From: Methyloversatilis discipulorum
GTDB taxonomy: Bacteria > Pseudomonadota > Gammaproteobacteria > Burkholderiales > Rhodocyclaceae
DNA length: 64,000 bases
Reading direction: 5' to 3'
Assembly (NCBI RefSeq): GCF_018780585.1
Contig: NZ_JADMJL010000025.1
Location: 1 to 64,000 of the forward strand
Each line of letters opens with the position of its first letter. Position 1 is the first letter of the stretch. A model generated the notes under the pieces. It did no database searches and had not been told where the DNA came from. It saw only the letters and a program-made list of their open reading frames with translations. The translations under genes and the position numbers were made by a program. Of this stretch, positions 1 through 64,000 are shown one piece after another.

Positions 1-71
1 GGACTCGAACCTCCACGCCTTGCGGCGCTGGAACCTAAATCCAGTGCGTCTACCAATTTCGCCACCTGGGC
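1..71 (-). tRNA. tRNA-Leu (anticodon UAG), 3' part cut by window edge
   Basis: The reverse complement reads as a class II tRNA: acceptor GCCCAGG (65-71), a D arm with GGTAGACGCA, and an anticodon stem CTGGA/TCCAG around a loop with TAG, then the start of a variable arm and a T arm ending GGTTCGAGTCC at position 1. The T-stem 3' half and the acceptor 3' half lie to the left of the window. The gene is divergent from hpnC. Confidence 0.95.
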
Positions 72-116
72 ACGCGGCGCGGATTGTACACCCGCCCCCG
101 GTATACTCGGCGCCCC
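72..116. promoter_or_regulatory. Divergent promoter region tRNA-Leu / hpnC
   Basis: This is the only space between two divergent genes. On the minus strand TACAAT (88 down to 83) is a good -10 box, 12 bp before the tRNA 5' end. On the plus strand TATACT (102-107) could be the -10 of hpnC, which would give a very short leader before the ATG at 117. No clear -35 box is visible on either strand, so the exact elements are uncertain. Confidence 0.4.
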
Positions 117-950
117 ATGTCGGTCGAACACTACGAAAACTTCCCGGTCGCCTCCCGCCTGATGCCGCCCGCGCTGCGCGAGCCGGTCGCGGCCATCTAC
201 TGGTTCGCCCGCAATGCGGACGACATCGCCGACGAGGGCGAGGCCGCCCCGGAGGCGCGCCTGACCGCGCTCGAACTGTGCCGCGAACAATTGCGCGTCA
301 TCGAACGCGGCGGCGTGCCGGACGACCCGATACACGCCCGGCTGGCCCGCGCGGTGCGCGCATGGTCGCTGCCGCTGCCGCTGTTCCACGACCTGCTCGA
401 CGCCTTCGCGCAGGACGTGGTGAAAACCCGCTACGCAAACGACACCGAACTGCGCGACTACTGCCGCCGCTCGGCCGACCCGATCGGCCGGCTGCTGCTC
501 TGCCTGTACAAGGTCGATGACGCGGAAAGCCTCGCGCAGTCCGACGCGATCTGCAGCGCGCTGCAGCTGATCAACCACTGGCAGGACGTCGCCATCGACA
601 TCGGCAAGAACGCCGACGGCCTGCCGCCCGGCCGCATCTACATTCCGCTCGACACGATGGCGCGCTTCGGCGTGACCGAGGCGCATCTGCGTGAGGCCCG
701 CTGCGACGAAGCCTTCCGCGCCATGATGAAACACCTGGTCGATGACGCCCGTGCACTGATGCGCTCCGGCATGCCGCTGGCACGTCGCCTGCCCGGTCGC
801 ATCGGCTGGGAACTGCGCCTGATCGTGCAGGGCGGGCTGCGCATTTTGCAGCGCATCGAACACGTCGATTACGATGTGTTCCGCCGCCGCCCGAAACTGG
901 GCCGAACCGACTGGCCGCTGATCGGCCTCAAGGCCCTCACCTACCGATGA
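117..950 (+). CDS. hpnC: HpnC, squalene-synthase-like hydroxysqualene synthase
   Basis: 277 residues. In the HpnCDE route to squalene, HpnC turns presqualene diphosphate into hydroxysqualene. Two Asp-rich prenyl-diphosphate sites are visible: NADDIADEG (D35 to D39) and NHWQDVAIDI (from about residue 153), followed by GRIYIP. The ATG at 117 gives the family N-terminus SVEHYENFPVASRL; an upstream in-frame start would add a non-conserved basic leader. Its last four bases ATGA overlap the start of hpnD, so the two are translationally coupled. The order hpnC-hpnD-hpnE is the standard cassette that feeds hopanoid synthesis. Confidence 0.93.
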   Translation: MSVEHYENFPVASRLMPPALREPVAAIYWFARNADDIADEGEAAPEARLTALELCREQLRVIERGGVPDDPIHARLARAVRAWSLPLPLFHDLLDAFAQDVVKTRYANDTELRDYCRRSADPIGRLLLCLYKVDDAESLAQSDAICSALQLINHWQDVAIDIGKNADGLPPGRIYIPLDTMARFGVTEAHLREARCDEAFRAMMKHLVDDARALMRSGMPLARRLPGRIGWELRLIVQGGLRILQRIEHVDYDVFRRRPKLGRTDWPLIGLKALTYR

Positions 951-1780
951 CTCCCGACGAATACTGTCAGGACCGCGCCGCGAAGAGCGGCTCGTCCTTC
1001 TATTACAGCTTCCTTTTCCTGCCACCGCCGCGCCGCCGCGCGATCACCGCGCTGTACGCCTTCTGCCGCGAGGTCGACGACGTGGTCGACGAAACCGAGG
1101 ACGTCGGCATCGCGCGCACCCAGCTCGCCTGGTGGCGCACGCAGATCGACGCCTGCTTCGACGGCACGCCGGAGCATCCGGTCTGCCTGGCGCTGCTGCC
1201 GGCCATCCGCGACTACGGCCTGCCGCGCGAACAGCTGCTCGAAATCATCGACGGCATGGAAATGGATCTCGACCAGTCGCGCTATCTCGACTTCAAGGGG
1301 CTGCAGCTCTACTGCTACCGCGTCGCGTCGGTGGTCGGTCTGCTCGCCTCGCAGATCTTCGGCTCGACGCACCGCGACACGCAGAAGTATGCGCACGATC
1401 TGGGCATCGCCTTCCAGCTCACCAACATCATTCGCGACGTGGGCGAGGACGCGCGACGCGGTCGCATCTACCTGCCGGTCGAGGAACTGCAGCGCTTCAA
1501 CGTGCGCGCCGCCGACATCCTGAACGCGCGCTACAGCGACGAATTCCGGCAACTGATGGAGTTCCAGATCGCGCGCGCCCGCCAGTACTACGAACAGGCG
1601 ATGGCAGCGCTGCCGAAACAGGACCGCGCGGCGCAGCGACCGGGTCTGGTGATGGCGGCGATCTACCGCACCTTGCTCGACGAGATCGAGCGCGACGGCT
1701 GCCGCGTACTCGATCGGCGCATCGCGCTGACGCCGCTGCGCAAACTGTGGCTGGCGTGGAAAACCTGGCTGAAAAGTTGA
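947..1780 (+). CDS. hpnD: HpnD, presqualene diphosphate synthase
   Basis: 277 residues. HpnD condenses two farnesyl diphosphates into presqualene diphosphate, the first step of the HpnCDE squalene route. Both Asp-rich motifs of the squalene/phytoene synthase fold are intact: REVDDVVDE (from residue 41) and NIIRDVGEDARRGRIYLP (from about residue 160). It starts inside the hpnC stop (ATGA) and its own stop overlaps the probable TTG start of hpnE, so the three genes form one tight operon. Confidence 0.95.
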   Translation: MTPDEYCQDRAAKSGSSFYYSFLFLPPPRRRAITALYAFCREVDDVVDETEDVGIARTQLAWWRTQIDACFDGTPEHPVCLALLPAIRDYGLPREQLLEIIDGMEMDLDQSRYLDFKGLQLYCYRVASVVGLLASQIFGSTHRDTQKYAHDLGIAFQLTNIIRDVGEDARRGRIYLPVEELQRFNVRAADILNARYSDEFRQLMEFQIARARQYYEQAMAALPKQDRAAQRPGLVMAAIYRTLLDEIERDGCRVLDRRIALTPLRKLWLAWKTWLKS

Positions 1781-3042
1781 GTACCACGGTCGCCATCGTC
1801 GGTGGCGGCTGGGCCGGCCTGGCCTGCGCGGTCGACTGCGTACGCCGTGGGCTTCAGCCGACGGTGTTCGAGGCCGCGCCCCAGGTGGGCGGTCGCGCGC
1901 GCACCGTACACATGGACGGTCTGCCGCTCGACAACGGCCAGCACATCCTGATCGGCGCCTACAGCGAAACGCTGGCGCTGATGCGTGCCGTCGGCGCAGA
2001 CCCCGACGCGCTGCTGCAGCGCCTGCCGCTGGCGCTCGAATTCGACGATGGCTTCTCGCTGCGCGCGCAGAGCAGCGGGCGCCTCGGCATCGCCCTCGCC
2101 TTCCTGCGCGCCCGAGGCATGAGCTGGCGCGACCGTCTGGCCGCACTGCGGCTGATGCGCGCGATACGCCGTGTCCCGGCCGCCGACGAGAGCGTCGCCG
2201 CCCTGCTCTCACGCAGCGCGCAGACGCCAGGCGCAATCACGCACCTGTGGGCGCCGCTGTGTGTGGCCGCGCTGAACACCTCGATCGAACAGTCCAGCGC
2301 CCGCGTGTTCGCGCGCGTGCTGACCGACAGCCTGATGGGGCCACCGGGCGCGGCCGACCTGCTGCTGCCGCGCGCCGACCTCGGAAGCTTGTTGCCAGAA
2401 CCGGCGCTGTTCTGGCTGCGTGCGCACGGCGCAGCAGTGAACACCGGAACGCGCGTGCGCACGGTGCGCGAGCAGGCCGACGGCTTCGCCATCGACTGCG
2501 CCGACGGCGTGCAGCGCTTCGACCGCGTCGTGTTCGCCTGCAGCCCGCATCAGTTGCCGGCGCTGCTCGGCGACCTGCCGGGCTTGGAGACCATCGCGCG
2601 ACAGGTCGCGGCGCTGGCGTACGAAGCCATCACCACCGTCTATGCCGCATTCGACGCCCGCACGCGTCTGCCCGCGGCGATGACCGGCTTCGTCGCCGGC
2701 GAACCGCACTGGGTATTCGACCGCGGCCAGCTCGGCGGTCCGCCCGGCCTGCTGGCCGGTGTCGTATCCGCCGCGGGCGGCACGCGGGAAGAGACGGAAC
2801 GCACCGTACTGGCCGCGCTGCGCAGCCAGTTCCCCGCGCTGTCCGATCCGCTGTGGGTACGCACGATCAGCGAACGCCGCGCCACCTTCCGCTGCACGCC
2901 GGGACGTGCCGCGATCGAACAGCCGCGCGACACCCGCATCGCGATTGCCGGCGACTACCTCGTCGCCGACTATCCGGCCACACTGGAAGCCGCCGTGCGC
3001 AGCGGACTCGCCGCGGCCCGCCGTGTCGCAGACGCGCGCTAG
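1777..3042 (+). CDS. hpnE: HpnE, FAD-dependent hydroxysqualene dehydrogenase/reductase
   Basis: About 421 residues. HpnE performs the last step, hydroxysqualene to squalene. The N-terminus has the dinucleotide-binding motif VAIVGGGWAGLACA followed by VFEAAPQVGGRART and DNGQHILIGAY, typical of amine-oxidase/phytoene-desaturase-like flavoproteins. I place the start at the TTG at 1777, which overlaps the hpnD stop (TTGA) and puts the FAD motif about five residues in; no ATG is available nearby. It ends the cassette and is convergent with the catalase gene. Confidence 0.9.
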   Translation: MSTTVAIVGGGWAGLACAVDCVRRGLQPTVFEAAPQVGGRARTVHMDGLPLDNGQHILIGAYSETLALMRAVGADPDALLQRLPLALEFDDGFSLRAQSSGRLGIALAFLRARGMSWRDRLAALRLMRAIRRVPAADESVAALLSRSAQTPGAITHLWAPLCVAALNTSIEQSSARVFARVLTDSLMGPPGAADLLLPRADLGSLLPEPALFWLRAHGAAVNTGTRVRTVREQADGFAIDCADGVQRFDRVVFACSPHQLPALLGDLPGLETIARQVAALAYEAITTVYAAFDARTRLPAAMTGFVAGEPHWVFDRGQLGGPPGLLAGVVSAAGGTREETERTVLAALRSQFPALSDPLWVRTISERRATFRCTPGRAAIEQPRDTRIAIAGDYLVADYPATLEAAVRSGLAAARRVADAR

Positions 3043-3136
3043 CGCGTCAGTCAGCAGGCGCGCACCCGACGACTGCGCGCCGGGCCGCGCCCACCATTTC
3101 TCAGATCATCACCGCCCGTCGACAACAGGGCTGCCT

Positions 3137-5482
3137 TCAGACACCCGGCGGGTCCGTTTCACGTGCCGGATGACGATGCTTGCCGAGGGCGGCGATGAAC
3201 GCCGCCACACCTTCGACCAGCGCATCGTCGCTCGCCAGCACGATGCCCGGATCGGGCAGACCTGAGCTCAACTCGCTTGCGATGCCGGCCTTGCCGAGCA
3301 AGGCCTTCGACGCGCCGATGACCAGCATGGTCTTGCCGTGGCGATACTGGTTGGTCACGAACTCCAGCGTCTGGCCGTAGCGGGCCAACAGCGCGACGCC
3401 GTCCCCCCCATCCGGCAGGACGAGCGCATCGAACAGCACCGGCGGCGAGTTCTCCAGCGTGCCGGTCCCGTCCACCGACGTGCCGTCGGCGGTCCTGACC
3501 GGACCGAGACGAGGCGCGACGACGCATGCTGCGGCACCGGCCGCGCTCAGCGCAGCCTGAACGGCCCCGACCGACGCGCCGAGCACGCCGTCGGCAACCA
3601 GGATGGCCACCTTGCGGGTGCGGATCCCGCCGTCGCCGGGCCGCGCGCTGAGGGACAGCGCCGGCGATATGATCACCTCGGGCTCCGCCGGTTTCGCCGA
3701 CGCTCGCGGCATCGCGTCGGGCAACTTCATGCCCAGTCCGTCGGCGATCTTCGCGGCCATGTCGGCGGACACGTTCACCAGCGAAGCGAGCATGCGTTCG
3801 CGGATGGCCGGCACGGTTACCTTGCTCAGTTCGAAGCGGAAGCCACCGACGATGTGCGCCTTCTCCACCTCGGTCTGGCTGTCATAGAACAGCGTGGCTT
3901 GCGTGTAGTGATCGGCAAACTTCTCCGGCTTGCCACGCAGCTTGTCGTCGTCGATCGGTTGCGGAAACGACACGAAGCCTGCCGCACCAGCCTGGAACGG
4001 GCAGCCGCCAGCCAGCGAGTTCGGCTCGTATGCAACCTTGCCGCGGGCAATGGCCTGGCGATGCAGACCGTCGCGCTGGTTGTTGTGGACCGGCGCCAGT
4101 GGTGCGTTGATCGGCAGCTCGTGGAAATTCGCGCCGCCCAGCCGGGTGATCTGGGTATCGATGTACGAATGTATGCGCCCGGCCAGCAGCGGGTCGTTGC
4201 TGAAGTCGATGCCGGGCACCACATGCGCGGTACAGAAGGCGACCTGCTCGGTTTCGGCAAAGAAATTGTCCGGATTGCGGTTGAGTACCATGCGGCCGAC
4301 CGGCGTCACCGGCACCAGTTCTTCCGGGATCAGCTTGGTTGCATCGAGCACATCGAAGCTGAAGCTTTCGGCCTGGGCTTCGGTGAATATCTGCAGGCCA
4401 AGTTCCCATTCCGGGTACTCGCCGGCTTCGATCGCGTCCCACAGGTCGCGGCGATGGAAGTCGGCGTCGGCGCCGGCGATCTTGACCGCTTCATCCCAGA
4501 CCAGCGAGTGGGTGCCGAGTCGGGGCGTCCAGTGGAACTTGACGAAGTGCGACTCGCCCGCCGCATTGACCAGCCGGAAGGTATGTACGCCGAAGCCCTG
4601 CATCATCCGCAGGCTGCGCGGTATGCCGCGGTCGGACATCACCCACATCAGCGTGTGCGTGGTCTCCGGCATCAGCGACGCAAAGTCCCAGAAGGTGTCA
4701 TGGGCTGACGCCGCCTGCGGCATCCCGTTGTGCGGTTCGGGCTTGACGGCGTGCACCAGGTCCGGGAACTTCATTGCGTCCTGGATGAAGAAGACCGGGA
4801 TGTTGTTGCCCACCAGGTCCCAATTGCCCTCGTCGGTGTAGAACTTGACGGCGAAACCGCGGACATCGCGTGCCGTGTCGACTGAACCCCGCTCACCTGC
4901 GACGGTGGAGAAGCGCACGAATACCGGCGTGATCTTGCCGGCCTCCTGGAAGGGCGCCGCGCGCGTGAGCCCGGTCAGCGGCTGGTAGGCCTCGAAATAG
5001 CCGTGCGCGGCCGACCCCCGGGCATGCACCACGCGCTCCGGAATGCGTTCATGGTCGAAGTGCGTGATCTTCTCGCGCAGGATGAAATCTTCAAGCAGGG
5101 TCGGTCCGCGCAGGCCGGCCTTCAGCGAACTCTGGTTGTCGGCGACTGCGACGCCCTGATTGGTCGTCAGCGTCTGTCCGCTGGAGTCGGTCCGGGCCCG
5201 GTCCAGCGAAGTGGCGCCATCGCCGGTCTTGGCCGAGTGATTGCATTCGCTGAGCGTGCTGGCCGACGTCAGCGCGTTCGCCCGATCCAGCACCTGTCCC
5301 GCCGGTGGCGCGATCGCAGTATTCCGTCCGTACTCGCTGCTCTTGCTGGCATTGTGCGGCATTGACCCGGCGAGCGCCTCGACGTCGGCCGCTTGTTGCG
5401 CGAGCCTGTGAGCGGCACCGGGGTCGTTTGCCGGGGTGGGCCGCGTGTCGGCGGCAGGGTGGCTGGGGGCTGTCTTTTTCAT
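3137..5482 (-). CDS. katE: Large-subunit (HPII/KatE-type) catalase with C-terminal amidotransferase-like domain
   Basis: 781 residues, the size of large-subunit clade 2 catalases. It degrades hydrogen peroxide in the cytoplasm. The core has the distal His in [12 protein letters not shown] (H153), the Asn in [10 protein letters not shown] (about N226) and the heme-ligand Tyr in RIHSYIDTQ (about Y440). The last 150 residues (from about [13 protein letters not shown]) form the class I glutamine-amidotransferase/DJ-1-like domain that marks this clade. The ATG at 5482 is the first that gives a plausible N-terminal extension (MKKTAPSH). It follows the hydrolase gene on the same strand and fits a stress cluster. 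Confidence 0.95.
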
Positions 5483-5567
5483 GGGAGCGTCCTGAAAGGT
5501 TGATACCGCAGCGGCGGTGTGAACGCTGCGAACGGTGCGGATGAGAATCACGACACGCCGATGTCCC

Positions 5568-6308
5568 TCAGGCCGTGCCGACGTAGCGGCGCCAGGGGCC
5601 CGCATGCTGGCCCAGTCGATCGGCGACGATGTCCAGTACCTCCCGGTTCCAGCCCATGCCCATGTGGCTGCCGTCGACCTCGATGTCCTGGGTGAGCCGG
5701 GAGCGCGTGCCATGACGGCAGGTTTCCCACGCCACCACACCATCCGACCGGCTGTAGATGGAGGTGGTACGGAGGGGCGGTGGTACGCGAAGGCGCTCGA
5801 TCCATGACGGATCGATGCTGGCTGCACGACCGCCCAGCACACTTGATAGCCAGCTCGCGTTGCTGTCGGCGGCGCCGCCGTTGAACGGTGCGGCGATGGT
5901 GATCACCTGCCGCAGCCTGGGGGCGATCAACTTGCCCAGTTCGCGTGCATACAGGCCACCCAGGCTCCAGCCGATGAGCGTCGCGGGTTGTGCGTGTTTC
6001 TCCAGCTGGACGGATATCCGGTCCGCGAGGCCCGCGAGCCAGGCGCCGAGCTCACCTTGAGGCCCGACATTGACGCCCTGCCCCCAGTCGAAGGCCTCGT
6101 AGCCAAGTTGCCGGCAGTGGGCGCGCAGAATGGACACCGACGTGCCGTCGGTCCCCAGACCCGGGAAGATGACCACCGGATGCCCGTCGCCGGGCACCGC
6201 TTCGCGCGGTGCGGAGCATTGCTGGAAGGCGAACTCCATTGCCGCACGAAACGGTTCCAGCAAGGTCAGCGACGGATTGGGAGCCGCGAATGCGTAATCT
6301 CTCTTCAT
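5568..6308 (-). CDS. Alpha/beta hydrolase (esterase/lipase-like)
   Basis: 246 residues. The nucleophile elbow GWSLGG (S115), an Asp in YSRSDGVVAW (D189) and a His in DGSHMGMG (H215) form a complete Ser-Asp-His triad in the right order. VVIFPGLGTD near residue 45 would supply the oxyanion region. No signal peptide is seen, so it is probably cytoplasmic. The substrate is unknown. The gene lies upstream of the catalase on the same strand, in a group with a hemerythrin, which suggests a stress role. Confidence 0.8.
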   Translation of the reverse strand: MKRDYAFAAPNPSLTLLEPFRAAMEFAFQQCSAPREAVPGDGHPVVIFPGLGTDGTSVSILRAHCRQLGYEAFDWGQGVNVGPQGELGAWLAGLADRISVQLEKHAQPATLIGWSLGGLYARELGKLIAPRLRQVITIAAPFNGGAADSNASWLSSVLGGRAASIDPSWIERLRVPPPLRTTSIYSRSDGVVAWETCRHGTRSRLTQDIEVDGSHMGMGWNREVLDIVADRLGQHAGPWRRYVGTA

Positions 6309-6498
6309 GATTGTCCCGCGGTGAGTGCAACGAAGGTGAGGCGTGGAACGCCTCGGGCCCGATCGGCCATCAAGAGGCGTGTGGAGAGTGCTTCGGTCAT
6401 CGGACCTGCGTGGCAGCACCGACGCAATCCGGCAGCAGGGGAGACCTGCCTTCCGCCTTCAGGGTCGGCCGCAGGAGGCCGTCCGGACGGCGGATGAA

Positions 6499-6696
6499 TC
6501 AGCGGCGCCGTCGTAGCCTGGTCCTGGGCGCGGCCGGCACTGACCTGCCGGACAGGGCCGTCAGCGTGTCGTGGAAAAGCTCGATCACGGCGGCGTCGAT
6601 CTGACGCCTGGCCGCTGCGGTCGCCTGGCCGCGCATCCTCCCGGCCATCCGGTGGGCGCCGCTCAGCCACATGCTCATCAAGGGGTTCGTTCTGCG
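6499..6696 (-). CDS. Small basic helical protein, function unknown
   Basis: About 65 residues if it starts at the GTG at 6696 (MRRTNPLMSMWLSG...); ATGs at 6678 and 6672 are alternatives. The stretch NPLMSMWLSGAHRMAGRMRG followed by QATAAARRQIDAAV resembles short amphipathic proteins common in betaproteobacteria next to stress and polyhydroxyalkanoate genes; this is recall, not a search. The C-terminus is a run of Arg. No strong Shine-Dalgarno is visible. It lies between hydrolase and hemerythrin on the same strand. Coding status is moderate. Confidence 0.4.
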   Translation of the reverse strand, partial: RRTNPLMSMWLSGAHRMAGRMRGQATAAARRQIDAAVIELFHDTLTALSGRSVPAAPRTRLRRRR

Positions 6697-6721
6697 CACT
6701 GGACGGGACGGTGCGCCTGCG

Positions 6722-7210
6722 TCAGCCGCGGGCGGCGAGCAAATCAGCCTTGCGCGCCGCCATCCGGTCACCCAGTTCGACAAGGTCGAGTGAGGACGCC
6801 TTCGCCTTGGGGAACATCTCGTCCTGCTCCTCCTTGACGTGATGTTTGACGTACTCGGACAGCACCTTCACCTTGGCTTCATAGCTTTCGCCGTCCGGGT
6901 CGATGCCTTCGATCTGTGCGATCAGGTCCATCAGGCTGGCGTGTTCGACCACGGCCTCCGGTACCAGCAGCTTGTCCTTCAGTGCCGCCTTGACCGCCGG
7001 GTAGAAGATCTCTTCCTCGATCTGCGCATGCACGCTCAGTTCGGCACATATCTCGGCGACGAGTGCTTTCTTCTTCTTGCTCGAGTCCGTCTTTTCGTAC
7101 TCGGCAAACAGGCCGCTGACTGTTCCATGGTCGGCTCTGAGCAGGGCAATGGCGTCCTTTGCGACGGCGGGTGTCTTCGATGCGGCAGTGTTCCGGGTGT
7201 TCGTAGTCAT
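6722..7210 (-). CDS. Hemerythrin-like (HHE) cation-binding protein
   Basis: 162 residues. Non-heme diiron four-helix proteins of this family bind or sense oxygen or NO, or buffer iron. Metal ligands expected for the fold are present: H28 (RADHGT), H61 with E65 (HAQIEEE), H90 (VEHASL), and the H123/E127 set in KHHVKEEQDEMFP. The N-terminal 18 residues are Thr/Ala-rich and probably disordered. The start at 7210 follows a purine-rich leader. It sits in the stress cluster downstream of a 24-residue membrane peptide. Confidence 0.88.
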   Translation of the reverse strand: MTTNTRNTAASKTPAVAKDAIALLRADHGTVSGLFAEYEKTDSSKKKKALVAEICAELSVHAQIEEEIFYPAVKAALKDKLLVPEAVVEHASLMDLIAQIEGIDPDGESYEAKVKVLSEYVKHHVKEEQDEMFPKAKASSLDLVELGDRMAARKADLLAARG

Positions 7211-7249
7211 GGCGGTTCCTTGGCTTTGTTGCGGATGAGAGAGGTGCAA

Positions 7250-7324
7250 TCAATGCACGAACAGCGCGATCAGGATGATGATCGGGATGGGAATGCCGAG
7301 AAGCAGGAGCAACAGTGAACGCAT
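7250..7324 (-). CDS. 24-residue single-span membrane peptide
   Basis: A very short gene read directly from the sequence: it begins MRSLLLLLLGIPIPIIILIAL and ends FVH. It is one hydrophobic helix with a Gly-Ile-Pro-Ile-Pro break and a single basic residue at the N-terminus. GAGG lies 5 bp before the ATG, and the stop is 39 bp before the hemerythrin start. I recall similar tiny ORFs in other proteobacteria, but no function is known to me. Coding is supported by the ribosome site, the strong hydrophobic pattern and the operon position. Confidence 0.65.
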   Translation of the reverse strand: MRSLLLLLLGIPIPIIILIALFVH

Positions 7325-7360
7325 GGTGGCCTCGTGATGTGGAGTGTTCGAACCGCCCCG

Positions 7361-8338
7361 TCAGGCGTCACGCTGCCGGCCACCGCAGGTCGCTGCCAGG
7401 CTGGCGACGAACGCGCCGATGAGCAGGGATACGAAGACCCACAGTGCAGCGTAGGCGGACGCCTTTCGTGCCGCGTCGGCGGCCTCCTTCGCGGCGATTT
7501 CGGCCTCGTTCAGCCTGGCCTGGGCACGCGCATAAAGGTCGGTCACGCGTTTCTCCGCGTCCTGCTGCGACATGCCGGTGCGCTGGGCGACCAGCCGACC
7601 GACATAACGCAGGTCATCCGGCGGCAGGGGTGCGGAACGGCTGACGTTCATGAATATCCGGCTGACTTCCGCGACATCGACGGACAACGCGCGCTCCGAA
7701 GCGGTGACCGGCGTCTCGGCCTCCGACGAACCGGCCGTCGAGGCAGGCCCGTCCGCGCGAAACAGGGCGTCGACGAAGTAGGCCATCGGCCCACCGTCAT
7801 CCGACGCCGCTCTCCCCGATGCGGCGAGGCCGCCCGCAGCCGCAGAGGCCGTGATCGCTGCGCCGCCGACTGCCGAGGCCCCGGCCTGGATGCCGCCGCT
7901 GAGGATGGACCCGATCACCGAGGTCAGCAGCGCGGCCGTGGTCAGCGAAGCGACGGCCCACGCCAGAAAACCATGCGCGGTATCACGGAAGTAGATCTCG
8001 TCAGCGGGCGTGTCCATCCATCGTGTGCGCAGCCTGCCAGCCAGATAGCCCCCCATTGCAGAGGAGAGCAACTGCGTGAGCGTCAGCCACACGATGGTGG
8101 ACACGCCGAAGGTCGCTGCGCTGACGCCTTCGAGCGCCCATGGCGATACCGAAGACAGGCCGAGCCCCACGCCGAGGATCAGCAGGATCAGCGACAGAGC
8201 GGCGCCGGCGGCAGCGCCAGCCGCGATGGCCCCCCATGACACGGCGCTGTTCACCGGGCGTGGGCGATCGAGTTGAGTGTCGGACAGGCCGTATCCGCGT
8301 GCGGGCGGATCGAGCGGTGCAGCGGTCGAGATTGCCAT
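7361..8338 (-). CDS. Multi-span membrane protein, function unknown
   Basis: 325 residues. Four hydrophobic segments are clear: WGAIAAGAAAGAALSLILLI (about 48-75), a second near TIVWLTLTQLLSSAMGGYLAG, a third at FLAWAVASLTTAALLTSVIG, and a C-terminal one (SAYAALWVFVSLLIGAFVASL). Between them is an Ala-rich region and a segment (about 220-300) that looks helical and soluble. AAGGA precedes the ATG at 8338. It heads the leftward stress cluster, so it may share the catalase/hemerythrin regulation. I do not recognise a named family. Confidence 0.75.
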   Translation of the reverse strand: MAISTAAPLDPPARGYGLSDTQLDRPRPVNSAVSWGAIAAGAAAGAALSLILLILGVGLGLSSVSPWALEGVSAATFGVSTIVWLTLTQLLSSAMGGYLAGRLRTRWMDTPADEIYFRDTAHGFLAWAVASLTTAALLTSVIGSILSGGIQAGASAVGGAAITASAAAGGLAASGRAASDDGGPMAYFVDALFRADGPASTAGSSEAETPVTASERALSVDVAEVSRIFMNVSRSAPLPPDDLRYVGRLVAQRTGMSQQDAEKRVTDLYARAQARLNEAEIAAKEAADAARKASAYAALWVFVSLLIGAFVASLAATCGGRQRDA

Positions 8339-9009
8339 GACAGTCCTTCTGGTGAAGTGCGGAGTGGCGGGCGTCATGCCTCATGGCATGTGCACGTTGC
8401 TGCACGGTAGTGCCCCTGTGACACGGGGTCCGTTGGCTGGCGCACATAACTGTCATCGGCGTGATCGCAGCCTCGCTCGATCCGTCCCTGACCGGACGGA
8501 CCTCACCGTCGACCGGAGGTGGATGCGCCGGCCCAGCGCAATGTCATCGGCGCCCGACGCCGCGCTTTCGCATCCAGTGCGTCGTCCGTAACCCTCTTGC
8601 TGCCCGTGGTCCGCCATGGGCACCGGGTGCCGATGCCCGCAGTCGACACCGGCACGATGCCGCTGCGGTCATCGCCGGTGCTCGAGTTCGAAGGGGTATC
8701 GCCGCGTAGAGGAGAGACGTGGCGGGTCGATGCGAGGCCCGGACGCGCGATCGGCGATCGCCGGTGACGCCCTGGTCGCCGACTGTCCGGTCACGCCGGA
8801 AAACACCGCGCGCAGGCGCGTATCCGCCCCATGCGCGGGTTCCGTCGTCGGCGCGGGCGCTGCTCGTGACGGTGCGCGGAAAAATCCGCTGATGAGTTCT
8901 TCCGCCGCATCGCGATCGGCGCTCGCTGCCGCAGAGAACCGGTGTCGTGTGACACGGCCCTCTCACGCGGCATGCAGACGCGCCATCGGCGGCAGCTGCC
9001 GCCCCGCGA
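8339..9009. other. 670-bp stretch without a supported gene
   Basis: Open frames exist on both strands but none shows a convincing protein family, a ribosome site or family-like composition. A small inverted repeat CATGCC/GGCATG (8375-8390) lies 37 bp before the start of the membrane-protein gene, and the region must hold the promoter of the leftward stress cluster. I cannot place the promoter elements. Confidence 0.4.
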
Positions 9010-9234
9010 TTACTCGGCTGTGCCGCGCACCTTGACGCGTACGCCGTCGCACTCCACCACCTGACCGGCCCGGATCTTGGCGGTGCGGCGTGATTCCGGC
9101 TTGCCGTCCACCATTACGCCACCGGCGTCGACGCGGGCCTTGCCCTCGCCGCCACTGGTGACGACACCGGCGATCTTCAGCAGGTCACACAGGGCGACGT
9201 ATTCGCCCCGCAATTCGAAATCGACGTTTTCCAT
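9010..9234 (-). CDS. S4-domain RNA-binding protein (YbcJ-like)
   Basis: 74 residues, a single S4 domain: LCDLLKIAGVVTSGGEGKA, then VMVDGKPESRRTAKIRAGQ and a VVECDGVRVKV strand. Small free-standing S4 proteins of the YbcJ type bind RNA, probably ribosomal. The start at 9234 is 8 bp after the aminotransferase stop, so the two are probably cotranscribed. The family role is not well defined. Confidence 0.85.
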   Translation of the reverse strand: MENVDFELRGEYVALCDLLKIAGVVTSGGEGKARVDAGGVMVDGKPESRRTAKIRAGQVVECDGVRVKVRGTAE

Positions 9235-9242
9235 TGCAGCTT

Positions 9243-10409
9243 TCAATAGGCGCACAGGCGCTCGCAGGCCTGTGCAATGAGCGCTTCGCTCTTGGCGAAG
9301 CAGAAACGGATGAGCTTCGCGTCGAAGCCATCGTGGTGGAAAGCGGACACCGGTATGGTGGCCACGCCCGCTTCGCGCATCAGCCGGCGTACGAACACGG
9401 CGTCCGGCTCGTCGGCGATCGCGTGATAGCGGGCGAGCTGGAAATAGGTGCCGGCGCAGTCCAGCAGTTCGAAGCGTGAAGCGGCCATGCGAGCGCGGAA
9501 GTCGTCGCGCTTCTTCTGGTAGAAGGCGCCGAGGTCGAGGTAGCGCGAGGCGTCGGCCATGTAGTCGGCCAGCCCGAGCTGGCAGGGCGTGTTCACTGCG
9601 AACACGTTGAACTGATGCACGCGGCGGAATTCGGCGGTCAGCGACGGCGGCGCGCAGACGAAGCCCACCTTCCAGCCGGTCACGTGGAAGGTCTTGCCGA
9701 AGCTGGACACCAGCAGCGTGCGCGCCGCCAGTTCCGGCACGCGGCAGGCGCTCGCGTGCTCCCGGCCGTCGAACATGATGTGTTCGTACACCTCGTCCGA
9801 AATGACCAGAATGTCGCGGCCGTCGCACAGCGCGGCCAGCCGGCGCTGGTCGTCCAGCGACCAGGCAGCGCCGGTCGGGTTGTGTGGCGTATTGGTGACG
9901 ATGAGGCGCGTGCGCGGCGTGATCGCGCGCGCCACCGCGTCCCAGTCCGGCAGGAAGTGCGGCGCCTCCAGCCGGATGAATACCGGCGTCGCGCCCGCCA
10001 GCCGGATACCCGGCAGATAGCTGTCGAAGGCCGGCTCGAAAATGATCACCTCGTCGCCCGGCCCGGCCAGCGCGGTGATCGCGGTGTAGACGGCCTGGGT
10101 GGCGCCGGCGGTGATGGTGATTTCGGTTTCCGGGTCGTACTGTGCGCCATACACCGCGGCCATCTTGGCGGACACCGCGGCGCGCAGCGCCGGCTGGCCG
10201 GCCATCGGCGAATACTGGTTGTGGCCGGCGTGCATGTGCCGCGCCACCGCATCGAACAGTTCCGGCCCGGCAGTGAAGTCGGGAAAGCCCTGCGACAGGT
10301 TCAGCGCGCCCAGTTCGGCCGCTTCGCGCGAAATGACGGTGAATATCGTGGTGCCCACGTCGGGCAGCTTGGACGGCACGCGGCCGCTGTAATCCTGCAT
10401 GGCAGACAT
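9243..10409 (-). CDS. ybdL: Methionine aminotransferase (YbdL-like, class I/II PLP)
   Basis: 388 residues, the normal size for fold type I aminotransferases. The PLP lysine is K239 in SSFGKTFHVTGWK. Other signature parts are AGATQAVYTAI, TNTPHNPTGA and the PLP-ring Asp in VISDEVYEH. The pattern LSQGFPDF and QYSPMAGQPALR matches the YbdL/KAT branch, which transaminates methionine, and often its keto acid 2-oxo-4-methylthiobutyrate. A second ATG three codons in is an alternative start. It is divergent from mtnA, which supports a role in methionine salvage. Confidence 0.85.
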   Translation of the reverse strand: MSAMQDYSGRVPSKLPDVGTTIFTVISREAAELGALNLSQGFPDFTAGPELFDAVARHMHAGHNQYSPMAGQPALRAAVSAKMAAVYGAQYDPETEITITAGATQAVYTAITALAGPGDEVIIFEPAFDSYLPGIRLAGATPVFIRLEAPHFLPDWDAVARAITPRTRLIVTNTPHNPTGAAWSLDDQRRLAALCDGRDILVISDEVYEHIMFDGREHASACRVPELAARTLLVSSFGKTFHVTGWKVGFVCAPPSLTAEFRRVHQFNVFAVNTPCQLGLADYMADASRYLDLGAFYQKKRDDFRARMAASRFELLDCAGTYFQLARYHAIADEPDAVFVRRLMREAGVATIPVSAFHHDGFDAKLIRFCFAKSEALIAQACERLCAY

Positions 10410-10475
10410 CGCTCTGGCTTGGAGGGCGGATTATGCTTCAGGCCCCGACGCAATACGGCATGCCCGCCCCGCTCC

Positions 10476-11516
10476 ATGACCGACACCCCCAGCCCGCTGC
10501 GCATCGACAACGATGTGCTCCACATCCTCGACCAGACCCGCCTGCCCTTCGCCGAAAAAGAACTGCGCATCGACACCGCTGCGCAGGCGGCCCACGCGAT
10601 CGCCTCGATGCAGGTGCGCGGCGCGCCGCTGATCGGCGCCATCGGCGCCTTCGGTCTGGCGCTGGCGCTGCGTGAGGCGGCCGACGACGACGCGCTCGAC
10701 GCCGCCCGAGTCGCGCTGGCCGCCACCCGACCGACCGCGGTCAATCTGGCCTGGGCGCTGGACCGGGTCGCACGCGCGGTGCGTCCACTCGCACCTTCGG
10801 TGCGGGCTGACGCCGCGTGGCACGAGGCGCTGGCGATCTGCGACGAGGACCGCGCTGCCAACCGCGCCATCGGCGAACACACGCTGGCGCTGATCCGCGC
10901 GCTGCCGGCATCCGGCCGCATCGATCTGATGACCCACTGCAACGCCGGCTGGCTGGCCACGACCGGCTGGGGCACTGCACTGTCCGGTATCTATCTGGCG
11001 CAGCAGGCCGGGCTGGACATCCACATCTGGGTGTCGGAAACGCGGCCGCGCAACCAGGGCCTGCTGACCGCCTGGGAACTGGCGCGCGCCGGCGTGCCGC
11101 ACACCGTGATCGCCGACAACGCCGCCGGTCAGCTGATGCGCGAAGGCCGCGTCGACGCGGTGGTGATCGGCGCCGACCGCATCGCGGCGAATGGCGACAC
11201 CGCGAACAAGGTGGGCAGCTATCTGAAGGCGCTGGCGGCACACGCGCATGCACTGCCCTTCTGGGTCGCTGCGCCGTGGTCGACCATAGACCTGAGCTGT
11301 GCCGACGGCGATGCGATACCTATCGAGGAACGCAGTGGCGACGAGGTGCGCGTCGTGCGGGGCGCCGAGGGCGGCGTCACGGTGCTCGACGCCGGCCGCG
11401 CTGTCGCCAATCCGGCCTTCGACGTGACGCCGGTCGCACTGCTGAGCGCCATCGTGACCGAGCGCGGCTCGATCGACTGCGCGGCCGGGCAGACGCCGAA
11501 ACAGTTCGCGGCCTGA
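10476..11516 (+). CDS. mtnA: MtnA, 5-methylthioribose-1-phosphate isomerase
   Basis: 346 residues. It converts methylthioribose-1-phosphate to methylthioribulose-1-phosphate. The catalytic Cys is in LMTHCNAGWL (C155) and the catalytic Asp in VIGADRIAANGD (D234). The motif QVRGAPLIGAIGAFG is family-typical. The ATG at 10476 fits the family N-terminus; the intergenic space to the divergent aminotransferase is 66 bp. It is followed by a class II aldolase rather than mtnB/C/D genes. Confidence 0.95.
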   Translation: MTDTPSPLRIDNDVLHILDQTRLPFAEKELRIDTAAQAAHAIASMQVRGAPLIGAIGAFGLALALREAADDDALDAARVALAATRPTAVNLAWALDRVARAVRPLAPSVRADAAWHEALAICDEDRAANRAIGEHTLALIRALPASGRIDLMTHCNAGWLATTGWGTALSGIYLAQQAGLDIHIWVSETRPRNQGLLTAWELARAGVPHTVIADNAAGQLMREGRVDAVVIGADRIAANGDTANKVGSYLKALAAHAHALPFWVAAPWSTIDLSCADGDAIPIEERSGDEVRVVRGAEGGVTVLDAGRAVANPAFDVTPVALLSAIVTERGSIDCAAGQTPKQFAA

Positions 11517-11634
11517 CTTCATCCACAGAAGTTAATGTTGTTTCGAGAAAATTGAAACCCTTATGTGACAACGGTTTCCAGCTGACGATGTGGGGAAACC
11601 ACTGACGTTTCGTCAACCTTTAACACGGACACGC

Positions 11635-11662
11635 TTGTAATCCGCGGCGTGTTGGGGATAAT
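11635..11662 (+). promoter_or_regulatory. Candidate sigma-70 promoter before the class II aldolase gene
   Basis: TTGTAA (11635-11640) and GATAAT (11657-11662) are separated by 16 bp. They lie 34 bp before the ATG of the aldolase in a locally AT-richer 180-bp intergenic region after mtnA. This suggests the aldolase has its own promoter in addition to any read-through. Confidence 0.45.
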
Positions 11663-11695
11663 CGGCGGCACTCCACAATACAGGGGCACACCCTG

Positions 11696-12325
11696 ATGAC
11701 TGAGGTCAGCGGCGCCGACGTGCACTCTGCGGCTCGCCGGTTGGAAGCGTGCGGACTGAACCGCGGTGCGGCTGGCAATGTCAGCGCGCGCCGCGGCACC
11801 GCATTCCTGATCACACCGAGCGGACTCGAACCGGATGCGTGCACGCCGGACGACATGGTTCTGGTCGACCAGGACGGCGGTTTCGCAGGCCGGCTCAAGC
11901 CGTCCTCGGAATGGCGCATCCATCGCGACATTTATCGGGCCCGGCCCGAAGCCGGTGCGGTCGTTCACACGCACGCCCCCTTCGCCACCGCGCTCGCCTG
12001 CGTCGGTGCAGACATTCCCCCGTTCCACTACATGATTGCGCGCTTCGGTGGCGCCACGGTGCGCTGCGCGCGCTACGCCACCTTCGGCGAACAGGCGCTG
12101 TCCGACGCGGTGATCGACGCACTCGACGGGCGCTGTGCCTGCCTGATGGCCAACCACGGCATGCTGGTGTTCGGCCGCGATCTGGCTCAGGCGGTCGCGC
12201 TGGCGGTCGAATTCGAAACCCTGTGCGAACAGTACTGGCGGGCACTGCAGATCGGCACGCCGCAGCTGATCGACGACGCCGAAATGGCGCGCGTGCTGGT
12301 CAAGTTCGGGAGCTACGGACAGTGA
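11696..12325 (+). CDS. Class II aldolase/adducin family protein, probable methylthioribulose-1-phosphate aldolase or dehydratase
   Basis: 209 residues. Zinc ligands of the fuculose-aldolase fold are intact: H91 and H93 in VVHTHAPF and H154 in MANHGMLVFG, with the catalytic acid E72 in KPSSEWRIHR. Two activities fit the context beside mtnA: MtnB (dehydratase) or Ald2, the aldolase that splits methylthioribulose-1-phosphate into DHAP and methylthioacetaldehyde. No mtnC or mtnD is seen in the window, and the catalytic Glu is more aldolase-like, so I lean to the aldolase (DHAP shunt). Another sugar phosphate remains possible. Confidence 0.75.
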   Translation: MTEVSGADVHSAARRLEACGLNRGAAGNVSARRGTAFLITPSGLEPDACTPDDMVLVDQDGGFAGRLKPSSEWRIHRDIYRARPEAGAVVHTHAPFATALACVGADIPPFHYMIARFGGATVRCARYATFGEQALSDAVIDALDGRCACLMANHGMLVFGRDLAQAVALAVEFETLCEQYWRALQIGTPQLIDDAEMARVLVKFGSYGQ

Positions 12326-12439
12326 ATGCGGCGCCGCATCACGGCCTGCCGGTTAAAGAAACCGTGCCCACAGTCGTGAACCGGAACTACTCCTTCTCAT
12401 CGGGCCTCGCGGCCGACTGCCCTACGAGCTGAGCCGGTC

Positions 12440-15055
12440 ATGCCCACCACTCTTCTGTCACACGGCACCACACCGCGCAATGAAGGCACGGAACGCCAGG
12501 TCGAGGCGGAACTGGTGGCGCTCGCCTATCGACTGACGCCCTTCACGCTGCTGATGGCCATCGTGCTGGCCAGCCTGATATGGGGCGTTCTGCACAACAT
12601 CGTCGATCCGCGCGCGCTCAGCGTCTGGCTGGTGGCGATGGTGGTCGTGAACGTCGGTCGTTACGGTCTCATCCTGGCCTGGCGCCACGTGTCGCCGGGC
12701 ATCAACGAGACGCTGATCTGGAAGTGGCTGTTCATGCTCGGCGTGCTCGCCGCCGGCTCCGCCTGGGGGTCGCTCGGCGTGTTCCTGATGCCGCCGCCGG
12801 GACATCCCTACGAAATGGTCGTGCCGCTTTGTCTGGTGGCCGTGTCCGCTGTCGGGCTGTTCTCGCTGACCGGCATGTGGAAGGCCTATCTGTGCATGGC
12901 GCTGCCCACACTGCTCCCCACCGCCTATTTCTATCTGCGCTCGCCCGAGCCCGAGCGCGAGGTGCTGGGCGGCTTCATCCTGCTGTTCCTGATGATCGCC
13001 GTCGTCAACGCCCGTCGCTTCCAGCGCAACACCGCCGAGTTCATCCGGCTGCGCCTGCACCACGCCAAGGTGGCGCAGGAAAACGAGGAAGCGAAGGAGA
13101 ACGCCGAACAGGCCAATCAGGCGAAGAGCCAGTTCCTGGCGAACATGAGCCACGAAATCCGCACGCCGATGAATGGCGTGCTGGGCATGGCGCAGCTGCT
13201 GCTGCGCAGCGAACTGAACGGCGAGCAGCGGCGCTACCTGGAAACGCTGTACCGCTCGGGCGAAAACCTGCTCGATCTGCTGAACGACATTCTCGATCTG
13301 TCGAAGATCGAAGCCGGCCGCTTCGACCTCGTGCGCAGCGAGTTCGACCCGCGGCGCACGCTGCGCGAAGTGACCGAGCTGCTCGGCGCCCAGGCACGTG
13401 AAAAGAACCTGACACTGGCACTCGACGTCGACGACGCGGTGCCTGGCCGCATCGAGGGCGACCCCGGTCGCCTGCGCCAGATCGCTGTCAACCTGATCGG
13501 CAACGCCATCAAGTTCACCGACCACGGCGGCGTGTTCGTCACGCTGCGCGCGCACTCGATGGACGACGACCTGATGCTGCACGACCGCCCGACCAGCGGT
13601 TCTGTGCGCATGGTCATGTCGGTCCGCGATACCGGCATCGGCATCGCGCACGACGACCAGGCACGCATCTTCGACGCCTTCGCCCAGGCCGACAACACTG
13701 CCTCGCGCCGCTTCGGCGGCACCGGCCTCGGGCTGGCGATTTCGCGTCAGCTGGCCGAAATGCTCGGCGGCTCGGTGACGCTGCGCAGCGCCCAGGGCAT
13801 AGGCTCCACCTTCACACTGTCGCTGCCGTGCAAGGTGGTATCGACCGGCATCGAGGAAGCGCAGAACAGCCTGTCGCTGCCCACCTTGCCGCGACTGTCC
13901 GGCAGCGTGCTGCTGGTCGAGGACAGCCCGGTCAATGCCGAAGTCGCCTCCCACATGCTGGAGGCCTTCGGCCTGCGCTGCACGCTGGCGCGCGACGGTC
14001 GACAGGCGCTGCAGGAGCTTGAGCACGCCCGCTTCGACCTCGTGCTGATGGACTGCCAGATGCCCGGCATGGATGGCTTCGAAGCCTGCGAACGCATCCG
14101 CGATCGCGAACGCCTGGTCGGCCTGCCGGCCACACCGCTGATCGCGCTGACCGCCGGCGCCAACGACGGTGACCGCGAGAACTGCATCGCCGCCGGCATG
14201 GACGACTACCTGGCCAAGCCCTTCCGCGAAGACGACCTGTACGCCATCGTGCGCAAGTGGCTGCCGGACAACGCGGTGTCCGGCACGCAGTCGATCTCGA
14301 TCGACGCGATCAACCAGCAGGACCGTGCCCGCTTCGCTGCGCTGTACGAGAAGGAATCGCAGCGCAACGTGCTGGCCATGCAGGAAGCGCTGCGCGAGCG
14401 CGACGAGAACACGCTGCGCCGCGCCGCCCACACGCTGAAGTCGCTGGCCGTGCATGCGCAGGCCTTCGACCTGCACGACACGATGCGTCGGCTCGAAGCC
14501 GCCGCGCTGGAAAAGGACTGGGCGCTCGCCACCACGCTGGTGCCGATCGCCAGCCGCATGCAGCTCGAGTCGGCGCGTCGCGTACTCGAATGCAGCCTGG
14601 ACAGCGAAGGCGCGCAGGGCGCACTGCCCGACGCGCTGGACATCCTGATCGTCGACGACGACGAGGCGGAACGCTTCCTGATGCGCCGCTCGCTCGAAGG
14701 CGCCGGCTGCACGCACATCCGCGAGGCGGAGAGCGGCGAGCAGGCGCTGCTGATGGTGGGCCAGCAATGCCCGCACGTGCTGCTGCTCGACGGACTGATG
14801 CAGGGCATGGACGGCGTCGCCACCTGCAAGGCGCTGCGCGAACACTACAGCGCCGACAAGCTGGTCATCGTGATGCTGTCGGGCATCGAGGACCCGGCCT
14901 GGCAACGCGCAGCGATGGACGCCGGCGCCAGCTGCTTCGTCGCCAAATCGGTGTCGCGCGACAAGCTGATGGATACGCTGACCGCGCGTCTGGCAGAACT
15001 CGACCGCCCGCTGCGCAGTCGACTGCGTGGCAAGCCGCGCCTCAGCGTGGCCTGA
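12440..15055 (+). CDS. Membrane hybrid histidine kinase (6TM-HisKA-HATPase-REC-Hpt-REC)
   Basis: 871 residues. About six membrane segments (residues 33-55, 60-80, 92-117, 125-145, 150-165, 176-192) form the sensor with no large periplasmic domain. The kinase has H238 in [12 protein letters not shown], the N box [11 protein letters not shown], and G boxes RDTGIGI and [10 protein letters not shown] first receiver starts near residue 488 with acceptor Asp in [10 protein letters not shown], an Hpt domain has AHTLKS near residue 663, and a second receiver starts near 733 ([22 protein letters not shown]). No adjacent response regulator gene is seen. The signal is unknown. Confidence 0.92.
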
Positions 15056-15097
15056 TCGCCGCCTCCCTGCGCGGCGATCCCCGCGAAGGAGTCCTCG

Positions 15098-15682
15098 ATG
15101 CGATCAATCTTCCTTGCACTCGCGCTGTACGCATGCAGCAGCGCCTACGCCATCGATCCCGCCGCCGTGCCGCCGGACAAGCGCACGGTGCTGGCCCGCT
15201 ATCTGACCTCGGCCGAGGCGCACCGCATGCTGAGCGAAAACCCCGGCGGCACGCTCTTCCTCGACGTGCGTACGCAGGCCGAGGTGAGCTATGTCGGCGT
15301 GCCGGCCGGCATGGACGCCAACGTGCCCTTCATGCTGGTCGACTTCGACCACTTCGACGCCAAGTCGCGCCGCTTCACGCTGCACAAGAACCCTGAATTC
15401 ATCCGCTCGGTCGAACAGCGCCTGCAGGCCAAGGGACTGGACCGCAACGCCGACATCGTGCTCATCTGCCGCTCCGGCGACCGCACGGCGCGTGCCGTCA
15501 ATGCGCTGGCCGCGGCCGGTTTCACCCGGGTATGGACGGTGATCGACGGTTTCGAGGGCGACACCGCGGACAGCGGCGCCGAGCGCGGCAAGCGCACCGT
15601 CAATGGCTGGAAGAATGCGGGCCTGCCGTGGAGCTATGCGCTCGACCCGGCACAGGTCTGGCTGCCGGCCGGCGCCCGCTGA
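15098..15682 (+). CDS. Exported rhodanese-domain protein
   Basis: 194 residues. A cleavable signal peptide (MRSIFLALALYACSSAYA) precedes a rhodanese-like domain with TLFLDVRTQAE and the active-site Cys in LICRSGDRT (C124). Such periplasmic rhodaneses transfer sulfane sulfur; the substrate here is unknown. It follows the hybrid kinase by 42 bp. Its TGA directly abuts the stop of the convergent cytochrome b561 gene with no intervening base. Confidence 0.87.
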   Translation: MRSIFLALALYACSSAYAIDPAAVPPDKRTVLARYLTSAEAHRMLSENPGGTLFLDVRTQAEVSYVGVPAGMDANVPFMLVDFDHFDAKSRRFTLHKNPEFIRSVEQRLQAKGLDRNADIVLICRSGDRTARAVNALAAAGFTRVWTVIDGFEGDTADSGAERGKRTVNGWKNAGLPWSYALDPAQVWLPAGAR

Positions 15683-16207
15683 TCAGCGCCCGGGCAGCAT
15701 GCGCGACAGCAGCCCGTCGCGATCGATGAAGTGATGCTTCAGCGCGGCCAACACGTGGCCCGCCACCACCAGCATGAAGAACCAGTTCAGCAGCCGGTGC
15801 GTCAGCAGCAGCGCCTCGCCCAGCGCCTCGTCCTTGGACAGCAGATCGGGCAGCGGCAGCACGCCGAACCAGACGGTCTGGAAGCCCTTGGCCGAACTCA
15901 TCAGCCAGCCGGACAGCGGCACGATCACCATCAGCAGATAGAGCAGATGATGGCCGGCCTTCGCCGCCGTCACCTGCCAGGCCGGAATGTCCGCGGGCAG
16001 TGCGGGCGGCCGGTGCGTAATGCGCCAGGCAAGGCGCGCGAGCACCAGCAGGAACACGGTGACGCCGGCCCACTTGTGATACGAGTAGAACTTCAGCTTC
16101 TGCGGTGACAGCGGCAGTTCGACCATGTAGAGGCCGAAGCCGAACATGCCGAACAGCATCAGCGCGATCAGCCAGTGCAGCGACATCGCGGTGCGGGTAT
16201 AGCGCAT
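15683..16207 (-). CDS. Cytochrome b561 family di-heme membrane protein
   Basis: 174 residues with four membrane helices. Heme-ligand His candidates lie in the first helix (H11, SLHWLIALMLF), the second (H44, YSYHKWAGV) and the fourth (AGHVLAALKHHF). Prokaryotic b561 proteins oxidise quinol or superoxide in the inner membrane. The ATG at 16207 gives the usual short N-terminus; upstream frame residues are not membrane-like. Tail-to-tail with the rhodanese gene. Confidence 0.88.
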   Translation of the reverse strand: MRYTRTAMSLHWLIALMLFGMFGFGLYMVELPLSPQKLKFYSYHKWAGVTVFLLVLARLAWRITHRPPALPADIPAWQVTAAKAGHHLLYLLMVIVPLSGWLMSSAKGFQTVWFGVLPLPDLLSKDEALGEALLLTHRLLNWFFMLVVAGHVLAALKHHFIDRDGLLSRMLPGR

Positions 16208-16347
16208 CGTTGTTTTCCTGTGCGAGGGGTGAAGCAGGCTGGAGGCGCATCGGCCTCCGCGAGGTTCGGCATTGTCAGTGCGTCGCAGTTCCGGCGGAAG
16301 CCCCGGCCGGTGCGGCCGGGAAAATTGCCCGCAGCCGCCGCAGCCGT

Positions 16348-18228
16348 TCAGAGACTGATCTGCGTCCCCAGCTCGACCACCTGATTGGGTGGCAGGTGGA
16401 AATAGTTCGCCGGCCCTTCCGACTGCCGCATCATCCAGCCGAACAGCGCACGCCGCCACGACTGCAGATCGTCACCCTGGCCTTCGACCACGGTCGCCCG
16501 GGCGACGAAATAGGTGGTGCTCATCGGCTCCAGTTCGAGGCCCAGATCGGCCAGCGCCGCGAGCGCCTTCGGAATGTCCGGTTCCTCGCGGAAGCCGTAG
16601 CGCGCCTCCACCGTGTAGTGCTCGCCACCGAGCTTGTGCACTTCGATGCGGTCGATGTCGGGCACGCGCGGCACATCCTCGATCATCACGTGCAGGAAGA
16701 ACACGCGCTCATGCAGCACCTTGAAGTGCTTCAGATTGTGGAAAAGCGCACTGGGCACCGTTTCCGTATCGGACGTCAGGTAGATCGCCGTGCCCGGCAC
16801 ACGCGGAACGTCCAGCGGCGGTCCGCCGATGAAGTCGGCCATCGGGATGTTGATGCGCCGGCGTTCGCGGGTGATCAGCGCAGTCCCCTGCTTCCACGTC
16901 GTAAGCATCGTGAACAGCGCACCGCCGAGCAGCATGGGCAGCCAGCCACCGGCCATGAACTTGGTCAGGTTGGACGCGAAGAACAGCATCTCGACCACCA
17001 GGAAGACGCCGAGCACGGCGAGCAGCAGCGTCTTCAGGCGACGCTGCGACATGGTCGTGATGAACAGCATCAGCAGCGTCGTGATGATCATGTCGCCCGA
17101 CACCGCGATGCCGTAGGCCGCCGCCAGTTCGCTCGACGTGTCGAACTCGAGCACCAGCACGACCACGGCGACCAGCATCATCCAGTTCACCGCGGGTATG
17201 TAGACCTGTCCGCGTTCGGTGTCCGAGGTGTGCAGCTGACGCAGGCGCGGCAGGTAACCCAGGCGCGTCGCCTGGGCGGTGATCGAGAAGGCGCCGGAAA
17301 TTGTCGCCTGCGACGCGATCACGGTGGCCATCGTCGCCAGCGCGACCAGCGGCAGCCGCCAGTCCTCGGGAGCCAGCATGAAGAAGGGGTTGCTCACCGC
17401 CTCGGACGCTCGCAGCACCAGCGCGCCCTGACCGAAGTAGTTGATCAGCAGCGCCGGCGACACGATGAAATACCAGGCCAGCCGCACCGGACGCCGGCCG
17501 AAGTGACCCATGTCGGCATACAGCGCCTCGCCGCCGGTCAGCGCGAGGAAGACCGCACCGAGCAGCAGGAAGGCCTGCCCCGGCGTGTCGATCGCGAACG
17601 AGACGGCGTAGGCCGGGTTCAGCGCGCGCAACACCTCGGGCGTCTGCGCGATGCTCGATGCACCCAGCAGCGCCAGCACGGCGAACCAGACGATGGTGAT
17701 CGGCCCGAAGAAACGCCCCACGACAGCCGTACCGGTGCGCTGCACGCAGAACAGCAGGACCAGGATGACGATGGTGATCGGTTCGACCCAGTGCTCCAGA
17801 GTGGGCGTCACCACGGCAATGCCTTCGACCGCCGACAGCACCGAAATCGCCGGCGTGATCACCGCGTCACCGTAGAACATCGCGGCGGCGAACACGCCGG
17901 CTGCGGTGACCGCCGCAACGCGGCGACGTACGCCGGTGCGCGCCGAACGCTGCGCCAGCGAAGCCAGCGCCAGCGCGCCACCCTCGCCCTCGTTGTCGAA
18001 GCGCAGCACGATGAACACGTACTTGAACGAAATGATCAGCGTGACCGCCCAGAACAGCGCCGACAGCGTGGCCAGCACATTGGCCTCCGACAGCGGCAGT
18101 CCGTGCGATCCGGCGAAGGCTTCCTTGAAGGCGTAGAGCGGGCTGGTACCGATGTCGCCGAACACGACGCCGAGTGCGGCAAGCATCAGCGGCGCAAGGG
18201 CTTTCGGCTCTTGAGTTGCCTGGGTCAT
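16348..18228 (-). CDS. kup: Kup low-affinity potassium uptake transporter
   Basis: 626 residues, as expected for Kup. The N-terminus LMLAALGVVFGDIGTSPLYA is the signature of the family, followed by about twelve membrane spans and a cytoplasmic C-terminal domain (from about residue 460). It imports K+ with H+. The ATG at 18228 (MTQATQEPKA) is chosen because it places the GDIGTSPLY motif about 24 residues in. It is divergent from the MazG-like gene. Confidence 0.95.
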   Translation of the reverse strand: MTQATQEPKALAPLMLAALGVVFGDIGTSPLYAFKEAFAGSHGLPLSEANVLATLSALFWAVTLIISFKYVFIVLRFDNEGEGGALALASLAQRSARTGVRRRVAAVTAAGVFAAAMFYGDAVITPAISVLSAVEGIAVVTPTLEHWVEPITIVILVLLFCVQRTGTAVVGRFFGPITIVWFAVLALLGASSIAQTPEVLRALNPAYAVSFAIDTPGQAFLLLGAVFLALTGGEALYADMGHFGRRPVRLAWYFIVSPALLINYFGQGALVLRASEAVSNPFFMLAPEDWRLPLVALATMATVIASQATISGAFSITAQATRLGYLPRLRQLHTSDTERGQVYIPAVNWMMLVAVVVLVLEFDTSSELAAAYGIAVSGDMIITTLLMLFITTMSQRRLKTLLLAVLGVFLVVEMLFFASNLTKFMAGGWLPMLLGGALFTMLTTWKQGTALITRERRRINIPMADFIGGPPLDVPRVPGTAIYLTSDTETVPSALFHNLKHFKVLHERVFFLHVMIEDVPRVPDIDRIEVHKLGGEHYTVEARYGFREEPDIPKALAALADLGLELEPMSTTYFVARATVVEGQGDDLQSWRRALFGWMMRQSEGPANYFHLPPNQVVELGTQISL

Positions 18229-18351
18229 CAGGGGAATCGGTGGGAAGACGCTGCCGATACTGCGCCGCACCATTTGCAAGATCAAGTCTTGACGGCGACG
18301 CAAGGATGGAGTTTTGCAACAATCACACACCTCCGTTACTTCGATCACACC

Positions 18352-18723
18352 ATGCCGTCGCACACCGACACCACCGACCTGTCCGCCCTGCGCGACCTGA
18401 TCCGCCAGTTCGTCGATGAACGCGACTGGGCGCAGTTCCATACGCCGAAGAATCTGGCGATGGCGATGAGCATCGAAGCCGCCGAGGTGATGGAGCACTT
18501 CCAGTGGCTGCCCACCGGCCGCGAACTGGCCGACGACAAGCGCACCGCGGTCGGCCACGAACTGGCCGACGTGCTGGTCTATCTGGTGCGTCTGGCCGAC
18601 GTGCTGGACATCGACCTGCCGGCTGCGGTGGCCGACAAGATGGCGCTGAATCGCCAGAAGTACCCGGCCGACCGGGTGCGCGGCGACGCGCGCAAGTACG
18701 ACGAGTACCCCGATCGCGAATGA
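18352..18723 (+). CDS. MazG-like nucleotide pyrophosphohydrolase
   Basis: 123 residues, a single all-alpha NTP-pyrophosphatase domain. Metal-binding acids are in SIEAAEVMEHFQW and HELADVLVYLVRLADVL, matching the RS21-C6/dCTPase branch that hydrolyses non-canonical or deoxycytidine triphosphates. It ends KYPADRVRGDARKYDEY, typical for the branch. It stands alone between divergent kup and mfd, 97 bp before mfd. Confidence 0.87.
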   Translation: MPSHTDTTDLSALRDLIRQFVDERDWAQFHTPKNLAMAMSIEAAEVMEHFQWLPTGRELADDKRTAVGHELADVLVYLVRLADVLDIDLPAAVADKMALNRQKYPADRVRGDARKYDEYPDRE

Positions 18724-18820
18724 AGCGGGCGAGGCGGCGCAACCGGTTTCCGGGATAATCGCGCCTCTGCCGTCACCGGCGGCGCCCGAACGTTCGAGCG
18801 CCCCACTGCTCTACCCGCAC

Positions 18821-21800
18821 ATGACTTCATCGCCCTCCCTGCTGTCCCGTCTTCCCCGCCCACGCCCCGGTGGCCGCACCGACTGGCCGAAGCTGCCGGG
18901 CGGCGCCCAGGCGCTCGCGCTGTCCGAGCTTGCACGCGAGCTGGGCGCCCCGCTGGTGGTCGTTGCCGCGCGTCCGATGGACGCCCAGCGCCTGCTCGAC
19001 GAACTGCGCTGGTTCGCCCCAGCCCTGCGTTCATTCCAGTTGCCGGACTGGGAAACCCTGCCCTACGACCAGTTCTCGCCGCACGCAGACCTGGTGTCGG
19101 AGCGGCTGGAAACGCTGTACGCACTGATGCGCGGCGAACTGGACGTGCTGGTGGTACCTGCCTCGACCGCGCTCTACCGTCTCGCGCCGCGCGAATACCT
19201 GGCGGCCCACACCTTCTTCGTCAAGCAGGGGGCGAAGCTGGACGTCGAGGGCCTGCGCCTGCAGCTCACCGTGGCCGGCTACAGCGCGGTCACCCAGGTC
19301 GTCGCACCGGGCGAATACAGCGTGCGCGGCGGCCTGGTCGACCTCTACCCGACCGGCTCCGCCCTGCCCTACCGCATCGACCTGTTCGACGACGAGGTCG
19401 AAAGCATCCGCACCTTCGACGTCGACACCCAGCGCACCGTTTTCCCGACGCAGGAAATTCGGCTGCTGCCGGCGCGCGAGTTCCCGATGGACGACAAGGC
19501 GCGCGCTGCTTTCAGGTCGCGTTTCCGCGAAACCTTCGAGGGCGATCCGTCGAAGTCGGTCATCTACAAGGACGTGTCCAACGGTGTGCCCAGCGCCGGC
19601 ATCGAGTACTACATCCCGCTGTTCTTCGAGCGCACCGACACGCTGTTCGATTACCTGCCGGCCAACGCGGTGGTGGCGCTCGACTACGAAGTCAATGACG
19701 CCATCGCCGACTTCTGGCGCGACACGAAGAGCCGCTTCGACCTGATGAAGGGCGAGCGCGCGCGGCCGATACTGCCGCCGCCCGATCTGTTCCTGTCGGA
19801 AGAACAGTTCCACGTGTCGCTGGCCAACCGCCCCATCGTGCGCCTGGGCCGCGGCGACGAAGTGGCCGCGGTCACGCCGCTGCCCGACCTTGCTGTCGAG
19901 CGCAAGTCGGACGACCCGCTGTTCCGTCTGCGCGCGCTGGTCGCCGCGCAGCGCGTGCTGGTGGTGGCCGAATCGGCTGGCCGGCGCGAGACGCTGACCG
20001 ACTACTTCACCGAATACGGCCTGGCAAATGCCGCCTGCGACAGCTTCGACGCGGCGCTGGCGAGCGAGGCACGCCTGCTGATCGCCACCGGCCCGCTGGC
20101 CGAGGGCTTCGCGCTGACCTCGCCGCCGGTTGCGCTGGTCACAGAAAGCGAGCTCTACCCGACGCAGGCCCGCGCGCGCAGCAAGCGCGACGGCCGCAAG
20201 GTGACCGCCGAGAACTTCCTGCGCGACCTGACCGAACTGAAGGTAGGCGACCCGGTGGTGCACCTGCAGCACGGCATCGGCCGCTATATCGGCCTGATGC
20301 ACATGGACCTCGGCGAAGGCGAAACCGAGTTCCTGCATCTTGAGTACGCCGACGGCGACAAGCTCTACGTGCCGGTGTCGCAGCTGCACCAGATCAGCCG
20401 CTACAGCGGTGCGCCCGGCGACCAGATCACGCTGCACAAGCTCGGCTCCGGCCAGTGGGAAAAGGCGAAGAAGAAGGCCGCCGCCCAGGTGCGCGACACC
20501 GCCGCCGAACTGCTCGCGCTGTACGCGCAGCGCTCGGCGCGCAAGGGCCACACCTTCGGCTTCAGGCAGCACGACATGGACGCCTTTGCCGAAGGTTTCG
20601 GTTTCGAGGAAACGCCGGACCAGCTCAACGCGATCAGCGCGGTGGTCGGCGACATGACCTCCGGCCGGCCGATGGACCGACTCGTATGCGGCGACGTCGG
20701 CTTCGGCAAGACGGAGGTCGCGCTGCGCGCCGCCTTCGTCGCGGTGGCCGACGGCAAGCAGGTCGCCGTGCTGGCGCCGACCACGCTGCTGGCCGAACAG
20801 CACTACCAGACCTTCTCCGACCGCTTCGCCCAGGTGGCGCACGAGTGGCCGGCGCGCATCGCCGAGATTTCGCGCTTCAAGAGCGCGAAGGAACAGACGC
20901 AGGCGCTGAAGGAGGCGGCCGAAGGCAAGATCGACGTGCTGATCGGCACCCACCGCCTGCTGCAGAAGGACGTGAAGTTCGCCCGTCTCGGCCTGGTCAT
21001 CATCGACGAGGAACACCGCTTCGGCGTGCGTCAGAAGGAGGCGCTGAAGGCGCTGCGCGCCGAAGTCGACGTGCTCACGCTGACCGCGACGCCGATTCCG
21101 CGCACGCTGGCCATGTCGCTCGAAGGCATCCGCGACTTCTCGGTCATCGCCACCGCGCCGCAGAAGCGGCTGGCGATCAAGACTTTCGTCAGCCCGTGGT
21201 CGCGCGGACTGATCCGCGAGGCAGTGCTGCGCGAGTTCAAGCGTGGCGGCCAGGTGTACTTCCTGCACAACGAGGTCGACACCATCGAGGAAATGAAGAC
21301 GCGGCTGGCCGACCTGCTGCCGGAAGCGCGCATCGTGGTCGGCCACGGCCAGCTGCCGGAGCGCGAACTGGAGCGCGTAATGCGCGAGTTCACGCAGCGG
21401 AAGCACAATGTGCTGCTGTGTACCACCATCATCGAAACCGGCATCGACAACCCGAACGCCAACACCATCATCATCAACCGCGCCGACCGCTTCGGTCTGG
21501 CCCAGCTGCACCAGCTGCGCGGACGTGTCGGCCGCAGCCATCACCAGGCCTATGCCTACCTGCTGACCGACGCGCACGCCAAGCCGACCGAACAGGGCCG
21601 CCGTCGCCTCGAAGCGATCCAGATGATGGAAGAGCTGGGCTCCGGCTTCTTCCTTGCCATGCATGACCTGGAAATCCGCGGCGCCGGCGAAGTGCTGGGC
21701 GATTCGCAGTCGGGCGAAATGCAGGAAGTGGGTTTCAACCTCTACACCGAAATGCTGAAGAGCGCAGTGAAGGCGCTGCAGAAGGGCGAGGACGCCGACC

Positions 21801-22252
21801 TCACGCAGCCGCTGGACATCGTGTCGGAAATCAATCTGCACACGCCGGCCCTGCTGCCGACCAAGTACTGCCCGGATGTGCACGAGCGGCTCACGCTGTA
21901 CAAGCGACTGGCCAACTGTGAAACCGACGACGAACTGGGTGGCCTGCGCGAAGAGCTGGTGGACCGCTTCGGTCCGATGCCCGACCAGACGCGCGCACTG
22001 CTGGAAACGCACCGTCTGCGCATTGCCGCCCGGCCGCTGGGCATCACCAAGATCGACGCGCACGAGACGCTGATCCTGGTCACCTTCTGTCCCAACCCGC
22101 CGATCGAGCCGATACGCATCATCCAGCTCGTGCAGAAGGACCGGAACTTCAAGCTGGCCGGACAGGACAGACTGTCGTGGAAGCGATCCAGCCCGGACCT
22201 CGACAGCCGGGTTGGCGCCGTGCGCGAACTGATGAAGAAGCTGAGCGGCTGA
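18821..22252 (+). CDS. mfd: Mfd, transcription-repair coupling factor
   Basis: 1143 residues. Mfd removes stalled RNA polymerase and recruits UvrA. Visible parts in order: UvrB-homology region with LPDWETLPYDQFSPH (about 68-85), the RNA-polymerase interaction domain around GDPVVHLQHGIGRYIGL (about 475-500), Walker A GDVGFGKTEVALRAAF (about 624), the DEEH box in VIIDEEHRFGVRQ (about 728), TATPIPRTLAMS, and TRG motif HQLRGRVGRSHH. The C-terminal domain is complete. Start at 18821 is the first ATG in frame. Confidence 0.97.
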   Translation: MTSSPSLLSRLPRPRPGGRTDWPKLPGGAQALALSELARELGAPLVVVAARPMDAQRLLDELRWFAPALRSFQLPDWETLPYDQFSPHADLVSERLETLYALMRGELDVLVVPASTALYRLAPREYLAAHTFFVKQGAKLDVEGLRLQLTVAGYSAVTQVVAPGEYSVRGGLVDLYPTGSALPYRIDLFDDEVESIRTFDVDTQRTVFPTQEIRLLPAREFPMDDKARAAFRSRFRETFEGDPSKSVIYKDVSNGVPSAGIEYYIPLFFERTDTLFDYLPANAVVALDYEVNDAIADFWRDTKSRFDLMKGERARPILPPPDLFLSEEQFHVSLANRPIVRLGRGDEVAAVTPLPDLAVERKSDDPLFRLRALVAAQRVLVVAESAGRRETLTDYFTEYGLANAACDSFDAALASEARLLIATGPLAEGFALTSPPVALVTESELYPTQARARSKRDGRKVTAENFLRDLTELKVGDPVVHLQHGIGRYIGLMHMDLGEGETEFLHLEYADGDKLYVPVSQLHQISRYSGAPGDQITLHKLGSGQWEKAKKKAAAQVRDTAAELLALYAQRSARKGHTFGFRQHDMDAFAEGFGFEETPDQLNAISAVVGDMTSGRPMDRLVCGDVGFGKTEVALRAAFVAVADGKQVAVLAPTTLLAEQHYQTFSDRFAQVAHEWPARIAEISRFKSAKEQTQALKEAAEGKIDVLIGTHRLLQKDVKFARLGLVIIDEEHRFGVRQKEALKALRAEVDVLTLTATPIPRTLAMSLEGIRDFSVIATAPQKRLAIKTFVSPWSRGLIREAVLREFKRGGQVYFLHNEVDTIEEMKTRLADLLPEARIVVGHGQLPERELERVMREFTQRKHNVLLCTTIIETGIDNPNANTIIINRADRFGLAQLHQLRGRVGRSHHQAYAYLLTDAHAKPTEQGRRRLEAIQMMEELGSGFFLAMHDLEIRGAGEVLGDSQSGEMQEVGFNLYTEMLKSAVKALQKGEDADLTQPLDIVSEINLHTPALLPTKYCPDVHERLTLYKRLANCETDDELGGLREELVDRFGPMPDQTRALLETHRLRIAARPLGITKIDAHETLILVTFCPNPPIEPIRIIQLVQKDRNFKLAGQDRLSWKRSSPDLDSRVGAVRELMKKLSG

Positions 22253-22370
22253 TCGCCGCATCCGGCGCAACGTAATGTACCGGTGCGGCGACCGGCACAG
22301 CCCGGCCGCGGCCTCTCCGGGCTGCGCCGGCGCGGCTTATGCTGTAGCGCCCCGTTCTGGAGTGACAACG

Positions 22371-23303
22371 ATGCGCATACTGATACTGGGTGCCGGTGGC
22401 ATCGGCGGCTACTTCGGCGCCCGACTGCAGCAGGCCTGTGCCGACATCACCTTCCTCGTGCGGCCGGCGCGCGCCGAACATCTGCGCGAACACCGGCTGC
22501 GCGTGTGGAGCCCCTTCGGCGATCTGCAGCTGACGCCGGCGCTGCTGACCGCTGTCGACACCCATTTCGACCTCGTGCTGCTGTCGTGCAAGGCCTACGA
22601 TCTGGCGTCCGCACTCGACGCCATCGCGCCGGCAGTCGGGCCGCAGACTGTCGTGCTGCCCTTGCTCAACGGCATCGCCCACCTCGATCTGCTGGACGCG
22701 CGCTTCGGCCGCGAGCGCGTGGCCGGCGGCGTCGCCCATCTCGCGCTAACGCTCGACGAGAGCGGCGGCATCCGCCACCTGAACGCCAGCCAGCGCCTCA
22801 TTATCGGCGCCCGCCACCGGTCTCAGTCGGCCGGCATCGACGCGCTGGGCGGCCTGCTCACCGGCATTTCACCCGACTACACGGTGTCGGCCGACATCGA
22901 ACAGGACATGTGGGACAAGCTGGTGTTCATCGCCACGCTGGCCGGCGCCACCTGCCTGATGCGCGCCTCGATCGGCGACATCCTCGACACGCGGGCCGGC
23001 CGCGCGCTGATCGAAGGCATGCTGGAGGAAGGCGCGGCGGTGGCCACCGCCTGCGACCGCGCTCCGGCCGCGCAGCGCATGGCTGGCTACCGCGCTCAGC
23101 TGACCGAAGCCGGCTCGACCCTCACCGCTTCCATGCTGCGCGACGTGCTGCGCGGCGCGCGCACCGAAGCCGATCACATTCTCGGCGACCTGTGCCGGCG
23201 TGCCGACGCACAGTCGGTGTCGGTGCCCAGGCTCGATCTGGCCTGCTCGCACCTGCAGGCTTACGAGGCGGCGCGGGCGCGGCTGTCGGAATCGTCCGGC
23301 TGA
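22371..23303 (+). CDS. panE: 2-dehydropantoate 2-reductase (ketopantoate reductase)
   Basis: 310 residues. It reduces ketopantoate to pantoate with NADPH in pantothenate synthesis. The N-terminus has the Rossmann motif LILGAGGIGGYFGA, and LLSCKAYDL, LPLLNGIAH and the C-terminal MLRDVLRGARTEADHILGD are family-typical. The ATG at 22371 is chosen because the Rossmann motif must lie at the N-terminus. It starts 118 bp after mfd and precedes the lipid kinase gene. Confidence 0.9.
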   Translation: MRILILGAGGIGGYFGARLQQACADITFLVRPARAEHLREHRLRVWSPFGDLQLTPALLTAVDTHFDLVLLSCKAYDLASALDAIAPAVGPQTVVLPLLNGIAHLDLLDARFGRERVAGGVAHLALTLDESGGIRHLNASQRLIIGARHRSQSAGIDALGGLLTGISPDYTVSADIEQDMWDKLVFIATLAGATCLMRASIGDILDTRAGRALIEGMLEEGAAVATACDRAPAAQRMAGYRAQLTEAGSTLTASMLRDVLRGARTEADHILGDLCRRADAQSVSVPRLDLACSHLQAYEAARARLSESSG

Positions 23304-23360
23304 TCGCCGGGCGCGGTCTGCCTAAGATGCAGCCGGTCCGTCATCCTCTCTCCCTCTCCG

Positions 23361-24314
23361 ATGCCCCAGTCCTCTCCTTCCGCCGGTGCACCGCTGTTCA
23401 TCGTGCTCAACGCCGGTTCCGGCAGCAGCGACGCCGAGCGCACGCGCGAAACCATCGAATCGGTGCTGTCCGGCGTCGGTCGCGCGCACCGCATCCTCTA
23501 CGTCGAGGACGCGCGCCGGCTGCATACGGTCGCCTGGCAGGCGGTGCAGGAGGCGCGCATCCAGAAGGGCATCGTGGTCGCCGCCGGCGGCGACGGCACG
23601 ATCAACGCGGTGGCGCAGGTGGTGGTCGGCAGCGGCGTTGCGTTCGGCGTGCTGCCGCAGGGCACCTTCAACTACTTCTCGCGCGAATACGGCATTCCGG
23701 CGGATACCGCGGAGGCGACGCGCATGCTGCTGAGCGGTCGCATACGGCGCGTGCAGGTCGGCTGGGTGAACGAGCGCATCTTCCTGGTCAACGCCAGCCT
23801 CGGCCTCTATCCGGCGCTGCTGGAGAACCGCGAGGAATGGAAGCAGCAGTTCGGCCGCAGCCGCATCGTCGCGCTGTGGGCGGGCCTGGCCACGCTGCTG
23901 CGCGGACATCGCCGGATGACGCTGGAAATGGAACACGCCGGCCGGCTGCGCACGCTGCACACCTCGACGCTGTTCGTCGGCAACAACCGGCTGCAGCTCG
24001 AACGGATAGGCGTCGACGAAGCGACGGCGCTGGACGAAGGCCGGCTGGCCGCGCTGGCGCTGCGCCCAACCGGCCGGCTGTCCATGCTGTGGCTGCTGGC
24101 ACGCGGCGCCTTTGGCCGGCTGGGCGACGCCGACGAGGTGCAGAGCTTCAGCTTCGAAACGCTGCGCCTCAGCGTGCTGCGGCGCGGTCGTCGCGGCGGC
24201 CGCATCAAGGTGGCCACCGACGGCGAGGTCGGCTGGATGCGCACACCGCTCGAGTTCCGCGTCATTCCCGATGCGCTGCCGCTGATCGTCCCGGCCGACG
24301 GTGCGGACGGATGA
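23361..24314 (+). CDS. Diacylglycerol/sphingosine-kinase family lipid kinase (YegS/BmrU-like)
   Basis: 317 residues. The catalytic GGDGTINA motif (about residues 76-83) and the later LPQGTFNYFSREYGIP give the NAD/DAGK kinase fold. Such proteins phosphorylate a lipid alcohol at the membrane; the substrate is not predictable. Its stop overlaps the start of the metallophosphoesterase (ATGA) and a PAP2 phosphatase follows, so three phosphate-handling genes are probably translated together. Confidence 0.87.
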   Translation: MPQSSPSAGAPLFIVLNAGSGSSDAERTRETIESVLSGVGRAHRILYVEDARRLHTVAWQAVQEARIQKGIVVAAGGDGTINAVAQVVVGSGVAFGVLPQGTFNYFSREYGIPADTAEATRMLLSGRIRRVQVGWVNERIFLVNASLGLYPALLENREEWKQQFGRSRIVALWAGLATLLRGHRRMTLEMEHAGRLRTLHTSTLFVGNNRLQLERIGVDEATALDEGRLAALALRPTGRLSMLWLLARGAFGRLGDADEVQSFSFETLRLSVLRRGRRGGRIKVATDGEVGWMRTPLEFRVIPDALPLIVPADGADG

Positions 24315-25111
24315 GCGCACTGCTGCTGCAGATATCGGACACCCATTTCGGCACCGAGCGTCCGCAGGTGTGCGAGGCGCTGCGCCGGCTCGCCCATGCG
24401 CAGCGCCCACAGGTGCTGCTGCTCAGTGGCGACATCACGCAGCGCGCACGTCGCGCGCAGTTCGTCGCCGCGCGTGCATTCGCCGACAGCCTGCAGATCG
24501 CGCAGCGGATGGTGTTGCCAGGCAACCACGACATTCCGCTGTTCAACCTGCCGGCGCGCCTGTTCGCCCCTTATCGCGACTACCACCGTGCCTTCGGGCG
24601 GGCGCACGACGCCGTGCTCGACGCCGACGGCCTGCGCCTGATCGGCCTCGACAGCACCCGACGGCTGCGCCATGTCGACGGCCAGCTGTCGGCGGCGCAG
24701 ATCGAGCGCGCAGCCGGCTGGCTGGAACAGGCACCGGCGGGCGCGCTGCGCGTGGTCGCGCTGCACCACCCGGTGGCGGTTACCCGCGCCAGCGAACGGC
24801 ACAACCGTGTGCACGGTCATGCCGAAGCGCTGCGGCGCTGGCTGGAGGCCGGGGTGGATCTGGTGCTGGGCGGACACATCCACCTGCCCTTCGTGCGTCC
24901 GCTCGACGGCAGCGGACGCGCCGGCTGGGCGGTGCAGGCAGGCACCGCGGTATCGAGCCGCACGCGGCGCGACGCCGGCAATTCGGTCAATCTGATCCGC
25001 CACCGCACGCACGCGGGGCACCCGATCTGCACGGTCGAGCGCTGGGACTACCGCAGCGCGGCCGACGAATTCGAAATGGCGGCGCTCAGTGCGCTGCCGC
25101 TCGGCAACTGA
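24311..25111 (+). CDS. Calcineurin-like metallophosphoesterase
   Basis: 266 residues. All five metal motifs are present: ISDTHFG (D10, H12), LLSGDITQ (D42), LPGNHDIP, VALHHPV and GGHIHLP. It belongs to the broad cAMP/phospholipid phosphoesterase group. It is coupled to the lipid kinase by ATGA overlap and precedes a PAP2 phosphatase by 13 bp, which favours a phospholipid-related substrate over a cyclic nucleotide, but this is inference. Confidence 0.87.
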   Translation: MSALLLQISDTHFGTERPQVCEALRRLAHAQRPQVLLLSGDITQRARRAQFVAARAFADSLQIAQRMVLPGNHDIPLFNLPARLFAPYRDYHRAFGRAHDAVLDADGLRLIGLDSTRRLRHVDGQLSAAQIERAAGWLEQAPAGALRVVALHHPVAVTRASERHNRVHGHAEALRRWLEAGVDLVLGGHIHLPFVRPLDGSGRAGWAVQAGTAVSSRTRRDAGNSVNLIRHRTHAGHPICTVERWDYRSAADEFEMAALSALPLGN

Positions 25112-25124
25112 CGTCCGCACGCCC

Positions 25125-25910
25125 ATGCACGCCTCTCTGAGCACGCCTGCACTGCTGGCCGAAACGGTCGCCGCCAACCTGCTGCCGCTCTATTTCGCGC
25201 TGCTCACCGGCGCATTGGCAGTCGCCGCGTCGACGCTGCTGTCGTGGCGCCGGCTGCGCCCGGGCGCCGCGGCATCGGCGGCGCGCATCGCTGGCGCTGG
25301 CGCGCTGGGCGTCGCCATCGCCAGCGGCAGCTTCGCGCTGATCGCTGCCGCCGTCAGTGCCGGTCACGCGCTGACCGAGTTCGACGATGCACTGGTCGCC
25401 GCGCTGAGCGCCACACAGCCGGCCGACACGCTGCGCGTGTTCGCGCGCCTGACCCATTTCGGCGACACTGAAACGCTCACTGCGCTCGGCATCGGCGGCG
25501 CGCTGCTGCTGGCCTGGCGGCGACACCTCGTGCTGGCGGCCACCTGGGCAGCGGCCATCGCCGGCAACGCGCTGCTCAACGTGTCGCTGAAAGCGCTGTT
25601 CGAGCGTGTGCGGCCGGTGCACGACCACGGCTTCACGATCGAAACCAGCTGGAGCTTCCCGAGCGGCCATGCGTCCGGCACGGTGGCCGCCTGGGGCATC
25701 GCCGCCTACGTGCTGCTGCGGTTGCTGCCGTCGCGTTGGCACCTGCCGGTGGTCCTCGCGGCGGTGGCCATCGCCCTCACCACGGCGGTGAGCCGAGTCG
25801 TGCTGCAGGTGCATTTCGCCAGCGACGTGCTGGCCGGCATGGCGTCCGGCGCGGCCTGGCTGACGCTGTGCATCACGCTGTCCGAGTTGCTGCGCCGACG
25901 CGTGCCGTGA
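25125..25910 (+). CDS. PAP2-family membrane phosphatase
   Basis: 261 residues with about six membrane spans. The three phosphatase motifs are in order: KALFERVRP, FPSGHASG and SRVVLQVHFASDV. Members dephosphorylate undecaprenyl diphosphate, phosphatidic acid or phosphatidylglycerophosphate at the membrane. I use the ATG at 25125, which overlaps no upstream coding; a GTG-like start at 25089 would overlap the phosphoesterase. Confidence 0.88.
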   Translation: MHASLSTPALLAETVAANLLPLYFALLTGALAVAASTLLSWRRLRPGAAASAARIAGAGALGVAIASGSFALIAAAVSAGHALTEFDDALVAALSATQPADTLRVFARLTHFGDTETLTALGIGGALLLAWRRHLVLAATWAAAIAGNALLNVSLKALFERVRPVHDHGFTIETSWSFPSGHASGTVAAWGIAAYVLLRLLPSRWHLPVVLAAVAIALTTAVSRVVLQVHFASDVLAGMASGAAWLTLCITLSELLRRRVP

Positions 25911-25946
25911 AAAGATGCACCCGCCCTGCTGCCCCGGAGACCCCGC

Positions 25947-26975
25947 ATGATCGACACTTCCCGCTTCGACGCCGCCTGGTGGGGCGGTTTCATCGGCGAC
26001 GCGCTGGCGATGCCGGTGCACTGGTACTACACGCGCAATCGCATCGCCGAGGACTACGGCGACATCACCACCTATCTGCCACCGCACAACCCGCATCCGG
26101 ACAGCTTCCTGTGGCGCAGCGAGTACACCTGCACCGGCAGCACCGACGACATCCTGCACGAGCAGGCTCGCTGGTGGAGCGGCCCGCGCGACATCCACTA
26201 CCACCAGTTCCTGCACGCCGGCGAGAACACGCTGAACGTGCGCCTCGCCATGTTGCTGGCCGAGTCGCTGCTGGCCTGCGGGCACTATGACCGCGACGAC
26301 TACGCGCACCGCTACACCGATTTCATGCTGACACCGGGCATGCACGGCGACACCTATGTCGAGGAATGCCACCGCGCCTTCTTCCGCAACTACGGCAAGG
26401 GGCTGGAAATCGACGACTGCGGCGGCGTGGACATCCACATCGGCGGGCTGGCCACGCTGGCGCCGCTCATCCTGTTTCACGCCGATGACCGCGACGCGCT
26501 GCGCGCAGCGGTGATCCAGCATGTCGATCTGACGCACAAGGGCGAGGAGATGGCGGCTGCGGCGGCGCTGTACGCCGACTTCGCCTTCCATCTGCTGCAT
26601 GGCGCGACGATCGACGACGCGCTGTCGCGCGCCGAGCCCGCCGGCCACCCGGCGCTGACGCATCCCTACCGCGACTGGGCAGCGACGCGCGCGGACGACG
26701 ACGTGATCGGGCGGCAGTTCAGCCCGGCCTGCTATCTGAAGGATGCGCTGCCCGCAACGCTGTACCTCGCGGTGAAGTACGCCGACATGCCGCGCGACGG
26801 ACTGCTCGCCAACGTGCGGATGGGTGGCGACAACTGCCATCGCGGGGTCGTGCTCGGCACGCTGCTCGGTGCCGCGAACGGCATGGCAGCGCTGCCGTCG
26901 GCATGGGTAGGCGGCCTGTATGCAGCAGCCGAGTGCCGGCGACTGCTGGAGGCGCTGCGCGCCCGCGCCGCCTGA
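25947..26975 (+). CDS. ADP-ribosylglycohydrolase-like protein
   Basis: 342 residues. The DraG/ADPRH fold is suggested by WWGGFIGDALAMPVHW near the N-terminus and MGGDNCHRGVVLGTLLGAANG near the C-terminus. The metal signature differs from the canonical GDTDT (GGDNCHRG here), so the exact activity is uncertain; it may be a diverged hydrolase. GGAG lies 8 bp before the ATG. It is convergent with the GGDEF gene and both stops sit in one hairpin. Confidence 0.8.
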   Translation: MIDTSRFDAAWWGGFIGDALAMPVHWYYTRNRIAEDYGDITTYLPPHNPHPDSFLWRSEYTCTGSTDDILHEQARWWSGPRDIHYHQFLHAGENTLNVRLAMLLAESLLACGHYDRDDYAHRYTDFMLTPGMHGDTYVEECHRAFFRNYGKGLEIDDCGGVDIHIGGLATLAPLILFHADDRDALRAAVIQHVDLTHKGEEMAAAAALYADFAFHLLHGATIDDALSRAEPAGHPALTHPYRDWAATRADDDVIGRQFSPACYLKDALPATLYLAVKYADMPRDGLLANVRMGGDNCHRGVVLGTLLGAANGMAALPSAWVGGLYAAAECRRLLEALRARAA

Positions 26976-27013
26976 ACCTCAGGTAAGAACCTCGGGCTCG
27001 GACCTGAGGTTCA
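26973..27013. terminator. Bidirectional hairpin shared by two convergent stop codons
   Basis: Perfect 12-bp inverted repeat TGAACCTCAGGT / ACCTGAGGTTCA (26973-26984 and 27002-27013) with a 17-nt loop. The outer bases are the TGA stops of the two convergent genes. No T-run follows, so it is a weak or Rho-assisted terminator candidate rather than a classical one. Confidence 0.55.
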
Positions 27014-27949
27014 GACCAGTACGGCGCGATTGCGTCCGGCCTCCTTGGCCGCATAGAGACGCTCGTCAGCGGTGCGGAACACGTGCATCAGTTCGTCGGC
27101 GGCGGCATCGATGAAGGCGCCGCCGACCGACGTCGTCACCACGCCCCAGTCGGCGTTGCGCTCGTGCGGAATGGCCAGTCCGCGCACTTCGGCGATCACC
27201 GTTTCGGCGATGCGCTCATAGACCGGCTTGCTGGCCACCGGCATCAGCACGGCGAATTCCTCGCCGCCGTAGCGGGCGGCGAAAGCGCCTTCGGTCAGGC
27301 GTTCGGCGTTGAAGCGCTCGACCACACCCGACAGGGCCTGAGCGACCGCGCGCAGGCAGTCGTCACCGGCCAGATGGCCGTAGTGGTCGTTGTATTTCTT
27401 GAAATGGTCGATGTCGAGCATCAGCAGCGCAAACGGCCGGCCGCTCTCGCGCGCCTCGCTCCACGCCAGATCCAGGGTGAGGTCCATGTGCCGGCGGTTG
27501 CTCAGGCCGGTAAGTCCGTCGCGACTGGCCTGTTCCTTCAGCAGCCGGTTGGCGACCGACAGCCGCTTGCGCAGCGCGGCGATGCGGGTCATCGCCTTCA
27601 TCTTCGCCTGCAGCACCGCTTCCGGCACCGACTTGACGATGAAGTCGTCGCCGCCGGCCTCGATCGCGGTGATCAGGTTTTCCTGCGTGTCGGAGGCGGT
27701 GAGGAAGAGGATGGGCGTCCATGCCCAGTCCTGCGTCGCCTCGATCGCACGGATGCGCGCAGTCGCCTCGAAGCCGTTCATCACCGGCATCTCGATATCC
27801 ATCAGGATGAGGTCGGGTGCGAGCTGCGCGAACTGCGCCACCGCGGCCTCGCCGTGCTCGGCCACCGTCACGTCGTAGCCGAACGACGCGAGCCGCACCG
27901 ACATGACAGCCGCCATGGCGCGACTGTCCTCAACCAGCAATATCTTCAT
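27011..27949 (-). CDS. Response regulator with GGDEF diguanylate cyclase domain
   Basis: 312 residues. A receiver domain with acceptor D51 (LILMDIEMPVMNG), the conserved Thr in LFLTASDT and Lys in VKSVPE is joined by a short helix to a GGDEF domain. The active-site loop reads GGEEF (about residue 229) and DGLTGLSNRRHMD, LDIDHFKKYND are intact, so it should make cyclic di-GMP when phosphorylated. No I-site RxxD is obvious directly upstream of GGEEF. It lies 69 bp downstream of etfA on the same strand; a hybrid kinase could be its partner but none is adjacent. Confidence 0.93.
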   Translation of the reverse strand: MKILLVEDSRAMAAVMSVRLASFGYDVTVAEHGEAAVAQFAQLAPDLILMDIEMPVMNGFEATARIRAIEATQDWAWTPILFLTASDTQENLITAIEAGGDDFIVKSVPEAVLQAKMKAMTRIAALRKRLSVANRLLKEQASRDGLTGLSNRRHMDLTLDLAWSEARESGRPFALLMLDIDHFKKYNDHYGHLAGDDCLRAVAQALSGVVERFNAERLTEGAFAARYGGEEFAVLMPVASKPVYERIAETVIAEVRGLAIPHERNADWGVVTTSVGGAFIDAAADELMHVFRTADERLYAAKEAGRNRAVLV

Positions 27950-28017
27950 GTGTTCCCCGGAGAAGCCGATTTCTTTTTCTCGTTGTGAACACTATTTCGG
28001 CTACGCCGCCCGGCGCT

Positions 28018-28989
28018 TTAGGAGGAAAAATTACCCTCGCCGCACCCGGCCAGCGCCTGTGTCAGCGCCGGTACGGCCTCGAAGATGTCCGCCACCAGCC
28101 CATAGTCGGCGATGCCGAAGATGGGCGCGTCGGCATCCCGGTTGATGGCGACGATGACGCGTGAATCCTTCATGCCGGCCACGTGCTGGATGGCGCCGGA
28201 AATGCCCACCGCGATGTACAGCTCGGGCGCGACGACGCGGCCGGTCTGGCCGACCTGGCTGTCGTTGCCGACGAAGCCGGCATCGACCGCGGCGCGGCTG
28301 GCGCCGAGGGCGGCGTTCAAGGTATCGGCCAGCGGTTCGAGCAGGCGGCGGAAGTTGTCGGCGCTGCCCAAAGCACGACCGCCCGACACCACGACGCGCG
28401 CGCTGCCCAGATCCGGGCGCCCGCCCTGCACGCGCTGGCGCGCCACCAGGCGCGAGCAGGCCGGATCGGCGGCGGCGGCCAGCGGCAGCACCGGGCAGTC
28501 GCCGCCGGTTGGCGCCGCGGCAAACGCGGTCGCGCGCACGGTGAGCATCTTCAGCGCATCGAGCGACTGTACGGTGGCCAGCACATTGCCGGCGTAGATC
28601 GGGCGCACGAAGGTCTCGGGCGATTCGATGCGCACGACGTCGGTGACCGGCGCCACGCCCAGCCGCGCCGCCACCCGCGGCAGCAGGTTGCGGGCAAAGC
28701 CGCCGGCCGCCGCAACCACGTGCGTGTAGTGATCCGCCGTACCGGCCAGCACCGAGCGCAGCAGTTCGGTCAGCGGCTCGGCCAGCTGATCGGCGTAGTG
28801 CGCGGCGTCGGCGTGCAGCACGCGGGCGACACCGGCGATCCGGCGCGCCTGTCCGGCCACGACGGCGCAGTCATGACCGGCCACCAGCAGATCGATCTCG
28901 CCACCGAACTGCAGCGCCGCCGTCACGGCGTGCAGCGTGACCGGGTGCAGCACGGCGTTGTCGTGCTCGGCAATCACCAGGGTTTTCAT
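28018..28989 (-). CDS. etfA: Electron transfer flavoprotein alpha subunit
   Basis: 323 residues. The C-terminal FAD domain shows [30 protein letters not shown] and [19 protein letters not shown], the ETF-alpha signature. The ETF dimer carries electrons from flavin dehydrogenases to ETF-quinone oxidoreductase. It is the last gene of the leftward block that includes an ABC transporter, ferredoxins and an AprA-like flavoprotein. The reversed order etfB-etfA is usual. Confidence 0.94.
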
Positions 28990-29000
28990 CGCATCTCTCC

Positions 29001-29750
29001 TCAGATCACCTGCGCCTCGGCGCGCAGGCGTTCCATCAGCTGGGCCACGCTGTCGACGCGCACGCCCGGTGTGCGCGCCGGCGGCGGCGCCATGTGCAGC
29101 GTGCGCAGGCGTGGCGCGACATCGACGCCCAGCGATTCGGGCGTCACGCTGTCGACCGGCTTCTTCTTCGCCTTCATCAGATTGGGCAGCGACACGAAGC
29201 GCGGCTCGTTCAGGCGCAGGTCGGTGGTGAGTACCGCAGGCAGCGTCAGCGCCAGCACTTCGCTGCCACCGTCGATCTCGCGCGTCACTTCGATGTGGCC
29301 GTCACCGGGCCGCAGCTTCGACGCGTTGGTCGCCTGCGGCCAGTCGAGCAGCGCGGCCAGCATCTGGCCGGTCTGCCCTGCGTCGTCGTCGATCGCCTGC
29401 TTGCCGCAGATCACCAGTTGCGGCTGCTCGCGCTGGCACAGCGCGTGCAGCAGGCGGGCCACGGCCAGCGGTTGAAGTTCGGCCGCGGTATCGACCAGCA
29501 CGGCGCGGTCCGCCCCCATCGCGAGCGCGCTGCGCAGCGTGTCCTGACAAGCGGCGACGCCGCAGGACACGACCACCACCTCGCTGGCGACGCCGGCCTC
29601 CTTCAGCCGCACCGCCTCTTCCACCGCGATCTCGTCGAACGGGTTCATCGCCCGCTTGGCGCTGCCGATGTCGACATCGCTGCCGTCGGCCAGCACACGC
29701 ACCTTCACGTTGTGATCGACCACCCGCTTCACCGCCACCAGCACCTTCAT
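29001..29750 (-). CDS. etfB: Electron transfer flavoprotein beta subunit
   Basis: 249 residues. MKVLVAVKRVVDHNVKVRV, AMNPFDEIAVEEA, GKQAIDDDAGQTGQM and LPAVLTTDLRLNEPRFVSLP are family marks, including the AMP-binding region. Its ATG overlaps the stop of the DUF971 gene (ATGA), so it is translationally coupled to the transporter part of the block. This tie makes a dedicated ETF for this pathway more likely than the general fatty-acid ETF. Confidence 0.94.
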   Translation of the reverse strand: MKVLVAVKRVVDHNVKVRVLADGSDVDIGSAKRAMNPFDEIAVEEAVRLKEAGVASEVVVVSCGVAACQDTLRSALAMGADRAVLVDTAAELQPLAVARLLHALCQREQPQLVICGKQAIDDDAGQTGQMLAALLDWPQATNASKLRPGDGHIEVTREIDGGSEVLALTLPAVLTTDLRLNEPRFVSLPNLMKAKKKPVDSVTPESLGVDVAPRLRTLHMAPPPARTPGVRVDSVAQLMERLRAEAQVI

Positions 29751-30043
29751 GACACGCCCTCCTCCAGCTCGCGCAGATAGGCCCACGGATAGATGCCGCG
29801 CCGGTGGCCGTCGGAGAACACGAGGTTCAGGCCGGCGTCCGCCATCGCGTGCGCCTCGGTCAGCACGACGCCGCTGCAATCCGGCGCCGCGACGCCGGCG
29901 CGCGCCGCCTTCGTGCAGAAGGCGCAGCGGCAGCGGGCGCGCAGCAGCGCGTGCGGCAATGCGCTCTCGCTGCCGTCGTCCCATTCGATGCGCAGCAGAC
30001 GCGAGGCGCTGTGCACGGTGACCGACCGCGGCAGCGCATTCAC
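29747..30043 (-). CDS. DUF971 (GBBH-like N-terminal) protein
   Basis: 98 residues with a GTG start that overlaps the stop of the ABC ATPase gene (GTGA). The domain has RIEWDDGSESALPHALLR, the cysteine motif RCRCAFC and IYPWAYLRELE near the end. The same fold forms the N-terminus of gamma-butyrobetaine dioxygenase and the C-terminus of the Fe-S carrier HCF101. A role in metal or Fe-S handling fits neighbours rich in Fe-S clusters, but is inference. Confidence 0.85.
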   Translation of the reverse strand: MNALPRSVTVHSASRLLRIEWDDGSESALPHALLRARCRCAFCTKAARAGVAAPDCSGVVLTEAHAMADAGLNLVFSDGHRRGIYPWAYLRELEEGVS

Positions 30044-30918
30044 AGCATCGCTCCCACGCCTTCGGCGCCGACGTGCCAGTCGTGCCCGGCCAGTCCGCCC
30101 TCCTTCAGTTCTCCACCCATGGCGGCGAGGCTCTCTTCGCGGATGAGCGCCTTCAGCTGGCGGTGCAGCGCGAGGAAAGTGGGCGACGAGGTCATGTCGG
30201 GCGTGCGCGGGCGCGGCAGCGGCACCGGGATTTCCGCCTTGATGCGGCCGGGGCGCGCGGTCATCACGTAAATCTTGTCGGACAGGAAGATGGCTTCCTC
30301 GATGTCGTGCGTGATGAACAGCACCGACAGCTGCAGCTGCTGCCACATATTGGTCAGGATTTCCTGCATCACCACGCGCGTCTGCGAATCGAGCGCACCG
30401 AAGGGCTCATCCATCAGCATCACCTGCGGGCTGGTGGCCAGCGCGCGGACGATGCCGACGCGCTGCTTCATGCCGCCGGAGAGCTGGTCCGGATAGTGGT
30501 TCTCGAAGGACAGCAGGCCGGCCAGGCCGAGCAGCGTGCGCGCCTTCACTTCGCGCGTGCTGCGGCTCACGCCCTGCATCTTCAGGCCGAACTCGACGTT
30601 CTGCCGCACGCTGAGCCAGGGGAACAGCGAGTACTGCTGGAACACAACGCCGCGGTCGGCACCCGGCGCGGTCACGGCACGGCCATCGACCGTGACCGTG
30701 CCTTCGTCGGCGCGCAGGAAGCCGGCCACGATGTTCAGCAGCGTGGACTTGCCGCAGCCGGACGGTCCGACGATGGACACGAATTCGCCCGGCTTCACGT
30801 CCAGTGACACGTTCTTCACCGCGTCGAAGGGCACGCCGTTCTGCGTGAAGCGGATGTTCACGTCGCGGATGTCGATGTGGCCGGTGGCCGATCGGGTCTG
30901 TACGGTCGATGCATTCAT
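30040..30918 (-). CDS. ABC transporter ATPase, nitrate/sulfonate/taurine type
   Basis: 292 residues. Walker A GPSGCGKST (51-59), Q loop VVFQQYSLFPW, signature LSGGMKQR, Walker B VMLMDEPFGALD and the switch His in FITHDIEE are intact. FQQYSLFPWLSV and the overall length fit the NrtD/SsuB/TauB group. The ATG at 30918 overlaps the permease stop (ATGA). The C-terminus is about 30 residues longer than typical for SsuB. Confidence 0.93.
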   Translation of the reverse strand: MNASTVQTRSATGHIDIRDVNIRFTQNGVPFDAVKNVSLDVKPGEFVSIVGPSGCGKSTLLNIVAGFLRADEGTVTVDGRAVTAPGADRGVVFQQYSLFPWLSVRQNVEFGLKMQGVSRSTREVKARTLLGLAGLLSFENHYPDQLSGGMKQRVGIVRALATSPQVMLMDEPFGALDSQTRVVMQEILTNMWQQLQLSVLFITHDIEEAIFLSDKIYVMTARPGRIKAEIPVPLPRPRTPDMTSSPTFLALHRQLKALIREESLAAMGGELKEGGLAGHDWHVGAEGVGAML

Positions 30919-31883
30919 CGCGAGTTCTCCTTTCCACTGCTCGCCTGCCACGGCATCAGCAGCCGGCCGAGCAGGCGGATGCCACCGCTGCATACGAGGC
31001 CGAGCACGCCGATCACCAGCATGCCGATGACGATGTTCGAGTACTCGATCAGCGAGTACGCCTCCCAGGTGAAGTAGCCGACGCCGTACTGACCGGAAAT
31101 CATTTCCGCGGCAATCAGCGACACCCAGGCCACGCCCATGCCCACCGCCAGGCCGGTGAAGATGTGCGGCATCGCGCCGCGCAGCACCACCTGGGTCATC
31201 AGTGCGAACTCGGTGGCACCGAGACAGCGCGCCGCCCGCACCAGCACTGCATCCATCGACGCCACGCCGTGCATGGTGTTGAGCAGGATGGGGAAGAAGG
31301 CACCGATGAAGGTGATGAACACGATGCTCGTTTCGGTGGTCGGCCACAGCATGATGGAGATCGGCACCCAGGCGATGGCCGGGATCGGGCGCACGATTTC
31401 CATCGCCGGGAACAGCAGGCTGCGCACCCGGCGGTAACGCCCGATCAGCAGCCCCAGCGTCACACCGAGCACGGTGGCGATGGCGAAGCCCAGCATGATG
31501 CGGCGCAAGCTCAACATCACGTGCGTCGCGAAGCCCTTGTTGCCGAACAGGTTCATCGCATCGCCGAACACCTCGACCGGACCGGGCACGTTGGTGAAGC
31601 GGATGTAGAACACCCAGCGATAGGTGGTGGCCAGGTGCCAGAAACCGATCAGCAGCACGATGGACAGGGCACTCAGCGCCCAGGTAGGCAGTTCGCGGCG
31701 CAGCGTGCGCCCCAGCCGCTGCGCCGGCGTCAGCCGGAGCGGTGCGGCGGTGGCCGGGGCGGCGGGCGCCCCGCCGGGCACCGCGACCGGCGCCACCGCG
31801 CGCACCGGCGCGGGTGCGTCGGCCGGCGCGGCATCCGGCGGGGCGGCGTCATCGATCGAGTGCATCCTCATGACGGTCGACAT
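30915..31883 (-). CDS. ABC transporter permease, nitrate/sulfonate/taurine type
   Basis: 322 residues. An Ala/Pro-rich N-terminal tail (about 1-60, unusual in length) is followed by five or six membrane spans and the ATPase-contact loop in LVRAARCLGATEFALMTQVVLRGAMPHIF. SIMLWPTTETSIVF and GVAWVSLIAAEMISG fit the SsuC/TauC group. It starts 3 bp after the binding-protein gene. Confidence 0.92.
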   Translation of the reverse strand: MSTVMRMHSIDDAAPPDAAPADAPAPVRAVAPVAVPGGAPAAPATAAPLRLTPAQRLGRTLRRELPTWALSALSIVLLIGFWHLATTYRWVFYIRFTNVPGPVEVFGDAMNLFGNKGFATHVMLSLRRIMLGFAIATVLGVTLGLLIGRYRRVRSLLFPAMEIVRPIPAIAWVPISIMLWPTTETSIVFITFIGAFFPILLNTMHGVASMDAVLVRAARCLGATEFALMTQVVLRGAMPHIFTGLAVGMGVAWVSLIAAEMISGQYGVGYFTWEAYSLIEYSNIVIGMLVIGVLGLVCSGGIRLLGRLLMPWQASSGKENSR

Positions 31884-31886
31884 GGC

Positions 31887-33329
31887 TCATTTCCTCACGG
31901 TGGCGACGGCGAGTGCGTCGGCATAGCTGCCGAGCTTTCCGCCATGGGCGGCGGCGTGCGCCTCGGCGTCCTTCTTCAGCAGGAAGGGCGTGATGGCCGC
32001 ACCGCCCTTGCCGCCCAGCGAATAGAAGGCCTTGTCGGCGAACAGCTTGATCTTGAAGCTCTGGTCGAACACGAAGGCCACGCCCACCTTCTTGCCCGCC
32101 TTGGTCGCCGCATTGACCGCCGCCAGCGTGCATTCGGCCGACTTGTAAGCAGTCAGCGCGCCGCCTTCGATCCACACCTCGCCGGCCTCGCGCCGCTTGT
32201 CGATGCTGCCGCCGCACAGCGGGTCGGTGCCCGAGATTTCGTAACTCACGAAGCTCGCCTTCTGCTTGGCGTAGTCCAGCCCCAGTTCCTTGTAGGCCTG
32301 CATCAGGTAGGACTCGTCCACCCAGGCGTCGGCGTCGAATTCCTTCACCCGGCCCATGCGCTGCAGCACGCCGTGGTCGTACTTCACCGTCTCGACCCAC
32401 TTCGGCTTGATGGTCGGGTCCAGCGTATGCACGCCGCCCGGGCCGAGGAACATGTAGGCCACTTCCTTCTCGACCCGCGTCCATTCCTCGATCTTGGTGG
32501 CCGCCTCGACCGGGTTCTTGCGCACCCACTCGTTCGCCTCCATCAGCGCCTTGATGTAAGCGACGACGAACTCCGGATATTTCTTCGCGAAGTCCTCGCG
32601 CACGACGACGCCGTGGAAGGTGGGCACCTTGGTTTCGACGCCGTCGAAAATCTTGCGTGCGAAACCGCGGTAGGGCAGCAGCTCGGCGAAGGGCACGAAA
32701 TCGGCGTGACCGTCGATGCGCTTCTCCTGCAGGCTGGAAGTGCCGACTTCCGGGCTCTGGCTCGACAGTTCCCAGACATCGCTCTTCCAGCCCTTGTCCT
32801 CCATCGCCTTCAGCAGCATGCCGTGCGCGGCCGAGCCGAAGGGCACCGACACCTTCTTGCCCTTCAGGTCGGACAGCTGGTAATAGGGCGAATCCTTGTG
32901 CACCACGATGCCGTTGCCGGCGCCGTCGGCGTTGTAGGCAATCAGTGCGATCAGCCGGCTTTTCGTTTCCGGGCTGGCCTGGAAGGTGGCGCCATTCACC
33001 AGCAGCGGGTAGTCGCCCATCATGCCGATCTGCAGCGTGTTGGCCACCATGCCGTTGGTCACCGGCGGGCCGGAGGTGAAGTTCTGCCATTCGAACTTGA
33101 ACTGGATGTCCTTGTACTTGCCGGTCTTCGGCAGGTGCTTTTCGAGCAGGCCCAGTTCCTTGATGACGATGCCGCCGGTCACCGTGTTGGTGGTGGTGTT
33201 CTGCGTGCCGATGCCGACGGTGACGACCTCGGCCAGTGCGCCGGTGGCACAGCAACCCAGGGCTGCGCCGAGCAGCAGTGCGCGGGTCGTGCCGGTTACG
33301 CGACCCAGGGTCTTCTTCATAACGTTCAT
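31887..33329 (-). CDS. ABC substrate-binding protein, sulfonate/nitrate-like
   Basis: 480 residues, longer than SsuA or TauA (about 320) and closer in length to NrtA-like proteins. A signal peptide (about 1-33, ending ATGALA) precedes a type II periplasmic fold with VGIGTQNTTTNTV, LQIGMMGDYPLL, VPFGSAAHGMLL and FHGVVVREDFAKKYPE. Four Cys are present in the mature part or near it (for example SGTDPLCGGSI and SAECTLA). The ligand is not predictable from sequence; the neighbours suggest an oxidised sulfur compound. Confidence 0.88.
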   Translation of the reverse strand: MNVMKKTLGRVTGTTRALLLGAALGCCATGALAEVVTVGIGTQNTTTNTVTGGIVIKELGLLEKHLPKTGKYKDIQFKFEWQNFTSGPPVTNGMVANTLQIGMMGDYPLLVNGATFQASPETKSRLIALIAYNADGAGNGIVVHKDSPYYQLSDLKGKKVSVPFGSAAHGMLLKAMEDKGWKSDVWELSSQSPEVGTSSLQEKRIDGHADFVPFAELLPYRGFARKIFDGVETKVPTFHGVVVREDFAKKYPEFVVAYIKALMEANEWVRKNPVEAATKIEEWTRVEKEVAYMFLGPGGVHTLDPTIKPKWVETVKYDHGVLQRMGRVKEFDADAWVDESYLMQAYKELGLDYAKQKASFVSYEISGTDPLCGGSIDKRREAGEVWIEGGALTAYKSAECTLAAVNAATKAGKKVGVAFVFDQSFKIKLFADKAFYSLGGKGGAAITPFLLKKDAEAHAAAHGGKLGSYADALAVATVRK

Positions 33330-33404
33330 GGCTTCACCTCTTCCTGTCAGTTCAATGAATGAATCGAAGATTTGCTGCGTGCTTGCTGTATGGGTGGCCG
33401 GCGC

Positions 33405-33734
33405 TCAGGCGCTCTCGAACAGGTAGTGCCTCTTGTCCTTCACGTTGGCCCACTCGTCCGCATCGGGCAGCGGATCGCGGGCTGCGGTGATCAGCGGCCA
33501 TTCGGTGGCGAGTCGGGCATTGATGGCGATGAACTCGACCTGGTCGGCCGGCAGGTCCTCCTCGGCGAAGATGGCCTCGGCCGGGCACTCCGGTACGCAG
33601 ACGCCGCAGTCGATGCAGGCCGCCGGATCGATGACCAGAAACTCCGGCCCCTCGTGGAAGCACTCGACCGGACAGACCGACACGCAGTCGGTGTACTTGC
33701 AGCGCACGCAGGCTTCGGTGACGACGAAGGTCAT
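33405..33734 (-). CDS. fdxA: FdxA-type 7Fe ferredoxin
   Basis: 109 residues. Cys pattern C9-x2-C12-x4-C17-x3-C21P and C40-x2-C43-x2-C46-x3-C50P binds a [3Fe-4S]/[4Fe-4S] pair as in Azotobacter-type FdxA, with the usual C-terminal [11 protein letters not shown]...W extension. It carries low-potential electrons. It is the second ferredoxin of the block, separated from the AprB-like one by the HEAT protein gene. Confidence 0.9.
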
Positions 33735-33744
33735 GGTGTTCTCC

Positions 33745-34692
33745 CTATTTCTGGGCCAGCGAAATGGCGGTCAGCGCGAGACGGGACAGCTTGCGCACGT
33801 CCGGGTCGGCGTCGTCGAGCGCCTTCTCCAGCGCCGGGATGGCGCGCGGGTCGGCCAGTTCGCCCAGCGCGATGGCCGCTTCCTTGCGCAGATTGCCGAT
33901 CGGGTGGGCCAGCGCTTCGACCAGCGCCGGCAGGGCTGCAGCCGCCTTCAGCAGACCCAGGCTGCGCGCCGCCTTGACGCGCACCTGCCAGTACTCGTCC
34001 TGCATCGCGCGTATCAGGTCGGGCACCGCCAGCGCGAGCCGCAGCTTGCCCAGCGTCTGCGCCGCCTCGTCGCGCACCATCCAGGCGACGTCGGTCAGCG
34101 CGCGGGTCAGTGACGGCAGCACGCTCACCTCGCTCGAATAGCCAATGGCGCCGATGGCGATGCGCCGCACTTCCGGGTCCGGGTCGCGGGCGGCGATCTC
34201 GGCCAGCGCGCCGACCGCTTCCGCCTTGCGCAGATAGCCGAGCACGCCCACCGCCTCGCGCCGCACGGCGGCGTCGCCGTCCTTCAGCGCCTCCATTGCC
34301 GGCGCGAAAGCGGCATCGACGCGCAGCGCGCGTACCGCGCGCAACGCCAGCATGCGCACTTCGGCCGTGTGGCCGCTGAGGAAGGGAATCAGCGGCGCGG
34401 CGGAGGCGCTTTCCTTCAGTTCCGACAGCACTTCGCCGGCGGCTGCCCGCACCGCCGCGTCGGCGTCGAGCAGCATCGGCGCCAGCGCCTCGACCACCTC
34501 GGCGTCCTCGTAGCCTTCGAGCGCGCGCACCGCCTCGGTCCGCACGGTGGCGTCGGCGTCCTTCAGCCGCGGCAGCAGCAGCGGCACGATGTCGTCCTCG
34601 TCGCCGTAGGGCAGGTCGATCACCGCCAGCCGGCGCACTTCGGCGTCGGGGCTGGTGAGCCGCTCGACAATGGAACAGGTCAGGGTATCCAT
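33745..34692 (-). CDS. HEAT/PBS-lyase repeat protein
   Basis: 315 residues built almost wholly of about nine to ten helical repeats of roughly 31 residues (units such as [55 protein letters not shown]). No catalytic motif and no signal peptide are seen. Such solenoids act as scaffolds, or as lyases/chaperones for cofactor attachment. Its place between two ferredoxin genes, 10 bp from the next, suggests an assembly or docking factor for the redox complex. Confidence 0.88.
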
Positions 34693-34702
34693 CGTCGGCT
34701 CC

Positions 34703-34936
34703 TCAGCGCAGCAGGTAGGGAATCGACACGCTGACCGCGCCGGTCGGGCAATCGGTTTCGCAGGGCAGGCAGTACCAGCACTCGTCGAACTTCATGAAAG
34801 CCTTCTTGGTCAGCATGTCGATGGCCAGCACGTCGAGCGGGCACACATCGACGCATACGGTGCAGCCCTTCTCGGCGATGCATTTGTCGTTATCGACACT
34901 CACCGGCACCTGGGTCGGCGTAGCAGCTATGGTCAT
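34703..34936 (-). CDS. AprB-like 2[4Fe-4S] ferredoxin
   Basis: 77 residues. Cys pattern C19-x5-C25-x2-C28-x3-C32P and C53-x2-C56-x2-C59-x3-C63P. The second motif, FDECWYCLPCETDCPTGAV, resembles the CWECYSC motif of the adenylylsulfate reductase beta subunit AprB, although the C-terminal tail of true AprB is missing. It directly follows the AprA-like flavoprotein, as aprB-aprA pairs do (order reversed here). The ATG at 34936 is chosen over an upstream start that has no domain support. Confidence 0.85.
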   Translation of the reverse strand: MTIAATPTQVPVSVDNDKCIAEKGCTVCVDVCPLDVLAIDMLTKKAFMKFDECWYCLPCETDCPTGAVSVSIPYLLR

Positions 34937-34967
34937 GGCGAACTCCTTGATGGATGTGTCGGTGGAA

Positions 34968-36698
34968 TCAGGCGGCTTCGGCGTTGCGGGCGACGCGCAG
35001 GCGCTGGTAGGCACTGCGCTCTTCGTCATCGATCGGCACGATGTAGGGCTCGATCGCCTTCTTGCGCATCTGCATGCGGCCGTCCTCGCCCTTGCTCAGC
35101 AGCGTGTGGCAGAACCAGTTCTCGTCGTCGCGCTCCGGGTGATCGACGAAGTAGTGGTAGAGACCCCAGCGGCTCTCGGTGCGGAACAGCGAGGCGCGCG
35201 CGGCCATCTCGGCGCAGTCGAGGATGGAGTGCGCTTCCATCGCACGCATCAGTTCGTGCGGGTTGGCGGCGAACATGGCCGAGGTGTCCTCGCGGATTTC
35301 GTCGAAGCGGCGCAGCGCGATCTCGTACTTGCGGGTGATCTTGGGCGGCTGCAGGTAGTCGTTCACCAGGCGGCGCGTCTTGTATTCGATCTGGAAGGGT
35401 GTGAGGCCGTCGGTGCGACCGAGCGGCGCCAGGATGCGCGCCTCCTCCGCCGCGACGTCGCCAGCGCTGACCGCGCCCAGGCCGTGCTCGGCGCAGTAGG
35501 CGGCAGCGTTCTCGCCACACAGCCGGCCATAGACGAAGGCGCCCAGCATGTAGTTGTGCGGCACGCTGGCGCAGTCGCCGGCGGCGTAAAGCCCGGGCAC
35601 CGAAGTCGCGCCACGCGCGTCGGTGTGGATGCCGGACGCGCTGTGGCCGCTGCAGAAGCCGATTTCCGAGATGTGCATCTCGACCATCTGCTTGCGGTAG
35701 TCGTTGCCGCGCTTTTCGTGGAAGCGGCCGCGGCTCGGACGTTCGTTGGTGTGCAGGATGTGCTCGATTTCGCTGATGGTTTCTTCGGCGAGGTGGTCGA
35801 GCTTGAGGAACACCGGGCCGTTGCCGCCTTCGAGTTCGAAGTAGAACTCCATCATCATCTGGCCGCTCCAGTAGTCGCACTCGATGAAGCGTTCGCCCTT
35901 GGAGTTGGCGGTGAAGCCGCCGAACGGGCCGGTCACGTAGGCACAGGCCGGGCCGTTGTAGTCCTTGATCAGCGGATTGATCTGGAAGCACTCGAGATTG
36001 GCCAGGTCGGCCCCGGCGTGATAGGCCATCGCGTGGCCGTCACCGCAGTTGGTCGGGTTCTCGTAGGTGCCCATCAGGTAGCCGGAGGCCGGCAGACCGA
36101 TGCGGCCGGCCGCGCCGGTGCTGAGCACCGCCGCCTTGGTGCGGATGACATAGACGTCGGCGGTACGGCAGTCGAAACCCATCACCGCGACCACTTCGCC
36201 GCTTTCGCCGGTCAGCACGCGGGTGACGACCACACGGTTGGTCACCTCGACGCGTGCCTTCTTCAACTGGCGGTAGAGGATCTTCTTCATGTGGTGACCT
36301 TCGGGCATCGGCAGCACGTAACTGCCCAGGTGATGCACCTTGCGCACCGCGTAGTCGCCGGTTTCGTCCTTCTCGAACTTGACGCCCCAGCGGTCCAGCT
36401 CGTTGATCATGTCGAAGCTGTTGGCGGCGTAGGCCATCACCGCTTCCTGGTCGACGATGCCGTCGTTGGCGATGGTGATTTCCTTGACGTACTGCTCCGG
36501 CGTCGCGTGCCCGGGGATGACGGCGTTGTTGAGCCCGTCCATGCCCATCGAGATGGCGCCCGAGCGCTTCACGTTGGCCTTGTCGATCAGCAGCACGCGC
36601 AGCTTGGGGTTCTTCTCCTTGGCCTTGACGGCGGCCATCGGGCCGCCGGTACCACCGCCGATGACGACGAGGTCGAATTCCATGTCGATGCGTTTCAT
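34968..36698 (-). CDS. AprA/fumarate-reductase-family flavoprotein
   Basis: 576 residues. FAD is bound by LVVIGGGTGGPMAAVKAKEK at the N-terminus, KAAVLSTGAAGRIGL in the middle and VPGLYAAGDCASVPHNYMLGAF near residue 390. A capping domain and a C-terminal helical domain with RMQMRKKAIEPYI follow. It is shorter than dissimilatory AprA (about 620-660). With its ferredoxin partner it probably forms a two-subunit oxidoreductase. AGGAGAG lies close before the ATG at 36698. The substrate may be sulfite/APS or another oxidised sulfur compound; this is not provable here. Confidence 0.82.
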   Translation of the reverse strand: MKRIDMEFDLVVIGGGTGGPMAAVKAKEKNPKLRVLLIDKANVKRSGAISMGMDGLNNAVIPGHATPEQYVKEITIANDGIVDQEAVMAYAANSFDMINELDRWGVKFEKDETGDYAVRKVHHLGSYVLPMPEGHHMKKILYRQLKKARVEVTNRVVVTRVLTGESGEVVAVMGFDCRTADVYVIRTKAAVLSTGAAGRIGLPASGYLMGTYENPTNCGDGHAMAYHAGADLANLECFQINPLIKDYNGPACAYVTGPFGGFTANSKGERFIECDYWSGQMMMEFYFELEGGNGPVFLKLDHLAEETISEIEHILHTNERPSRGRFHEKRGNDYRKQMVEMHISEIGFCSGHSASGIHTDARGATSVPGLYAAGDCASVPHNYMLGAFVYGRLCGENAAAYCAEHGLGAVSAGDVAAEEARILAPLGRTDGLTPFQIEYKTRRLVNDYLQPPKITRKYEIALRRFDEIREDTSAMFAANPHELMRAMEAHSILDCAEMAARASLFRTESRWGLYHYFVDHPERDDENWFCHTLLSKGEDGRMQMRKKAIEPYIVPIDDEERSAYQRLRVARNAEAA

Positions 36699-36783
36699 GT
36701 TCTCTCCTTGATTTGGGGCTGCACTGTCGCGCCAGGGCGCGCCGTTGCGAACGAAGAATTCCTGCGTACTTTCCAGCGGTGGA

Positions 36784-37563
36784 TCAACTTCGGTCTATGC
36801 GCAGGCGGTACTGGAAGGCATCGCCGCGGTAGTAGAGGAATTCGAAATCGATGGGCCGGTCGTCAGCCCAGGTCAGGCGCTCGATGCGCAGCAGCGGCGA
36901 GGCCTCGGCGATGTCGAGATGACGGGCCAGCGACTCGTCGGCCGAGATCGCCTCGATCTGCACGTCGGCGTGCGTGAGGTTGCGGCCGAGGTCGTTTTCG
37001 AGAATGACGAAGATGTCGCGCGTGGCCAGGTCTTCCTGCGTCAGCCGCTCGCCGATGTCCGGCGGGAAGTAGCTCACGTCGACCGAGATGGGTTCGCGGT
37101 TCAGGTAACGCAGGCGCTGTATCTCGAACACCGGCGCCTCGGGCTTCAGCTGCAGCCGCTGCGCCACCACGGCACTGGCGGCGACCGGCTTCGCGCTGAG
37201 CAGCAGCGAGTAGGTTTCGTAGCCGGAGGTGGACATCGCCTCGCCGAAACCCTGCAGCCGCGACAGGCTCTGGAAGGCCTTGGGCTTGGCAACGAAGCTG
37301 CCCTTGCCCATCACCTTGAAGATGAGCCCCTCCTTCTGCAGGTCGCCCAGTGCCTGCCGTATCGTGATGCGGCTGACATCGAATGCCGACATCATCTGGC
37401 TTTCCGACGGCATCTGCGAATGCGGCGGGTAACTGCCGTCGAGAATGCGCCGGCGCAGGATTTCGCGGATCTGCGTGTACAGCGGCATCTGCGATACCGG
37501 CGACAGCGCGTCCTCGACCTCCGCCGCGCCCGGGGGCGCGATCTGCTTGCGGTGGGGTGCCAT
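36784..37563 (-). CDS. GntR-family (HutC/UTRA) transcription regulator
   Basis: 259 residues. A winged helix (about 28-95) with MPLYTQIREILRRRI, PSESQMMSAFDVSRITIRQAL and GKGSFV is followed by a UTRA ligand-binding domain (about 115-255). AGGAG is 7 bp before the ATG at 37563; longer in-frame starts would run through the operator. It probably controls the block below it and the TauE gene above it, since matching palindromes stand before both. Most HutC members are repressors released by a pathway metabolite. Confidence 0.92.
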   Translation of the reverse strand: MAPHRKQIAPPGAAEVEDALSPVSQMPLYTQIREILRRRILDGSYPPHSQMPSESQMMSAFDVSRITIRQALGDLQKEGLIFKVMGKGSFVAKPKAFQSLSRLQGFGEAMSTSGYETYSLLLSAKPVAASAVVAQRLQLKPEAPVFEIQRLRYLNREPISVDVSYFPPDIGERLTQEDLATRDIFVILENDLGRNLTHADVQIEAISADESLARHLDIAEASPLLRIERLTWADDRPIDFEFLYYRGDAFQYRLRIDRS

Positions 37564-37584
37564 GTTCGAGCTCCTGTTCAAGAA

Positions 37585-37598
37585 CCTGTTATGACGGG
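37585..37598. promoter_or_regulatory. Candidate GntR operator, copy 1 (before regulator gene)
   Basis: CCTGTTATGACGGG is a one-mismatch palindrome, 22 bp upstream of the GntR start codon, and lies inside a 31-bp stretch (37583-37613) that recurs before the TauE gene. The position suits autoregulation. Confidence 0.6.
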
Positions 37599-37690
37599 TC
37601 ATGTCATGCAAAGTCAGTGCCAATTTTTTCGCTCCGCACAACATGTTCAGAAATCGTTGATTTGACTGCGGTTTACGACGACCAACCGCT

Positions 37691-38521
37691 TCAGCACCGG
37701 CTGTCGGACGCACCGCATTGCTGCACCGCGACAGTGCCCTGCACCAGTGCGACCGCATGCACGGGCCAAGTTGCGAGCGCGCCGGTCGCCATCAGCAGGC
37801 ACAGCACGACGCGACGGAAATGACGCGGGTCCAGCCACCGGTAGAGCCGCTCGCCGAGCAGCCCGCCGCCGTGAAAAAGCGGCGCCAGCAAAAGCCCCTG
37901 CAGCAGCAGCGACAGGCCGAACATGCCCGACAGCACGATGGCGATCAGCGCCAGCGGGTAAAGACATCCGAAATAGACGAGGAAGCTCGCGCGCGCCCGG
38001 TGACTGTCGGTTTCGACGCCCAACAGATAGAGGATGGCCGGCGGTCCGCCGACACCGCCGAAGCCGGTCAGCACGCCGCTGAACAGACCCGCAGAGATCG
38101 AGCCCGCCTGACTGCGACCACGCACCAGACGGGCGCCGGTCAGCAGCACCGCCGCACTGGCGATCACCGCGACGCCGATCACCTGGCCGAACAGTCGTGC
38201 CGGCAGCACGCTCACCAGCCACAGCCCGAATGGAATGCCGGCGCAGGCGGCGCCCAGCATCGGCAGCAGCACCCGGTGATCGACCAGCCGGCGCACCGAA
38301 GGCGCCAGTGCGTGCGTCAGCGGCAGTGCGTTCAGCAGCGTCACGATGCACAGCGTGTCGCGCGCCGACGCCACCGTAGAGAGCAGCGGCGCCATCAGCA
38401 GCGCGGCGCCGAAGCCGGTCATGCCGCGCAGCACGCCGCCGGCGATCACCGCGCCGGCAATCACCGACCAGCTCGCGAGCGAGCGGTCCGGCCACAGCGT
38501 GTTCAGCAGCGAAGCATCCAA
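37691..38521 (-). CDS. TauE/SafE-family anion exporter
   Basis: 276 residues with about eight membrane spans. The duplicated family motif is visible as GVLRGMTGFGAALLMAPLLS and GVLTGFGGVGGPPAILYLL. Members export sulfite, sulfoacetate or related anions. I choose the TTG at 38521: GGGGAG stands just before it, and the longer ATG at 38584 would overlap the palindromic operator. It precedes the GntR gene on the same strand with 127 bp between. Confidence 0.85.
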   Translation of the reverse strand: MDASLLNTLWPDRSLASWSVIAGAVIAGGVLRGMTGFGAALLMAPLLSTVASARDTLCIVTLLNALPLTHALAPSVRRLVDHRVLLPMLGAACAGIPFGLWLVSVLPARLFGQVIGVAVIASAAVLLTGARLVRGRSQAGSISAGLFSGVLTGFGGVGGPPAILYLLGVETDSHRARASFLVYFGCLYPLALIAIVLSGMFGLSLLLQGLLLAPLFHGGGLLGERLYRWLDPRHFRRVVLCLLMATGALATWPVHAVALVQGTVAVQQCGASDSRC

Positions 38522-38576
38522 TCGGTTCTCCCCGGCGGGACGGACCACCTGCGAATTCGGCAGCGTCCGCGTCCAA

Positions 38577-38590
38577 CCTGTCATAACAGG
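38577..38590. promoter_or_regulatory. Candidate GntR operator, copy 2 (before TauE gene)
   Basis: CCTGTCATAACAGG is a perfect palindrome, 56 bp upstream of the preferred TTG start of the TauE/SafE gene. The extended 32-bp context (38575-38606) matches copy 1 at about 26 positions, including the flanking GGTCATGTC and GCAAA. Confidence 0.65.
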
Positions 38591-38749
38591 TCATGTCGAG
38601 CAAAAGCCGGACCAGTTCGCGCACACGCCACGCGCCGGTCGTCAAACCCTTTGCCGTCGCGGCTTCGGTCAGTGCGTGGCGGTTCATGTGCAGCACCACG
38701 ACAGCCCGGCACGGTGCGCCGGCCTCGGCGACGCCCTGCTTGCGTGCGT

Positions 38750-39760
38750 TCATGCCAGTGCTCCGAGGCTGACCAGGCCGAAGCCGGCAAGCAGCAGCCA
38801 CAGCCACAGCAGCGCGGCCAGTGCCCACACGCGCCAGCCGGCATGCGCCATGTCGGCCAGCCGCGTGTTGGCACCGAGCGCCGCCAGACCGACCGCGAGC
38901 AGCGCCTGCGCGGCTTCCGCTCCGGCGGCCTGCAGCCACAGCGGCAACAGCCCCGACGCGTTGAGCGCCATCATCACGACAAAGCCATACAGGAAGAGCG
39001 GCACGCCCGGGCTGCGCAGCGACGTGGCGCCCGGCGCGCGCAGCCCGGCGGCGATCAGCATCACCACCGGCGCCAGCAGCATCACGCGCATCATCTTCTC
39101 GACCAGCGCGCTGGCCGCCGCCTCAGGTCCGGCCGCGGCAGCGCCGGCGACGACATGGCCCAGTTCGTGTACCGAGAGGCCGACCCAGAGGCCGAATGAC
39201 GCGTCGTCCAAACCGCTGAGCGGTCGCAGCAGCGGCAGCAGATACATGCCCAGCGTGCCGAACACGACCACCGCCAGCACCGCCGCCGACACATGGCGTG
39301 CGCGGGCGCCGATCACGCTGTCGGCCGCGGCCACCGCCGCCGCACCGCAGATCGCGCTGCCGCAGCCGATCAGCACCGCCGCCTGGGTGTCGAGACCGAG
39401 CCGGCGGCCCAGCGCCAGCGCCAGCGCCAGCGTGCTGAGCACGATGACCAGCGCCATCGCCAGCCCGCTCCAGCCCACGCTGCCCAGTTCGTCGATGCCG
39501 ATGCGCAGACCGTACAGCGCGATGCCGGCGCGCATCAGCGTGCCGCGCGCCAGCCGGAATCCATCCGCGCCGCGCGTCGGCAGCGCCGGCCACAGATTGC
39601 CGACCACGATGCCCAGCGCCACCGCCAGCGGCAGCCAGCCAAAACCGTGCGCCGACACGCCCGGCACGGCCGACAGCGCCGCCGCGGCAGCCGCAACGGC
39701 CACCGACGCGACAAGACCGGTCGGCAGGCTGGAAGCAGTGAGGGCGGTGGTCGAATTCAT
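38750..39760 (-). CDS. yeiH: YeiH-family (UPF0324) putative sulfate/sulfite exporter
   Basis: 336 residues with about ten membrane spans. ARGTLMRAGIALYGLRI, IGCGSAICGAAAVAA and LSVHELGHVVAGA are family marks. YeiH proteins are annotated as putative sulfate exporters and are often paired with the LysR regulator YeiE, which in enterobacteria responds to sulfite. Here a LysR gene is divergent, 99 bp away. Start at 39760 gives a normal N-terminal helix. Transport substrate is inferred from family and context. Confidence 0.88.
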   Translation of the reverse strand: MNSTTALTASSLPTGLVASVAVAAAAAALSAVPGVSAHGFGWLPLAVALGIVVGNLWPALPTRGADGFRLARGTLMRAGIALYGLRIGIDELGSVGWSGLAMALVIVLSTLALALALGRRLGLDTQAAVLIGCGSAICGAAAVAAADSVIGARARHVSAAVLAVVVFGTLGMYLLPLLRPLSGLDDASFGLWVGLSVHELGHVVAGAAAAGPEAAASALVEKMMRVMLLAPVVMLIAAGLRAPGATSLRSPGVPLFLYGFVVMMALNASGLLPLWLQAAGAEAAQALLAVGLAALGANTRLADMAHAGWRVWALAALLWLWLLLAGFGLVSLGALA

Positions 39761-39842
39761 GGATGCGTCGCGGCTGCAGGAAAGTGAGTGCAGCGTAAGC
39801 GGCGCGCCATTCATTCTTCTATATCATGCAAATCACTGATCG

Positions 39843-39857
39843 ATTACCCTGGGTAAT
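39843..39857. promoter_or_regulatory. LysR-type operator candidate between yeiH and its regulator
   Basis: ATTACCCTGGGTAAT is a perfect palindrome around a central T, of the T-N11-A LysR-box type. It ends 2 bp before the LysR start codon, suggesting autorepression; a flanking ATGCA/TGCAT pair (39826-39830, 39857-39861) encloses it. Confidence 0.55.
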
Positions 39858-39859
39858 GC

Positions 39860-40765
39860 ATGAACCTGCATCTTCTGCGCATCTACGTGAAGGTCGTCGA
39901 AGTCCAGAGCTTTTCGCGTGCCGCGGAGGCGCTGGACATCACTCAGCCTGCCGTCTCGAAAGCGGTGCGCGAACTCGAATCCCAGCTCGAAACGGTGCTG
40001 CTGGACCGTCGCGGCAAGACCTTCCGGCCGAGCGAATCCGGTCGGGCGCTCTATGAGTACGGGCGCAGCATCCTGGCGCTCGAACGCGAGGCGACCGAAA
40101 CCATCCGCGCCTACAGTTCGCTCGAACGCGGGCGTCTGACCGTGGGTGCGAGCACCACCATTGCGACCTACTGGCTGCCGCCCTTCCTGGTCGATTTCCA
40201 CGCCCGCCATCCGCACGTCGAGCTGCAGGTGATCAGCGGCAACACGCGGCAGATCGCCGATCTGCTGCTCGATTGCCGGGTCGATGTGGCGCTGGTCGAG
40301 GGCGAGGTCGACGACGCGCGACTGAATCGCCGCATCTGGCGACGCGACGAAATGGTCATCATCGCGCCGCGCGACGCCGATCTGCCGACCGGCGGCGTGC
40401 TGCGGCCGGCCGATCTGGTCGACCACAGCTGGATCGTGCGCGAACGCGGCTCCGGCAGTCGTGCCGCCACCGACCGCGTACTCGACGAGATGGGCCTGAC
40501 GCCGGCGCGCACCATCGAGGTGGGCAGCAACGAAGCCATCGTGCAGACGGTGGCCGCCGGCCGCGGTCTGGGCATGGTGCCGCGCATCTGCGCGCGCGAC
40601 CAGCTGGCGCTCGGCCGCATCCGCCGGCTGCATCCGGGCGGTGCCGCGATCCAGCGCACGCTCTACCGCATCCGCCTGCCCGAGCGCCCGATCAGCCCCG
40701 CCGCCCTCGCCTTCGAAGCGCTGATCGCTGACTCACACACGGCCACGGACGCGGCCGTCGAGTGA
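39860..40765 (+). CDS. LysR-family regulator (YeiE/CysB-like)
   Basis: 301 residues. N-terminal winged helix MNLHLLRIYVKVVEVQSFSRAAEALDITQ (about 1-60) and a periplasmic-binding-like effector domain (about 90-295, RLTVGASTTIATYWLPPFL). The TIATYWLPPFL start of the effector domain is typical of the CysB/Cbl/CbbR-YeiE branch. Divergence from yeiH and the palindrome at its start codon suggest it controls yeiH. The effector could be sulfite or another sulfur compound. Confidence 0.88.
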   Translation: MNLHLLRIYVKVVEVQSFSRAAEALDITQPAVSKAVRELESQLETVLLDRRGKTFRPSESGRALYEYGRSILALEREATETIRAYSSLERGRLTVGASTTIATYWLPPFLVDFHARHPHVELQVISGNTRQIADLLLDCRVDVALVEGEVDDARLNRRIWRRDEMVIIAPRDADLPTGGVLRPADLVDHSWIVRERGSGSRAATDRVLDEMGLTPARTIEVGSNEAIVQTVAAGRGLGMVPRICARDQLALGRIRRLHPGGAAIQRTLYRIRLPERPISPAALAFEALIADSHTATDAAVE

Positions 40766-40782
40766 GTATCACAGGCCCGAAA

Positions 40783-40813
40783 TGAAGAAGCCGGCTCGCG
40801 GCCGGCTTCTTCA
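40783..40813. terminator. Intrinsic terminator hairpin, LysR gene / purL
   Basis: Perfect 13-bp stem TGAAGAAGCCGGC / GCCGGCTTCTTCA with loop TCGCG, 18 bp after the LysR stop and 17 bp before the purL stop. CTTCTTCA after the GC core provides a modest U-rich tail on both strands, so it can serve both convergent genes. Confidence 0.8.
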
Positions 40814-40830
40814 CTGCATCAACGCGTGGA

Positions 40831-43800
40831 TCAACCCACCCACACCCGCGCGTTCCTGAACATGCGCATCCACGGGCTGTCCTCGCCCCAGTGCGCCGGA
40901 TGCCAGCTCATCTGCACGCTGCGGAACACGCGTTCCGGGTGCGGCATCAGGATGGTGACGCGGCCGTCGTCGGTGGTGACCGAGGTGATGCCGGCCGGCG
41001 AGCCGTTCGGGTTGCGCGGGTAGCGCGTGGCGATGGCGCCGTCGTGGTCGATGTAGCGCATCGCGACCTGCGCCAGCGACTGCGCCTGTTCGTCGTCGAA
41101 CACCGCGCGGCCTTCGCCGTGCGACACGACGATGGGCAGCTTGGAGCCGGACATGCCGCGGAACAGGATGGACGGCGAATCCGCCACTTCGACCATGGTG
41201 AAGCGCGCTTCGAACTGCTCCGAGCGGTTGCGCTCGAAGCGCGGCCAGTGCGTGGCGCCGGGGATGATGTCGCGCAGCTGGCTCATCATCTGGCAGCCGT
41301 TGCAGACGCCCAGCGCGAAAGTGTCCTCGCGTTCGAAATAGGCGGCGAAGGCGTCACGCAGTTCCGGGTGGAACAGGATGGACTTCGCCCAGCCGGAACC
41401 GGCGCCGAGCACATCACCGTAGGAGAAGCCGCCGCAGGCCGCCAGACCCTTGAAGTCAGAGAGCTTGACGCGGCCGGCCATCAGGTCGGACATGTGCACG
41501 TCCTGCGCGTCGAAGCCGGCGCGATCGAAGGCCGCAGCCATCTCGACCTGACCGTTCACGCCCTGCTCGCGCAGGATGGCGATGCGCGGCCGCACGCCCT
41601 TGCTGATGTGTGGGCCCCCAGGCGGGCTCAAGCGCCCGCCACCCCCCGAGGGGGTATCGGAAGCTTGGGACGGCCCGGCGCTTCCGATGTACGGCGCAGC
41701 AACATCCTCCTGCGGCTCGAAGGTCAGCGCCGCGAACAGGCCGTTGTCGGCAGCGTCGTCGAGCAGCGCGAACTCTTCGCGCGCGCAGTCGGCGTCGTCG
41801 CGCAGCAGTGCGATGCGGTGGCTGGTTTCGGTCCACGCCTTCTGCAGTTCGGCGCGCGGCTCACTGAAGATGACCTTGGCGTTGTGCCAGAGGCGGATCT
41901 CGTCGCGGTCATTCGGGCTGCCGATGCCGTGCGTGACGCCGGAAAGACCCGCTTCGCGCAGGATGTCCATCACCTGCGAGCGCTGGTCCACGCGGATCTG
42001 GATCACCGCGCCCAGTTCTTCGGCAAACAGCGCGGTGAAGGTGCGGTCGTTGAAGCGGCCGCGCACCGCGTCCGGCTTCTTGGCCAGCGAATCGACGTCG
42101 ACCAGCAGCGGGTCGTAGGCCAGCGTGTCGAGATTGATCGACAGGCCCACCTTAGAGGCGAAAGCCATTTCGCACAGCGTGGCGAACAGGCCGCCGTCCG
42201 AGCGGTCGTGGTAGGCCAGCACCAGGCCGGCGTCGCGCAGCCGGTTGATCGCCGGCAGGAAGCGGCCGAGCAGCACGGCGTCGGCATCGGGCGCGTGTTC
42301 GCCGACCACGCCGTAGGCCTGCGCCAGCGCCGAACCGCCGAGGCGGTTCTTCATCTGGCCGAGGTCGAGCAGCAGCAGTTCGGTATCGACTTCGGGGTCG
42401 ATCAGCAGCTGCGGCGTCAGCGTCTTGCGCACGTCCTCGACGCCGGCGAAGGCGGTGATGACCAGCGACAGCGGCGACACCACTTCCTTCTGCGCCTCGC
42501 CCTCGGTCCAGCGCGTCTTCATCGACAGGCTGTCTTTGCCGACCGGAATGGCCAGACCCAGCGCCGGACAGAAATCGATGGCCACCGCTTTCACCGTATC
42601 GAACAGCGCGGCGTCCTCGCCCTTGTGACCGGCCGCTGCCATCCAGTTGGCCGACAGCTTGATGCGCTCGAAGCTGCGCACGTCGGCGGCGACCAGATTG
42701 GTGATGGCCTCGCCGATCGCCATGCGGCCGGACGCCGGTCCGCTGAGCAGCGCCACCGGCGTGCGTTCGCCCATCGCGAACGCTTCGCCGCGATAGCCGG
42801 TGAAGCTTTCGGTGGTGACGGCGACGTCGGCCACCGGCACCTGCCACGGGCCGACGAACTGGTCGCGCGCCGTGAGGCCGCCGACCGAGCGGTCACTGAT
42901 GGTGATCAGGAAGGATTTGCTCGCCACCGCCGGCATGCGCAGCACGCGGTAGGCGGCGTCCTTCAGGTCGTAGCCGGCGACGTCCATCGGCGGCGCGTAG
43001 GCCGGGCGGCGCTGCACCGTGCGGTGCATCTTCGGCGGCTTGCCGAGCAGCACGTCCATCGACATGTCGACCGGCTTCGTGTTGAACAGCGGATCGGCCA
43101 CCGTGAGCTGGCCGTCGGACGTCGCCTGGCCGAGCACGGCGAAGGGGCAGCGCTCGCGTTCGCACAGCGCGCGGAATTCATCGATACGCTCAGGCGCGAT
43201 CGCCAGTACGTAGCGCTCCTGCGATTCGTTGCACCACAGCTCGGCCGGACTCATGCCCGACTCTTCGCTGTGGATGGCGCGCAGGTCGAACCAGGCACCG
43301 TGGCCGGCGCCGTGCGCCAGTTCGGGCAGTGCGTTCGACAAGCCGCCGGCACCGACGTCGTGCACGGCGAGGATGGGGTTTTCCTCCTGCATCTGCCAGC
43401 AGCGGTCGATCACTTCCTGCGCGCGGCGCTCGATTTCCGGGTTGCCGCGCTGTACCGACGCGAAGTCGAGGTCGGCGGTATTGGTGCCGGTGGTCATGCT
43501 CGATGCAGCCCCCCCACCCAGGCCGATCAGCATGGCCGGGCCGCCCAGCACGATCAGCTTGGTGCCAGCCGGGAACTCGATCTTCAGCGCGTCACGCGCG
43601 GCGATGTTGCCGATACCGCCGGCGATCATGATGGGCTTGTGATAACCCCGCATCTCGCCCATGAAGGGCAGTTCGAAGGTGCGGAAATAGCCCGCCAGAT
43701 TCGGGCGGCCGAACTCGTTGTTGAAGGCGGCAGCGCCCAGCGGGCCGTCGATCATGATCTGCAGTGCAGAGGCGATGCGCTCCGGCTTGCCGTAGAGCTC

Positions 43801-44880
43801 GCCGTCGACACGCTCCCAAGGCTGTTCGAAGCCGGGGATGTTCAGGTTGGACACCGAAAAGCCGGCCAGACCGGCCTTAGGCTTCGCGCCACGGCCGGTT
43901 GCGCCTTCGTCGCGGATTTCTCCGCCAGCGCCGGTGGCGGCACCAGGGAAGGGCGAAATCGCGGTCGGGTGATTGTGCGTCTCGACCTTGGCCAGGAAGT
44001 GCATCGGTTCGGAATGCCAGCCCCAGCGGCCATTGCGATCCGGGTAGAAGCGGTCGACCGGCGCCGTGGTGGCGCCCTCGATCACCGCCGCGTTGTCCGA
44101 ATAGGCAACCACGGTGTGCTGTGGCGTCGCGCGATGGGTTTCGCGGATCATGCCGAACAAGCTCATGTCCTGCGTCGCGTAATCGATGTTCCAGCTGGCG
44201 TTGAATATCTTGTGCCGGCAGTGCTCGGAATTGGCCTGCGCGAACATCATCAGCTCGACGTCGGTCGGGTCGCGGCCCAGCTTGGTGTAGGCGTCGAGCA
44301 GGTAATCGATTTCGTCGTCGGACAGCGCCAGACCCAGTTCGGCGTTGGCGCGCTCCAGCGAGCGGCGGCCGTCGGCCAGCGATACGCTGACCAGCGGGCG
44401 CGGCGCGACGTGGCTGAACAGCGCGTCGGCGTCGTCGAGCGAGGTCAGCACCGATTCCGTCATGCGGTCGTGCAGCAAGGCGGCCAGCGCTGCGCGTTCG
44501 GCATCGTCGGGACCACCACCCAGCAGACCGCGAGCCAGTTCCAGCTCGTACAGCACGCCGCGTTCGACGCGCTGCACGCTGTCCAGGCCGCAGTTGCGCG
44601 CGATATCAGTCGCCTTAGACGACCACGGCGAAATCGTGCCCAGACGCGGCGTGACCAGCAGGGCATCGCCCTCGACGGCGGCTGCCGGCTGCGCATTGAG
44701 CAGCGCGCACAGCTTGTTCAGCTCGTCGGCCGACGGCTGCGCCGTGCATTCAACGAAGAAATACTGGGTGGCGGTGAGCTCGCGCAGCTTGGGAAGCGCA
44801 GTGCGGCATTCGTCGGACAGGCGCGCCAGACGCGCGGCGGAGTATGCGGGCGAGCCGCGGAGCTTGAGGAGATGGGCCAT
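40831..44880 (-). CDS. purL: PurL, phosphoribosylformylglycinamidine synthase
   Basis: 1349 residues, single-chain large PurL. It makes FGAM from FGAR, glutamine and ATP. An N-terminal PurS-like part, ATP-binding FGAM synthase domains ([65 protein letters not shown]) and a C-terminal glutaminase ([20 protein letters not shown] with nucleophile Cys, MPHPERVFR) are complete. Residues about 1063-1090 are a Gly/Pro/Ser-rich insert encoded by a palindromic repeat between the synthase and glutaminase domains. It stands alone. Confidence 0.97.
41610..41690. repeat. REP-like palindromic element inside purL
   Basis: Three hairpins follow each other: GGCGGGC/GCCCGCC (41621-41627, 41634-41640), CCCCC/GGGGG (41643-41647, 41650-41654) and ATCGGAAGC/GCTTCCGAT (41656-41664, 41680-41688). 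The stretch reads through in frame in purL and encodes a low-complexity linker. The multi-hairpin GC-rich form is that of a dispersed mobile repeat; other copies were not found in this window. Confidence 0.6.
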
Positions 44881-44969
44881 GAAAGGACAGCGGGGAAGTG
44901 GGCCGCGCACCTGTGTGCGCGGATAAAACCCGATTATACGGGTTCGCCCCGCCCGCTGCCCCTGCGCGC

Positions 44970-45374
44970 TTACTGCTGGAAGCGGGCCTTGGCCTGCTCG
45001 ACGCACGCATCCTTGGCGTTGCCGCTCATTTCATTGCAGCGGGCCTTGGCGGCCGCATACTGGGCTTCGAGGCGGTCCTCGGCGGTATCGGCCCGCTCTT
45101 CGCCGGCCTTGCGTCTCACCTTGGCGTCGGCCATGGCCGACTCACGCGCCGCCTTGGCTTCCTTGACGCAGGTCTTCTTGGCGCTCGAATCGAGCGCGTC
45201 GCAGCGGGTTTTCGCCGCTTCGTAATCCATGTCGGCGCGCTTCTTCGCCGCGTCGTACTGAGCCTCGGTCTGCGCCTCGATACGGTCTTCGACGTCGGCG
45301 GATGCGGCAGGCATCGAGAAAGCAGTCAGGGCCATCGAGCACAGCACGGTCAGCAATCGGGCTTGAGTCTTCAT
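44970..45374 (-). CDS. Small exported coiled-coil protein, function unknown
   Basis: 134 residues. A signal peptide ([26 protein letters not shown]) precedes a highly charged, Ala/Lys/Glu-rich helical protein. Two related units are visible: [27 protein letters not shown] and [16 protein letters not shown], each followed by C-x4-A-K. The regularly spaced Cys pairs could form disulfides in the periplasm. I do not recognise a named family. AAGGAGTGTCCA precedes the ATG. Confidence 0.75.
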
Positions 45375-45680
45375 TGGACACTCCTTGATTCGTTTGATGA
45401 AGGCCCCGTCAAACGAGGCCGTCGGATGTTTCAGAGGCAGCACAACCAGGGCCGCGCCCCGATGACTTCAGCCTAGCCGCCGCGGCACTGATGGCGCGTA
45501 AGACGTCGGGGCACGCCATGTAGGAGAACACCACCCGAGGCTGTCGGACGCGCTGAACTGGCGGAAGACGCCCGCTTCGCAATAGCATCTGCATCTGCGG
45601 CATGCTCGCCCGGGCACTGCACCCGCACGCCGACCGGCTTGCCGGCACGCGAGCGCCGCGCGAAAAGGAGCCGAAGCACG

Positions 45681-46553
45681 ATGTCCGCCGTTGTCCCCCT
45701 CCCCGACGTGATCGACGCGAACCTGACCAATTTCCAGCGCGACGTGATCGACGTATCGCAGCGCATGCCGGTACTGGTCGACTTCTGGGCGCCTTGGTGT
45801 CAGCCCTGTCGTGTCCTGACCCCCAGACTGGAGGCGCTGGCCGCCGACTACGCCGGCCGGGTGCGTCTGGCCAAGATCAATTCGGACGACAACCCGGAAC
45901 TGGCGCGCCGCTTCGGCGTGCGCGGCATCCCCAACGTGAAGGCCTTTGTTGGCGGCGTGGTGGTCGATGAATTCACCGGCGTTCTGCCGGACCGCGAACT
46001 GCGCGATTTCATGGACGCGCTGCTGCCGTCACCCGCCCTGTCCGCCTTCGAAGAGGCGCAGGCCGCGCTCGCCCGCGGCGATGCCACCGCCTCGCTCGGC
46101 CTGTTCCAGGGCGCACTGGCCATCGATCCGGGATTCGAACCGGCGGTGCTCGGCCGGGTCGAGGCACTGATTGCGCTCGGCCGGCTCGACGACGCCCAGT
46201 CCGCGCTCGACGCGCTGCCCTATGAGCAGGAAGACCGTGCTCGCATCGGCACGCTGTATGCGCGCATCGCCATCGCACGCCGCCAGCCGGGCGACGGCGA
46301 CGAGAACTACGCCGCCCGCATCGCGCGCAATCCGGGCGACCTGAGCGCCCGCCTCGCCTTCGTTGCAGAGCTCGCCGCGCGCGAACAATGGGAGGAAGCG
46401 ATGGAACAGGCGCTGGAAGTGGTCCGCCGCGACCGCAGCTTCGAGGACGACGCCGGCCGTCGCGCCCTGCTCGACCTGTTCGCGCTGCTCGGCTCGGACG
46501 ACGAACGGGTGCGTCGCTACCGACGCGAACTGGCCGCCGTCCTCAATCGCTGA
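45681..46553 (+). CDS. ybbN: Thioredoxin-domain co-chaperone (YbbN/CnoX-like)
   Basis: 290 residues. A thioredoxin domain with WAPWCQPC (C40, C43) and RGIPNVKAF is followed by a helical TPR-like C-terminal half (about 115-290). This architecture is YbbN/CnoX, a holdase that hands clients to DnaK and GroEL. The intact CxxC suggests it keeps redox activity, unlike the E. coli form. AAAAGGAG lies 10 bp before the ATG. The glycosylase gene follows 5 bp later. Confidence 0.88.
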   Translation: MSAVVPLPDVIDANLTNFQRDVIDVSQRMPVLVDFWAPWCQPCRVLTPRLEALAADYAGRVRLAKINSDDNPELARRFGVRGIPNVKAFVGGVVVDEFTGVLPDRELRDFMDALLPSPALSAFEEAQAALARGDATASLGLFQGALAIDPGFEPAVLGRVEALIALGRLDDAQSALDALPYEQEDRARIGTLYARIAIARRQPGDGDENYAARIARNPGDLSARLAFVAELAAREQWEEAMEQALEVVRRDRSFEDDAGRRALLDLFALLGSDDERVRRYRRELAAVLNR

Positions 46554-46558
46554 CCACG

Positions 46559-47122
46559 ATGGCGGAACGGGTACGCTGCTTTCCGCCGGTGGCCGACCCG
46601 GCCACCGCGCGCCTGCTGATCCTGGGCTCCATGCCCGGCGTGGCCTCACTGACCGCGCAGCGCTACTACGCCCATCCGCGCAACCAGTTCTGGCCCATCA
46701 TGGGCGCGCTGTTCGGCGCCGGTCCCGACCTGCCCTACGCCGAGCGGCTGCGCGCACTGACCCGCGCGGGCATTGCGCTGTGGGACGTGCTCGAAAGCTG
46801 CGAGCGCGCGGGTAGCCTGGACGCCGCGATCGACGTCCGCAGCGCGCAGGCCAACGACTTTGCCGCCTTTTTCGATGCGCACCCGGGCATCGTGCGCATC
46901 GCGTTCAATGGCGGCACGGCGGAAAAGCACTTCCGCCGCGACGTGATGCCGCATCTGCGGACCCCTGTGCGGGCGCTGGATTTGCTGCGCCTGCCCTCGA
47001 CCAGCCCGGCGCACGCCGGCATGGGTGCTCAGGAAAAGCTCGCGCACTGGCGTGCGGCGCTGCAACCCCTGTGCGCGTCCGCGGTCGAAGCGCCGCTTTC
47101 AACCGACACCGTTCAAACATGA
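46559..47122 (+). CDS. Uracil-DNA-glycosylase superfamily protein, hypoxanthine/G:U type
   Basis: 187 residues. RLLILGSMPGVASL and YYAHPRNQFWPIMGALFG followed by GIALWDVLESCERAGSLD match the DNA-deoxyinosine glycosylase group of the UDG superfamily. It removes deaminated bases from DNA. LPSTSPAH is the C-terminal motif of the fold. Its stop overlaps the antiporter start (ATGA), so the pair is coupled despite unrelated functions. Confidence 0.85.
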   Translation: MAERVRCFPPVADPATARLLILGSMPGVASLTAQRYYAHPRNQFWPIMGALFGAGPDLPYAERLRALTRAGIALWDVLESCERAGSLDAAIDVRSAQANDFAAFFDAHPGIVRIAFNGGTAEKHFRRDVMPHLRTPVRALDLLRLPSTSPAHAGMGAQEKLAHWRAALQPLCASAVEAPLSTDTVQT

Positions 47123-48213
47123 CCACCCTGCTCCTGTTCGCGCTCGGCTTGGGCGCACTGATCGCTGGCGCCGAACTTCTGGTGCGCGGCGCCTCGAAAC
47201 TGGCCCTGTCCTTCGGCATCTCGCCGCTGGTGGTCGGGCTCACCATCGTCGCCTTCGGCACCAGTTCGCCGGAAATGGCGGTGTCGGTGCAATCGGCCTG
47301 GGCGGGCAAGACCGATATGGCGGTCGCCAACGTGGTCGGCAGCAACATCTTCAACGTGCTGTTCATCCTCGGACTGTCGGCGCTGATCACGCCGCTGCTG
47401 GTCGACAAGCAGCTGATACGGCAGGAGGTGCCGATCATGATCGGCGCCTCGCTGCTGTTCGCCGGCCTGACGCTGGACGGCGGCCTGTCGCGCGCTGAGG
47501 GCGGTCTGCTGTTCGGTCTGCTGATTGCCTACACCGCCTTCCTGATCGTGCAGAGCCGTCGTCAGAACGCCGGCCTGGGCGAGGAGTACGCGGAAAGCCT
47601 GCACAGCGAGGAGATCGCCGCCCATCCCGAGGCCTGGGACGCCAAGCTGCCGGTGCAGCTGGCCCTGATCGCAGGCGGTCTCGGCCTGCTCGTGCTCGGC
47701 TCCAACCTGATGGTCGACGCCGCCATCGTGTTCGCCCGTCATCTGGGCATCAGCGATACGGTGATCGGCCTCACCGTGGTCGCCGCCGGCACCTCGCTGC
47801 CGGAGGTCGCCGCGTCGATCACCGCGGCACTGCGCGGCCAGCGCGACATCGCGGTCGGCAACGTGGTCGGCAGCAATACCTTCAATCTGCTCGGTGCGCT
47901 CGGCCTTTCCGCCGTGGTCGCACCCGACGACCTCGTCCTCGGCTCGGCCATGCTGTCCTTCGACATCCCGGTCATGGTGGCCGTCTGCATCGCCTGCCTG
48001 CCCATCTTCGCCACCGGCAACCTGATCGCGCGTTGGGAGGGTGGCCTCTTCTTCGCCTACTACTGTGCCTACACGCTCTATCTGATCCTGGCAGCCAAGG
48101 ACCATGACAATCTCGCCGATTACGCATTCGTGATGCAGACCATCGCGCTGCCGTTGACGGCGGTGACGCTGATCGTGATCAGCGTGCGCCACTGGCGGCG
48201 GCCCAGGAGCTAG
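47119..48213 (+). CDS. Na+/Ca2+ exchanger family antiporter (YrbG-like)
   Basis: 364 residues with about ten membrane spans in two inverted halves. The alpha repeats are clear: VGLTIVAFGTSSPEMAVSVQ with NVVGSNIFNVLF and IGLTVVAAGTSLPEVAASI with NVVGSNTFNLLG. It exchanges Ca2+ for Na+ or H+ at the inner membrane. The ATG at 47119 is inside the preceding stop. Confidence 0.93.
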   Translation: MTTLLLFALGLGALIAGAELLVRGASKLALSFGISPLVVGLTIVAFGTSSPEMAVSVQSAWAGKTDMAVANVVGSNIFNVLFILGLSALITPLLVDKQLIRQEVPIMIGASLLFAGLTLDGGLSRAEGGLLFGLLIAYTAFLIVQSRRQNAGLGEEYAESLHSEEIAAHPEAWDAKLPVQLALIAGGLGLLVLGSNLMVDAAIVFARHLGISDTVIGLTVVAAGTSLPEVAASITAALRGQRDIAVGNVVGSNTFNLLGALGLSAVVAPDDLVLGSAMLSFDIPVMVAVCIACLPIFATGNLIARWEGGLFFAYYCAYTLYLILAAKDHDNLADYAFVMQTIALPLTAVTLIVISVRHWRRPRS

Positions 48214-48336
48214 ATACCGGCCCTCCGCGCCGCATCCGCGCGCCGTCAGCATCGTGCAAGCAATCCGCAGGCATACTGGACAGATGAGCCGATCGACGCC
48301 ATTGCCGACCGTACGCCGCACAGGTGCATGTGAACG

Positions 48337-51300
48337 ATGACGCTTCGCCGGCCGACATCGATTGCAGGGCTGCTGATCGTGCTCATCGTCACCACCGTGT
48401 CGGTGCTGCTGACGGCGGTCGGCGCGCTGGCGTATCGCGCATACAGCGTCGCCGAGCAGGGAGAATTCGAACGCTCGATCGAACTGGCCGCCGATCAGCT
48501 CGCGGTCGGGCTGGCGCCGGCGGCCTGGAATCTCGAGTATGAGCAGGTGCGCAAGCTGATGGAGAGCCGCATGCGCGACCGCTCGATCTATGGCGTCGTC
48601 GTGCAGCTGGACACCGCACGTTTTGCACTGCAGCGCAACGAGGACTGGGAACTGCAGTCGGTCGATGGCGACATCGACAGCACGGGCCTGTTCGTCACCG
48701 AGCAGCCGGTGACCTTCGGCGAACAGCGCATCGGCCAGGTGCGCGTCATCGGCAGTCCGCGTTTCGTCGAACAGGACCTGCGCAGCGCACTGGCCACCAT
48801 GGTGCTGTTCACCGTTCTGCTCGATGTGGTACTCACGCTGGCGCTCTATGTCGCGCTGCAGCGCATGGTGCTGCAGCCACTGCGCCTGGTCGAACGCCAC
48901 GCCGACGAGGTGGCACGGCACGGGCGGTCCACCACCGCGCTGGGCGATCTGAGCTTCCTCGGCGAACTGCAGCGGCTGACGCAGTCGGTCGACGCCATGG
49001 TGACGCAACTTGAAGCGCGCAACGCCGAACTCGAACGTTCGAACGAACGCTTCCGGCGGGTGATCCGCCTGCTGCCTCTGCCGATCAGCCTGTTCGATCG
49101 CGACGGCCGCATCCTGTACGTGAACGACTGCTTCGTGGACACCTTCGGCTATACGCTCGAAGACATTCCGGACGCGCACACCTGGTTCGGACTGGCCTAC
49201 CCCGACACGGCCTATCGCGCCGAAGTCCTGCAGACCTGGGGGCAAGAGCTGGCGAGCGCGCAGGGTGCGTCCGGCCTGGTGCGCGCCCGGCCCTATGTGG
49301 TGACCTGCAAGGACGGCAGCCGCAAGATCGTCGAGATCGGCGGCATGCTGGCCGACGACCCCAACATCACGGTACTCAACGACATCACCGACCGCACCCG
49401 GGCCGAAGAGGAACTGGCGCGCCACCGCGACCACCTCGAAGAACTGGTGTCCAGCCGCACGGCTGAGCTCGAAGCGGCCAATCGCCGGCTGGAAGAAACC
49501 CAGTTCGCGCTCGATCATGCGGGCGTCGCGATCCAGTGGATCGACGCCGCCAGCGGCTGTTTCAGCTACGTGAACGATCACGCCTGCACGCTCTACGGCT
49601 ATCCGCGCGAACGTCTGCTCGGCATGCCGGCACACAGCGTGATCGACGACTTCACAGGCGCACGCCTGAGCGCACTCGAACCGGCGCTGCGCGCGCAGGG
49701 CCAGGCACGGATAGAGGCCGATGCGCGACGTGGCGACGGCCGCGTCGTGCCGGTCGAGATCGGCATCTATTTCGATCCGCCGGCCGGCGGCGGTGCGGCG
49801 CACTACATCGCCTTCTCGATCGACATCACCCCACGGCGGGAAGCGGAACAGGCCCTGATCGCGGCGCGCCTCGCCGCCGAAAGTGCGGCGCAGGCGCGCA
49901 GCGAATTTCTGGCCAACATGAGCCACGAAATCCGCACGCCGATGAATGCCGTCATCGGCATGACGCGGCTGGCGCTGCAGACCGAACTGACCGCCAGACA
50001 GCGCAATTTCGTATCGAAGGCCAACGCGTCGGCAGTGGCGCTGCTGGGCATCCTGAACGACATCCTCGATTTCTCGAAGGTCGAGGCGGGCCAGATCACC
50101 ATCGAATCGGTGCCTTTCCGGCTGGACCGCGTATTCGAGTCGCTGCTGTCCGTCGTGTCGCTGCGCGCCGAGGAAAAGAGCCTGGACCTGCTGTTCGACG
50201 TCGCGCCCGACGTACCGCCGGTGCTGGTCGGCGACCCGCTGCGCGTGGGCCAGATACTGACCAATCTGGCCGGCAACGCGATCAAGTTCACCGAGCGCGG
50301 CGAGGTGCTGGTGTCCTGCCGCGTCATTGCGTGCGACAACCGGCATGCGACGCTGGCTTTCGGCGTGCGCGATACCGGCATCGGCATGAATGCCGATCAG
50401 CTGGGCGGCCTGTTCCGCCCCTTCATGCAGGGCGACACCTCGATTTCACGGCGCTTCGGCGGCACCGGTCTCGGCCTCGCGATCAGCCGGCGCCTGGCCG
50501 AGCTGATGGGCGGCACGCTGAGCGCGCACAGCGTGGAAGGCCAGGGCAGTACCTTCACCTTCACCGCACGCTTCGAAACCGGCGAGCTGCCGGACAGTGC
50601 CCGGCGTACGCTGCCGTCGGCACTGCACAAGCGTCGCGTGCTGGTGGTCGACGACAACCCGGAAGCGCTGCAGATCCTCTGCCGCGACCTCGAACATCTG
50701 GGTCTGAGCACCGAGCGCGCGCAGTCAGGGCCGCAGGCGCTCGAACTGCTGCGCAGCCGGCCACCGTTCGCGCTGCTGGTGTGCGACTGGAAGATGCCGG
50801 GCATGGACGGCATCGAACTGATCCGTCGCGTGCAGTCCTGCGACGATCTCGCGCATCCTCCCGCGGTCGTTATGGTGAGCGCCTATGGCGCGGACGACCT
50901 GCAGCAGGCCGGCGCCGGTCTGGCCATCGCCGGCGTACTCACCAAGCCGGCCAGCACCTCGTCGCTCTACGACGCCATCGTTTCGGCGCTCGGTCATCAG
51001 GTCACTGCCGAAGGCAGCAGCGGCGACGCACCCGGCAGCTTCCGCAGCGACGCGCTGCGCGGACGCCGCGTGCTGCTGGTCGAGGACAATCCGATCAACC
51101 AGGAGCTGGGCGTCGAAATCCTGACCGGCGCCGGTGTCCGGGTCACCGTCGCCGAGAACGGTGCCGAGGCGTTGCGACGGCTCGACGCGGAGGAATTTGA
51201 CTGCGTGCTGATGGACGTGCAGATGCCGGTGATGGACGGCCTCGAAGCGACCCGCGAAATACGCCGTCGCGAGCGACTGAACACACTGCCGGTGATCGCG

Positions 51301-52068
51301 ATGACCGCCGGTGCCATGCCCTGGGAACGGGAGCAGACGCGCGCCGCCGGCATGGACGACCATGTGACCAAGCCAGTCGATGTCGACGAATTGCTGCGCA
51401 CGTTGACGCGCTGGCTGGGCAGCATAGCGCCGACGGAGCAGGCCGCGGGCAATTCCGCGCCGACTGCCGGAGCCGCGCCGCTGCTCGACACCGCCGCCGC
51501 GCTGCGCAGCATGAATGGCGCCAGCTCAACCTATCGACGCGTGCTCGGCATGTTCCTCGACAGCGCGGACACCGCGCAGACGCAGCTGAAGCAGGCTTGG
51601 GCAGATCGCGACTTCGACACCCTCGGGCAGCTGGCTCACCGGCACAAGGGCAGCGCGGCCGCGCTCGGCGCGCGTGCCCTGAGCACGGCGCTGAGCGCCG
51701 TGGAGATGGCCTGCCGTGCCGGCGATCCGGCATTGATCGACGCTGCGATGACGGACAGCACACCGGTGTTCGCCGCCACCGTCGAGGCAATGAGGGTGCA
51801 GGCGGACGCCGGCTCGCTCGCCCCACCCTCGACCACCGAACTGGACACGCTGCACGCCCTGCTGAGCAGCAACGACAGCGACGCGCAGGAGGCGATCGCC
51901 CGCCTGCTGACGCGCCCTCAGCCCGCCAACATCCTGCCCGTGCTGCGGCAGATGTCGCGCGCGATGGAGCGCTACGACTTCGACGCTGCCCTGCTGCAGC
52001 TGGCGCAGCTGCGCGCCGCGATCGCCGCTGGCGCAGCGGACGCGAGCGGCGTCGAGGACCTCATCTAG
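48337..52068 (+). CDS. Membrane hybrid histidine kinase (2TM-HAMP-PAS-PAS-HisKA-HATPase-REC-REC-Hpt)
   Basis: 1243 residues. Two membrane segments (about 8-30 and 150-175) flank a periplasmic domain of about 115 residues, followed by a HAMP-like region, two PAS domains (about 240-350 and 390-505), and a kinase with H530 in [29 protein letters not shown] and GGTGLGLAI. Two receivers (LVVDDNPEA with LLVCDWKMPG; LLVEDNPIN with VLMDVQMPVMDG) and an Hpt domain (AHRHKGSAAALGA) end the chain. It is convergent with a secreted double solute-binding protein that may present its ligand. Confidence 0.92.
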   Translation: MTLRRPTSIAGLLIVLIVTTVSVLLTAVGALAYRAYSVAEQGEFERSIELAADQLAVGLAPAAWNLEYEQVRKLMESRMRDRSIYGVVVQLDTARFALQRNEDWELQSVDGDIDSTGLFVTEQPVTFGEQRIGQVRVIGSPRFVEQDLRSALATMVLFTVLLDVVLTLALYVALQRMVLQPLRLVERHADEVARHGRSTTALGDLSFLGELQRLTQSVDAMVTQLEARNAELERSNERFRRVIRLLPLPISLFDRDGRILYVNDCFVDTFGYTLEDIPDAHTWFGLAYPDTAYRAEVLQTWGQELASAQGASGLVRARPYVVTCKDGSRKIVEIGGMLADDPNITVLNDITDRTRAEEELARHRDHLEELVSSRTAELEAANRRLEETQFALDHAGVAIQWIDAASGCFSYVNDHACTLYGYPRERLLGMPAHSVIDDFTGARLSALEPALRAQGQARIEADARRGDGRVVPVEIGIYFDPPAGGGAAHYIAFSIDITPRREAEQALIAARLAAESAAQARSEFLANMSHEIRTPMNAVIGMTRLALQTELTARQRNFVSKANASAVALLGILNDILDFSKVEAGQITIESVPFRLDRVFESLLSVVSLRAEEKSLDLLFDVAPDVPPVLVGDPLRVGQILTNLAGNAIKFTERGEVLVSCRVIACDNRHATLAFGVRDTGIGMNADQLGGLFRPFMQGDTSISRRFGGTGLGLAISRRLAELMGGTLSAHSVEGQGSTFTFTARFETGELPDSARRTLPSALHKRRVLVVDDNPEALQILCRDLEHLGLSTERAQSGPQALELLRSRPPFALLVCDWKMPGMDGIELIRRVQSCDDLAHPPAVVMVSAYGADDLQQAGAGLAIAGVLTKPASTSSLYDAIVSALGHQVTAEGSSGDAPGSFRSDALRGRRVLLVEDNPINQELGVEILTGAGVRVTVAENGAEALRRLDAEEFDCVLMDVQMPVMDGLEATREIRRRERLNTLPVIAMTAGAMPWEREQTRAAGMDDHVTKPVDVDELLRTLTRWLGSIAPTEQAAGNSAPTAGAAPLLDTAAALRSMNGASSTYRRVLGMFLDSADTAQTQLKQAWADRDFDTLGQLAHRHKGSAAALGARALSTALSAVEMACRAGDPALIDAAMTDSTPVFAATVEAMRVQADAGSLAPPSTTELDTLHALLSSNDSDAQEAIARLLTRPQPANILPVLRQMSRAMERYDFDAALLQLAQLRAAIAAGAADASGVEDLI

Positions 52069-52076
52069 GGCCTCCC

Positions 52077-54125
52077 CTAGCGCTTCAGATAGCCCGAATC
52101 ACGCATCAGCCGCGTCACCTCGGCCTGCGATCTGCGCAGCGCGGTATCCACGTCCTGCTCGCCTTGCAGGGCACGCGCCAGCTCGGAGCCGACGGCATGA
52201 CCGATGGCGGGAAATTCCGCGATGCCGACCCACTGTACACCGCTGTAGTGGCGCCCCGGCAGTTGCGTGTGCGAACCGGCGATGGCTTCGTTCACGAAGC
52301 GCGAGAACGGCGCGGCGTCGCGATAGCCGGGTGCATCGTAGGTCGACTGTCGGGTGCCCGGCGGCACCGCGACCCAGCCCCGGCGCGCCGCCACCAGACG
52401 GACGTAATCGGCCGACGTCGCCCACTCGACGAAGCGGCGCGCCAGCGCCTTGTTCGGCGACGAGTCGGGCACCGCCAGCGACCACACCCACAGCCAGTTC
52501 GCGCCGTCCCGGACGCGCTCGACCGGCGCCGGTGCGAAGCCGAGGCTGGCAGCGACCGACGAGGTCCGTGGATCGAACAGCATGCCGGCCGCCACGGTTG
52601 CATCGATCCACATCGCGCAACGGCCGCGGGCAAACAGGTCGAGCGTTTCCGGAAAGCCGTTGAGATGCGCGTCGGGCGGGCCGTAGCGACGCAGCAGATC
52701 GAGGTAGAGCGACGCCGCCTCGCGCCACGGTGCGCTGTCGATCTCCGGTCGCCATTGCGGGTCGAACCAGCGGCCGCCGAAGGTATTCACCATGGTCGTG
52801 AGCACCGGCACGTTCTCGCCCCAACCGGGTCGCCCGCGCAGGCAGATGCCGTAGATGCCCTTGGCCGGGTCGTGCAGCCGCGCCGCCAGTCGCCGGATGT
52901 CGGTATAGGTCGGCTGCGCCGGCATGACGACGTCGGCGGCGCGGAACAGATCGTACCGGTAGAAGGTCATCGAGCTCTCGGCGTAGAAGGGCAAGGCATA
53001 CAGCTCGCCGCGATAGGACAGGCTGTCGCGGACCGGCGCCAGCAGGTCGTCGGCGCGGTAAGCGGTCGGCAGATCGCGGAACGGCGCCAGCCAGCCGCGC
53101 GCGGCCCACAGCGGCGCCTCATAGGAGCCGATGGTCATCACGTCGAACTGGCCGTCGGCAATCGCCAGATCGGTCATCAGACGCGTGCGCAGCGAATTCT
53201 CGTCCAGCACCCGCCATTCGATCTGTACGCCCGGGTTCTGGCGCGTGAATTCGGCGGACAGCGACTTCAGCAGCAGCATGTCCGGATTGTTGACCGTAGC
53301 CACCGTGATCACGTCGCGCCCCGAGCCCTGTGGCTTGCGCACGCTCAGCCCGTGCCGCATCAGGATGTCCTCGACGCGCCCCTCGCGCACCAGCGCCAAC
53401 AGTCCGCGATTGAAATCGGCGCGCAGCCGCTCGTGCCGCGGCGCGCGCCGCGAGAAGGCGACGTGAAAATCGCTGCGGAACAGGGGTGGCCGCAGGAATT
53501 CGAGCTGCCCGATCAGATGCGGGCGGTGCAGGATCATCAGATCACTGGCGCGGAATTTGTCGACCACCATCAGATCGATGCGGCCCAGCGCCAGCTTGTC
53601 CAGGTTCTGCAGATCGCGATCGACGTACTCGCGCTTGAGGAAATCCGCGCCGTCGAACGCGGCCGACACCGATGCGCCGCGCACGGCGCCAAAACGCAGA
53701 TGCGACAGCTGGCGCAGCGTGTCCAGCGGTCGCGTCGCCGCGTCGGCCGGATAGGGAATGGCGAGCGAGCGCTTCTTCAGCAGACCGCCGTTGGCGCCGG
53801 GAAACGGCGCGGACAGCACGAACTCGCTCTCCAGCGAACCGGAGTCAGGCGCCGGCAACAGTCCGTCGACCTGCCCCGAAGCCGCAACACTGCGGGCGCG
53901 TGCCGGCGGATAGAAGCGGATGTCCACCGTGTAGCCGACACGCTCGAAAGCGGTACGCACCAGTTCCGCCACATAGCCCTCGCGTGCGTGCGTCGGACCG
54001 ATATACGGCGACAGTTCGGCAGCGACCAGGCGAACCGTGCCCGCCGCCGTGGCCGCGGATGCGCCGAGCGACAGCGCGACCCCGCACAGCAGGCGCAGGA
54101 GTGAGCGGAACTGGAGCGGACGCAC
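52077..54125 (-). CDS. Secreted fusion of two solute-binding domains
   Basis: 682 residues. A signal peptide (about 1-28) is followed by an amino-acid-type binding domain (about 30-268, RLVAAELSPYIGPT, REGYVAELVRTAFERVGY, ending RVEDILMRHGLSV) and then a sugar-type binding domain (about 275-660, VITVATVNNPDMLLLKSLSAEF, DVMTIGSYEAPLWAARGWL, YRGELYALPFYAESSMTFYR). No permease or ATPase is nearby. The fusion and the convergent hybrid kinase, 8 bp away tail to tail, suggest a sensory rather than transport role. Confidence 0.85.
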   Translation of the reverse strand: MRPLQFRSLLRLLCGVALSLGASAATAAGTVRLVAAELSPYIGPTHAREGYVAELVRTAFERVGYTVDIRFYPPARARSVAASGQVDGLLPAPDSGSLESEFVLSAPFPGANGGLLKKRSLAIPYPADAATRPLDTLRQLSHLRFGAVRGASVSAAFDGADFLKREYVDRDLQNLDKLALGRIDLMVVDKFRASDLMILHRPHLIGQLEFLRPPLFRSDFHVAFSRRAPRHERLRADFNRGLLALVREGRVEDILMRHGLSVRKPQGSGRDVITVATVNNPDMLLLKSLSAEFTRQNPGVQIEWRVLDENSLRTRLMTDLAIADGQFDVMTIGSYEAPLWAARGWLAPFRDLPTAYRADDLLAPVRDSLSYRGELYALPFYAESSMTFYRYDLFRAADVVMPAQPTYTDIRRLAARLHDPAKGIYGICLRGRPGWGENVPVLTTMVNTFGGRWFDPQWRPEIDSAPWREAASLYLDLLRRYGPPDAHLNGFPETLDLFARGRCAMWIDATVAAGMLFDPRTSSVAASLGFAPAPVERVRDGANWLWVWSLAVPDSSPNKALARRFVEWATSADYVRLVAARRGWVAVPPGTRQSTYDAPGYRDAAPFSRFVNEAIAGSHTQLPGRHYSGVQWVGIAEFPAIGHAVGSELARALQGEQDVDTALRRSQAEVTRLMRDSGYLKR

Positions 54126-54259
54126 GGATGCTGCACCTCAGGCCTATGCATAGCGGCCCAGCATATCGCGCTGTCGGCCCGGGCGCATCGCCATTACGAC
54201 ACGCCGGCGCACGATCGCCGCGAGCGACGGACAGGATGGGGATTGAGGGCGCAGAAAGC

Positions 54260-54293
54260 AGAACGGGGACGCCTCGAAAGGCGTCCCCGTTCT
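54260..54293 (-). terminator. Terminator after tRNA-Gly
   Basis: Perfect 14-bp stem AGAACGGGGACGCC / GGCGTCCCCGTTCT with loop TCGAAA, 6 bp past the encoded CCA of tRNA-Gly in the direction of transcription. The U-tract is weak. Confidence 0.75.
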
Positions 54294-54299
54294 GGGTGT

Positions 54300-54375
54300 T
54301 GGAGCGGGAAACGAGGCTCGAACTCGCGACCTCAACCTTGGCAAGGTTGCGCTCTACCAACTGAGCTATTCCCGC
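54300..54375 (-). tRNA. tRNA-Gly (anticodon GCC)
   Basis: Reverse complement gives a complete 76-nt tRNA with encoded CCA: acceptor GCGGGAA, D arm TAGCTCAGTTGGTAGAG, anticodon stem AACCT/AGGTT around TGCCA, T arm GTCGCGAGTTCGAGCC. The 3' 17 bases recur at 54547-54563. This tRNA type is the known integration target of ICEclc-family elements. Confidence 0.97.
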
Positions 54376-54407
54376 GTATCGGCACTTGCGCGCCAACCGA
54401 ATTGTCC

Positions 54408-54481
54408 TGGAGGCGAGGGTCGGAATCGAACCGGCGTCCACGGCTTTGCAGGCCGCTGCATGACCACTCTGCCACCTCGCC
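54408..54481 (-). tRNA. tRNA-Cys (anticodon GCA)
   Basis: Reverse complement gives a 74-nt tRNA with encoded CCA: acceptor GGCGAGG, D arm GGCAGAGTGGTCATGC, anticodon stem GGCCT-GCA-AAGCC region and T arm GCCGGTTCGATTCCG. It is cotranscribed with tRNA-Gly, 32 bp upstream of it. Confidence 0.97.
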
Positions 54482-54511
54482 GGTGGTGCAGCCCGGTCAG
54501 GGGCTGCAAAT

Positions 54512-54540
54512 AAAAAGGGGAAGAAGAACTTCCCCTTTTT
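54512..54540. terminator. Strong intrinsic terminator, remnant of an upstream tRNA-Gly unit
   Basis: Perfect 12-bp stem AAAAAGGGGAAG / CTTCCCCTTTTT with a 5-nt loop and A/T tracts on both sides. It lies 6 bp from the orphan tRNA-Gly 3' end, just as the terminator at 54260 follows the intact tRNA-Gly, so it was probably the native terminator of a second tRNA-Gly gene. Confidence 0.85.
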
Positions 54541-54546
54541 CAAATC

Positions 54547-54563
54547 TTGGAGCGGGAAACGAG
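54547..54563. repeat. ICE attachment site (attR): 17-bp copy of tRNA-Gly 3' end
   Basis: TTGGAGCGGGAAACGAG is identical to 54299-54315, the 3' end of tRNA-Gly(GCC) plus one base. No tRNA body follows; instead mobile-element genes begin. The 3' end of tRNA-Gly is the attB site of ICEclc-type elements. The orientation predicts an intact tRNA-Gly and a tyrosine integrase at the far right end of the element, outside the window. Confidence 0.82.
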
Positions 54564-54952
54564 TCATGCACTAGAGCGCTAAGTCTCTGTTTCCCAATCA
54601 CTTTCTCCACTGTGGTGATCAGCGAAGAACTCAATTATAGCCTTGTTTTTCGCCCTCGGCAACAAAGTTCATCCAACCACTTCCACCAGCGTCCAAGGAT
54701 GATCCATCCACCCGTCGTTACGCCTGATGCGTCCAGCTGCTGAGCGGGTTCGCTATCGAACTCCAACTTGCGACGATCATGACTTGCGCTCGCTCCGCAG
54801 GCAGCGCGGGGTGGTGTCGCGTGGACTACCTGGCACCTGGACGGCTGTAGGACACAACCGCCGGCATCGGAACACCGCAAGTACTCATCTTTACATCGCT
54901 GCGGCTAACTTCGCCGGAGCGCAACGCGGCGCCAGTGTAGTGGCAGCCAGCC
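54564..54952. other. ICE terminal region without a supported gene
   Basis: About 390 bp, less GC-rich than the chromosome to the left. Short open frames occur but none looks coding. It is the extreme end of the element and could hold integrase or excisionase binding sites; I see no clear repeat array. Confidence 0.4.
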
Positions 54953-55453
54953 TCAACGAAGGCGTGCAGCAATCCGGTTCATCTGCTCGATCTCCGCGCG
55001 CTGGCCATCGGAAATCGCTTGGCATAGGTTGACGAGTTCCGGATCTGAGAGCTGCGCCTCGCGGCACATGAGGATCGCTCCCGAATGGTGCGGGACCATA
55101 GACGCGATGAACTGTCGATCGCCGATTCCGGTTTGAGCACGGGTAGCGGCAAAAGAACCGAGTGTGAGAACGGCAAACAAGCCGTACAGCACGAGATTGA
55201 GCCGCCGGTTTGGAAACATGCCGGGCATTGTCGCTAGCATGAAGATGCCCATTGGCGCCCACATAGTGACCGCCATGTAGAGCATGTTGAGATTGTTTCT
55301 GAAGTCCCTGGCGCCGTCGATCATGCTGAACATTACGAAGTACATGACGACGAGGCCCAACACCATGTTCACCCAGAACTTGGCGTATGGTCGGCCGTGC
55401 TTACCCATCTGACCGGATGTGTGATGTTGATGTTCATGGGAATGTTCAGCCAT
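54953..55453 (-). CDS. DUF305 membrane protein with His-rich N-terminus
   Basis: 166 residues. The N-terminal MAEHSHEHQHHTSGQMGKHG is a candidate metal-binding segment. Two or three membrane spans follow (about 28-46, 58-75, 85-103), then a DUF305 domain with SMVPHHSGAILMCREAQLSD. The family is linked to copper and other metal resistance in mobile elements; the exact role is unknown. It is the outermost gene of the element and may be cargo. Confidence 0.85.
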   Translation of the reverse strand: MAEHSHEHQHHTSGQMGKHGRPYAKFWVNMVLGLVVMYFVMFSMIDGARDFRNNLNMLYMAVTMWAPMGIFMLATMPGMFPNRRLNLVLYGLFAVLTLGSFAATRAQTGIGDRQFIASMVPHHSGAILMCREAQLSDPELVNLCQAISDGQRAEIEQMNRIAARLR

Positions 55454-55903
55454 CTCCGTCTCCTATGTGCTGGGGCAACCTGGCAGGGTCACTGGTACTG
55501 CGGCAGATACTTTGTCGATATATCAGCATGTGGAGCGATGCATCACTAACCGCTGATTTCCAGTCCCCAACTGGACGTAGGGGCGTCGAACGCTTCAACT
55601 CGCTGGTCTTGAACCGTCTGGATATCAGACCATACCAAATCGGTCTTGATGGGCTTTGCGCCACCTATGACGCTGGTACCGTGAGCGCCAATATCGAGCT
55701 TGCGTCCTCATCGCTCGATGGGCCGGCAACTGATCGATTCTTGCATATCAAGCAAGACAAGGCCACCTGCGGCGGACGCCAATGGCCTCCTCCGCCTTCG
55801 CTTAGGGCATCGCCTCAAGCGTCCGTCGCAGGCCATAACGACACAACAGCCCTTGGGCAAGAAAGGAGCCGGTGATGTAGCGCACCCGAAAGGAGACGAA
55901 GAC
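55454..55903. other. 450-bp stretch without a supported gene
   Basis: It separates the divergent DUF305 gene and the ICE gene at 55904. Frames that cross it lack ribosome sites and protein-like composition. It should hold promoters for both sides. Confidence 0.4.
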
Positions 55904-56650
55904 ATGCACAAGGACATTTCAACATCAAAGGTGTTCTATCGTCCCATCGAGGCGGCCATCCGATGGGCTGGGTTGCTGCGGTATCTCCCGATGATCCTGG
56001 CCACGATCGCGTCACCGCGTGTCCTGCCTCGGTCGCTGAACTGCCCTCGATGGAATGAGTGCCGGCTGCACTCGGAACGTATCTATGACGGCATCCTCAA
56101 CGGAGAGCTGCCCTACGGCAAGAACGGGATCACGCTCAATGATCCGAACCTGCTCAATTCTCTGGATCTGACTGTTCGCCATGTCGATCTAAAACGCTGG
56201 ATGCGCACCCACTATCCCGAGCACCGGCCAGGATTTCTGTTCAGCCGTGGCGAACGCATGGCGCATCCTTTCATCACCATGGAAACAGGACAGGCGATCC
56301 TCGTGGAGCGGCTGGCCCTTCAGGCCGCGCTTGAACAAGCCCGACGTGAGATGCGAGAACTGCAGGAGCAGCACGACACGCTACTCAAGCAATCCTCGGT
56401 GCTGTTGGCATCCAAGCAATGCGAGATCAGCGAACGGGCGGAAACGACCTATCTCAACATCATTGGAGGGATGTTGACGCTGATGCTGAGCCAGTCGCCT
56501 TCAGGCGTGCCCTATTCCAGCTTCAAAACGCAGGAGGCCCTTGTCTCTGCATTGGTCGCCCACTACGGCGGCACCATGGGCATCACTGAGCGCACCTTAA
56601 ACGGAAAGTTCGCCAACGCTAAGAGGTACGTTCGTAGCGCAAGCGCATGA
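55904..56650 (+). CDS. ICE-encoded protein of unknown function with central coiled coil
   Basis: 248 residues. AAGGAGA is 7 bp before the ATG at 55904. Visible parts: a hydrophobic stretch near 20-35 (AIRWAGLLRYLPMILATIAS), a region with WNECRLHSERIYDGILNGELPYG, a coiled coil around 145-190 (LEQARREMRELQEQHDTLL) and a C-terminal KTQEALVSALVAHYG...ERTLNGKFANAKR that resembles domains found in other mobile-element proteins. I know it only as a conserved ICE hypothetical. It precedes alpA on the same strand. Confidence 0.75.
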   Translation: MHKDISTSKVFYRPIEAAIRWAGLLRYLPMILATIASPRVLPRSLNCPRWNECRLHSERIYDGILNGELPYGKNGITLNDPNLLNSLDLTVRHVDLKRWMRTHYPEHRPGFLFSRGERMAHPFITMETGQAILVERLALQAALEQARREMRELQEQHDTLLKQSSVLLASKQCEISERAETTYLNIIGGMLTLMLSQSPSGVPYSSFKTQEALVSALVAHYGGTMGITERTLNGKFANAKRYVRSASA

Positions 56651-56668
56651 GGTTATCCAGCTTGTATG

Positions 56669-56695
56669 TGCAATCGCGGAGATTGCATTTGCAAT
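56669..56695. promoter_or_regulatory. TGCAAT operator cluster before alpA
   Basis: TGCAATC-N5-GATTGCA (56669-56687) is a perfect 7-bp inverted repeat, followed at once by a third half-site TTGCAAT (56689-56695). It lies about 75 bp before alpA; TTGCAA could double as a -35 box with TCTATT (56713-56718) as -10, 18 bp apart. It could bind AlpA or another ICE regulator. Confidence 0.5.
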
Positions 56696-56768
56696 GTCTT
56701 TCCGCAGCCAGGTCTATTGAATAGAGGTCACGCCAACAAACGCCACCGAGCGTTCAGGAGTGACCGCC

Positions 56769-56981
56769 ATGTCGCAGACCCCTGTACTCCCGCCGAACGA
56801 GCGCCGCATCCTGCGGCTCGATGAAGTCGAAGCGAAGTCCGGCTTCAAACGCGCCCACATCTACAACCTGATGAAGAAGCGCCAGTTCCCTCAGGCGCTG
56901 CGCCTGGGCGTGCGCGCTGTCGGCTGGGATTCGATCGAAATCGACCAGTGGATCGCCGAGCGCCTCAACCACCGGACCTGA
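56769..56981 (+). CDS. alpA: AlpA-family excisionase-like regulator
   Basis: 70 residues. A winged-helix MerR/AlpA motif: RILRLDEVEAKSGFKRAHIYNLMKKRQFPQALRLG...VGWDSIEIDQWIAERL. AlpA proteins activate integrase or core operons of prophages and ICEs. AGGAG is 8 bp before the ATG. It stands 42 bp before parA and is probably the first gene of the operon to ssb. Confidence 0.92.
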   Translation: MSQTPVLPPNERRILRLDEVEAKSGFKRAHIYNLMKKRQFPQALRLGVRAVGWDSIEIDQWIAERLNHRT

Positions 56982-57023
56982 CCCGCTCTCCCGCGGACTT
57001 CCCATTCCCAGCCGGAGAGCGCC

Positions 57024-57899
57024 ATGCAGGTCGTGTCCATCATTTCAACGAAGGGCGGCGTCGGCAAGACCACGACGGCCGCCAACCTGGGCGGGCTCGC
57101 CGCGGACGCGGGCCTGCGCGTGCTGCTGCTCGATCTCGACGTGCAGCCCACCTTGTCCTCCTACTACGAACTGACCCAGCGCGCGCCGGGCGGCATCTAT
57201 GAGCTGTTGGCCTTCAACGAGCGCGACCTTGGCCAGCTCGTGTCCCGCACGATCATCGCGGGCCTGGACCTGGTGCTGTCCGACGACCACCGGGGCGAGC
57301 TGAACACGTTGTTGCTGCATGCGCCGGATGGCCGCCTGCGGTTGCGGCATCTGCTGCCAGCACTTGCTCCCCTCTACGACCTGGTGCTGATCGACACCCA
57401 GGGCGCGCGTTCCGTGCTGCTGGAGATGGCGGTGCTCGCCTCCGATCTCGCGCTGTCGCCCGTCACGCCGGAGATCCTCGCGGCACGCGAGCTGCGGCGC
57501 GGCACCATGCAGTTGCTCGAAGACATTGCGCCGTACCGGCACCTGGGCATCGAACCGCCGCCGCTGCACTTGCTCATCAACCGCGTCCACCCGGTGTCCG
57601 CCAACGCACGGCTGATCCAGCAGGCCTTGCGCGACCTGTTCCAGGACAGCGCCGGCATCCGCGTGCTCGCCACCGACGTGCCGGCCATAGAAGCGTATCC
57701 ACGTGCCGCAACGCGCGGCCTGCCGGTGCATCGGGTCGAGCACCGCCAGCCGCCCGGCAGAGTCGCCCCTGCCGCGCTCGACACGATGCGCGCGCTCGCC
57801 AGCGAGTTGTTCCCGCAATGGCAGGACCGACTGGCTCAAGTATCCGGCCGCCCGCAGCGACCTCTTGATCCTGGGAGGCCCCATGGCGAACGCACATGA
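57024..57899 (+). CDS. parA: ParA/Soj-family partition ATPase of the ICE
   Basis: 291 residues. The deviant Walker A KGGVGKTTTAANLGG is at residues 11-25, Walker A' region LLLDLDVQPTLSSYY and VLIDTQGARSVLLEM follow. In ICEclc-type elements a chromosomal-like ParA stabilises the excised circle. Its 3' end overlaps the next small gene. Confidence 0.93.
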   Translation: MQVVSIISTKGGVGKTTTAANLGGLAADAGLRVLLLDLDVQPTLSSYYELTQRAPGGIYELLAFNERDLGQLVSRTIIAGLDLVLSDDHRGELNTLLLHAPDGRLRLRHLLPALAPLYDLVLIDTQGARSVLLEMAVLASDLALSPVTPEILAARELRRGTMQLLEDIAPYRHLGIEPPPLHLLINRVHPVSANARLIQQALRDLFQDSAGIRVLATDVPAIEAYPRAATRGLPVHRVEHRQPPGRVAPAALDTMRALASELFPQWQDRLAQVSGRPQRPLDPGRPHGERT

Positions 57900-58152
57900 G
57901 CTGGCCCGCGGCCACAAGCGGCTGCGCGCCCTGATCGAGTTCGCGGTCGGTGAGGGCTGGCACGTCAAGCGCACGCCGGGCGGGCACCTCAAGTTCACCA
58001 AGGCCGGCTGCGCGGCGATCTACACGAGTTCGACAGCGAGTGACCACCGGGCCGAATTGAACGCCCGTGCGCAGATCCGCCGCGCCGAGCGAGAGGCCCG
58101 CATGGCGCCGGCCGGCGGTCGTGGGGACTGCGAGGGGTGCGGCCATGGCTGA
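57883..58152 (+). CDS. Small protein between parA and parB, HicA-like fold (Shi position)
   Basis: 89 residues. ALIEFAVGEGWHVKRTPGGHLKFTKAG has the form of the HicA/dsRBD-like fold, where a His follows GG (GGHLKF), and a basic helix RAQIRRAEREAR ends it. In ICEclc this position is occupied by the gene called shi. GGGAGG is 5 bp before the ATG. It overlaps parA by 17 bp and parB by 8 bp, so it is translated with them. RNase activity is unproven, and no HicB partner is present. Confidence 0.75.
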   Translation: MANAHELARGHKRLRALIEFAVGEGWHVKRTPGGHLKFTKAGCAAIYTSSTASDHRAELNARAQIRRAEREARMAPAGGRGDCEGCGHG

Positions 58153-59824
58153 CATGACCTCGCAGGACATGGCAGGCAAGCTGCTCGCGGCCGGCTTCGA
58201 GCGCAGCGGCCCAGCGGCTACGGCCTTGAGCGACCCGATCGCGGACACGCCCATGGTCGTGACGCTGGACCAGTTGCGGCCCTACGACCATGACCCGCGC
58301 ATGAAGCGCAACCCGGCTTACGAGGAAATCAAGGCATCCATCCGCGAGCGCGGCCTGGACGCGGCGCCGGCCATCACGCGCAGGCCCGGCGAGGACCACT
58401 ACATCATCCGCAACGGCGGCAACACGCGACTGGCGATCCTGCGCGAACTCTGGTCGGAGACCAAGGAAGAACGCTTCTTCCGCATATCGTGCCTGTTCCG
58501 ACCATGGCCGGAGCGCGGTGAAATCGTCGCGCTGACCGGGCATCTTGCCGAGAACGAACTGCGCGGCGGCCTCACGTTCATCGAGCGCGCGCTCGGCGTC
58601 GAGAAAGCACGGGAGTTCTACGAGCAGGAGAGCGGCGCCGCCCTGAGCCAGTCGGAACTGGCCCGCCGCCTGGCGGCCGATGGCTTCCCCGTCCAGCGGT
58701 CGCACATCACCCGCATGGCCGACGCGGTGCGCTACCTGCTGCCCGCCATTCCCACTGTGCTCTATGGCGGCCTGGGGCGCCACCAGGTCGAGCGGCTGTC
58801 GGTCATGCGCACGGCCTGCAAACGCACCTGGGAGCACTACGCCAAGGACCGTTCGCTGCCGCTGGACTTCGACAGTTTCTTTCAGGAGGTGCTGGCGCAG
58901 TTCGACACGCAGGGCGACGAGTTCGCGCCGCAGCGCGTGCAAGACGAGCTGATCGGCCAGATGTCCGAGCTGCTGGGCATCGGCTACGACGTGCTGGCGC
59001 TGGACCTGACCGAATCGGAAAGCCGCCACCGGGCGCTGGTCAGTGACCCGACGCCACCTGCGGCGCAGCCGGCGTTGCCTTCGCCCACCGCCGGCACGCC
59101 GACTCCGCCGGGCGCAGCATCGTCCATCGCCACGCCTGCAGCGGCGGCCGGTCCTCCACCCGCCAGCCCTCCGGCGTCCGAGCCCACCTTGCGCCACGAC
59201 GACACGGCGGTTGGCGAAGCGGCCACGGGAAGCCAGCCGGCCGCACCGGGCGATCTGCTTCGCGAGCACATCGTCTCGCCAGCACCGACGACAGAACGGC
59301 TCCAATCGATCCAGCGCATGGTCGCCGACCAGTTGGGCGATGCGCTGCCGCCCGACTTCTCGGCGAGCGTGCTGCAGTCCATCCCGGTGCAAGCCGGCGG
59401 ACTCTATCCGATCTCCGACGTCTGGTACATCGACGCCGGCCTGGACACGCCCGATCGGCTGCGCATCCACATCGCGCAGTTCGCGCGCGAGATCGCCGGG
59501 GAGGCAGGCCTGGACGAGTGCATCGAGGATCGCGCCGATGGCATCGGGTTTGCGTGCCGCGCCCGCGGCCAAGCCCCGTCGCCGCTCGGCCGCGCGGTGC
59601 TGACGCTGCTCACTTCCCTGACGGGTCAGCCCGTCGCCGAAGCGGGCCTGGACGGCGCGCAGCTCGCCGCCGACCTGCCGACCCTGTTGCACGGCCAGAG
59701 CCAAGGCCATGGCAGCGGCGCAAGGCGCTTGAGCGACACGGCGTTGGTCAAGCTCTTTCGGCTGCTGCGCCTCGCCCGGCGTCTGCTGGACCTGGAAGCC
59801 GGCACCACGGCGCCCGGGACGTGA
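58145..59824 (+). CDS. parB: ICE ParB-family partition/nuclease-like protein
   Basis: 559 residues. ParB/Srx-like N domain: VVTLDQLRPYDHDPRMKRN, IRERGLDAAPAITRRPGE, YIIRNGGNTRLAILREL and GHLAENELRGGLTFIERA, then an HTH (SELARRLAADGFPVQRSHI). A long Pro/Ala linker (about 300-370) separates a C-terminal domain (about 380-559) found only in ICE versions. It should bind centromere-like palindromes such as those near 61,700-61,950. Confidence 0.9.
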   Translation: MADMTSQDMAGKLLAAGFERSGPAATALSDPIADTPMVVTLDQLRPYDHDPRMKRNPAYEEIKASIRERGLDAAPAITRRPGEDHYIIRNGGNTRLAILRELWSETKEERFFRISCLFRPWPERGEIVALTGHLAENELRGGLTFIERALGVEKAREFYEQESGAALSQSELARRLAADGFPVQRSHITRMADAVRYLLPAIPTVLYGGLGRHQVERLSVMRTACKRTWEHYAKDRSLPLDFDSFFQEVLAQFDTQGDEFAPQRVQDELIGQMSELLGIGYDVLALDLTESESRHRALVSDPTPPAAQPALPSPTAGTPTPPGAASSIATPAAAAGPPPASPPASEPTLRHDDTAVGEAATGSQPAAPGDLLREHIVSPAPTTERLQSIQRMVADQLGDALPPDFSASVLQSIPVQAGGLYPISDVWYIDAGLDTPDRLRIHIAQFAREIAGEAGLDECIEDRADGIGFACRARGQAPSPLGRAVLTLLTSLTGQPVAEAGLDGAQLAADLPTLLHGQSQGHGSGARRLSDTALVKLFRLLRLARRLLDLEAGTTAPGT

Positions 59825-59838
59825 GCGAGGGAGGCCGC

Positions 59839-60399
59839 ATGTCCACATCGCATCCGCTCAACCAGGCCGTGATTGCCCAGGCGCTGTATGACCTTCGCAA
59901 CGGCCAACTGCGCCGCTGCAAGGCCATGGGCTTCGGCGAGGCCGAGCTGGATGCGCTCAAGCACCCCGCGCTGATCAGCGTGCTGGCCAACGCCAGCGTC
60001 TCGTGGTGCTCGGTCACGGTCAACCGCGAAGTGCTGCAGCGCCTGCTCAACCAGGCACAGGACGTGGAGAAGGAAATCGCCACGGTCGATCGCATGCTGC
60101 GGCTGGGGGCCAGCACGGAGATGGTCAGCCGCTTCTATGGCCTGACCCATCAGGAAGTCGCCCTGCGGCGGGAGATCCTCGGCCTGCCCAAGCGCAAGGG
60201 GCGCCACCCCGTCCTGGACGAGACCCAGGACACCGAACTGTGGCGGCAATGGAAAGCCGTGACCAGCAGCAGGAACGTCGATCTGGAGGACGAGACCTCG
60301 ATTCTCGATGCGGCCATGGACCTGGCCGAGGGCATGTCGCTGCCGCTCTCGGTGGTCTGGGCCGCGATCAGGAACTGGGTCGATCAGGGATTGGGCTAG
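59839..60399 (+). CDS. DUF2857-family ICE regulator-like protein
   Basis: 186 residues. NQAVIAQALYDLRNGQLRRCKAMG, then ASTEMVSRFYGLTHQEVALRREILGL, which reads as a helix-turn-helix, and a C-terminal helical part (DAAMDLAEGMSLPLSVVWAAI). Members are transcription-factor-like proteins kept in this ICE core order; in related elements FlhC-like homologues activate transfer genes. GAGGGAGG precedes the ATG at 59839. Confidence 0.85.
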   Translation: MSTSHPLNQAVIAQALYDLRNGQLRRCKAMGFGEAELDALKHPALISVLANASVSWCSVTVNREVLQRLLNQAQDVEKEIATVDRMLRLGASTEMVSRFYGLTHQEVALRREILGLPKRKGRHPVLDETQDTELWRQWKAVTSSRNVDLEDETSILDAAMDLAEGMSLPLSVVWAAIRNWVDQGLG

Positions 60400-60402
60400 G
60401 CC

Positions 60403-61641
60403 ATGGCCGTGGACGACACCGCCCCACGAGCCCAGCGCCCTGGCCCCATCGCACTCGCCGACCTGTTCGACGCTGCGCTGAAGGACCTCGCGCCCAAGTC
60501 CAGCTCTGGCGCTCCCGCGTCCCTGCCTGCTCCAACGCCCACGCCTCCTACGTCCGGCGACGCCTTCCTGTTCAGTGGCAATCGGCACGAGAGCGTGCCG
60601 CGGCGGCTGTTCCTCGACCGCCGCCTGACACCGCTGGAGCGCAACGCCTGGCAGGTGTTCCGATTGATGCTCAACGACGATGGCGTCACGGCATTTCCCA
60701 CCTATGAGCAGTTGCGCCCCTGGCTGGCGTCGATGCCCTGCGCAGGCCAGGCCTCCCATGAGACCGTGGCGCGGGCGCTGACGCTGCTGCGCCTGACGCG
60801 CTGGCTGAGCCTCGTGCGACGACGGCGCGACCCCAAGACCGGTCGCATCCTCGGCAACCTCTACGTCCTGCACGACGAACCGCTGACGCCGTTCGAGGCG
60901 ATGCAACTCGACGCCGACTACCTGGCCCTGGTCAGCCAGTCGCTGGGGCATTCGGCCAAGGCCGTCCAGGTGGTGGGACTCAACACCCTCCAGGAGATCG
61001 CGGACGACCCGATGCTGTCCGGACGCACCTTGCCGTCGCGGCTGCAAGTGCTCGCCGAGCGCCTGGCCGACCAGGGCATCACCGCCTCCGAAAGTTATCC
61101 ACAGGAGGATGCGGTCCACGATTCCGAAGAAGGGCCCGCGAGCCTTCTTCGGAATGGCGATCGCCCATCTTCGGAATCCGAAGCAGGGCCGAAACCCGCG
61201 CCAGACGGCGCTCTTCGGAATTCGAAGCAGGACCGTACAGTACGTAGTAGTCGTATTGATGAAGTACGTACTACCGCGCAGGCGCGTGCGCTGGGCGACC
61301 TGCAATGGCCCAAGCGCTTCGCGGAACTGAAGGCGGAACAGCAGGCCGGAGCCAAGATGGCGTTGCAGCAGGTGGACGCTGCCCTGCGGCAGGCCGTGCT
61401 GGACGAATGGGCCGCACGGTGCGGCAAGCATGGCATCCGCAACCCCGCCGGTTATCTGTTCGGCATCATCCAGCGCGCCATGCGCGGCGAGTTCAATGCC
61501 TGGGCCAAGCAGACCGGCCCGGCACCGCCAACACCATCGGCGGCGCGAGCGCCACCAACCGAGCCGCCGCGCAACGTCGTGCCGCCCGAGGTGGCCCGGC
61601 AGCACATCGAGCGCCTGCGCGATCTGCTGCGCAAATCCTGA
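60403..61641 (+). CDS. STY4528-family ICE/pathogenicity-island replication protein
   Basis: 412 residues. A winged-helix region (about 65-155, RRLFLDRRLTPLERNAWQVFRLML...ETVARALTLLRLTRWLSLVRRRR) like plasmid replication initiators is followed by a linker (about 230-290) and a C-terminal helical domain (QVDAALRQAVLDEWAARCGKHGIRNPAGYLFGIIQRA). The linker is encoded by DNA with a perfect DnaA box and inverted repeats, so the initiator may act on its own gene. Codon use in that linker differs sharply from the flanks. Confidence 0.87.
   Translation: MAVDDTAPRAQRPGPIALADLFDAALKDLAPKSSSGAPASLPAPTPTPPTSGDAFLFSGNRHESVPRRLFLDRRLTPLERNAWQVFRLMLNDDGVTAFPTYEQLRPWLASMPCAGQASHETVARALTLLRLTRWLSLVRRRRDPKTGRILGNLYVLHDEPLTPFEAMQLDADYLALVSQSLGHSAKAVQVVGLNTLQEIADDPMLSGRTLPSRLQVLAERLADQGITASESYPQEDAVHDSEEGPASLLRNGDRPSSESEAGPKPAPDGALRNSKQDRTVRSSRIDEVRTTAQARALGDLQWPKRFAELKAEQQAGAKMALQQVDAALRQAVLDEWAARCGKHGIRNPAGYLFGIIQRAMRGEFNAWAKQTGPAPPTPSAARAPPTEPPRNVVPPEVARQHIERLRDLLRKS
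61095..61274. other. Candidate embedded origin of replication of the ICE
   Basis: TTATCCACA (61095-61103) is a perfect DnaA box. It is followed by a 13-bp inverted repeat with outer half ATTCCGAAGAAGG (61121-61133, 61143-61155), the palindrome CTTCGGAATCCGAAG (61169-61183), its variant CTTCGGAATTCGAAG (61213-61227), and an AT-richer part with two AGTACGTA repeats (61239-61246, 61263-61270). All lie in the linker of the replication protein gene. Confidence 0.55.
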
Positions 61642-61950
61642 GCACAGGGCTTGTCAAAGCCGTGAAGTAGATCTCCATGGCGGTCGGCAGAAACGGTCCC
61701 CTGGGGACGGCTGTGCGGTGAAGCGCCGGGCGACGGCGCGACATGCTGCGCAAAACCTGAGTAGAGCGCATGCAAGACCATGAAGCAGACCTCCATGGCG
61801 CTCAACGGAACGGTCCCCTGGGGACGGCTGCGCGGCGAAGGATCGTGTCGAACGGCAGCGCGACGTGCGGTGCAGCACGCATACCGTCAACAACCGAGGA
61901 CGGGAACGCCGATGTGAGTGCCCATCTGCGGAGCGGTCCCCAGGGGACCG
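61627..61950. repeat. 118-bp imperfect tandem repeat with GTCCCC/GGGGAC palindromes
   Basis: Unit A starts at 61627 with CTGCGCAAATCCTGAG, the end of the replication gene, and unit B at 61746 with CTGCGCAAAACCTGAG. Both contain GAAG(T/C)AGA(T/C)CTCCATGGCG and CGGTCCCCTGGGGACGG (61694-61710 and 61811-61827). A third, diverged palindrome CGGTCCCCAGGGGACCG is at 61934-61950. The 61642-62070 stretch has no supported gene. Centromere (parS), transfer origin or regulatory roles are possible. Confidence 0.7.
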
Positions 61951-62070
61951 TTGCGCGCTGCGCCGCCAGCGCGCACAGAACCGGGGGTCGGCTCATTTCG
62001 GTTTGTTGACTGACTGCCTTCCGCTGCATGCGGATGCTGGCGGCTCCCTGTCCACCAGCGAGCGATCACC

Positions 62071-62862
62071 ATGGCAACCAGCAACGAACCATTGCAACTC
62101 AACCTCGGCTCCCTGCGCAGCGCGATGTCGCTGACGCTGCACACCCACCACGCCTCGCGCATCTGGCATGGCCGCGCCGCCGCCGAGGGGCGACCCGGCA
62201 TCGTCGGCCTGAACGGCTACATCGCCGTGATGAACAAGATGAAGCGCGGCTCGGAGCAGGACGACCCGTACAGCGACTGGTGGATGTTGCGCATCGAGGA
62301 AAAGCTCGACCAGACCAGGACCACGTTGCAATCGCTGCGCGAGCAGGTTGACCAGGCACTGGCCGGCGTGCCTGCGGCGTTGAGCCTGGGTGAGAACCTC
62401 AACGTGCAGCCGGTGAAGCTCCCCTTGTTCGTGAACGCGCAGCTCGGCTTTGCCGCCGTCTATCTGCTGGCCGACTACGACGACATCGCCCGCAAGCTGA
62501 TCCTCGCCCACCACACCGCGCTGATCGATCGCTCGACGTTGGAGCGCTGGCTCAACGAAGGTGCCCACGCGCTGCGCAGCCTGTTCAGCCTGGCCCAGCA
62601 ATACCGCTACTCGGGCTGCACCCGCGACGACTTCGCGGCCAAGAACGCCGCAGCTCGGGCAGCATTGGAGAAGTTCGGCGAACTGCCGCAGGACGTGCTC
62701 GAAGGCATGCGCCGCTCGAAGTTTGCGCCGCCCGTCGTGCGCCGTGGTCTGCAACAGCGTGGTGATAGCGCTGCCGCAGCCGCATCTCCCACCGACGAAG
62801 GCGCTGCCGCCGATTCGGCCGAGGCCAAGTCCACAGCCGCCGGCGAGGACGAACCGGCATGA
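62071..62862 (+). CDS. PFL_4669-family ICE protein (TIGR03761 type)
   Basis: 263 residues. LNLGSLRSAMSLTLHTHHASRIWHGR, GIVGLNGYIAVMNKMKRG and DDPYSDWWMLRIEEKL mark the conserved ICE family whose function is unknown. The C-terminal 50 residues are Ala/Glu-rich and disordered. Its stop overlaps the start of the next gene (ATGA). The ATG at 62071 follows the repeat region, so it may have its own promoter. Confidence 0.87.
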   Translation: MATSNEPLQLNLGSLRSAMSLTLHTHHASRIWHGRAAAEGRPGIVGLNGYIAVMNKMKRGSEQDDPYSDWWMLRIEEKLDQTRTTLQSLREQVDQALAGVPAALSLGENLNVQPVKLPLFVNAQLGFAAVYLLADYDDIARKLILAHHTALIDRSTLERWLNEGAHALRSLFSLAQQYRYSGCTRDDFAAKNAAARAALEKFGELPQDVLEGMRRSKFAPPVVRRGLQQRGDSAAAAASPTDEGAAADSAEAKSTAAGEDEPA

Positions 62863-63386
62863 GCGACCCGAACCGCGAACCGCGCTACTTCCGTCGTCTG
62901 GAACAGCCAGCCTTCATGCGGCTGGAACACGCGGCCTCTCTAAAAGGCCTTTTAAAGCCTTTTAAAGGTAAAGGGGACTTCGAGGCCTGGGCCAGCCAGT
63001 GCTTCGCCATGCGCGACGAGTTGATTGCCCTGGCGCAGCGACAGGTGCTGCCACAGGCGTGCGGGCATCCCTTCCACCTGCTTCCCGTCGAGCTGGCCCA
63101 GCAGACCACTGGCGCAGGCACGACCTTTCTTCGCTGGCGCAAGCACGATCGATCGGCCATGGGCGTGGCGTTGTGGCAGGAGCTGATGGCGAGCCCCAGC
63201 ACGCCGGTCAACCTGCTGCACGACCTGCACGAGATCGAACTGCAGCGCGTCATGCTGAACATGCAGATCAGCCTGCTGCACACCCTGGGCAGGCAAGCAC
63301 AGGAATGCGCCAGCAAGGCCGCGCAGGCGGACAACACCTACCTGCGCCGGCTCGCGTCCGTTCCTGCCGCAGTGCGCGATCGGTGA
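62859..63386 (+). CDS. DUF3158-family protein in the InrR position
   Basis: 175 residues. YFRRLEQPAFMRLEHAASLKG, GAGTTFLRWRKHDRSAMG and LHDLHEIELQRVMLNMQISLLH form a mostly helical soluble protein. In ICEclc the gene directly before ssb is inrR, which raises integrase expression in stationary phase; I infer homology from position and size, not from a search. An unusual AT-rich repeat lies in codons 28-36. Confidence 0.75.
   Translation: MSDPNREPRYFRRLEQPAFMRLEHAASLKGLLKPFKGKGDFEAWASQCFAMRDELIALAQRQVLPQACGHPFHLLPVELAQQTTGAGTTFLRWRKHDRSAMGVALWQELMASPSTPVNLLHDLHEIELQRVMLNMQISLLHTLGRQAQECASKAAQADNTYLRRLASVPAAVRDR
62942..62968. repeat. AT-rich 10-bp tandem repeat inside the DUF3158 gene
   Basis: The palindrome AAAAGGCCTTTT (62942-62953) overlaps two tandem copies of GCCTTTTAAA (62947-62956, 62957-62966). 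It encodes SLKGLLKPFKG and is much more AT-rich than its surroundings. Confidence 0.6.
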
Positions 63387-63459
63387 TTGCGCCTGCCATC
63401 CGAGCACGCGCCCGAGCCCAACGAGGCACGGGTATTTCAACCACCACGGAGATTCCAAC

Positions 63460-63900
63460 ATGAGCACACAATTCATCGGCGAGGGCAACATCGGATCGCC
63501 TCCCGAGTACCGCGAATTCCCCAATGGCAACGACGATCCTCGCCGGTTGCTCCGGCTGAACGTGTACTTCGACAACCCCGTCCCCACCAAGGGCGGCGAG
63601 TTCGAGGACCGCGGCGGCTTCTGGGCGCCGGTGGAACTCTGGCACCACGACGCCGACCGCTGGCAGCAGCTCTACCAGAAGGGCATGCGGGTGCTGGTCG
63701 TCGGCCGCATGGAGCGCGACCCCTGGACGGACAACGAAGATCAGCCGCGTGAGACTTGGCAGGTCAACGCGCGCAGTGTCGGCATCCTGCCGTACCGCAT
63801 CGAGTCTGTGGCCCTCAGCCCGAAGCCACAGGAGGCAGAGCCGAAGCCCCAGGCCACCCAGGAATCGACGGCGCCGAAAGAGACCAAGCGCAGGAAGTGA
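63460..63900 (+). CDS. ssb: ICE single-stranded DNA-binding protein
   Basis: 146 residues. An OB fold is visible in FIGEGNIGSPPEYREFPNGND, RLNVYFDNPVPTKGG, GFWAPVELWHHDADRW and LVVGRMERDPWTDNE, with a basic C-terminal tail (KETKRRK) instead of the acidic tip of chromosomal SSB. It would coat transferred or replicating ICE DNA. A 14-bp hairpin follows. Confidence 0.9.
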   Translation: MSTQFIGEGNIGSPPEYREFPNGNDDPRRLLRLNVYFDNPVPTKGGEFEDRGGFWAPVELWHHDADRWQQLYQKGMRVLVVGRMERDPWTDNEDQPRETWQVNARSVGILPYRIESVALSPKPQEAEPKPQATQESTAPKETKRRK

Positions 63901-63904
63901 TCGG

Positions 63905-63946
63905 GCATGGAGGGCGGCTGCCGCAGTGCTTCGCCGCCCTCCATGC
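63905..63946 (+). terminator. Hairpin downstream of ssb
   Basis: Perfect 14-bp inverted repeat GCATGGAGGGCGGC / GCCGCCCTCCATGC with a 14-nt loop, 4 bp after the ssb stop. There is no T-run. The palindrome TATCCCCAGGGGATA (63956-63970) follows and resembles those at 61,696-61,950. Confidence 0.6.
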
Positions 63947-64000
63947 GCTGCGAATTATCCCCAGGGGATAGCTCCACCAACGTCCACCGAGTTCCACGCG

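Follow-up and report, generated by a model that had tools for sequence, protein, structure and literature searches.

An uncharacterised bacterial operon with AprAB-like components appears to import and process a sulfonate-like sulfur compound

Sulfonates give up sulfite by known routes that depend on oxygenases, on thiamine- or PLP-type and other lyases, or on glycyl radicals. Among the described systems closest to the operon reported here is the PAPS reductase of Methanothermococcus thermolithotrophicus (8a8o; PMC10322725), in which an FAD subunit is combined with a two-cluster ferredoxin carrying an electron-transfer Trp. This enzyme is the best solved match to nearly the whole chain of the operon flavoprotein, and the likeness covers the pairing of FAD subunit with two-cluster ferredoxin and, as we propose here, the reductive release of sulfite from an X-SO3 donor. 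However, the PAPS reductase keeps the Arg equivalent to R265 of AprA, whereas the operon flavoprotein has Leu and a replaced adenosine loop. In addition, the operon adds a HEAT protein and an importer, and a sulfate-activating gene is absent among its twelve genes. Dissimilatory AprAB is likewise related, as the flavoprotein forms a neighbouring clade, keeps N74, K267, D268 and H398, and is accompanied by a CWxC ferredoxin. Nevertheless, it scores 159 bits against a cut-off of 642 and has R265, W234 and F448 replaced, and the ferredoxin has 77 aa compared with 150 and 166 aa in the two solved AprB chains matched.

For transport, the nearest systems are TauABC/SsuABC, to whose class the operon substrate-binding protein (SBP), permease and ATPase belong, although these parts fall under the curated cut-offs and the SBP carries a NosL-like C-terminal stretch. 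The Sec-assisted organometallic (SAO) system, described in the accessible part of PMC13188914, has an ABC importer of a related class, but scores to it are under cut-off and its selenoproteins and lyase are unmatched among the models listed. Databases describe the families NF006131 (PRK08275) and NF010374 (PRK13800, a name that occurs in the available text of PMC8401276) as ‘fumarate reductase/succinate dehydrogenase flavoprotein subunit’; the operon protein is over the NF006131 cut-off, but the dicarboxylate site implied by this name is not seen in its alignment. Among open-access papers, we found none on this operon. A paper on dimethyl sulfide (PMC13352529) was discarded, since in the portion available ‘apra’ denotes apramycin.

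The window, meaning the whole stretch of 64,000 nucleotides from Methyloversatilis discipulorum that was analysed, carries twelve closely packed reading frames at 28018-38521, all open and all on the minus strand. An ORF check confirmed this block as given in an initial annotation, including three places where stop and start overlap by 4 bp (EtfB/DUF971, 29747-29750; DUF971/ATPase, 30040-30043; ATPase/permease, 30915-30918), and profile matches agreed with the families named there (ETF, DUF971, ABC ATPase and permease, an NMT1/SsuA-type SBP, FdxA, HEAT, 2x[4Fe-4S] ferredoxin, FAD_binding_2, GntR/UTRA and TauE). A YeiH gene, a divergent LysR gene, a pair of operators, the NosL-like stretch and an additional operon copy elsewhere in the same genome were absent from that annotation. 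Gene calls for this second copy, for the 80 loci considered below and for operator-bearing relatives come from simple in-house callers.

The AprA-like FAD flavoprotein (34968..36698, minus strand) is a member of the NF006131 family (1058.2 bits; curated cut-off 587) with Pfam matches to FAD_binding_2 and Succ_DH_flav_C, and does not reach the cut-off of the AprA model TIGR02061 (159.3 bits; cut-off 641.75). AprA over cut-off is found in 32/150 relatives and is not found in this genome. Among solved proteins it is closest to PAPS reductase 8a8o (5e-54; profile 5.8e-75) and AprA. In a tree, the flavoprotein clade groups beside true AprA, where the rows outside AprA, the NF006131 family and L023/L024 are three, labelled by hand and not by family search, and where the tree tool flagged possible long branches meeting. 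Both solved-structure matches and tree support the AprA/AprB kinship suggested previously for the flavoprotein and ferredoxin.

We take the AprA active-site set to be N74, R265, H398 and W234, with E141, Q145 and F448 as APS contacts. When 25 family members were aligned with 12 AprA sequences, N74 and H398 proved to be retained in 25/25 members, and K267 and D268 are also retained in the aligned flavoproteins. In contrast, R265, W234 and F448, present in 12/12 AprA, are replaced by L, Y and Y in 25/25 members. The adenosine loop bearing E141 and Q145, the latter named as an APS contact in PMC10322725, is replaced in the family members aligned. Because R265, W234 and this loop are replaced, AprA chemistry is not to be assumed, which counts against the explanation favoured below. 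For the SdhA dicarboxylate site we take H242, R286, H354 and R399. On alignment with SdhA (1nek), R399 and R286 lie in unaligned SdhA insertions, H242 is Asn and H354 is kept as H342, and thus the dicarboxylate site that the initial annotation had set against its own reading did not appear. Given the loss of R265, W234 and the adenosine loop and the missing dicarboxylate arginines, the flavoprotein is probably neither an APS reductase nor a fumarate reductase. Identity as an APS reductase finds no support in the TIGR02061 score and the active-site columns, including F448, and neither does the fumarate reductase identity taken from the database name in the tree and the active site.

The AprB-like 2x[4Fe-4S] ferredoxin (34703..34936, minus strand) carries a CWYC motif, conserved as CWxC in 115/115 matched copies. 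Its second-best solved match is 3gyx_B (4.7e-9), and its TIGR02060 score of 35.5 bits does not reach the cut-off of 135.65. The HEAT-repeat protein (33745..34692, minus strand; PF13646) matches NF010374 positions 608-896 and in Tsukamurella is fused with the flavoprotein into one protein that passes both the NF006131 and NF010374 cut-offs. The DUF971 protein (29747..30043, minus strand; PF06155, 73 bits) has a CxCxxC motif, found in 83/88 matched copies, and in the 3 cyanobacterial regions examined an Mrp/NBP35 gene follows HEAT in its place. Its role is probably Fe-S maturation.

To assess conservation, we used the best 80 of at least 578 confirmed loci, retrieved by flavoprotein similarity alone; some are one place retrieved twice or close relatives, and the counts are therefore not independent. 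Within these best 80, a small ferredoxin is present in 80/80, HEAT in 79/80 (not L136) and GntR in 77/80 (not L104, L116 or L125), which exceeds what chance would give. An SBP frame of at least 430 aa lies nearby in 62/80, these being open frames at the match with starts picked by script (the L082 frame is doubtful, as it overlaps the permease match). Only a shorter, different SBP occurs in 4/80, and 14/80 have no importer nearby, the last point speaking against our favoured explanation. Of 150 related genomes, 22 carry the flavoprotein over cut-off, and 22/22 of these have the importer SBP, compared with 1/128 others. Conservation with unrelated transporters, named earlier as a potential refutation, therefore tells against the earlier reading at most in part. 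The combination of flavoprotein, AprB-type ferredoxin, HEAT and TauA/SsuA-like importer is met repeatedly, in Pseudomonadota, Cyanobacteriota and Actinomycetota, with the flavoprotein family occurring in Pseudomonas, the Burkholderia group, Ralstonia, rhizobia, thiobacilli, cyanobacteria and Tsukamurella. What the computations establish is the order of the genes, the kinship of their families, the changes at the active site, the operator, the co-occurrence and the sulfur neighbourhood, and this uncharacterised gene set of many bacteria appears to import and process a sulfonate-like sulfur compound.

The best explanation, to which we assign a probability of about 0.4, is that an imported X-SO3 compound is cleaved reductively and sulfite set free; the substrate class, sulfite product, direction, HEAT and DUF971 roles and repression are what we infer. 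Judging from its sequence class, a TauA/SsuA-type ABC transporter would bring in a sulfonate-like compound (X-SO3-). An exchangeable donor would give low-potential electrons (here ETF and/or FdxA; elsewhere a ferredoxin-NADP reductase, an Nfn-like or a Fer4_5 protein), which would pass through the AprB-like ferredoxin to the FAD of the AprA-like subunit. By analogy with the model proposed for APS/PAPS reductase, FAD N5 may attack the sulfonate sulfur. The sulfite set free inside the cell would then be assimilated, or exported by TauE (and YeiH). HEAT would be a structural partner, DUF971 would probably act in Fe-S maturation, and GntR would hold the operon repressed until substrate arrives. 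Several points weigh against this scheme: carbon leaves less readily than AMP, CysI over cut-off was not found in the genome, and Thiobacillus, Halothiobacillus and Acidithiobacillus, hosts unlikely to be short of sulfur, carry the operon. The broader claim of a new oxygen-independent desulfonating enzyme class, in which an AprAB-type flavin/Fe-S complex cleaves X-SO3 of imported organosulfonates reductively in Pseudomonadota, Cyanobacteriota and Actinomycetota, is tentative and on balance doubtful; such a class would have gone unnoticed through annotation as fumarate reductase.

Redox partners in the operon are EtfA (28018..28989; PF01012 and PF00766), EtfB (29001..29750; PF01012) and FdxA (33405..33734; NF045490, 159.9 bits, cut-off 135), all on the minus strand. 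The solved structure nearest EtfB is the Paracoccus ETF 1efp_B (9.6e-83), with CarD 6fah_B at only 9.4e-26. A classical ETF usually accepts electrons, and its presence counts against reductive release. It suits instead an oxidative version, unlikely yet the most serious of the alternatives, in which an imported sulfinate or sulfite-yielding compound is oxidised by the flavoprotein, electrons pass through the ferredoxins to ETF and the quinone pool or to NADP, and the oxidised anion leaves by TauE/YeiH. The same version gains from the operon's presence in thiobacilli, from the exporters within the window, and from AprAB, which can work oxidatively in sulfur oxidisers according to the part of PMC10504309 available. 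However, ETF, which the initial annotation listed as part of the set, is no hallmark of it. In the best 80 of at least 578 loci, EtfB occurs in 3/80, compared with ferredoxin-NADP reductase (FNR) in 11/80, a fused GltD/FNR-like (Nfn-like) protein in 10/80 and FdxA in 24/80, and all three EtfB loci (L060, L068, L070) carry FNR as well. A Fer4_5 protein is found at L152 and L153. Electron delivery is the better fit to FdxA-FNR and Nfn-like partners, and because ETF is one of several exchangeable partners, the direction leans towards delivery. The initial annotation had not decided between oxidation and reduction of the compound, and the set of partners leans towards the latter.

The importer and the neighbourhood speak to the substrate. 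The SBP (31887..33329, minus strand), compared by profiles, solved structures and alignment A2 (the gappy A4, of 757 columns, was set aside), has a TauA/SsuA-like N part, with TauA (1.4e-23) and SsuA (4e-17) as nearest solved structures. It stays below the curated cut-offs for TauA (73.0/304.25 bits) and SsuA_fam (121.1/163.5 bits). The permease (30915..31883, minus strand) is NtrB/TauC/SaoP/SsuC-like by Pfam/NCBIfam profiles, again under cut-offs, and these low importer scores weigh against the favoured explanation. These kinships favour the sulfonate-class importer predicted earlier. It is unlikely, though worth weighing, that the substrate lacks sulfur and the importer is an NMT1-type carrier of another oxyanion or organic acid, with the flavoprotein as the reductase for it from the fumarate reductase superfamily. 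This SBP class also serves nitrate, bicarbonate and vitamin precursors, the active site fits neither known class, and chains named nitrate transport proteins do appear in the SBP structure search, but they rank below TauA and SsuA. Sulfur genes nearby are a further argument against it, as are the contig with the SsuD matches and the TauD-linked operator, both described below, and the exporters. The second operon copy is on the 118.5-kb contig C13, where every one of the 8 hits of the SsuD model in this genome also lies; one of them exceeds the model's cut-off. Other sulfur-acquisition genes are near 28/104 operon loci and 1/20 controls, a weak difference, with queries taken partly from tested loci; with source loci removed it is 23/98 vs 1/20 (one-sided p 0.049). 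A Paraburkholderia phymatum sulfonate ABC operon near the pBPHY01 end (available part of PMC8305402) was rejected as an instance, since the 40-kb L269 has sulfonate-class ABC genes and one LLM gene without a flavoprotein of this family.

Regarding the exporters, TauE/SafE (37691..38521, minus strand, TTG start) passes PF01925 (87 bits, gathering cut-off 32.6) without an NCBIfam match, and the YeiH-family putative sulfate exporter just upstream of the operon (38750..39814, minus strand) passes PF03601 (234.5 vs 24.5) but does not reach TIGR00698 (202.5 bits, cut-off 232.6). These matches uphold the earlier assignment of a sulfite-type exporter, and the two genes together suggest sulfite/sulfate as product. 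They co-occur in the window, Azoarcus L060 and L063, G071 (L155), Pseudanabaena and Leptolyngbya, thus recurring in 2/3 cyanobacterial regions examined, and the genes listed around the Nostoc copy include no exporter. Exporters are nevertheless rare (YeiH 9/80, TauE 2/80 of the best 80 of at least 578), which tells against sulfite release.

A detoxification role resembling that of the SAO selenoprotein system, directed at a compound that is sulfated or contains a metal, seems improbable. Among matches listed, SaoA is the best model for the ATPase (30040..30918, minus strand; best 25 of 186 models) and SaoP the third for the permease, the SBP bears the NosL-like stretch, and an arylsulfatase and extra gyrB adjoin the importer in G024 and Gordonia. 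However, all SAO scores are under cut-off (SaoA 271.1/360, SaoP 136.8/295, SaoX 23.7/300 bits), that of SaoA is close to TauB/NtrCD scores, and none of SaoL, SaoT and SaoC is among matches listed for operon proteins. A metal-binding role for the NosL-like stretch was rejected, as its cysteines are missing from type B proteins. That the flavoprotein is an ordinary fumarate reductase/succinate dehydrogenase subunit in a chance neighbourhood, as the NF006131 description and its Pfam domains would have it, is highly improbable: the alignments, with the R399/R286/H242 equivalents lost, already contradict it, and the tree placement and the conservation of both the AprB-like ferredoxin and the gene set speak against it.

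Should the reaction proposed here be correct, it would be a new bacterial way to free sulfur from organic matter, and its ferredoxin-driven flavin/Fe-S route would permit use of sulfonate sulfur without oxygen. Alongside APS/PAPS reductase and fumarate reductase it would represent a further, third specificity, and it would correct the naming of the NF006131-type family. The system is directly testable: its proteins are few, small and soluble, its operator is defined, and it has a binding protein of its own.

The GntR-family regulator with UTRA domain (36784..37563, minus strand; PF00392 and PF07702) has a predicted 16-bp operator in two copies, ACCTGTTATGACGGGT (37584..37599) between tauE and gntR and ACCTGTTATGACAGGT (38576..38591, minus-strand reading) upstream of tauE, against a mean of 0.00 in 100 shuffles. 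A pattern search found none before the YeiH gene. The LysR regulator divergent from YeiH (39860..40765, plus strand) is YeiE-like but under both cut-offs (NF040786, 219.6/250; NF040889 YeiE, 187.2/480 bits). Across the wider class, the operator is at background, in 11/369 genomes (own included) vs 16 for a control pattern. The putative operator is found upstream of the operon across species, and in G007, a genome that lacks the flavoprotein, it lies ahead of a TauD-like gene and an SsuA gene.

The twelve minus-strand genes form a tight block, as the initial annotation had described; all frames are open and the three overlaps measure 4 bp each. The block runs from tauE (37691-38521, minus strand) through gntR, the genes for an AprA-like flavoprotein, an AprB-like ferredoxin and a HEAT protein, fdxA, the importer genes for a solute-binding protein (SBP), a permease and an ATPase, a DUF971 gene and etfB to etfA (28018-28989, minus strand). 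Two genes missing from that annotation lie directly upstream, one of the YeiH family and a LysR gene in divergent orientation. At the other end, etfA is immediately followed by a minus-strand gene for a response regulator-GGDEF-like protein (27011-27949). A second copy of the operon, shorter than that in the window, is present on contig C13 of the genome (4.56 Mb in 81 contigs, 99.98% complete).

The flavoprotein scores 1058 bits against the family model NF006131 (cut-off 587) and falls below the cut-offs of PRK06854 (278 bits, cut-off 557), aprA (159, 642) and sdhA/frdA (172, 567). Among solved structures, it is closest to the alpha subunit of Methanothermococcus PAPS reductase (8a8o, 5e-54; profile 5.8e-75) and to AprA of Archaeoglobus. 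A 42-row tree, whose order is uncertain given a tool warning of long branches meeting, gathers the 25 family members in a single group (95/91), to which 12 true AprA proteins are joined (95/87), with the AprA-like proteins of loci L023 and L024 and three more distant superfamily rows outside this grouping. The earlier description as AprA-like is supported as far as kinship goes. In a 39-row alignment, with AprA residue numbers counted in separate alignments, N74, K267, D268 and H398 are identical in 25/25 members and 12/12 AprA proteins, and R265 is changed to Leu, W234 to Tyr and F448 to Tyr in 25/25 members. These counted positions match the AprA active-site set. The AprA loop carrying E141 and Q145 is replaced in the family by a longer, near-invariant stretch, which reads KVHH..G.YVLPMPEGH in the window type and begins QVHR in Pseudanabaena. 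Of the residues named here, Q145 is taken from a published account (PMC10322725), as is ferredoxin Trp42 of the methanogen enzyme. A fumarate-reductase-type dicarboxylate site, the competing assignment raised initially, was not seen, since R399 and R286 of SdhA have no counterpart in the flavoprotein alignment. With some AprA site residues and the loop replaced and the SdhA arginines unmatched, both known substrates are unlikely for this protein, even though it retains the fold and some of the site.

The label of the small ferredoxin as AprB-like is borne out by a CWxC motif in 115/115 matched copies and by AprB of Desulfovibrio gigas as the second-best solved match; the C-terminal end PYLLR is present in 99 of the 115 copies. 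NF010374 describes proteins in which a flavoprotein and a HEAT part are fused, and the HEAT protein aligns with its C-terminal region (608-896). Such an 893-aa fusion is encoded on a Tsukamurella plasmid (1568 bits, cut-off 1196), where its gene adjoins GntR, ferredoxin and ABC genes of the window kind, which argues that the HEAT protein is a physical partner of the flavoprotein.

Counts across loci rest on the best 80 of at least 578 confirmed loci. Among these 80, the ferredoxin is present in 80 and the HEAT protein in 79; 77 contain GntR, 66 an SBP-like gene (62 of them with a frame of at least 430 aa) and 65 DUF971. Less frequent in the same 80 loci are FdxA (24), ferredoxin-NADP reductase (FNR; 11), a fused GltD-like/FNR-like protein (10), YeiH (9), EtfB (3) and TauE (2). 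Layout A has the window order, layout B places the importer ahead of HEAT, and layout C, with the importer not nearby, accounts for 14 of the 80 (the contig of one locus, L066, is just 3.8 kb). The divergent LysR-YeiH pair recurs in the window arrangement at L060, L063, L065, L154 and L155. In Pseudanabaena, as in the majority of the alphaproteobacterial plasmid regions seen, a Crp/Fnr-type gene takes the place of GntR, and the Methylocystis region showed neither gene. HEAT is followed by an Mrp/NBP35 gene in all three cyanobacterial regions seen, on which basis DUF971 may serve Fe-S maturation. Among 150 relatives, the flavoprotein exceeds its cut-off in 22 genomes and the SBP is present in 23, including all of those 22 (p ~2e-25 if genomes were independent, which relatives are not); the SBP was found in 20 genomes of a 398-genome phylum sample.

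The closest solved structures to the SBP are TauA (1.4e-23), SsuA (4e-17) and another SsuA (8e-16), and chains named nitrate transport proteins rank after these. This agrees with the sulfonate-class importer first proposed, although the SBP is below both the TauA and SsuA model cut-offs and is thus a relative rather than a member of these groups. The C-terminal ~117 aa of the SBP (31887-33329) weakly resemble NosL, with an E-value of 5e-4 when taken by themselves and of 0.017 within the full-length protein, which does not reach the Pfam cut-off, and the two cysteines of this tail are present in the window-type SBP and absent from the second type, B. The same kind of importer lies near an arylsulfatase in L192 (6841-17159, genome G024) and L270 (1578-13340, Gordonia amicalis plasmid pCP113), loci from two phyla that also carry a formylglycine-generating-enzyme-like gene, DUF202-like genes and an extra gyrB nearby. 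The flavoprotein and ferredoxin genes of L150 (6870-10860, genome G051) are separated by a sulfotransferase gene (PF13469) together with another sulfonate-class ABC set.

The 16-bp palindromes ACCTGTTATGACAGGT and ACCTGTTATGACGGGT lie ahead of tauE and gntR, and none arose in 100 shuffles. A site with at most four mismatches to ACCTGTTATGACAGGT precedes gntR in 79 of 94 loci and is lacking in 15; shuffled upstream regions gave a mean of ~6.3 mismatches and a best of 3 to 5 (50 shuffles). The operator pattern occurs 27 times in 15 of the 150 relatives (control pattern, 4) and once each in 41 of 150 Burkholderiaceae (control pattern, once), where gntR and the flavoprotein gene adjoin the site in 27 of 30 loci returned (all except L214, L221 and L223). 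In 369 genomes of the wider class, the pattern is at background level. On these counts, GntR seems to be a dedicated regulator with a local role. A single case ties this regulator to sulfonates: in the related genome G007, one operator site is located ~300 bp upstream of a TauD-like gene (279 bits, cut-off 313), behind which stands an SsuA gene that exceeds the cut-off of its model. G007 has no flavoprotein or SBP over thresholds, and its gntR frame spans only 113 aa. Locus L191 of this genome (4902-8492), with a transposase-like frame (by eye) ~2.2 kb beyond the short gntR and the flavoprotein gene absent, looks like a decayed operon copy that retains its operators.

We tentatively propose, with a probability of about 0.4, that an imported X-SO3 compound is cleaved reductively with release of sulfite. 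On the model of PAPS reductase, the sulfur of the imported X-SO3- would be attacked by reduced FAD, freeing sulfite, and the exporters would remove any excess. The loss of R265 counts against this proposal, as does the weakness of carbon as a leaving group; a reaction on S-sulfonates or sulfamates would be easier. Searches of an open-access library, with most subscription papers outside it, yielded no paper on the operon.

The initial annotation allowed for either oxidation or reduction. The catalytic set is constant across loci and the redox partner varies, being FdxA with FNR, a fused protein that we label Nfn-like from its model matches, a Fer4_5 protein of membrane-bound appearance (by eye), or ETF. 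ETF, which the initial annotation placed in the electron exchange, is thus one of several exchangeable partners. An oxidative version of the reaction seems rather unlikely: the window ETF, closest to the classical kind, could pass electrons in either direction, but FNR and the Nfn-like protein are in keeping with electrons being delivered to the enzyme, FNR is present in all three other EtfB loci, and the predicted direction of catalysis leans reductive.

A non-sulfur substrate is unlikely. Sulfur neighbors of the operon include ssuD, sulfate and sulfonate ABC genes and TauD in Sinorhizobium chiapasense; sulfonate SBPs, metX, O-acetylhomoserine sulfhydrylase and YeeE in Nostoc; and an FMN monooxygenase, an acyl-CoA dehydrogenase-type gene and an SsuA-class ABC set in Cupriavidus. 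Such neighbors are absent from other operon regions, among them those of Bradyrhizobium ISRA436 and Paraburkholderia sprentiae. Additional sulfur-acquisition genes lie within 10 kb in 28/104 operon loci versus 1/20 control regions, a weak difference (p 0.02-0.05). The SsuD model has eight matches in the genome, a single one of which exceeds its cut-off; all eight are located on the 118.5-kb contig C13 with the second operon copy, and the window copy is on a different contig. With regard to the exporters of the reductive proposal, TauE and YeiH occur together with the module of flavoprotein, small ferredoxin and HEAT genes in the window, L060, L063, L155, Pseudanabaena and Leptolyngbya, representing two phyla, and are not near the Nostoc module.

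Elsewhere in the window, an sX8 small RNA (54546-54627, minus strand; Rfam RF02227, 95.8 bits) adjoins tRNA-Cys and tRNA-Gly. Finally, a 144-kb record from a phage collection, named "Acinetobacter phage MD-2021a" (L146, CAKLQF020000010.1), bears the operon amid seemingly ordinary chromosomal genes and could be bacterial DNA that was deposited under a phage name.
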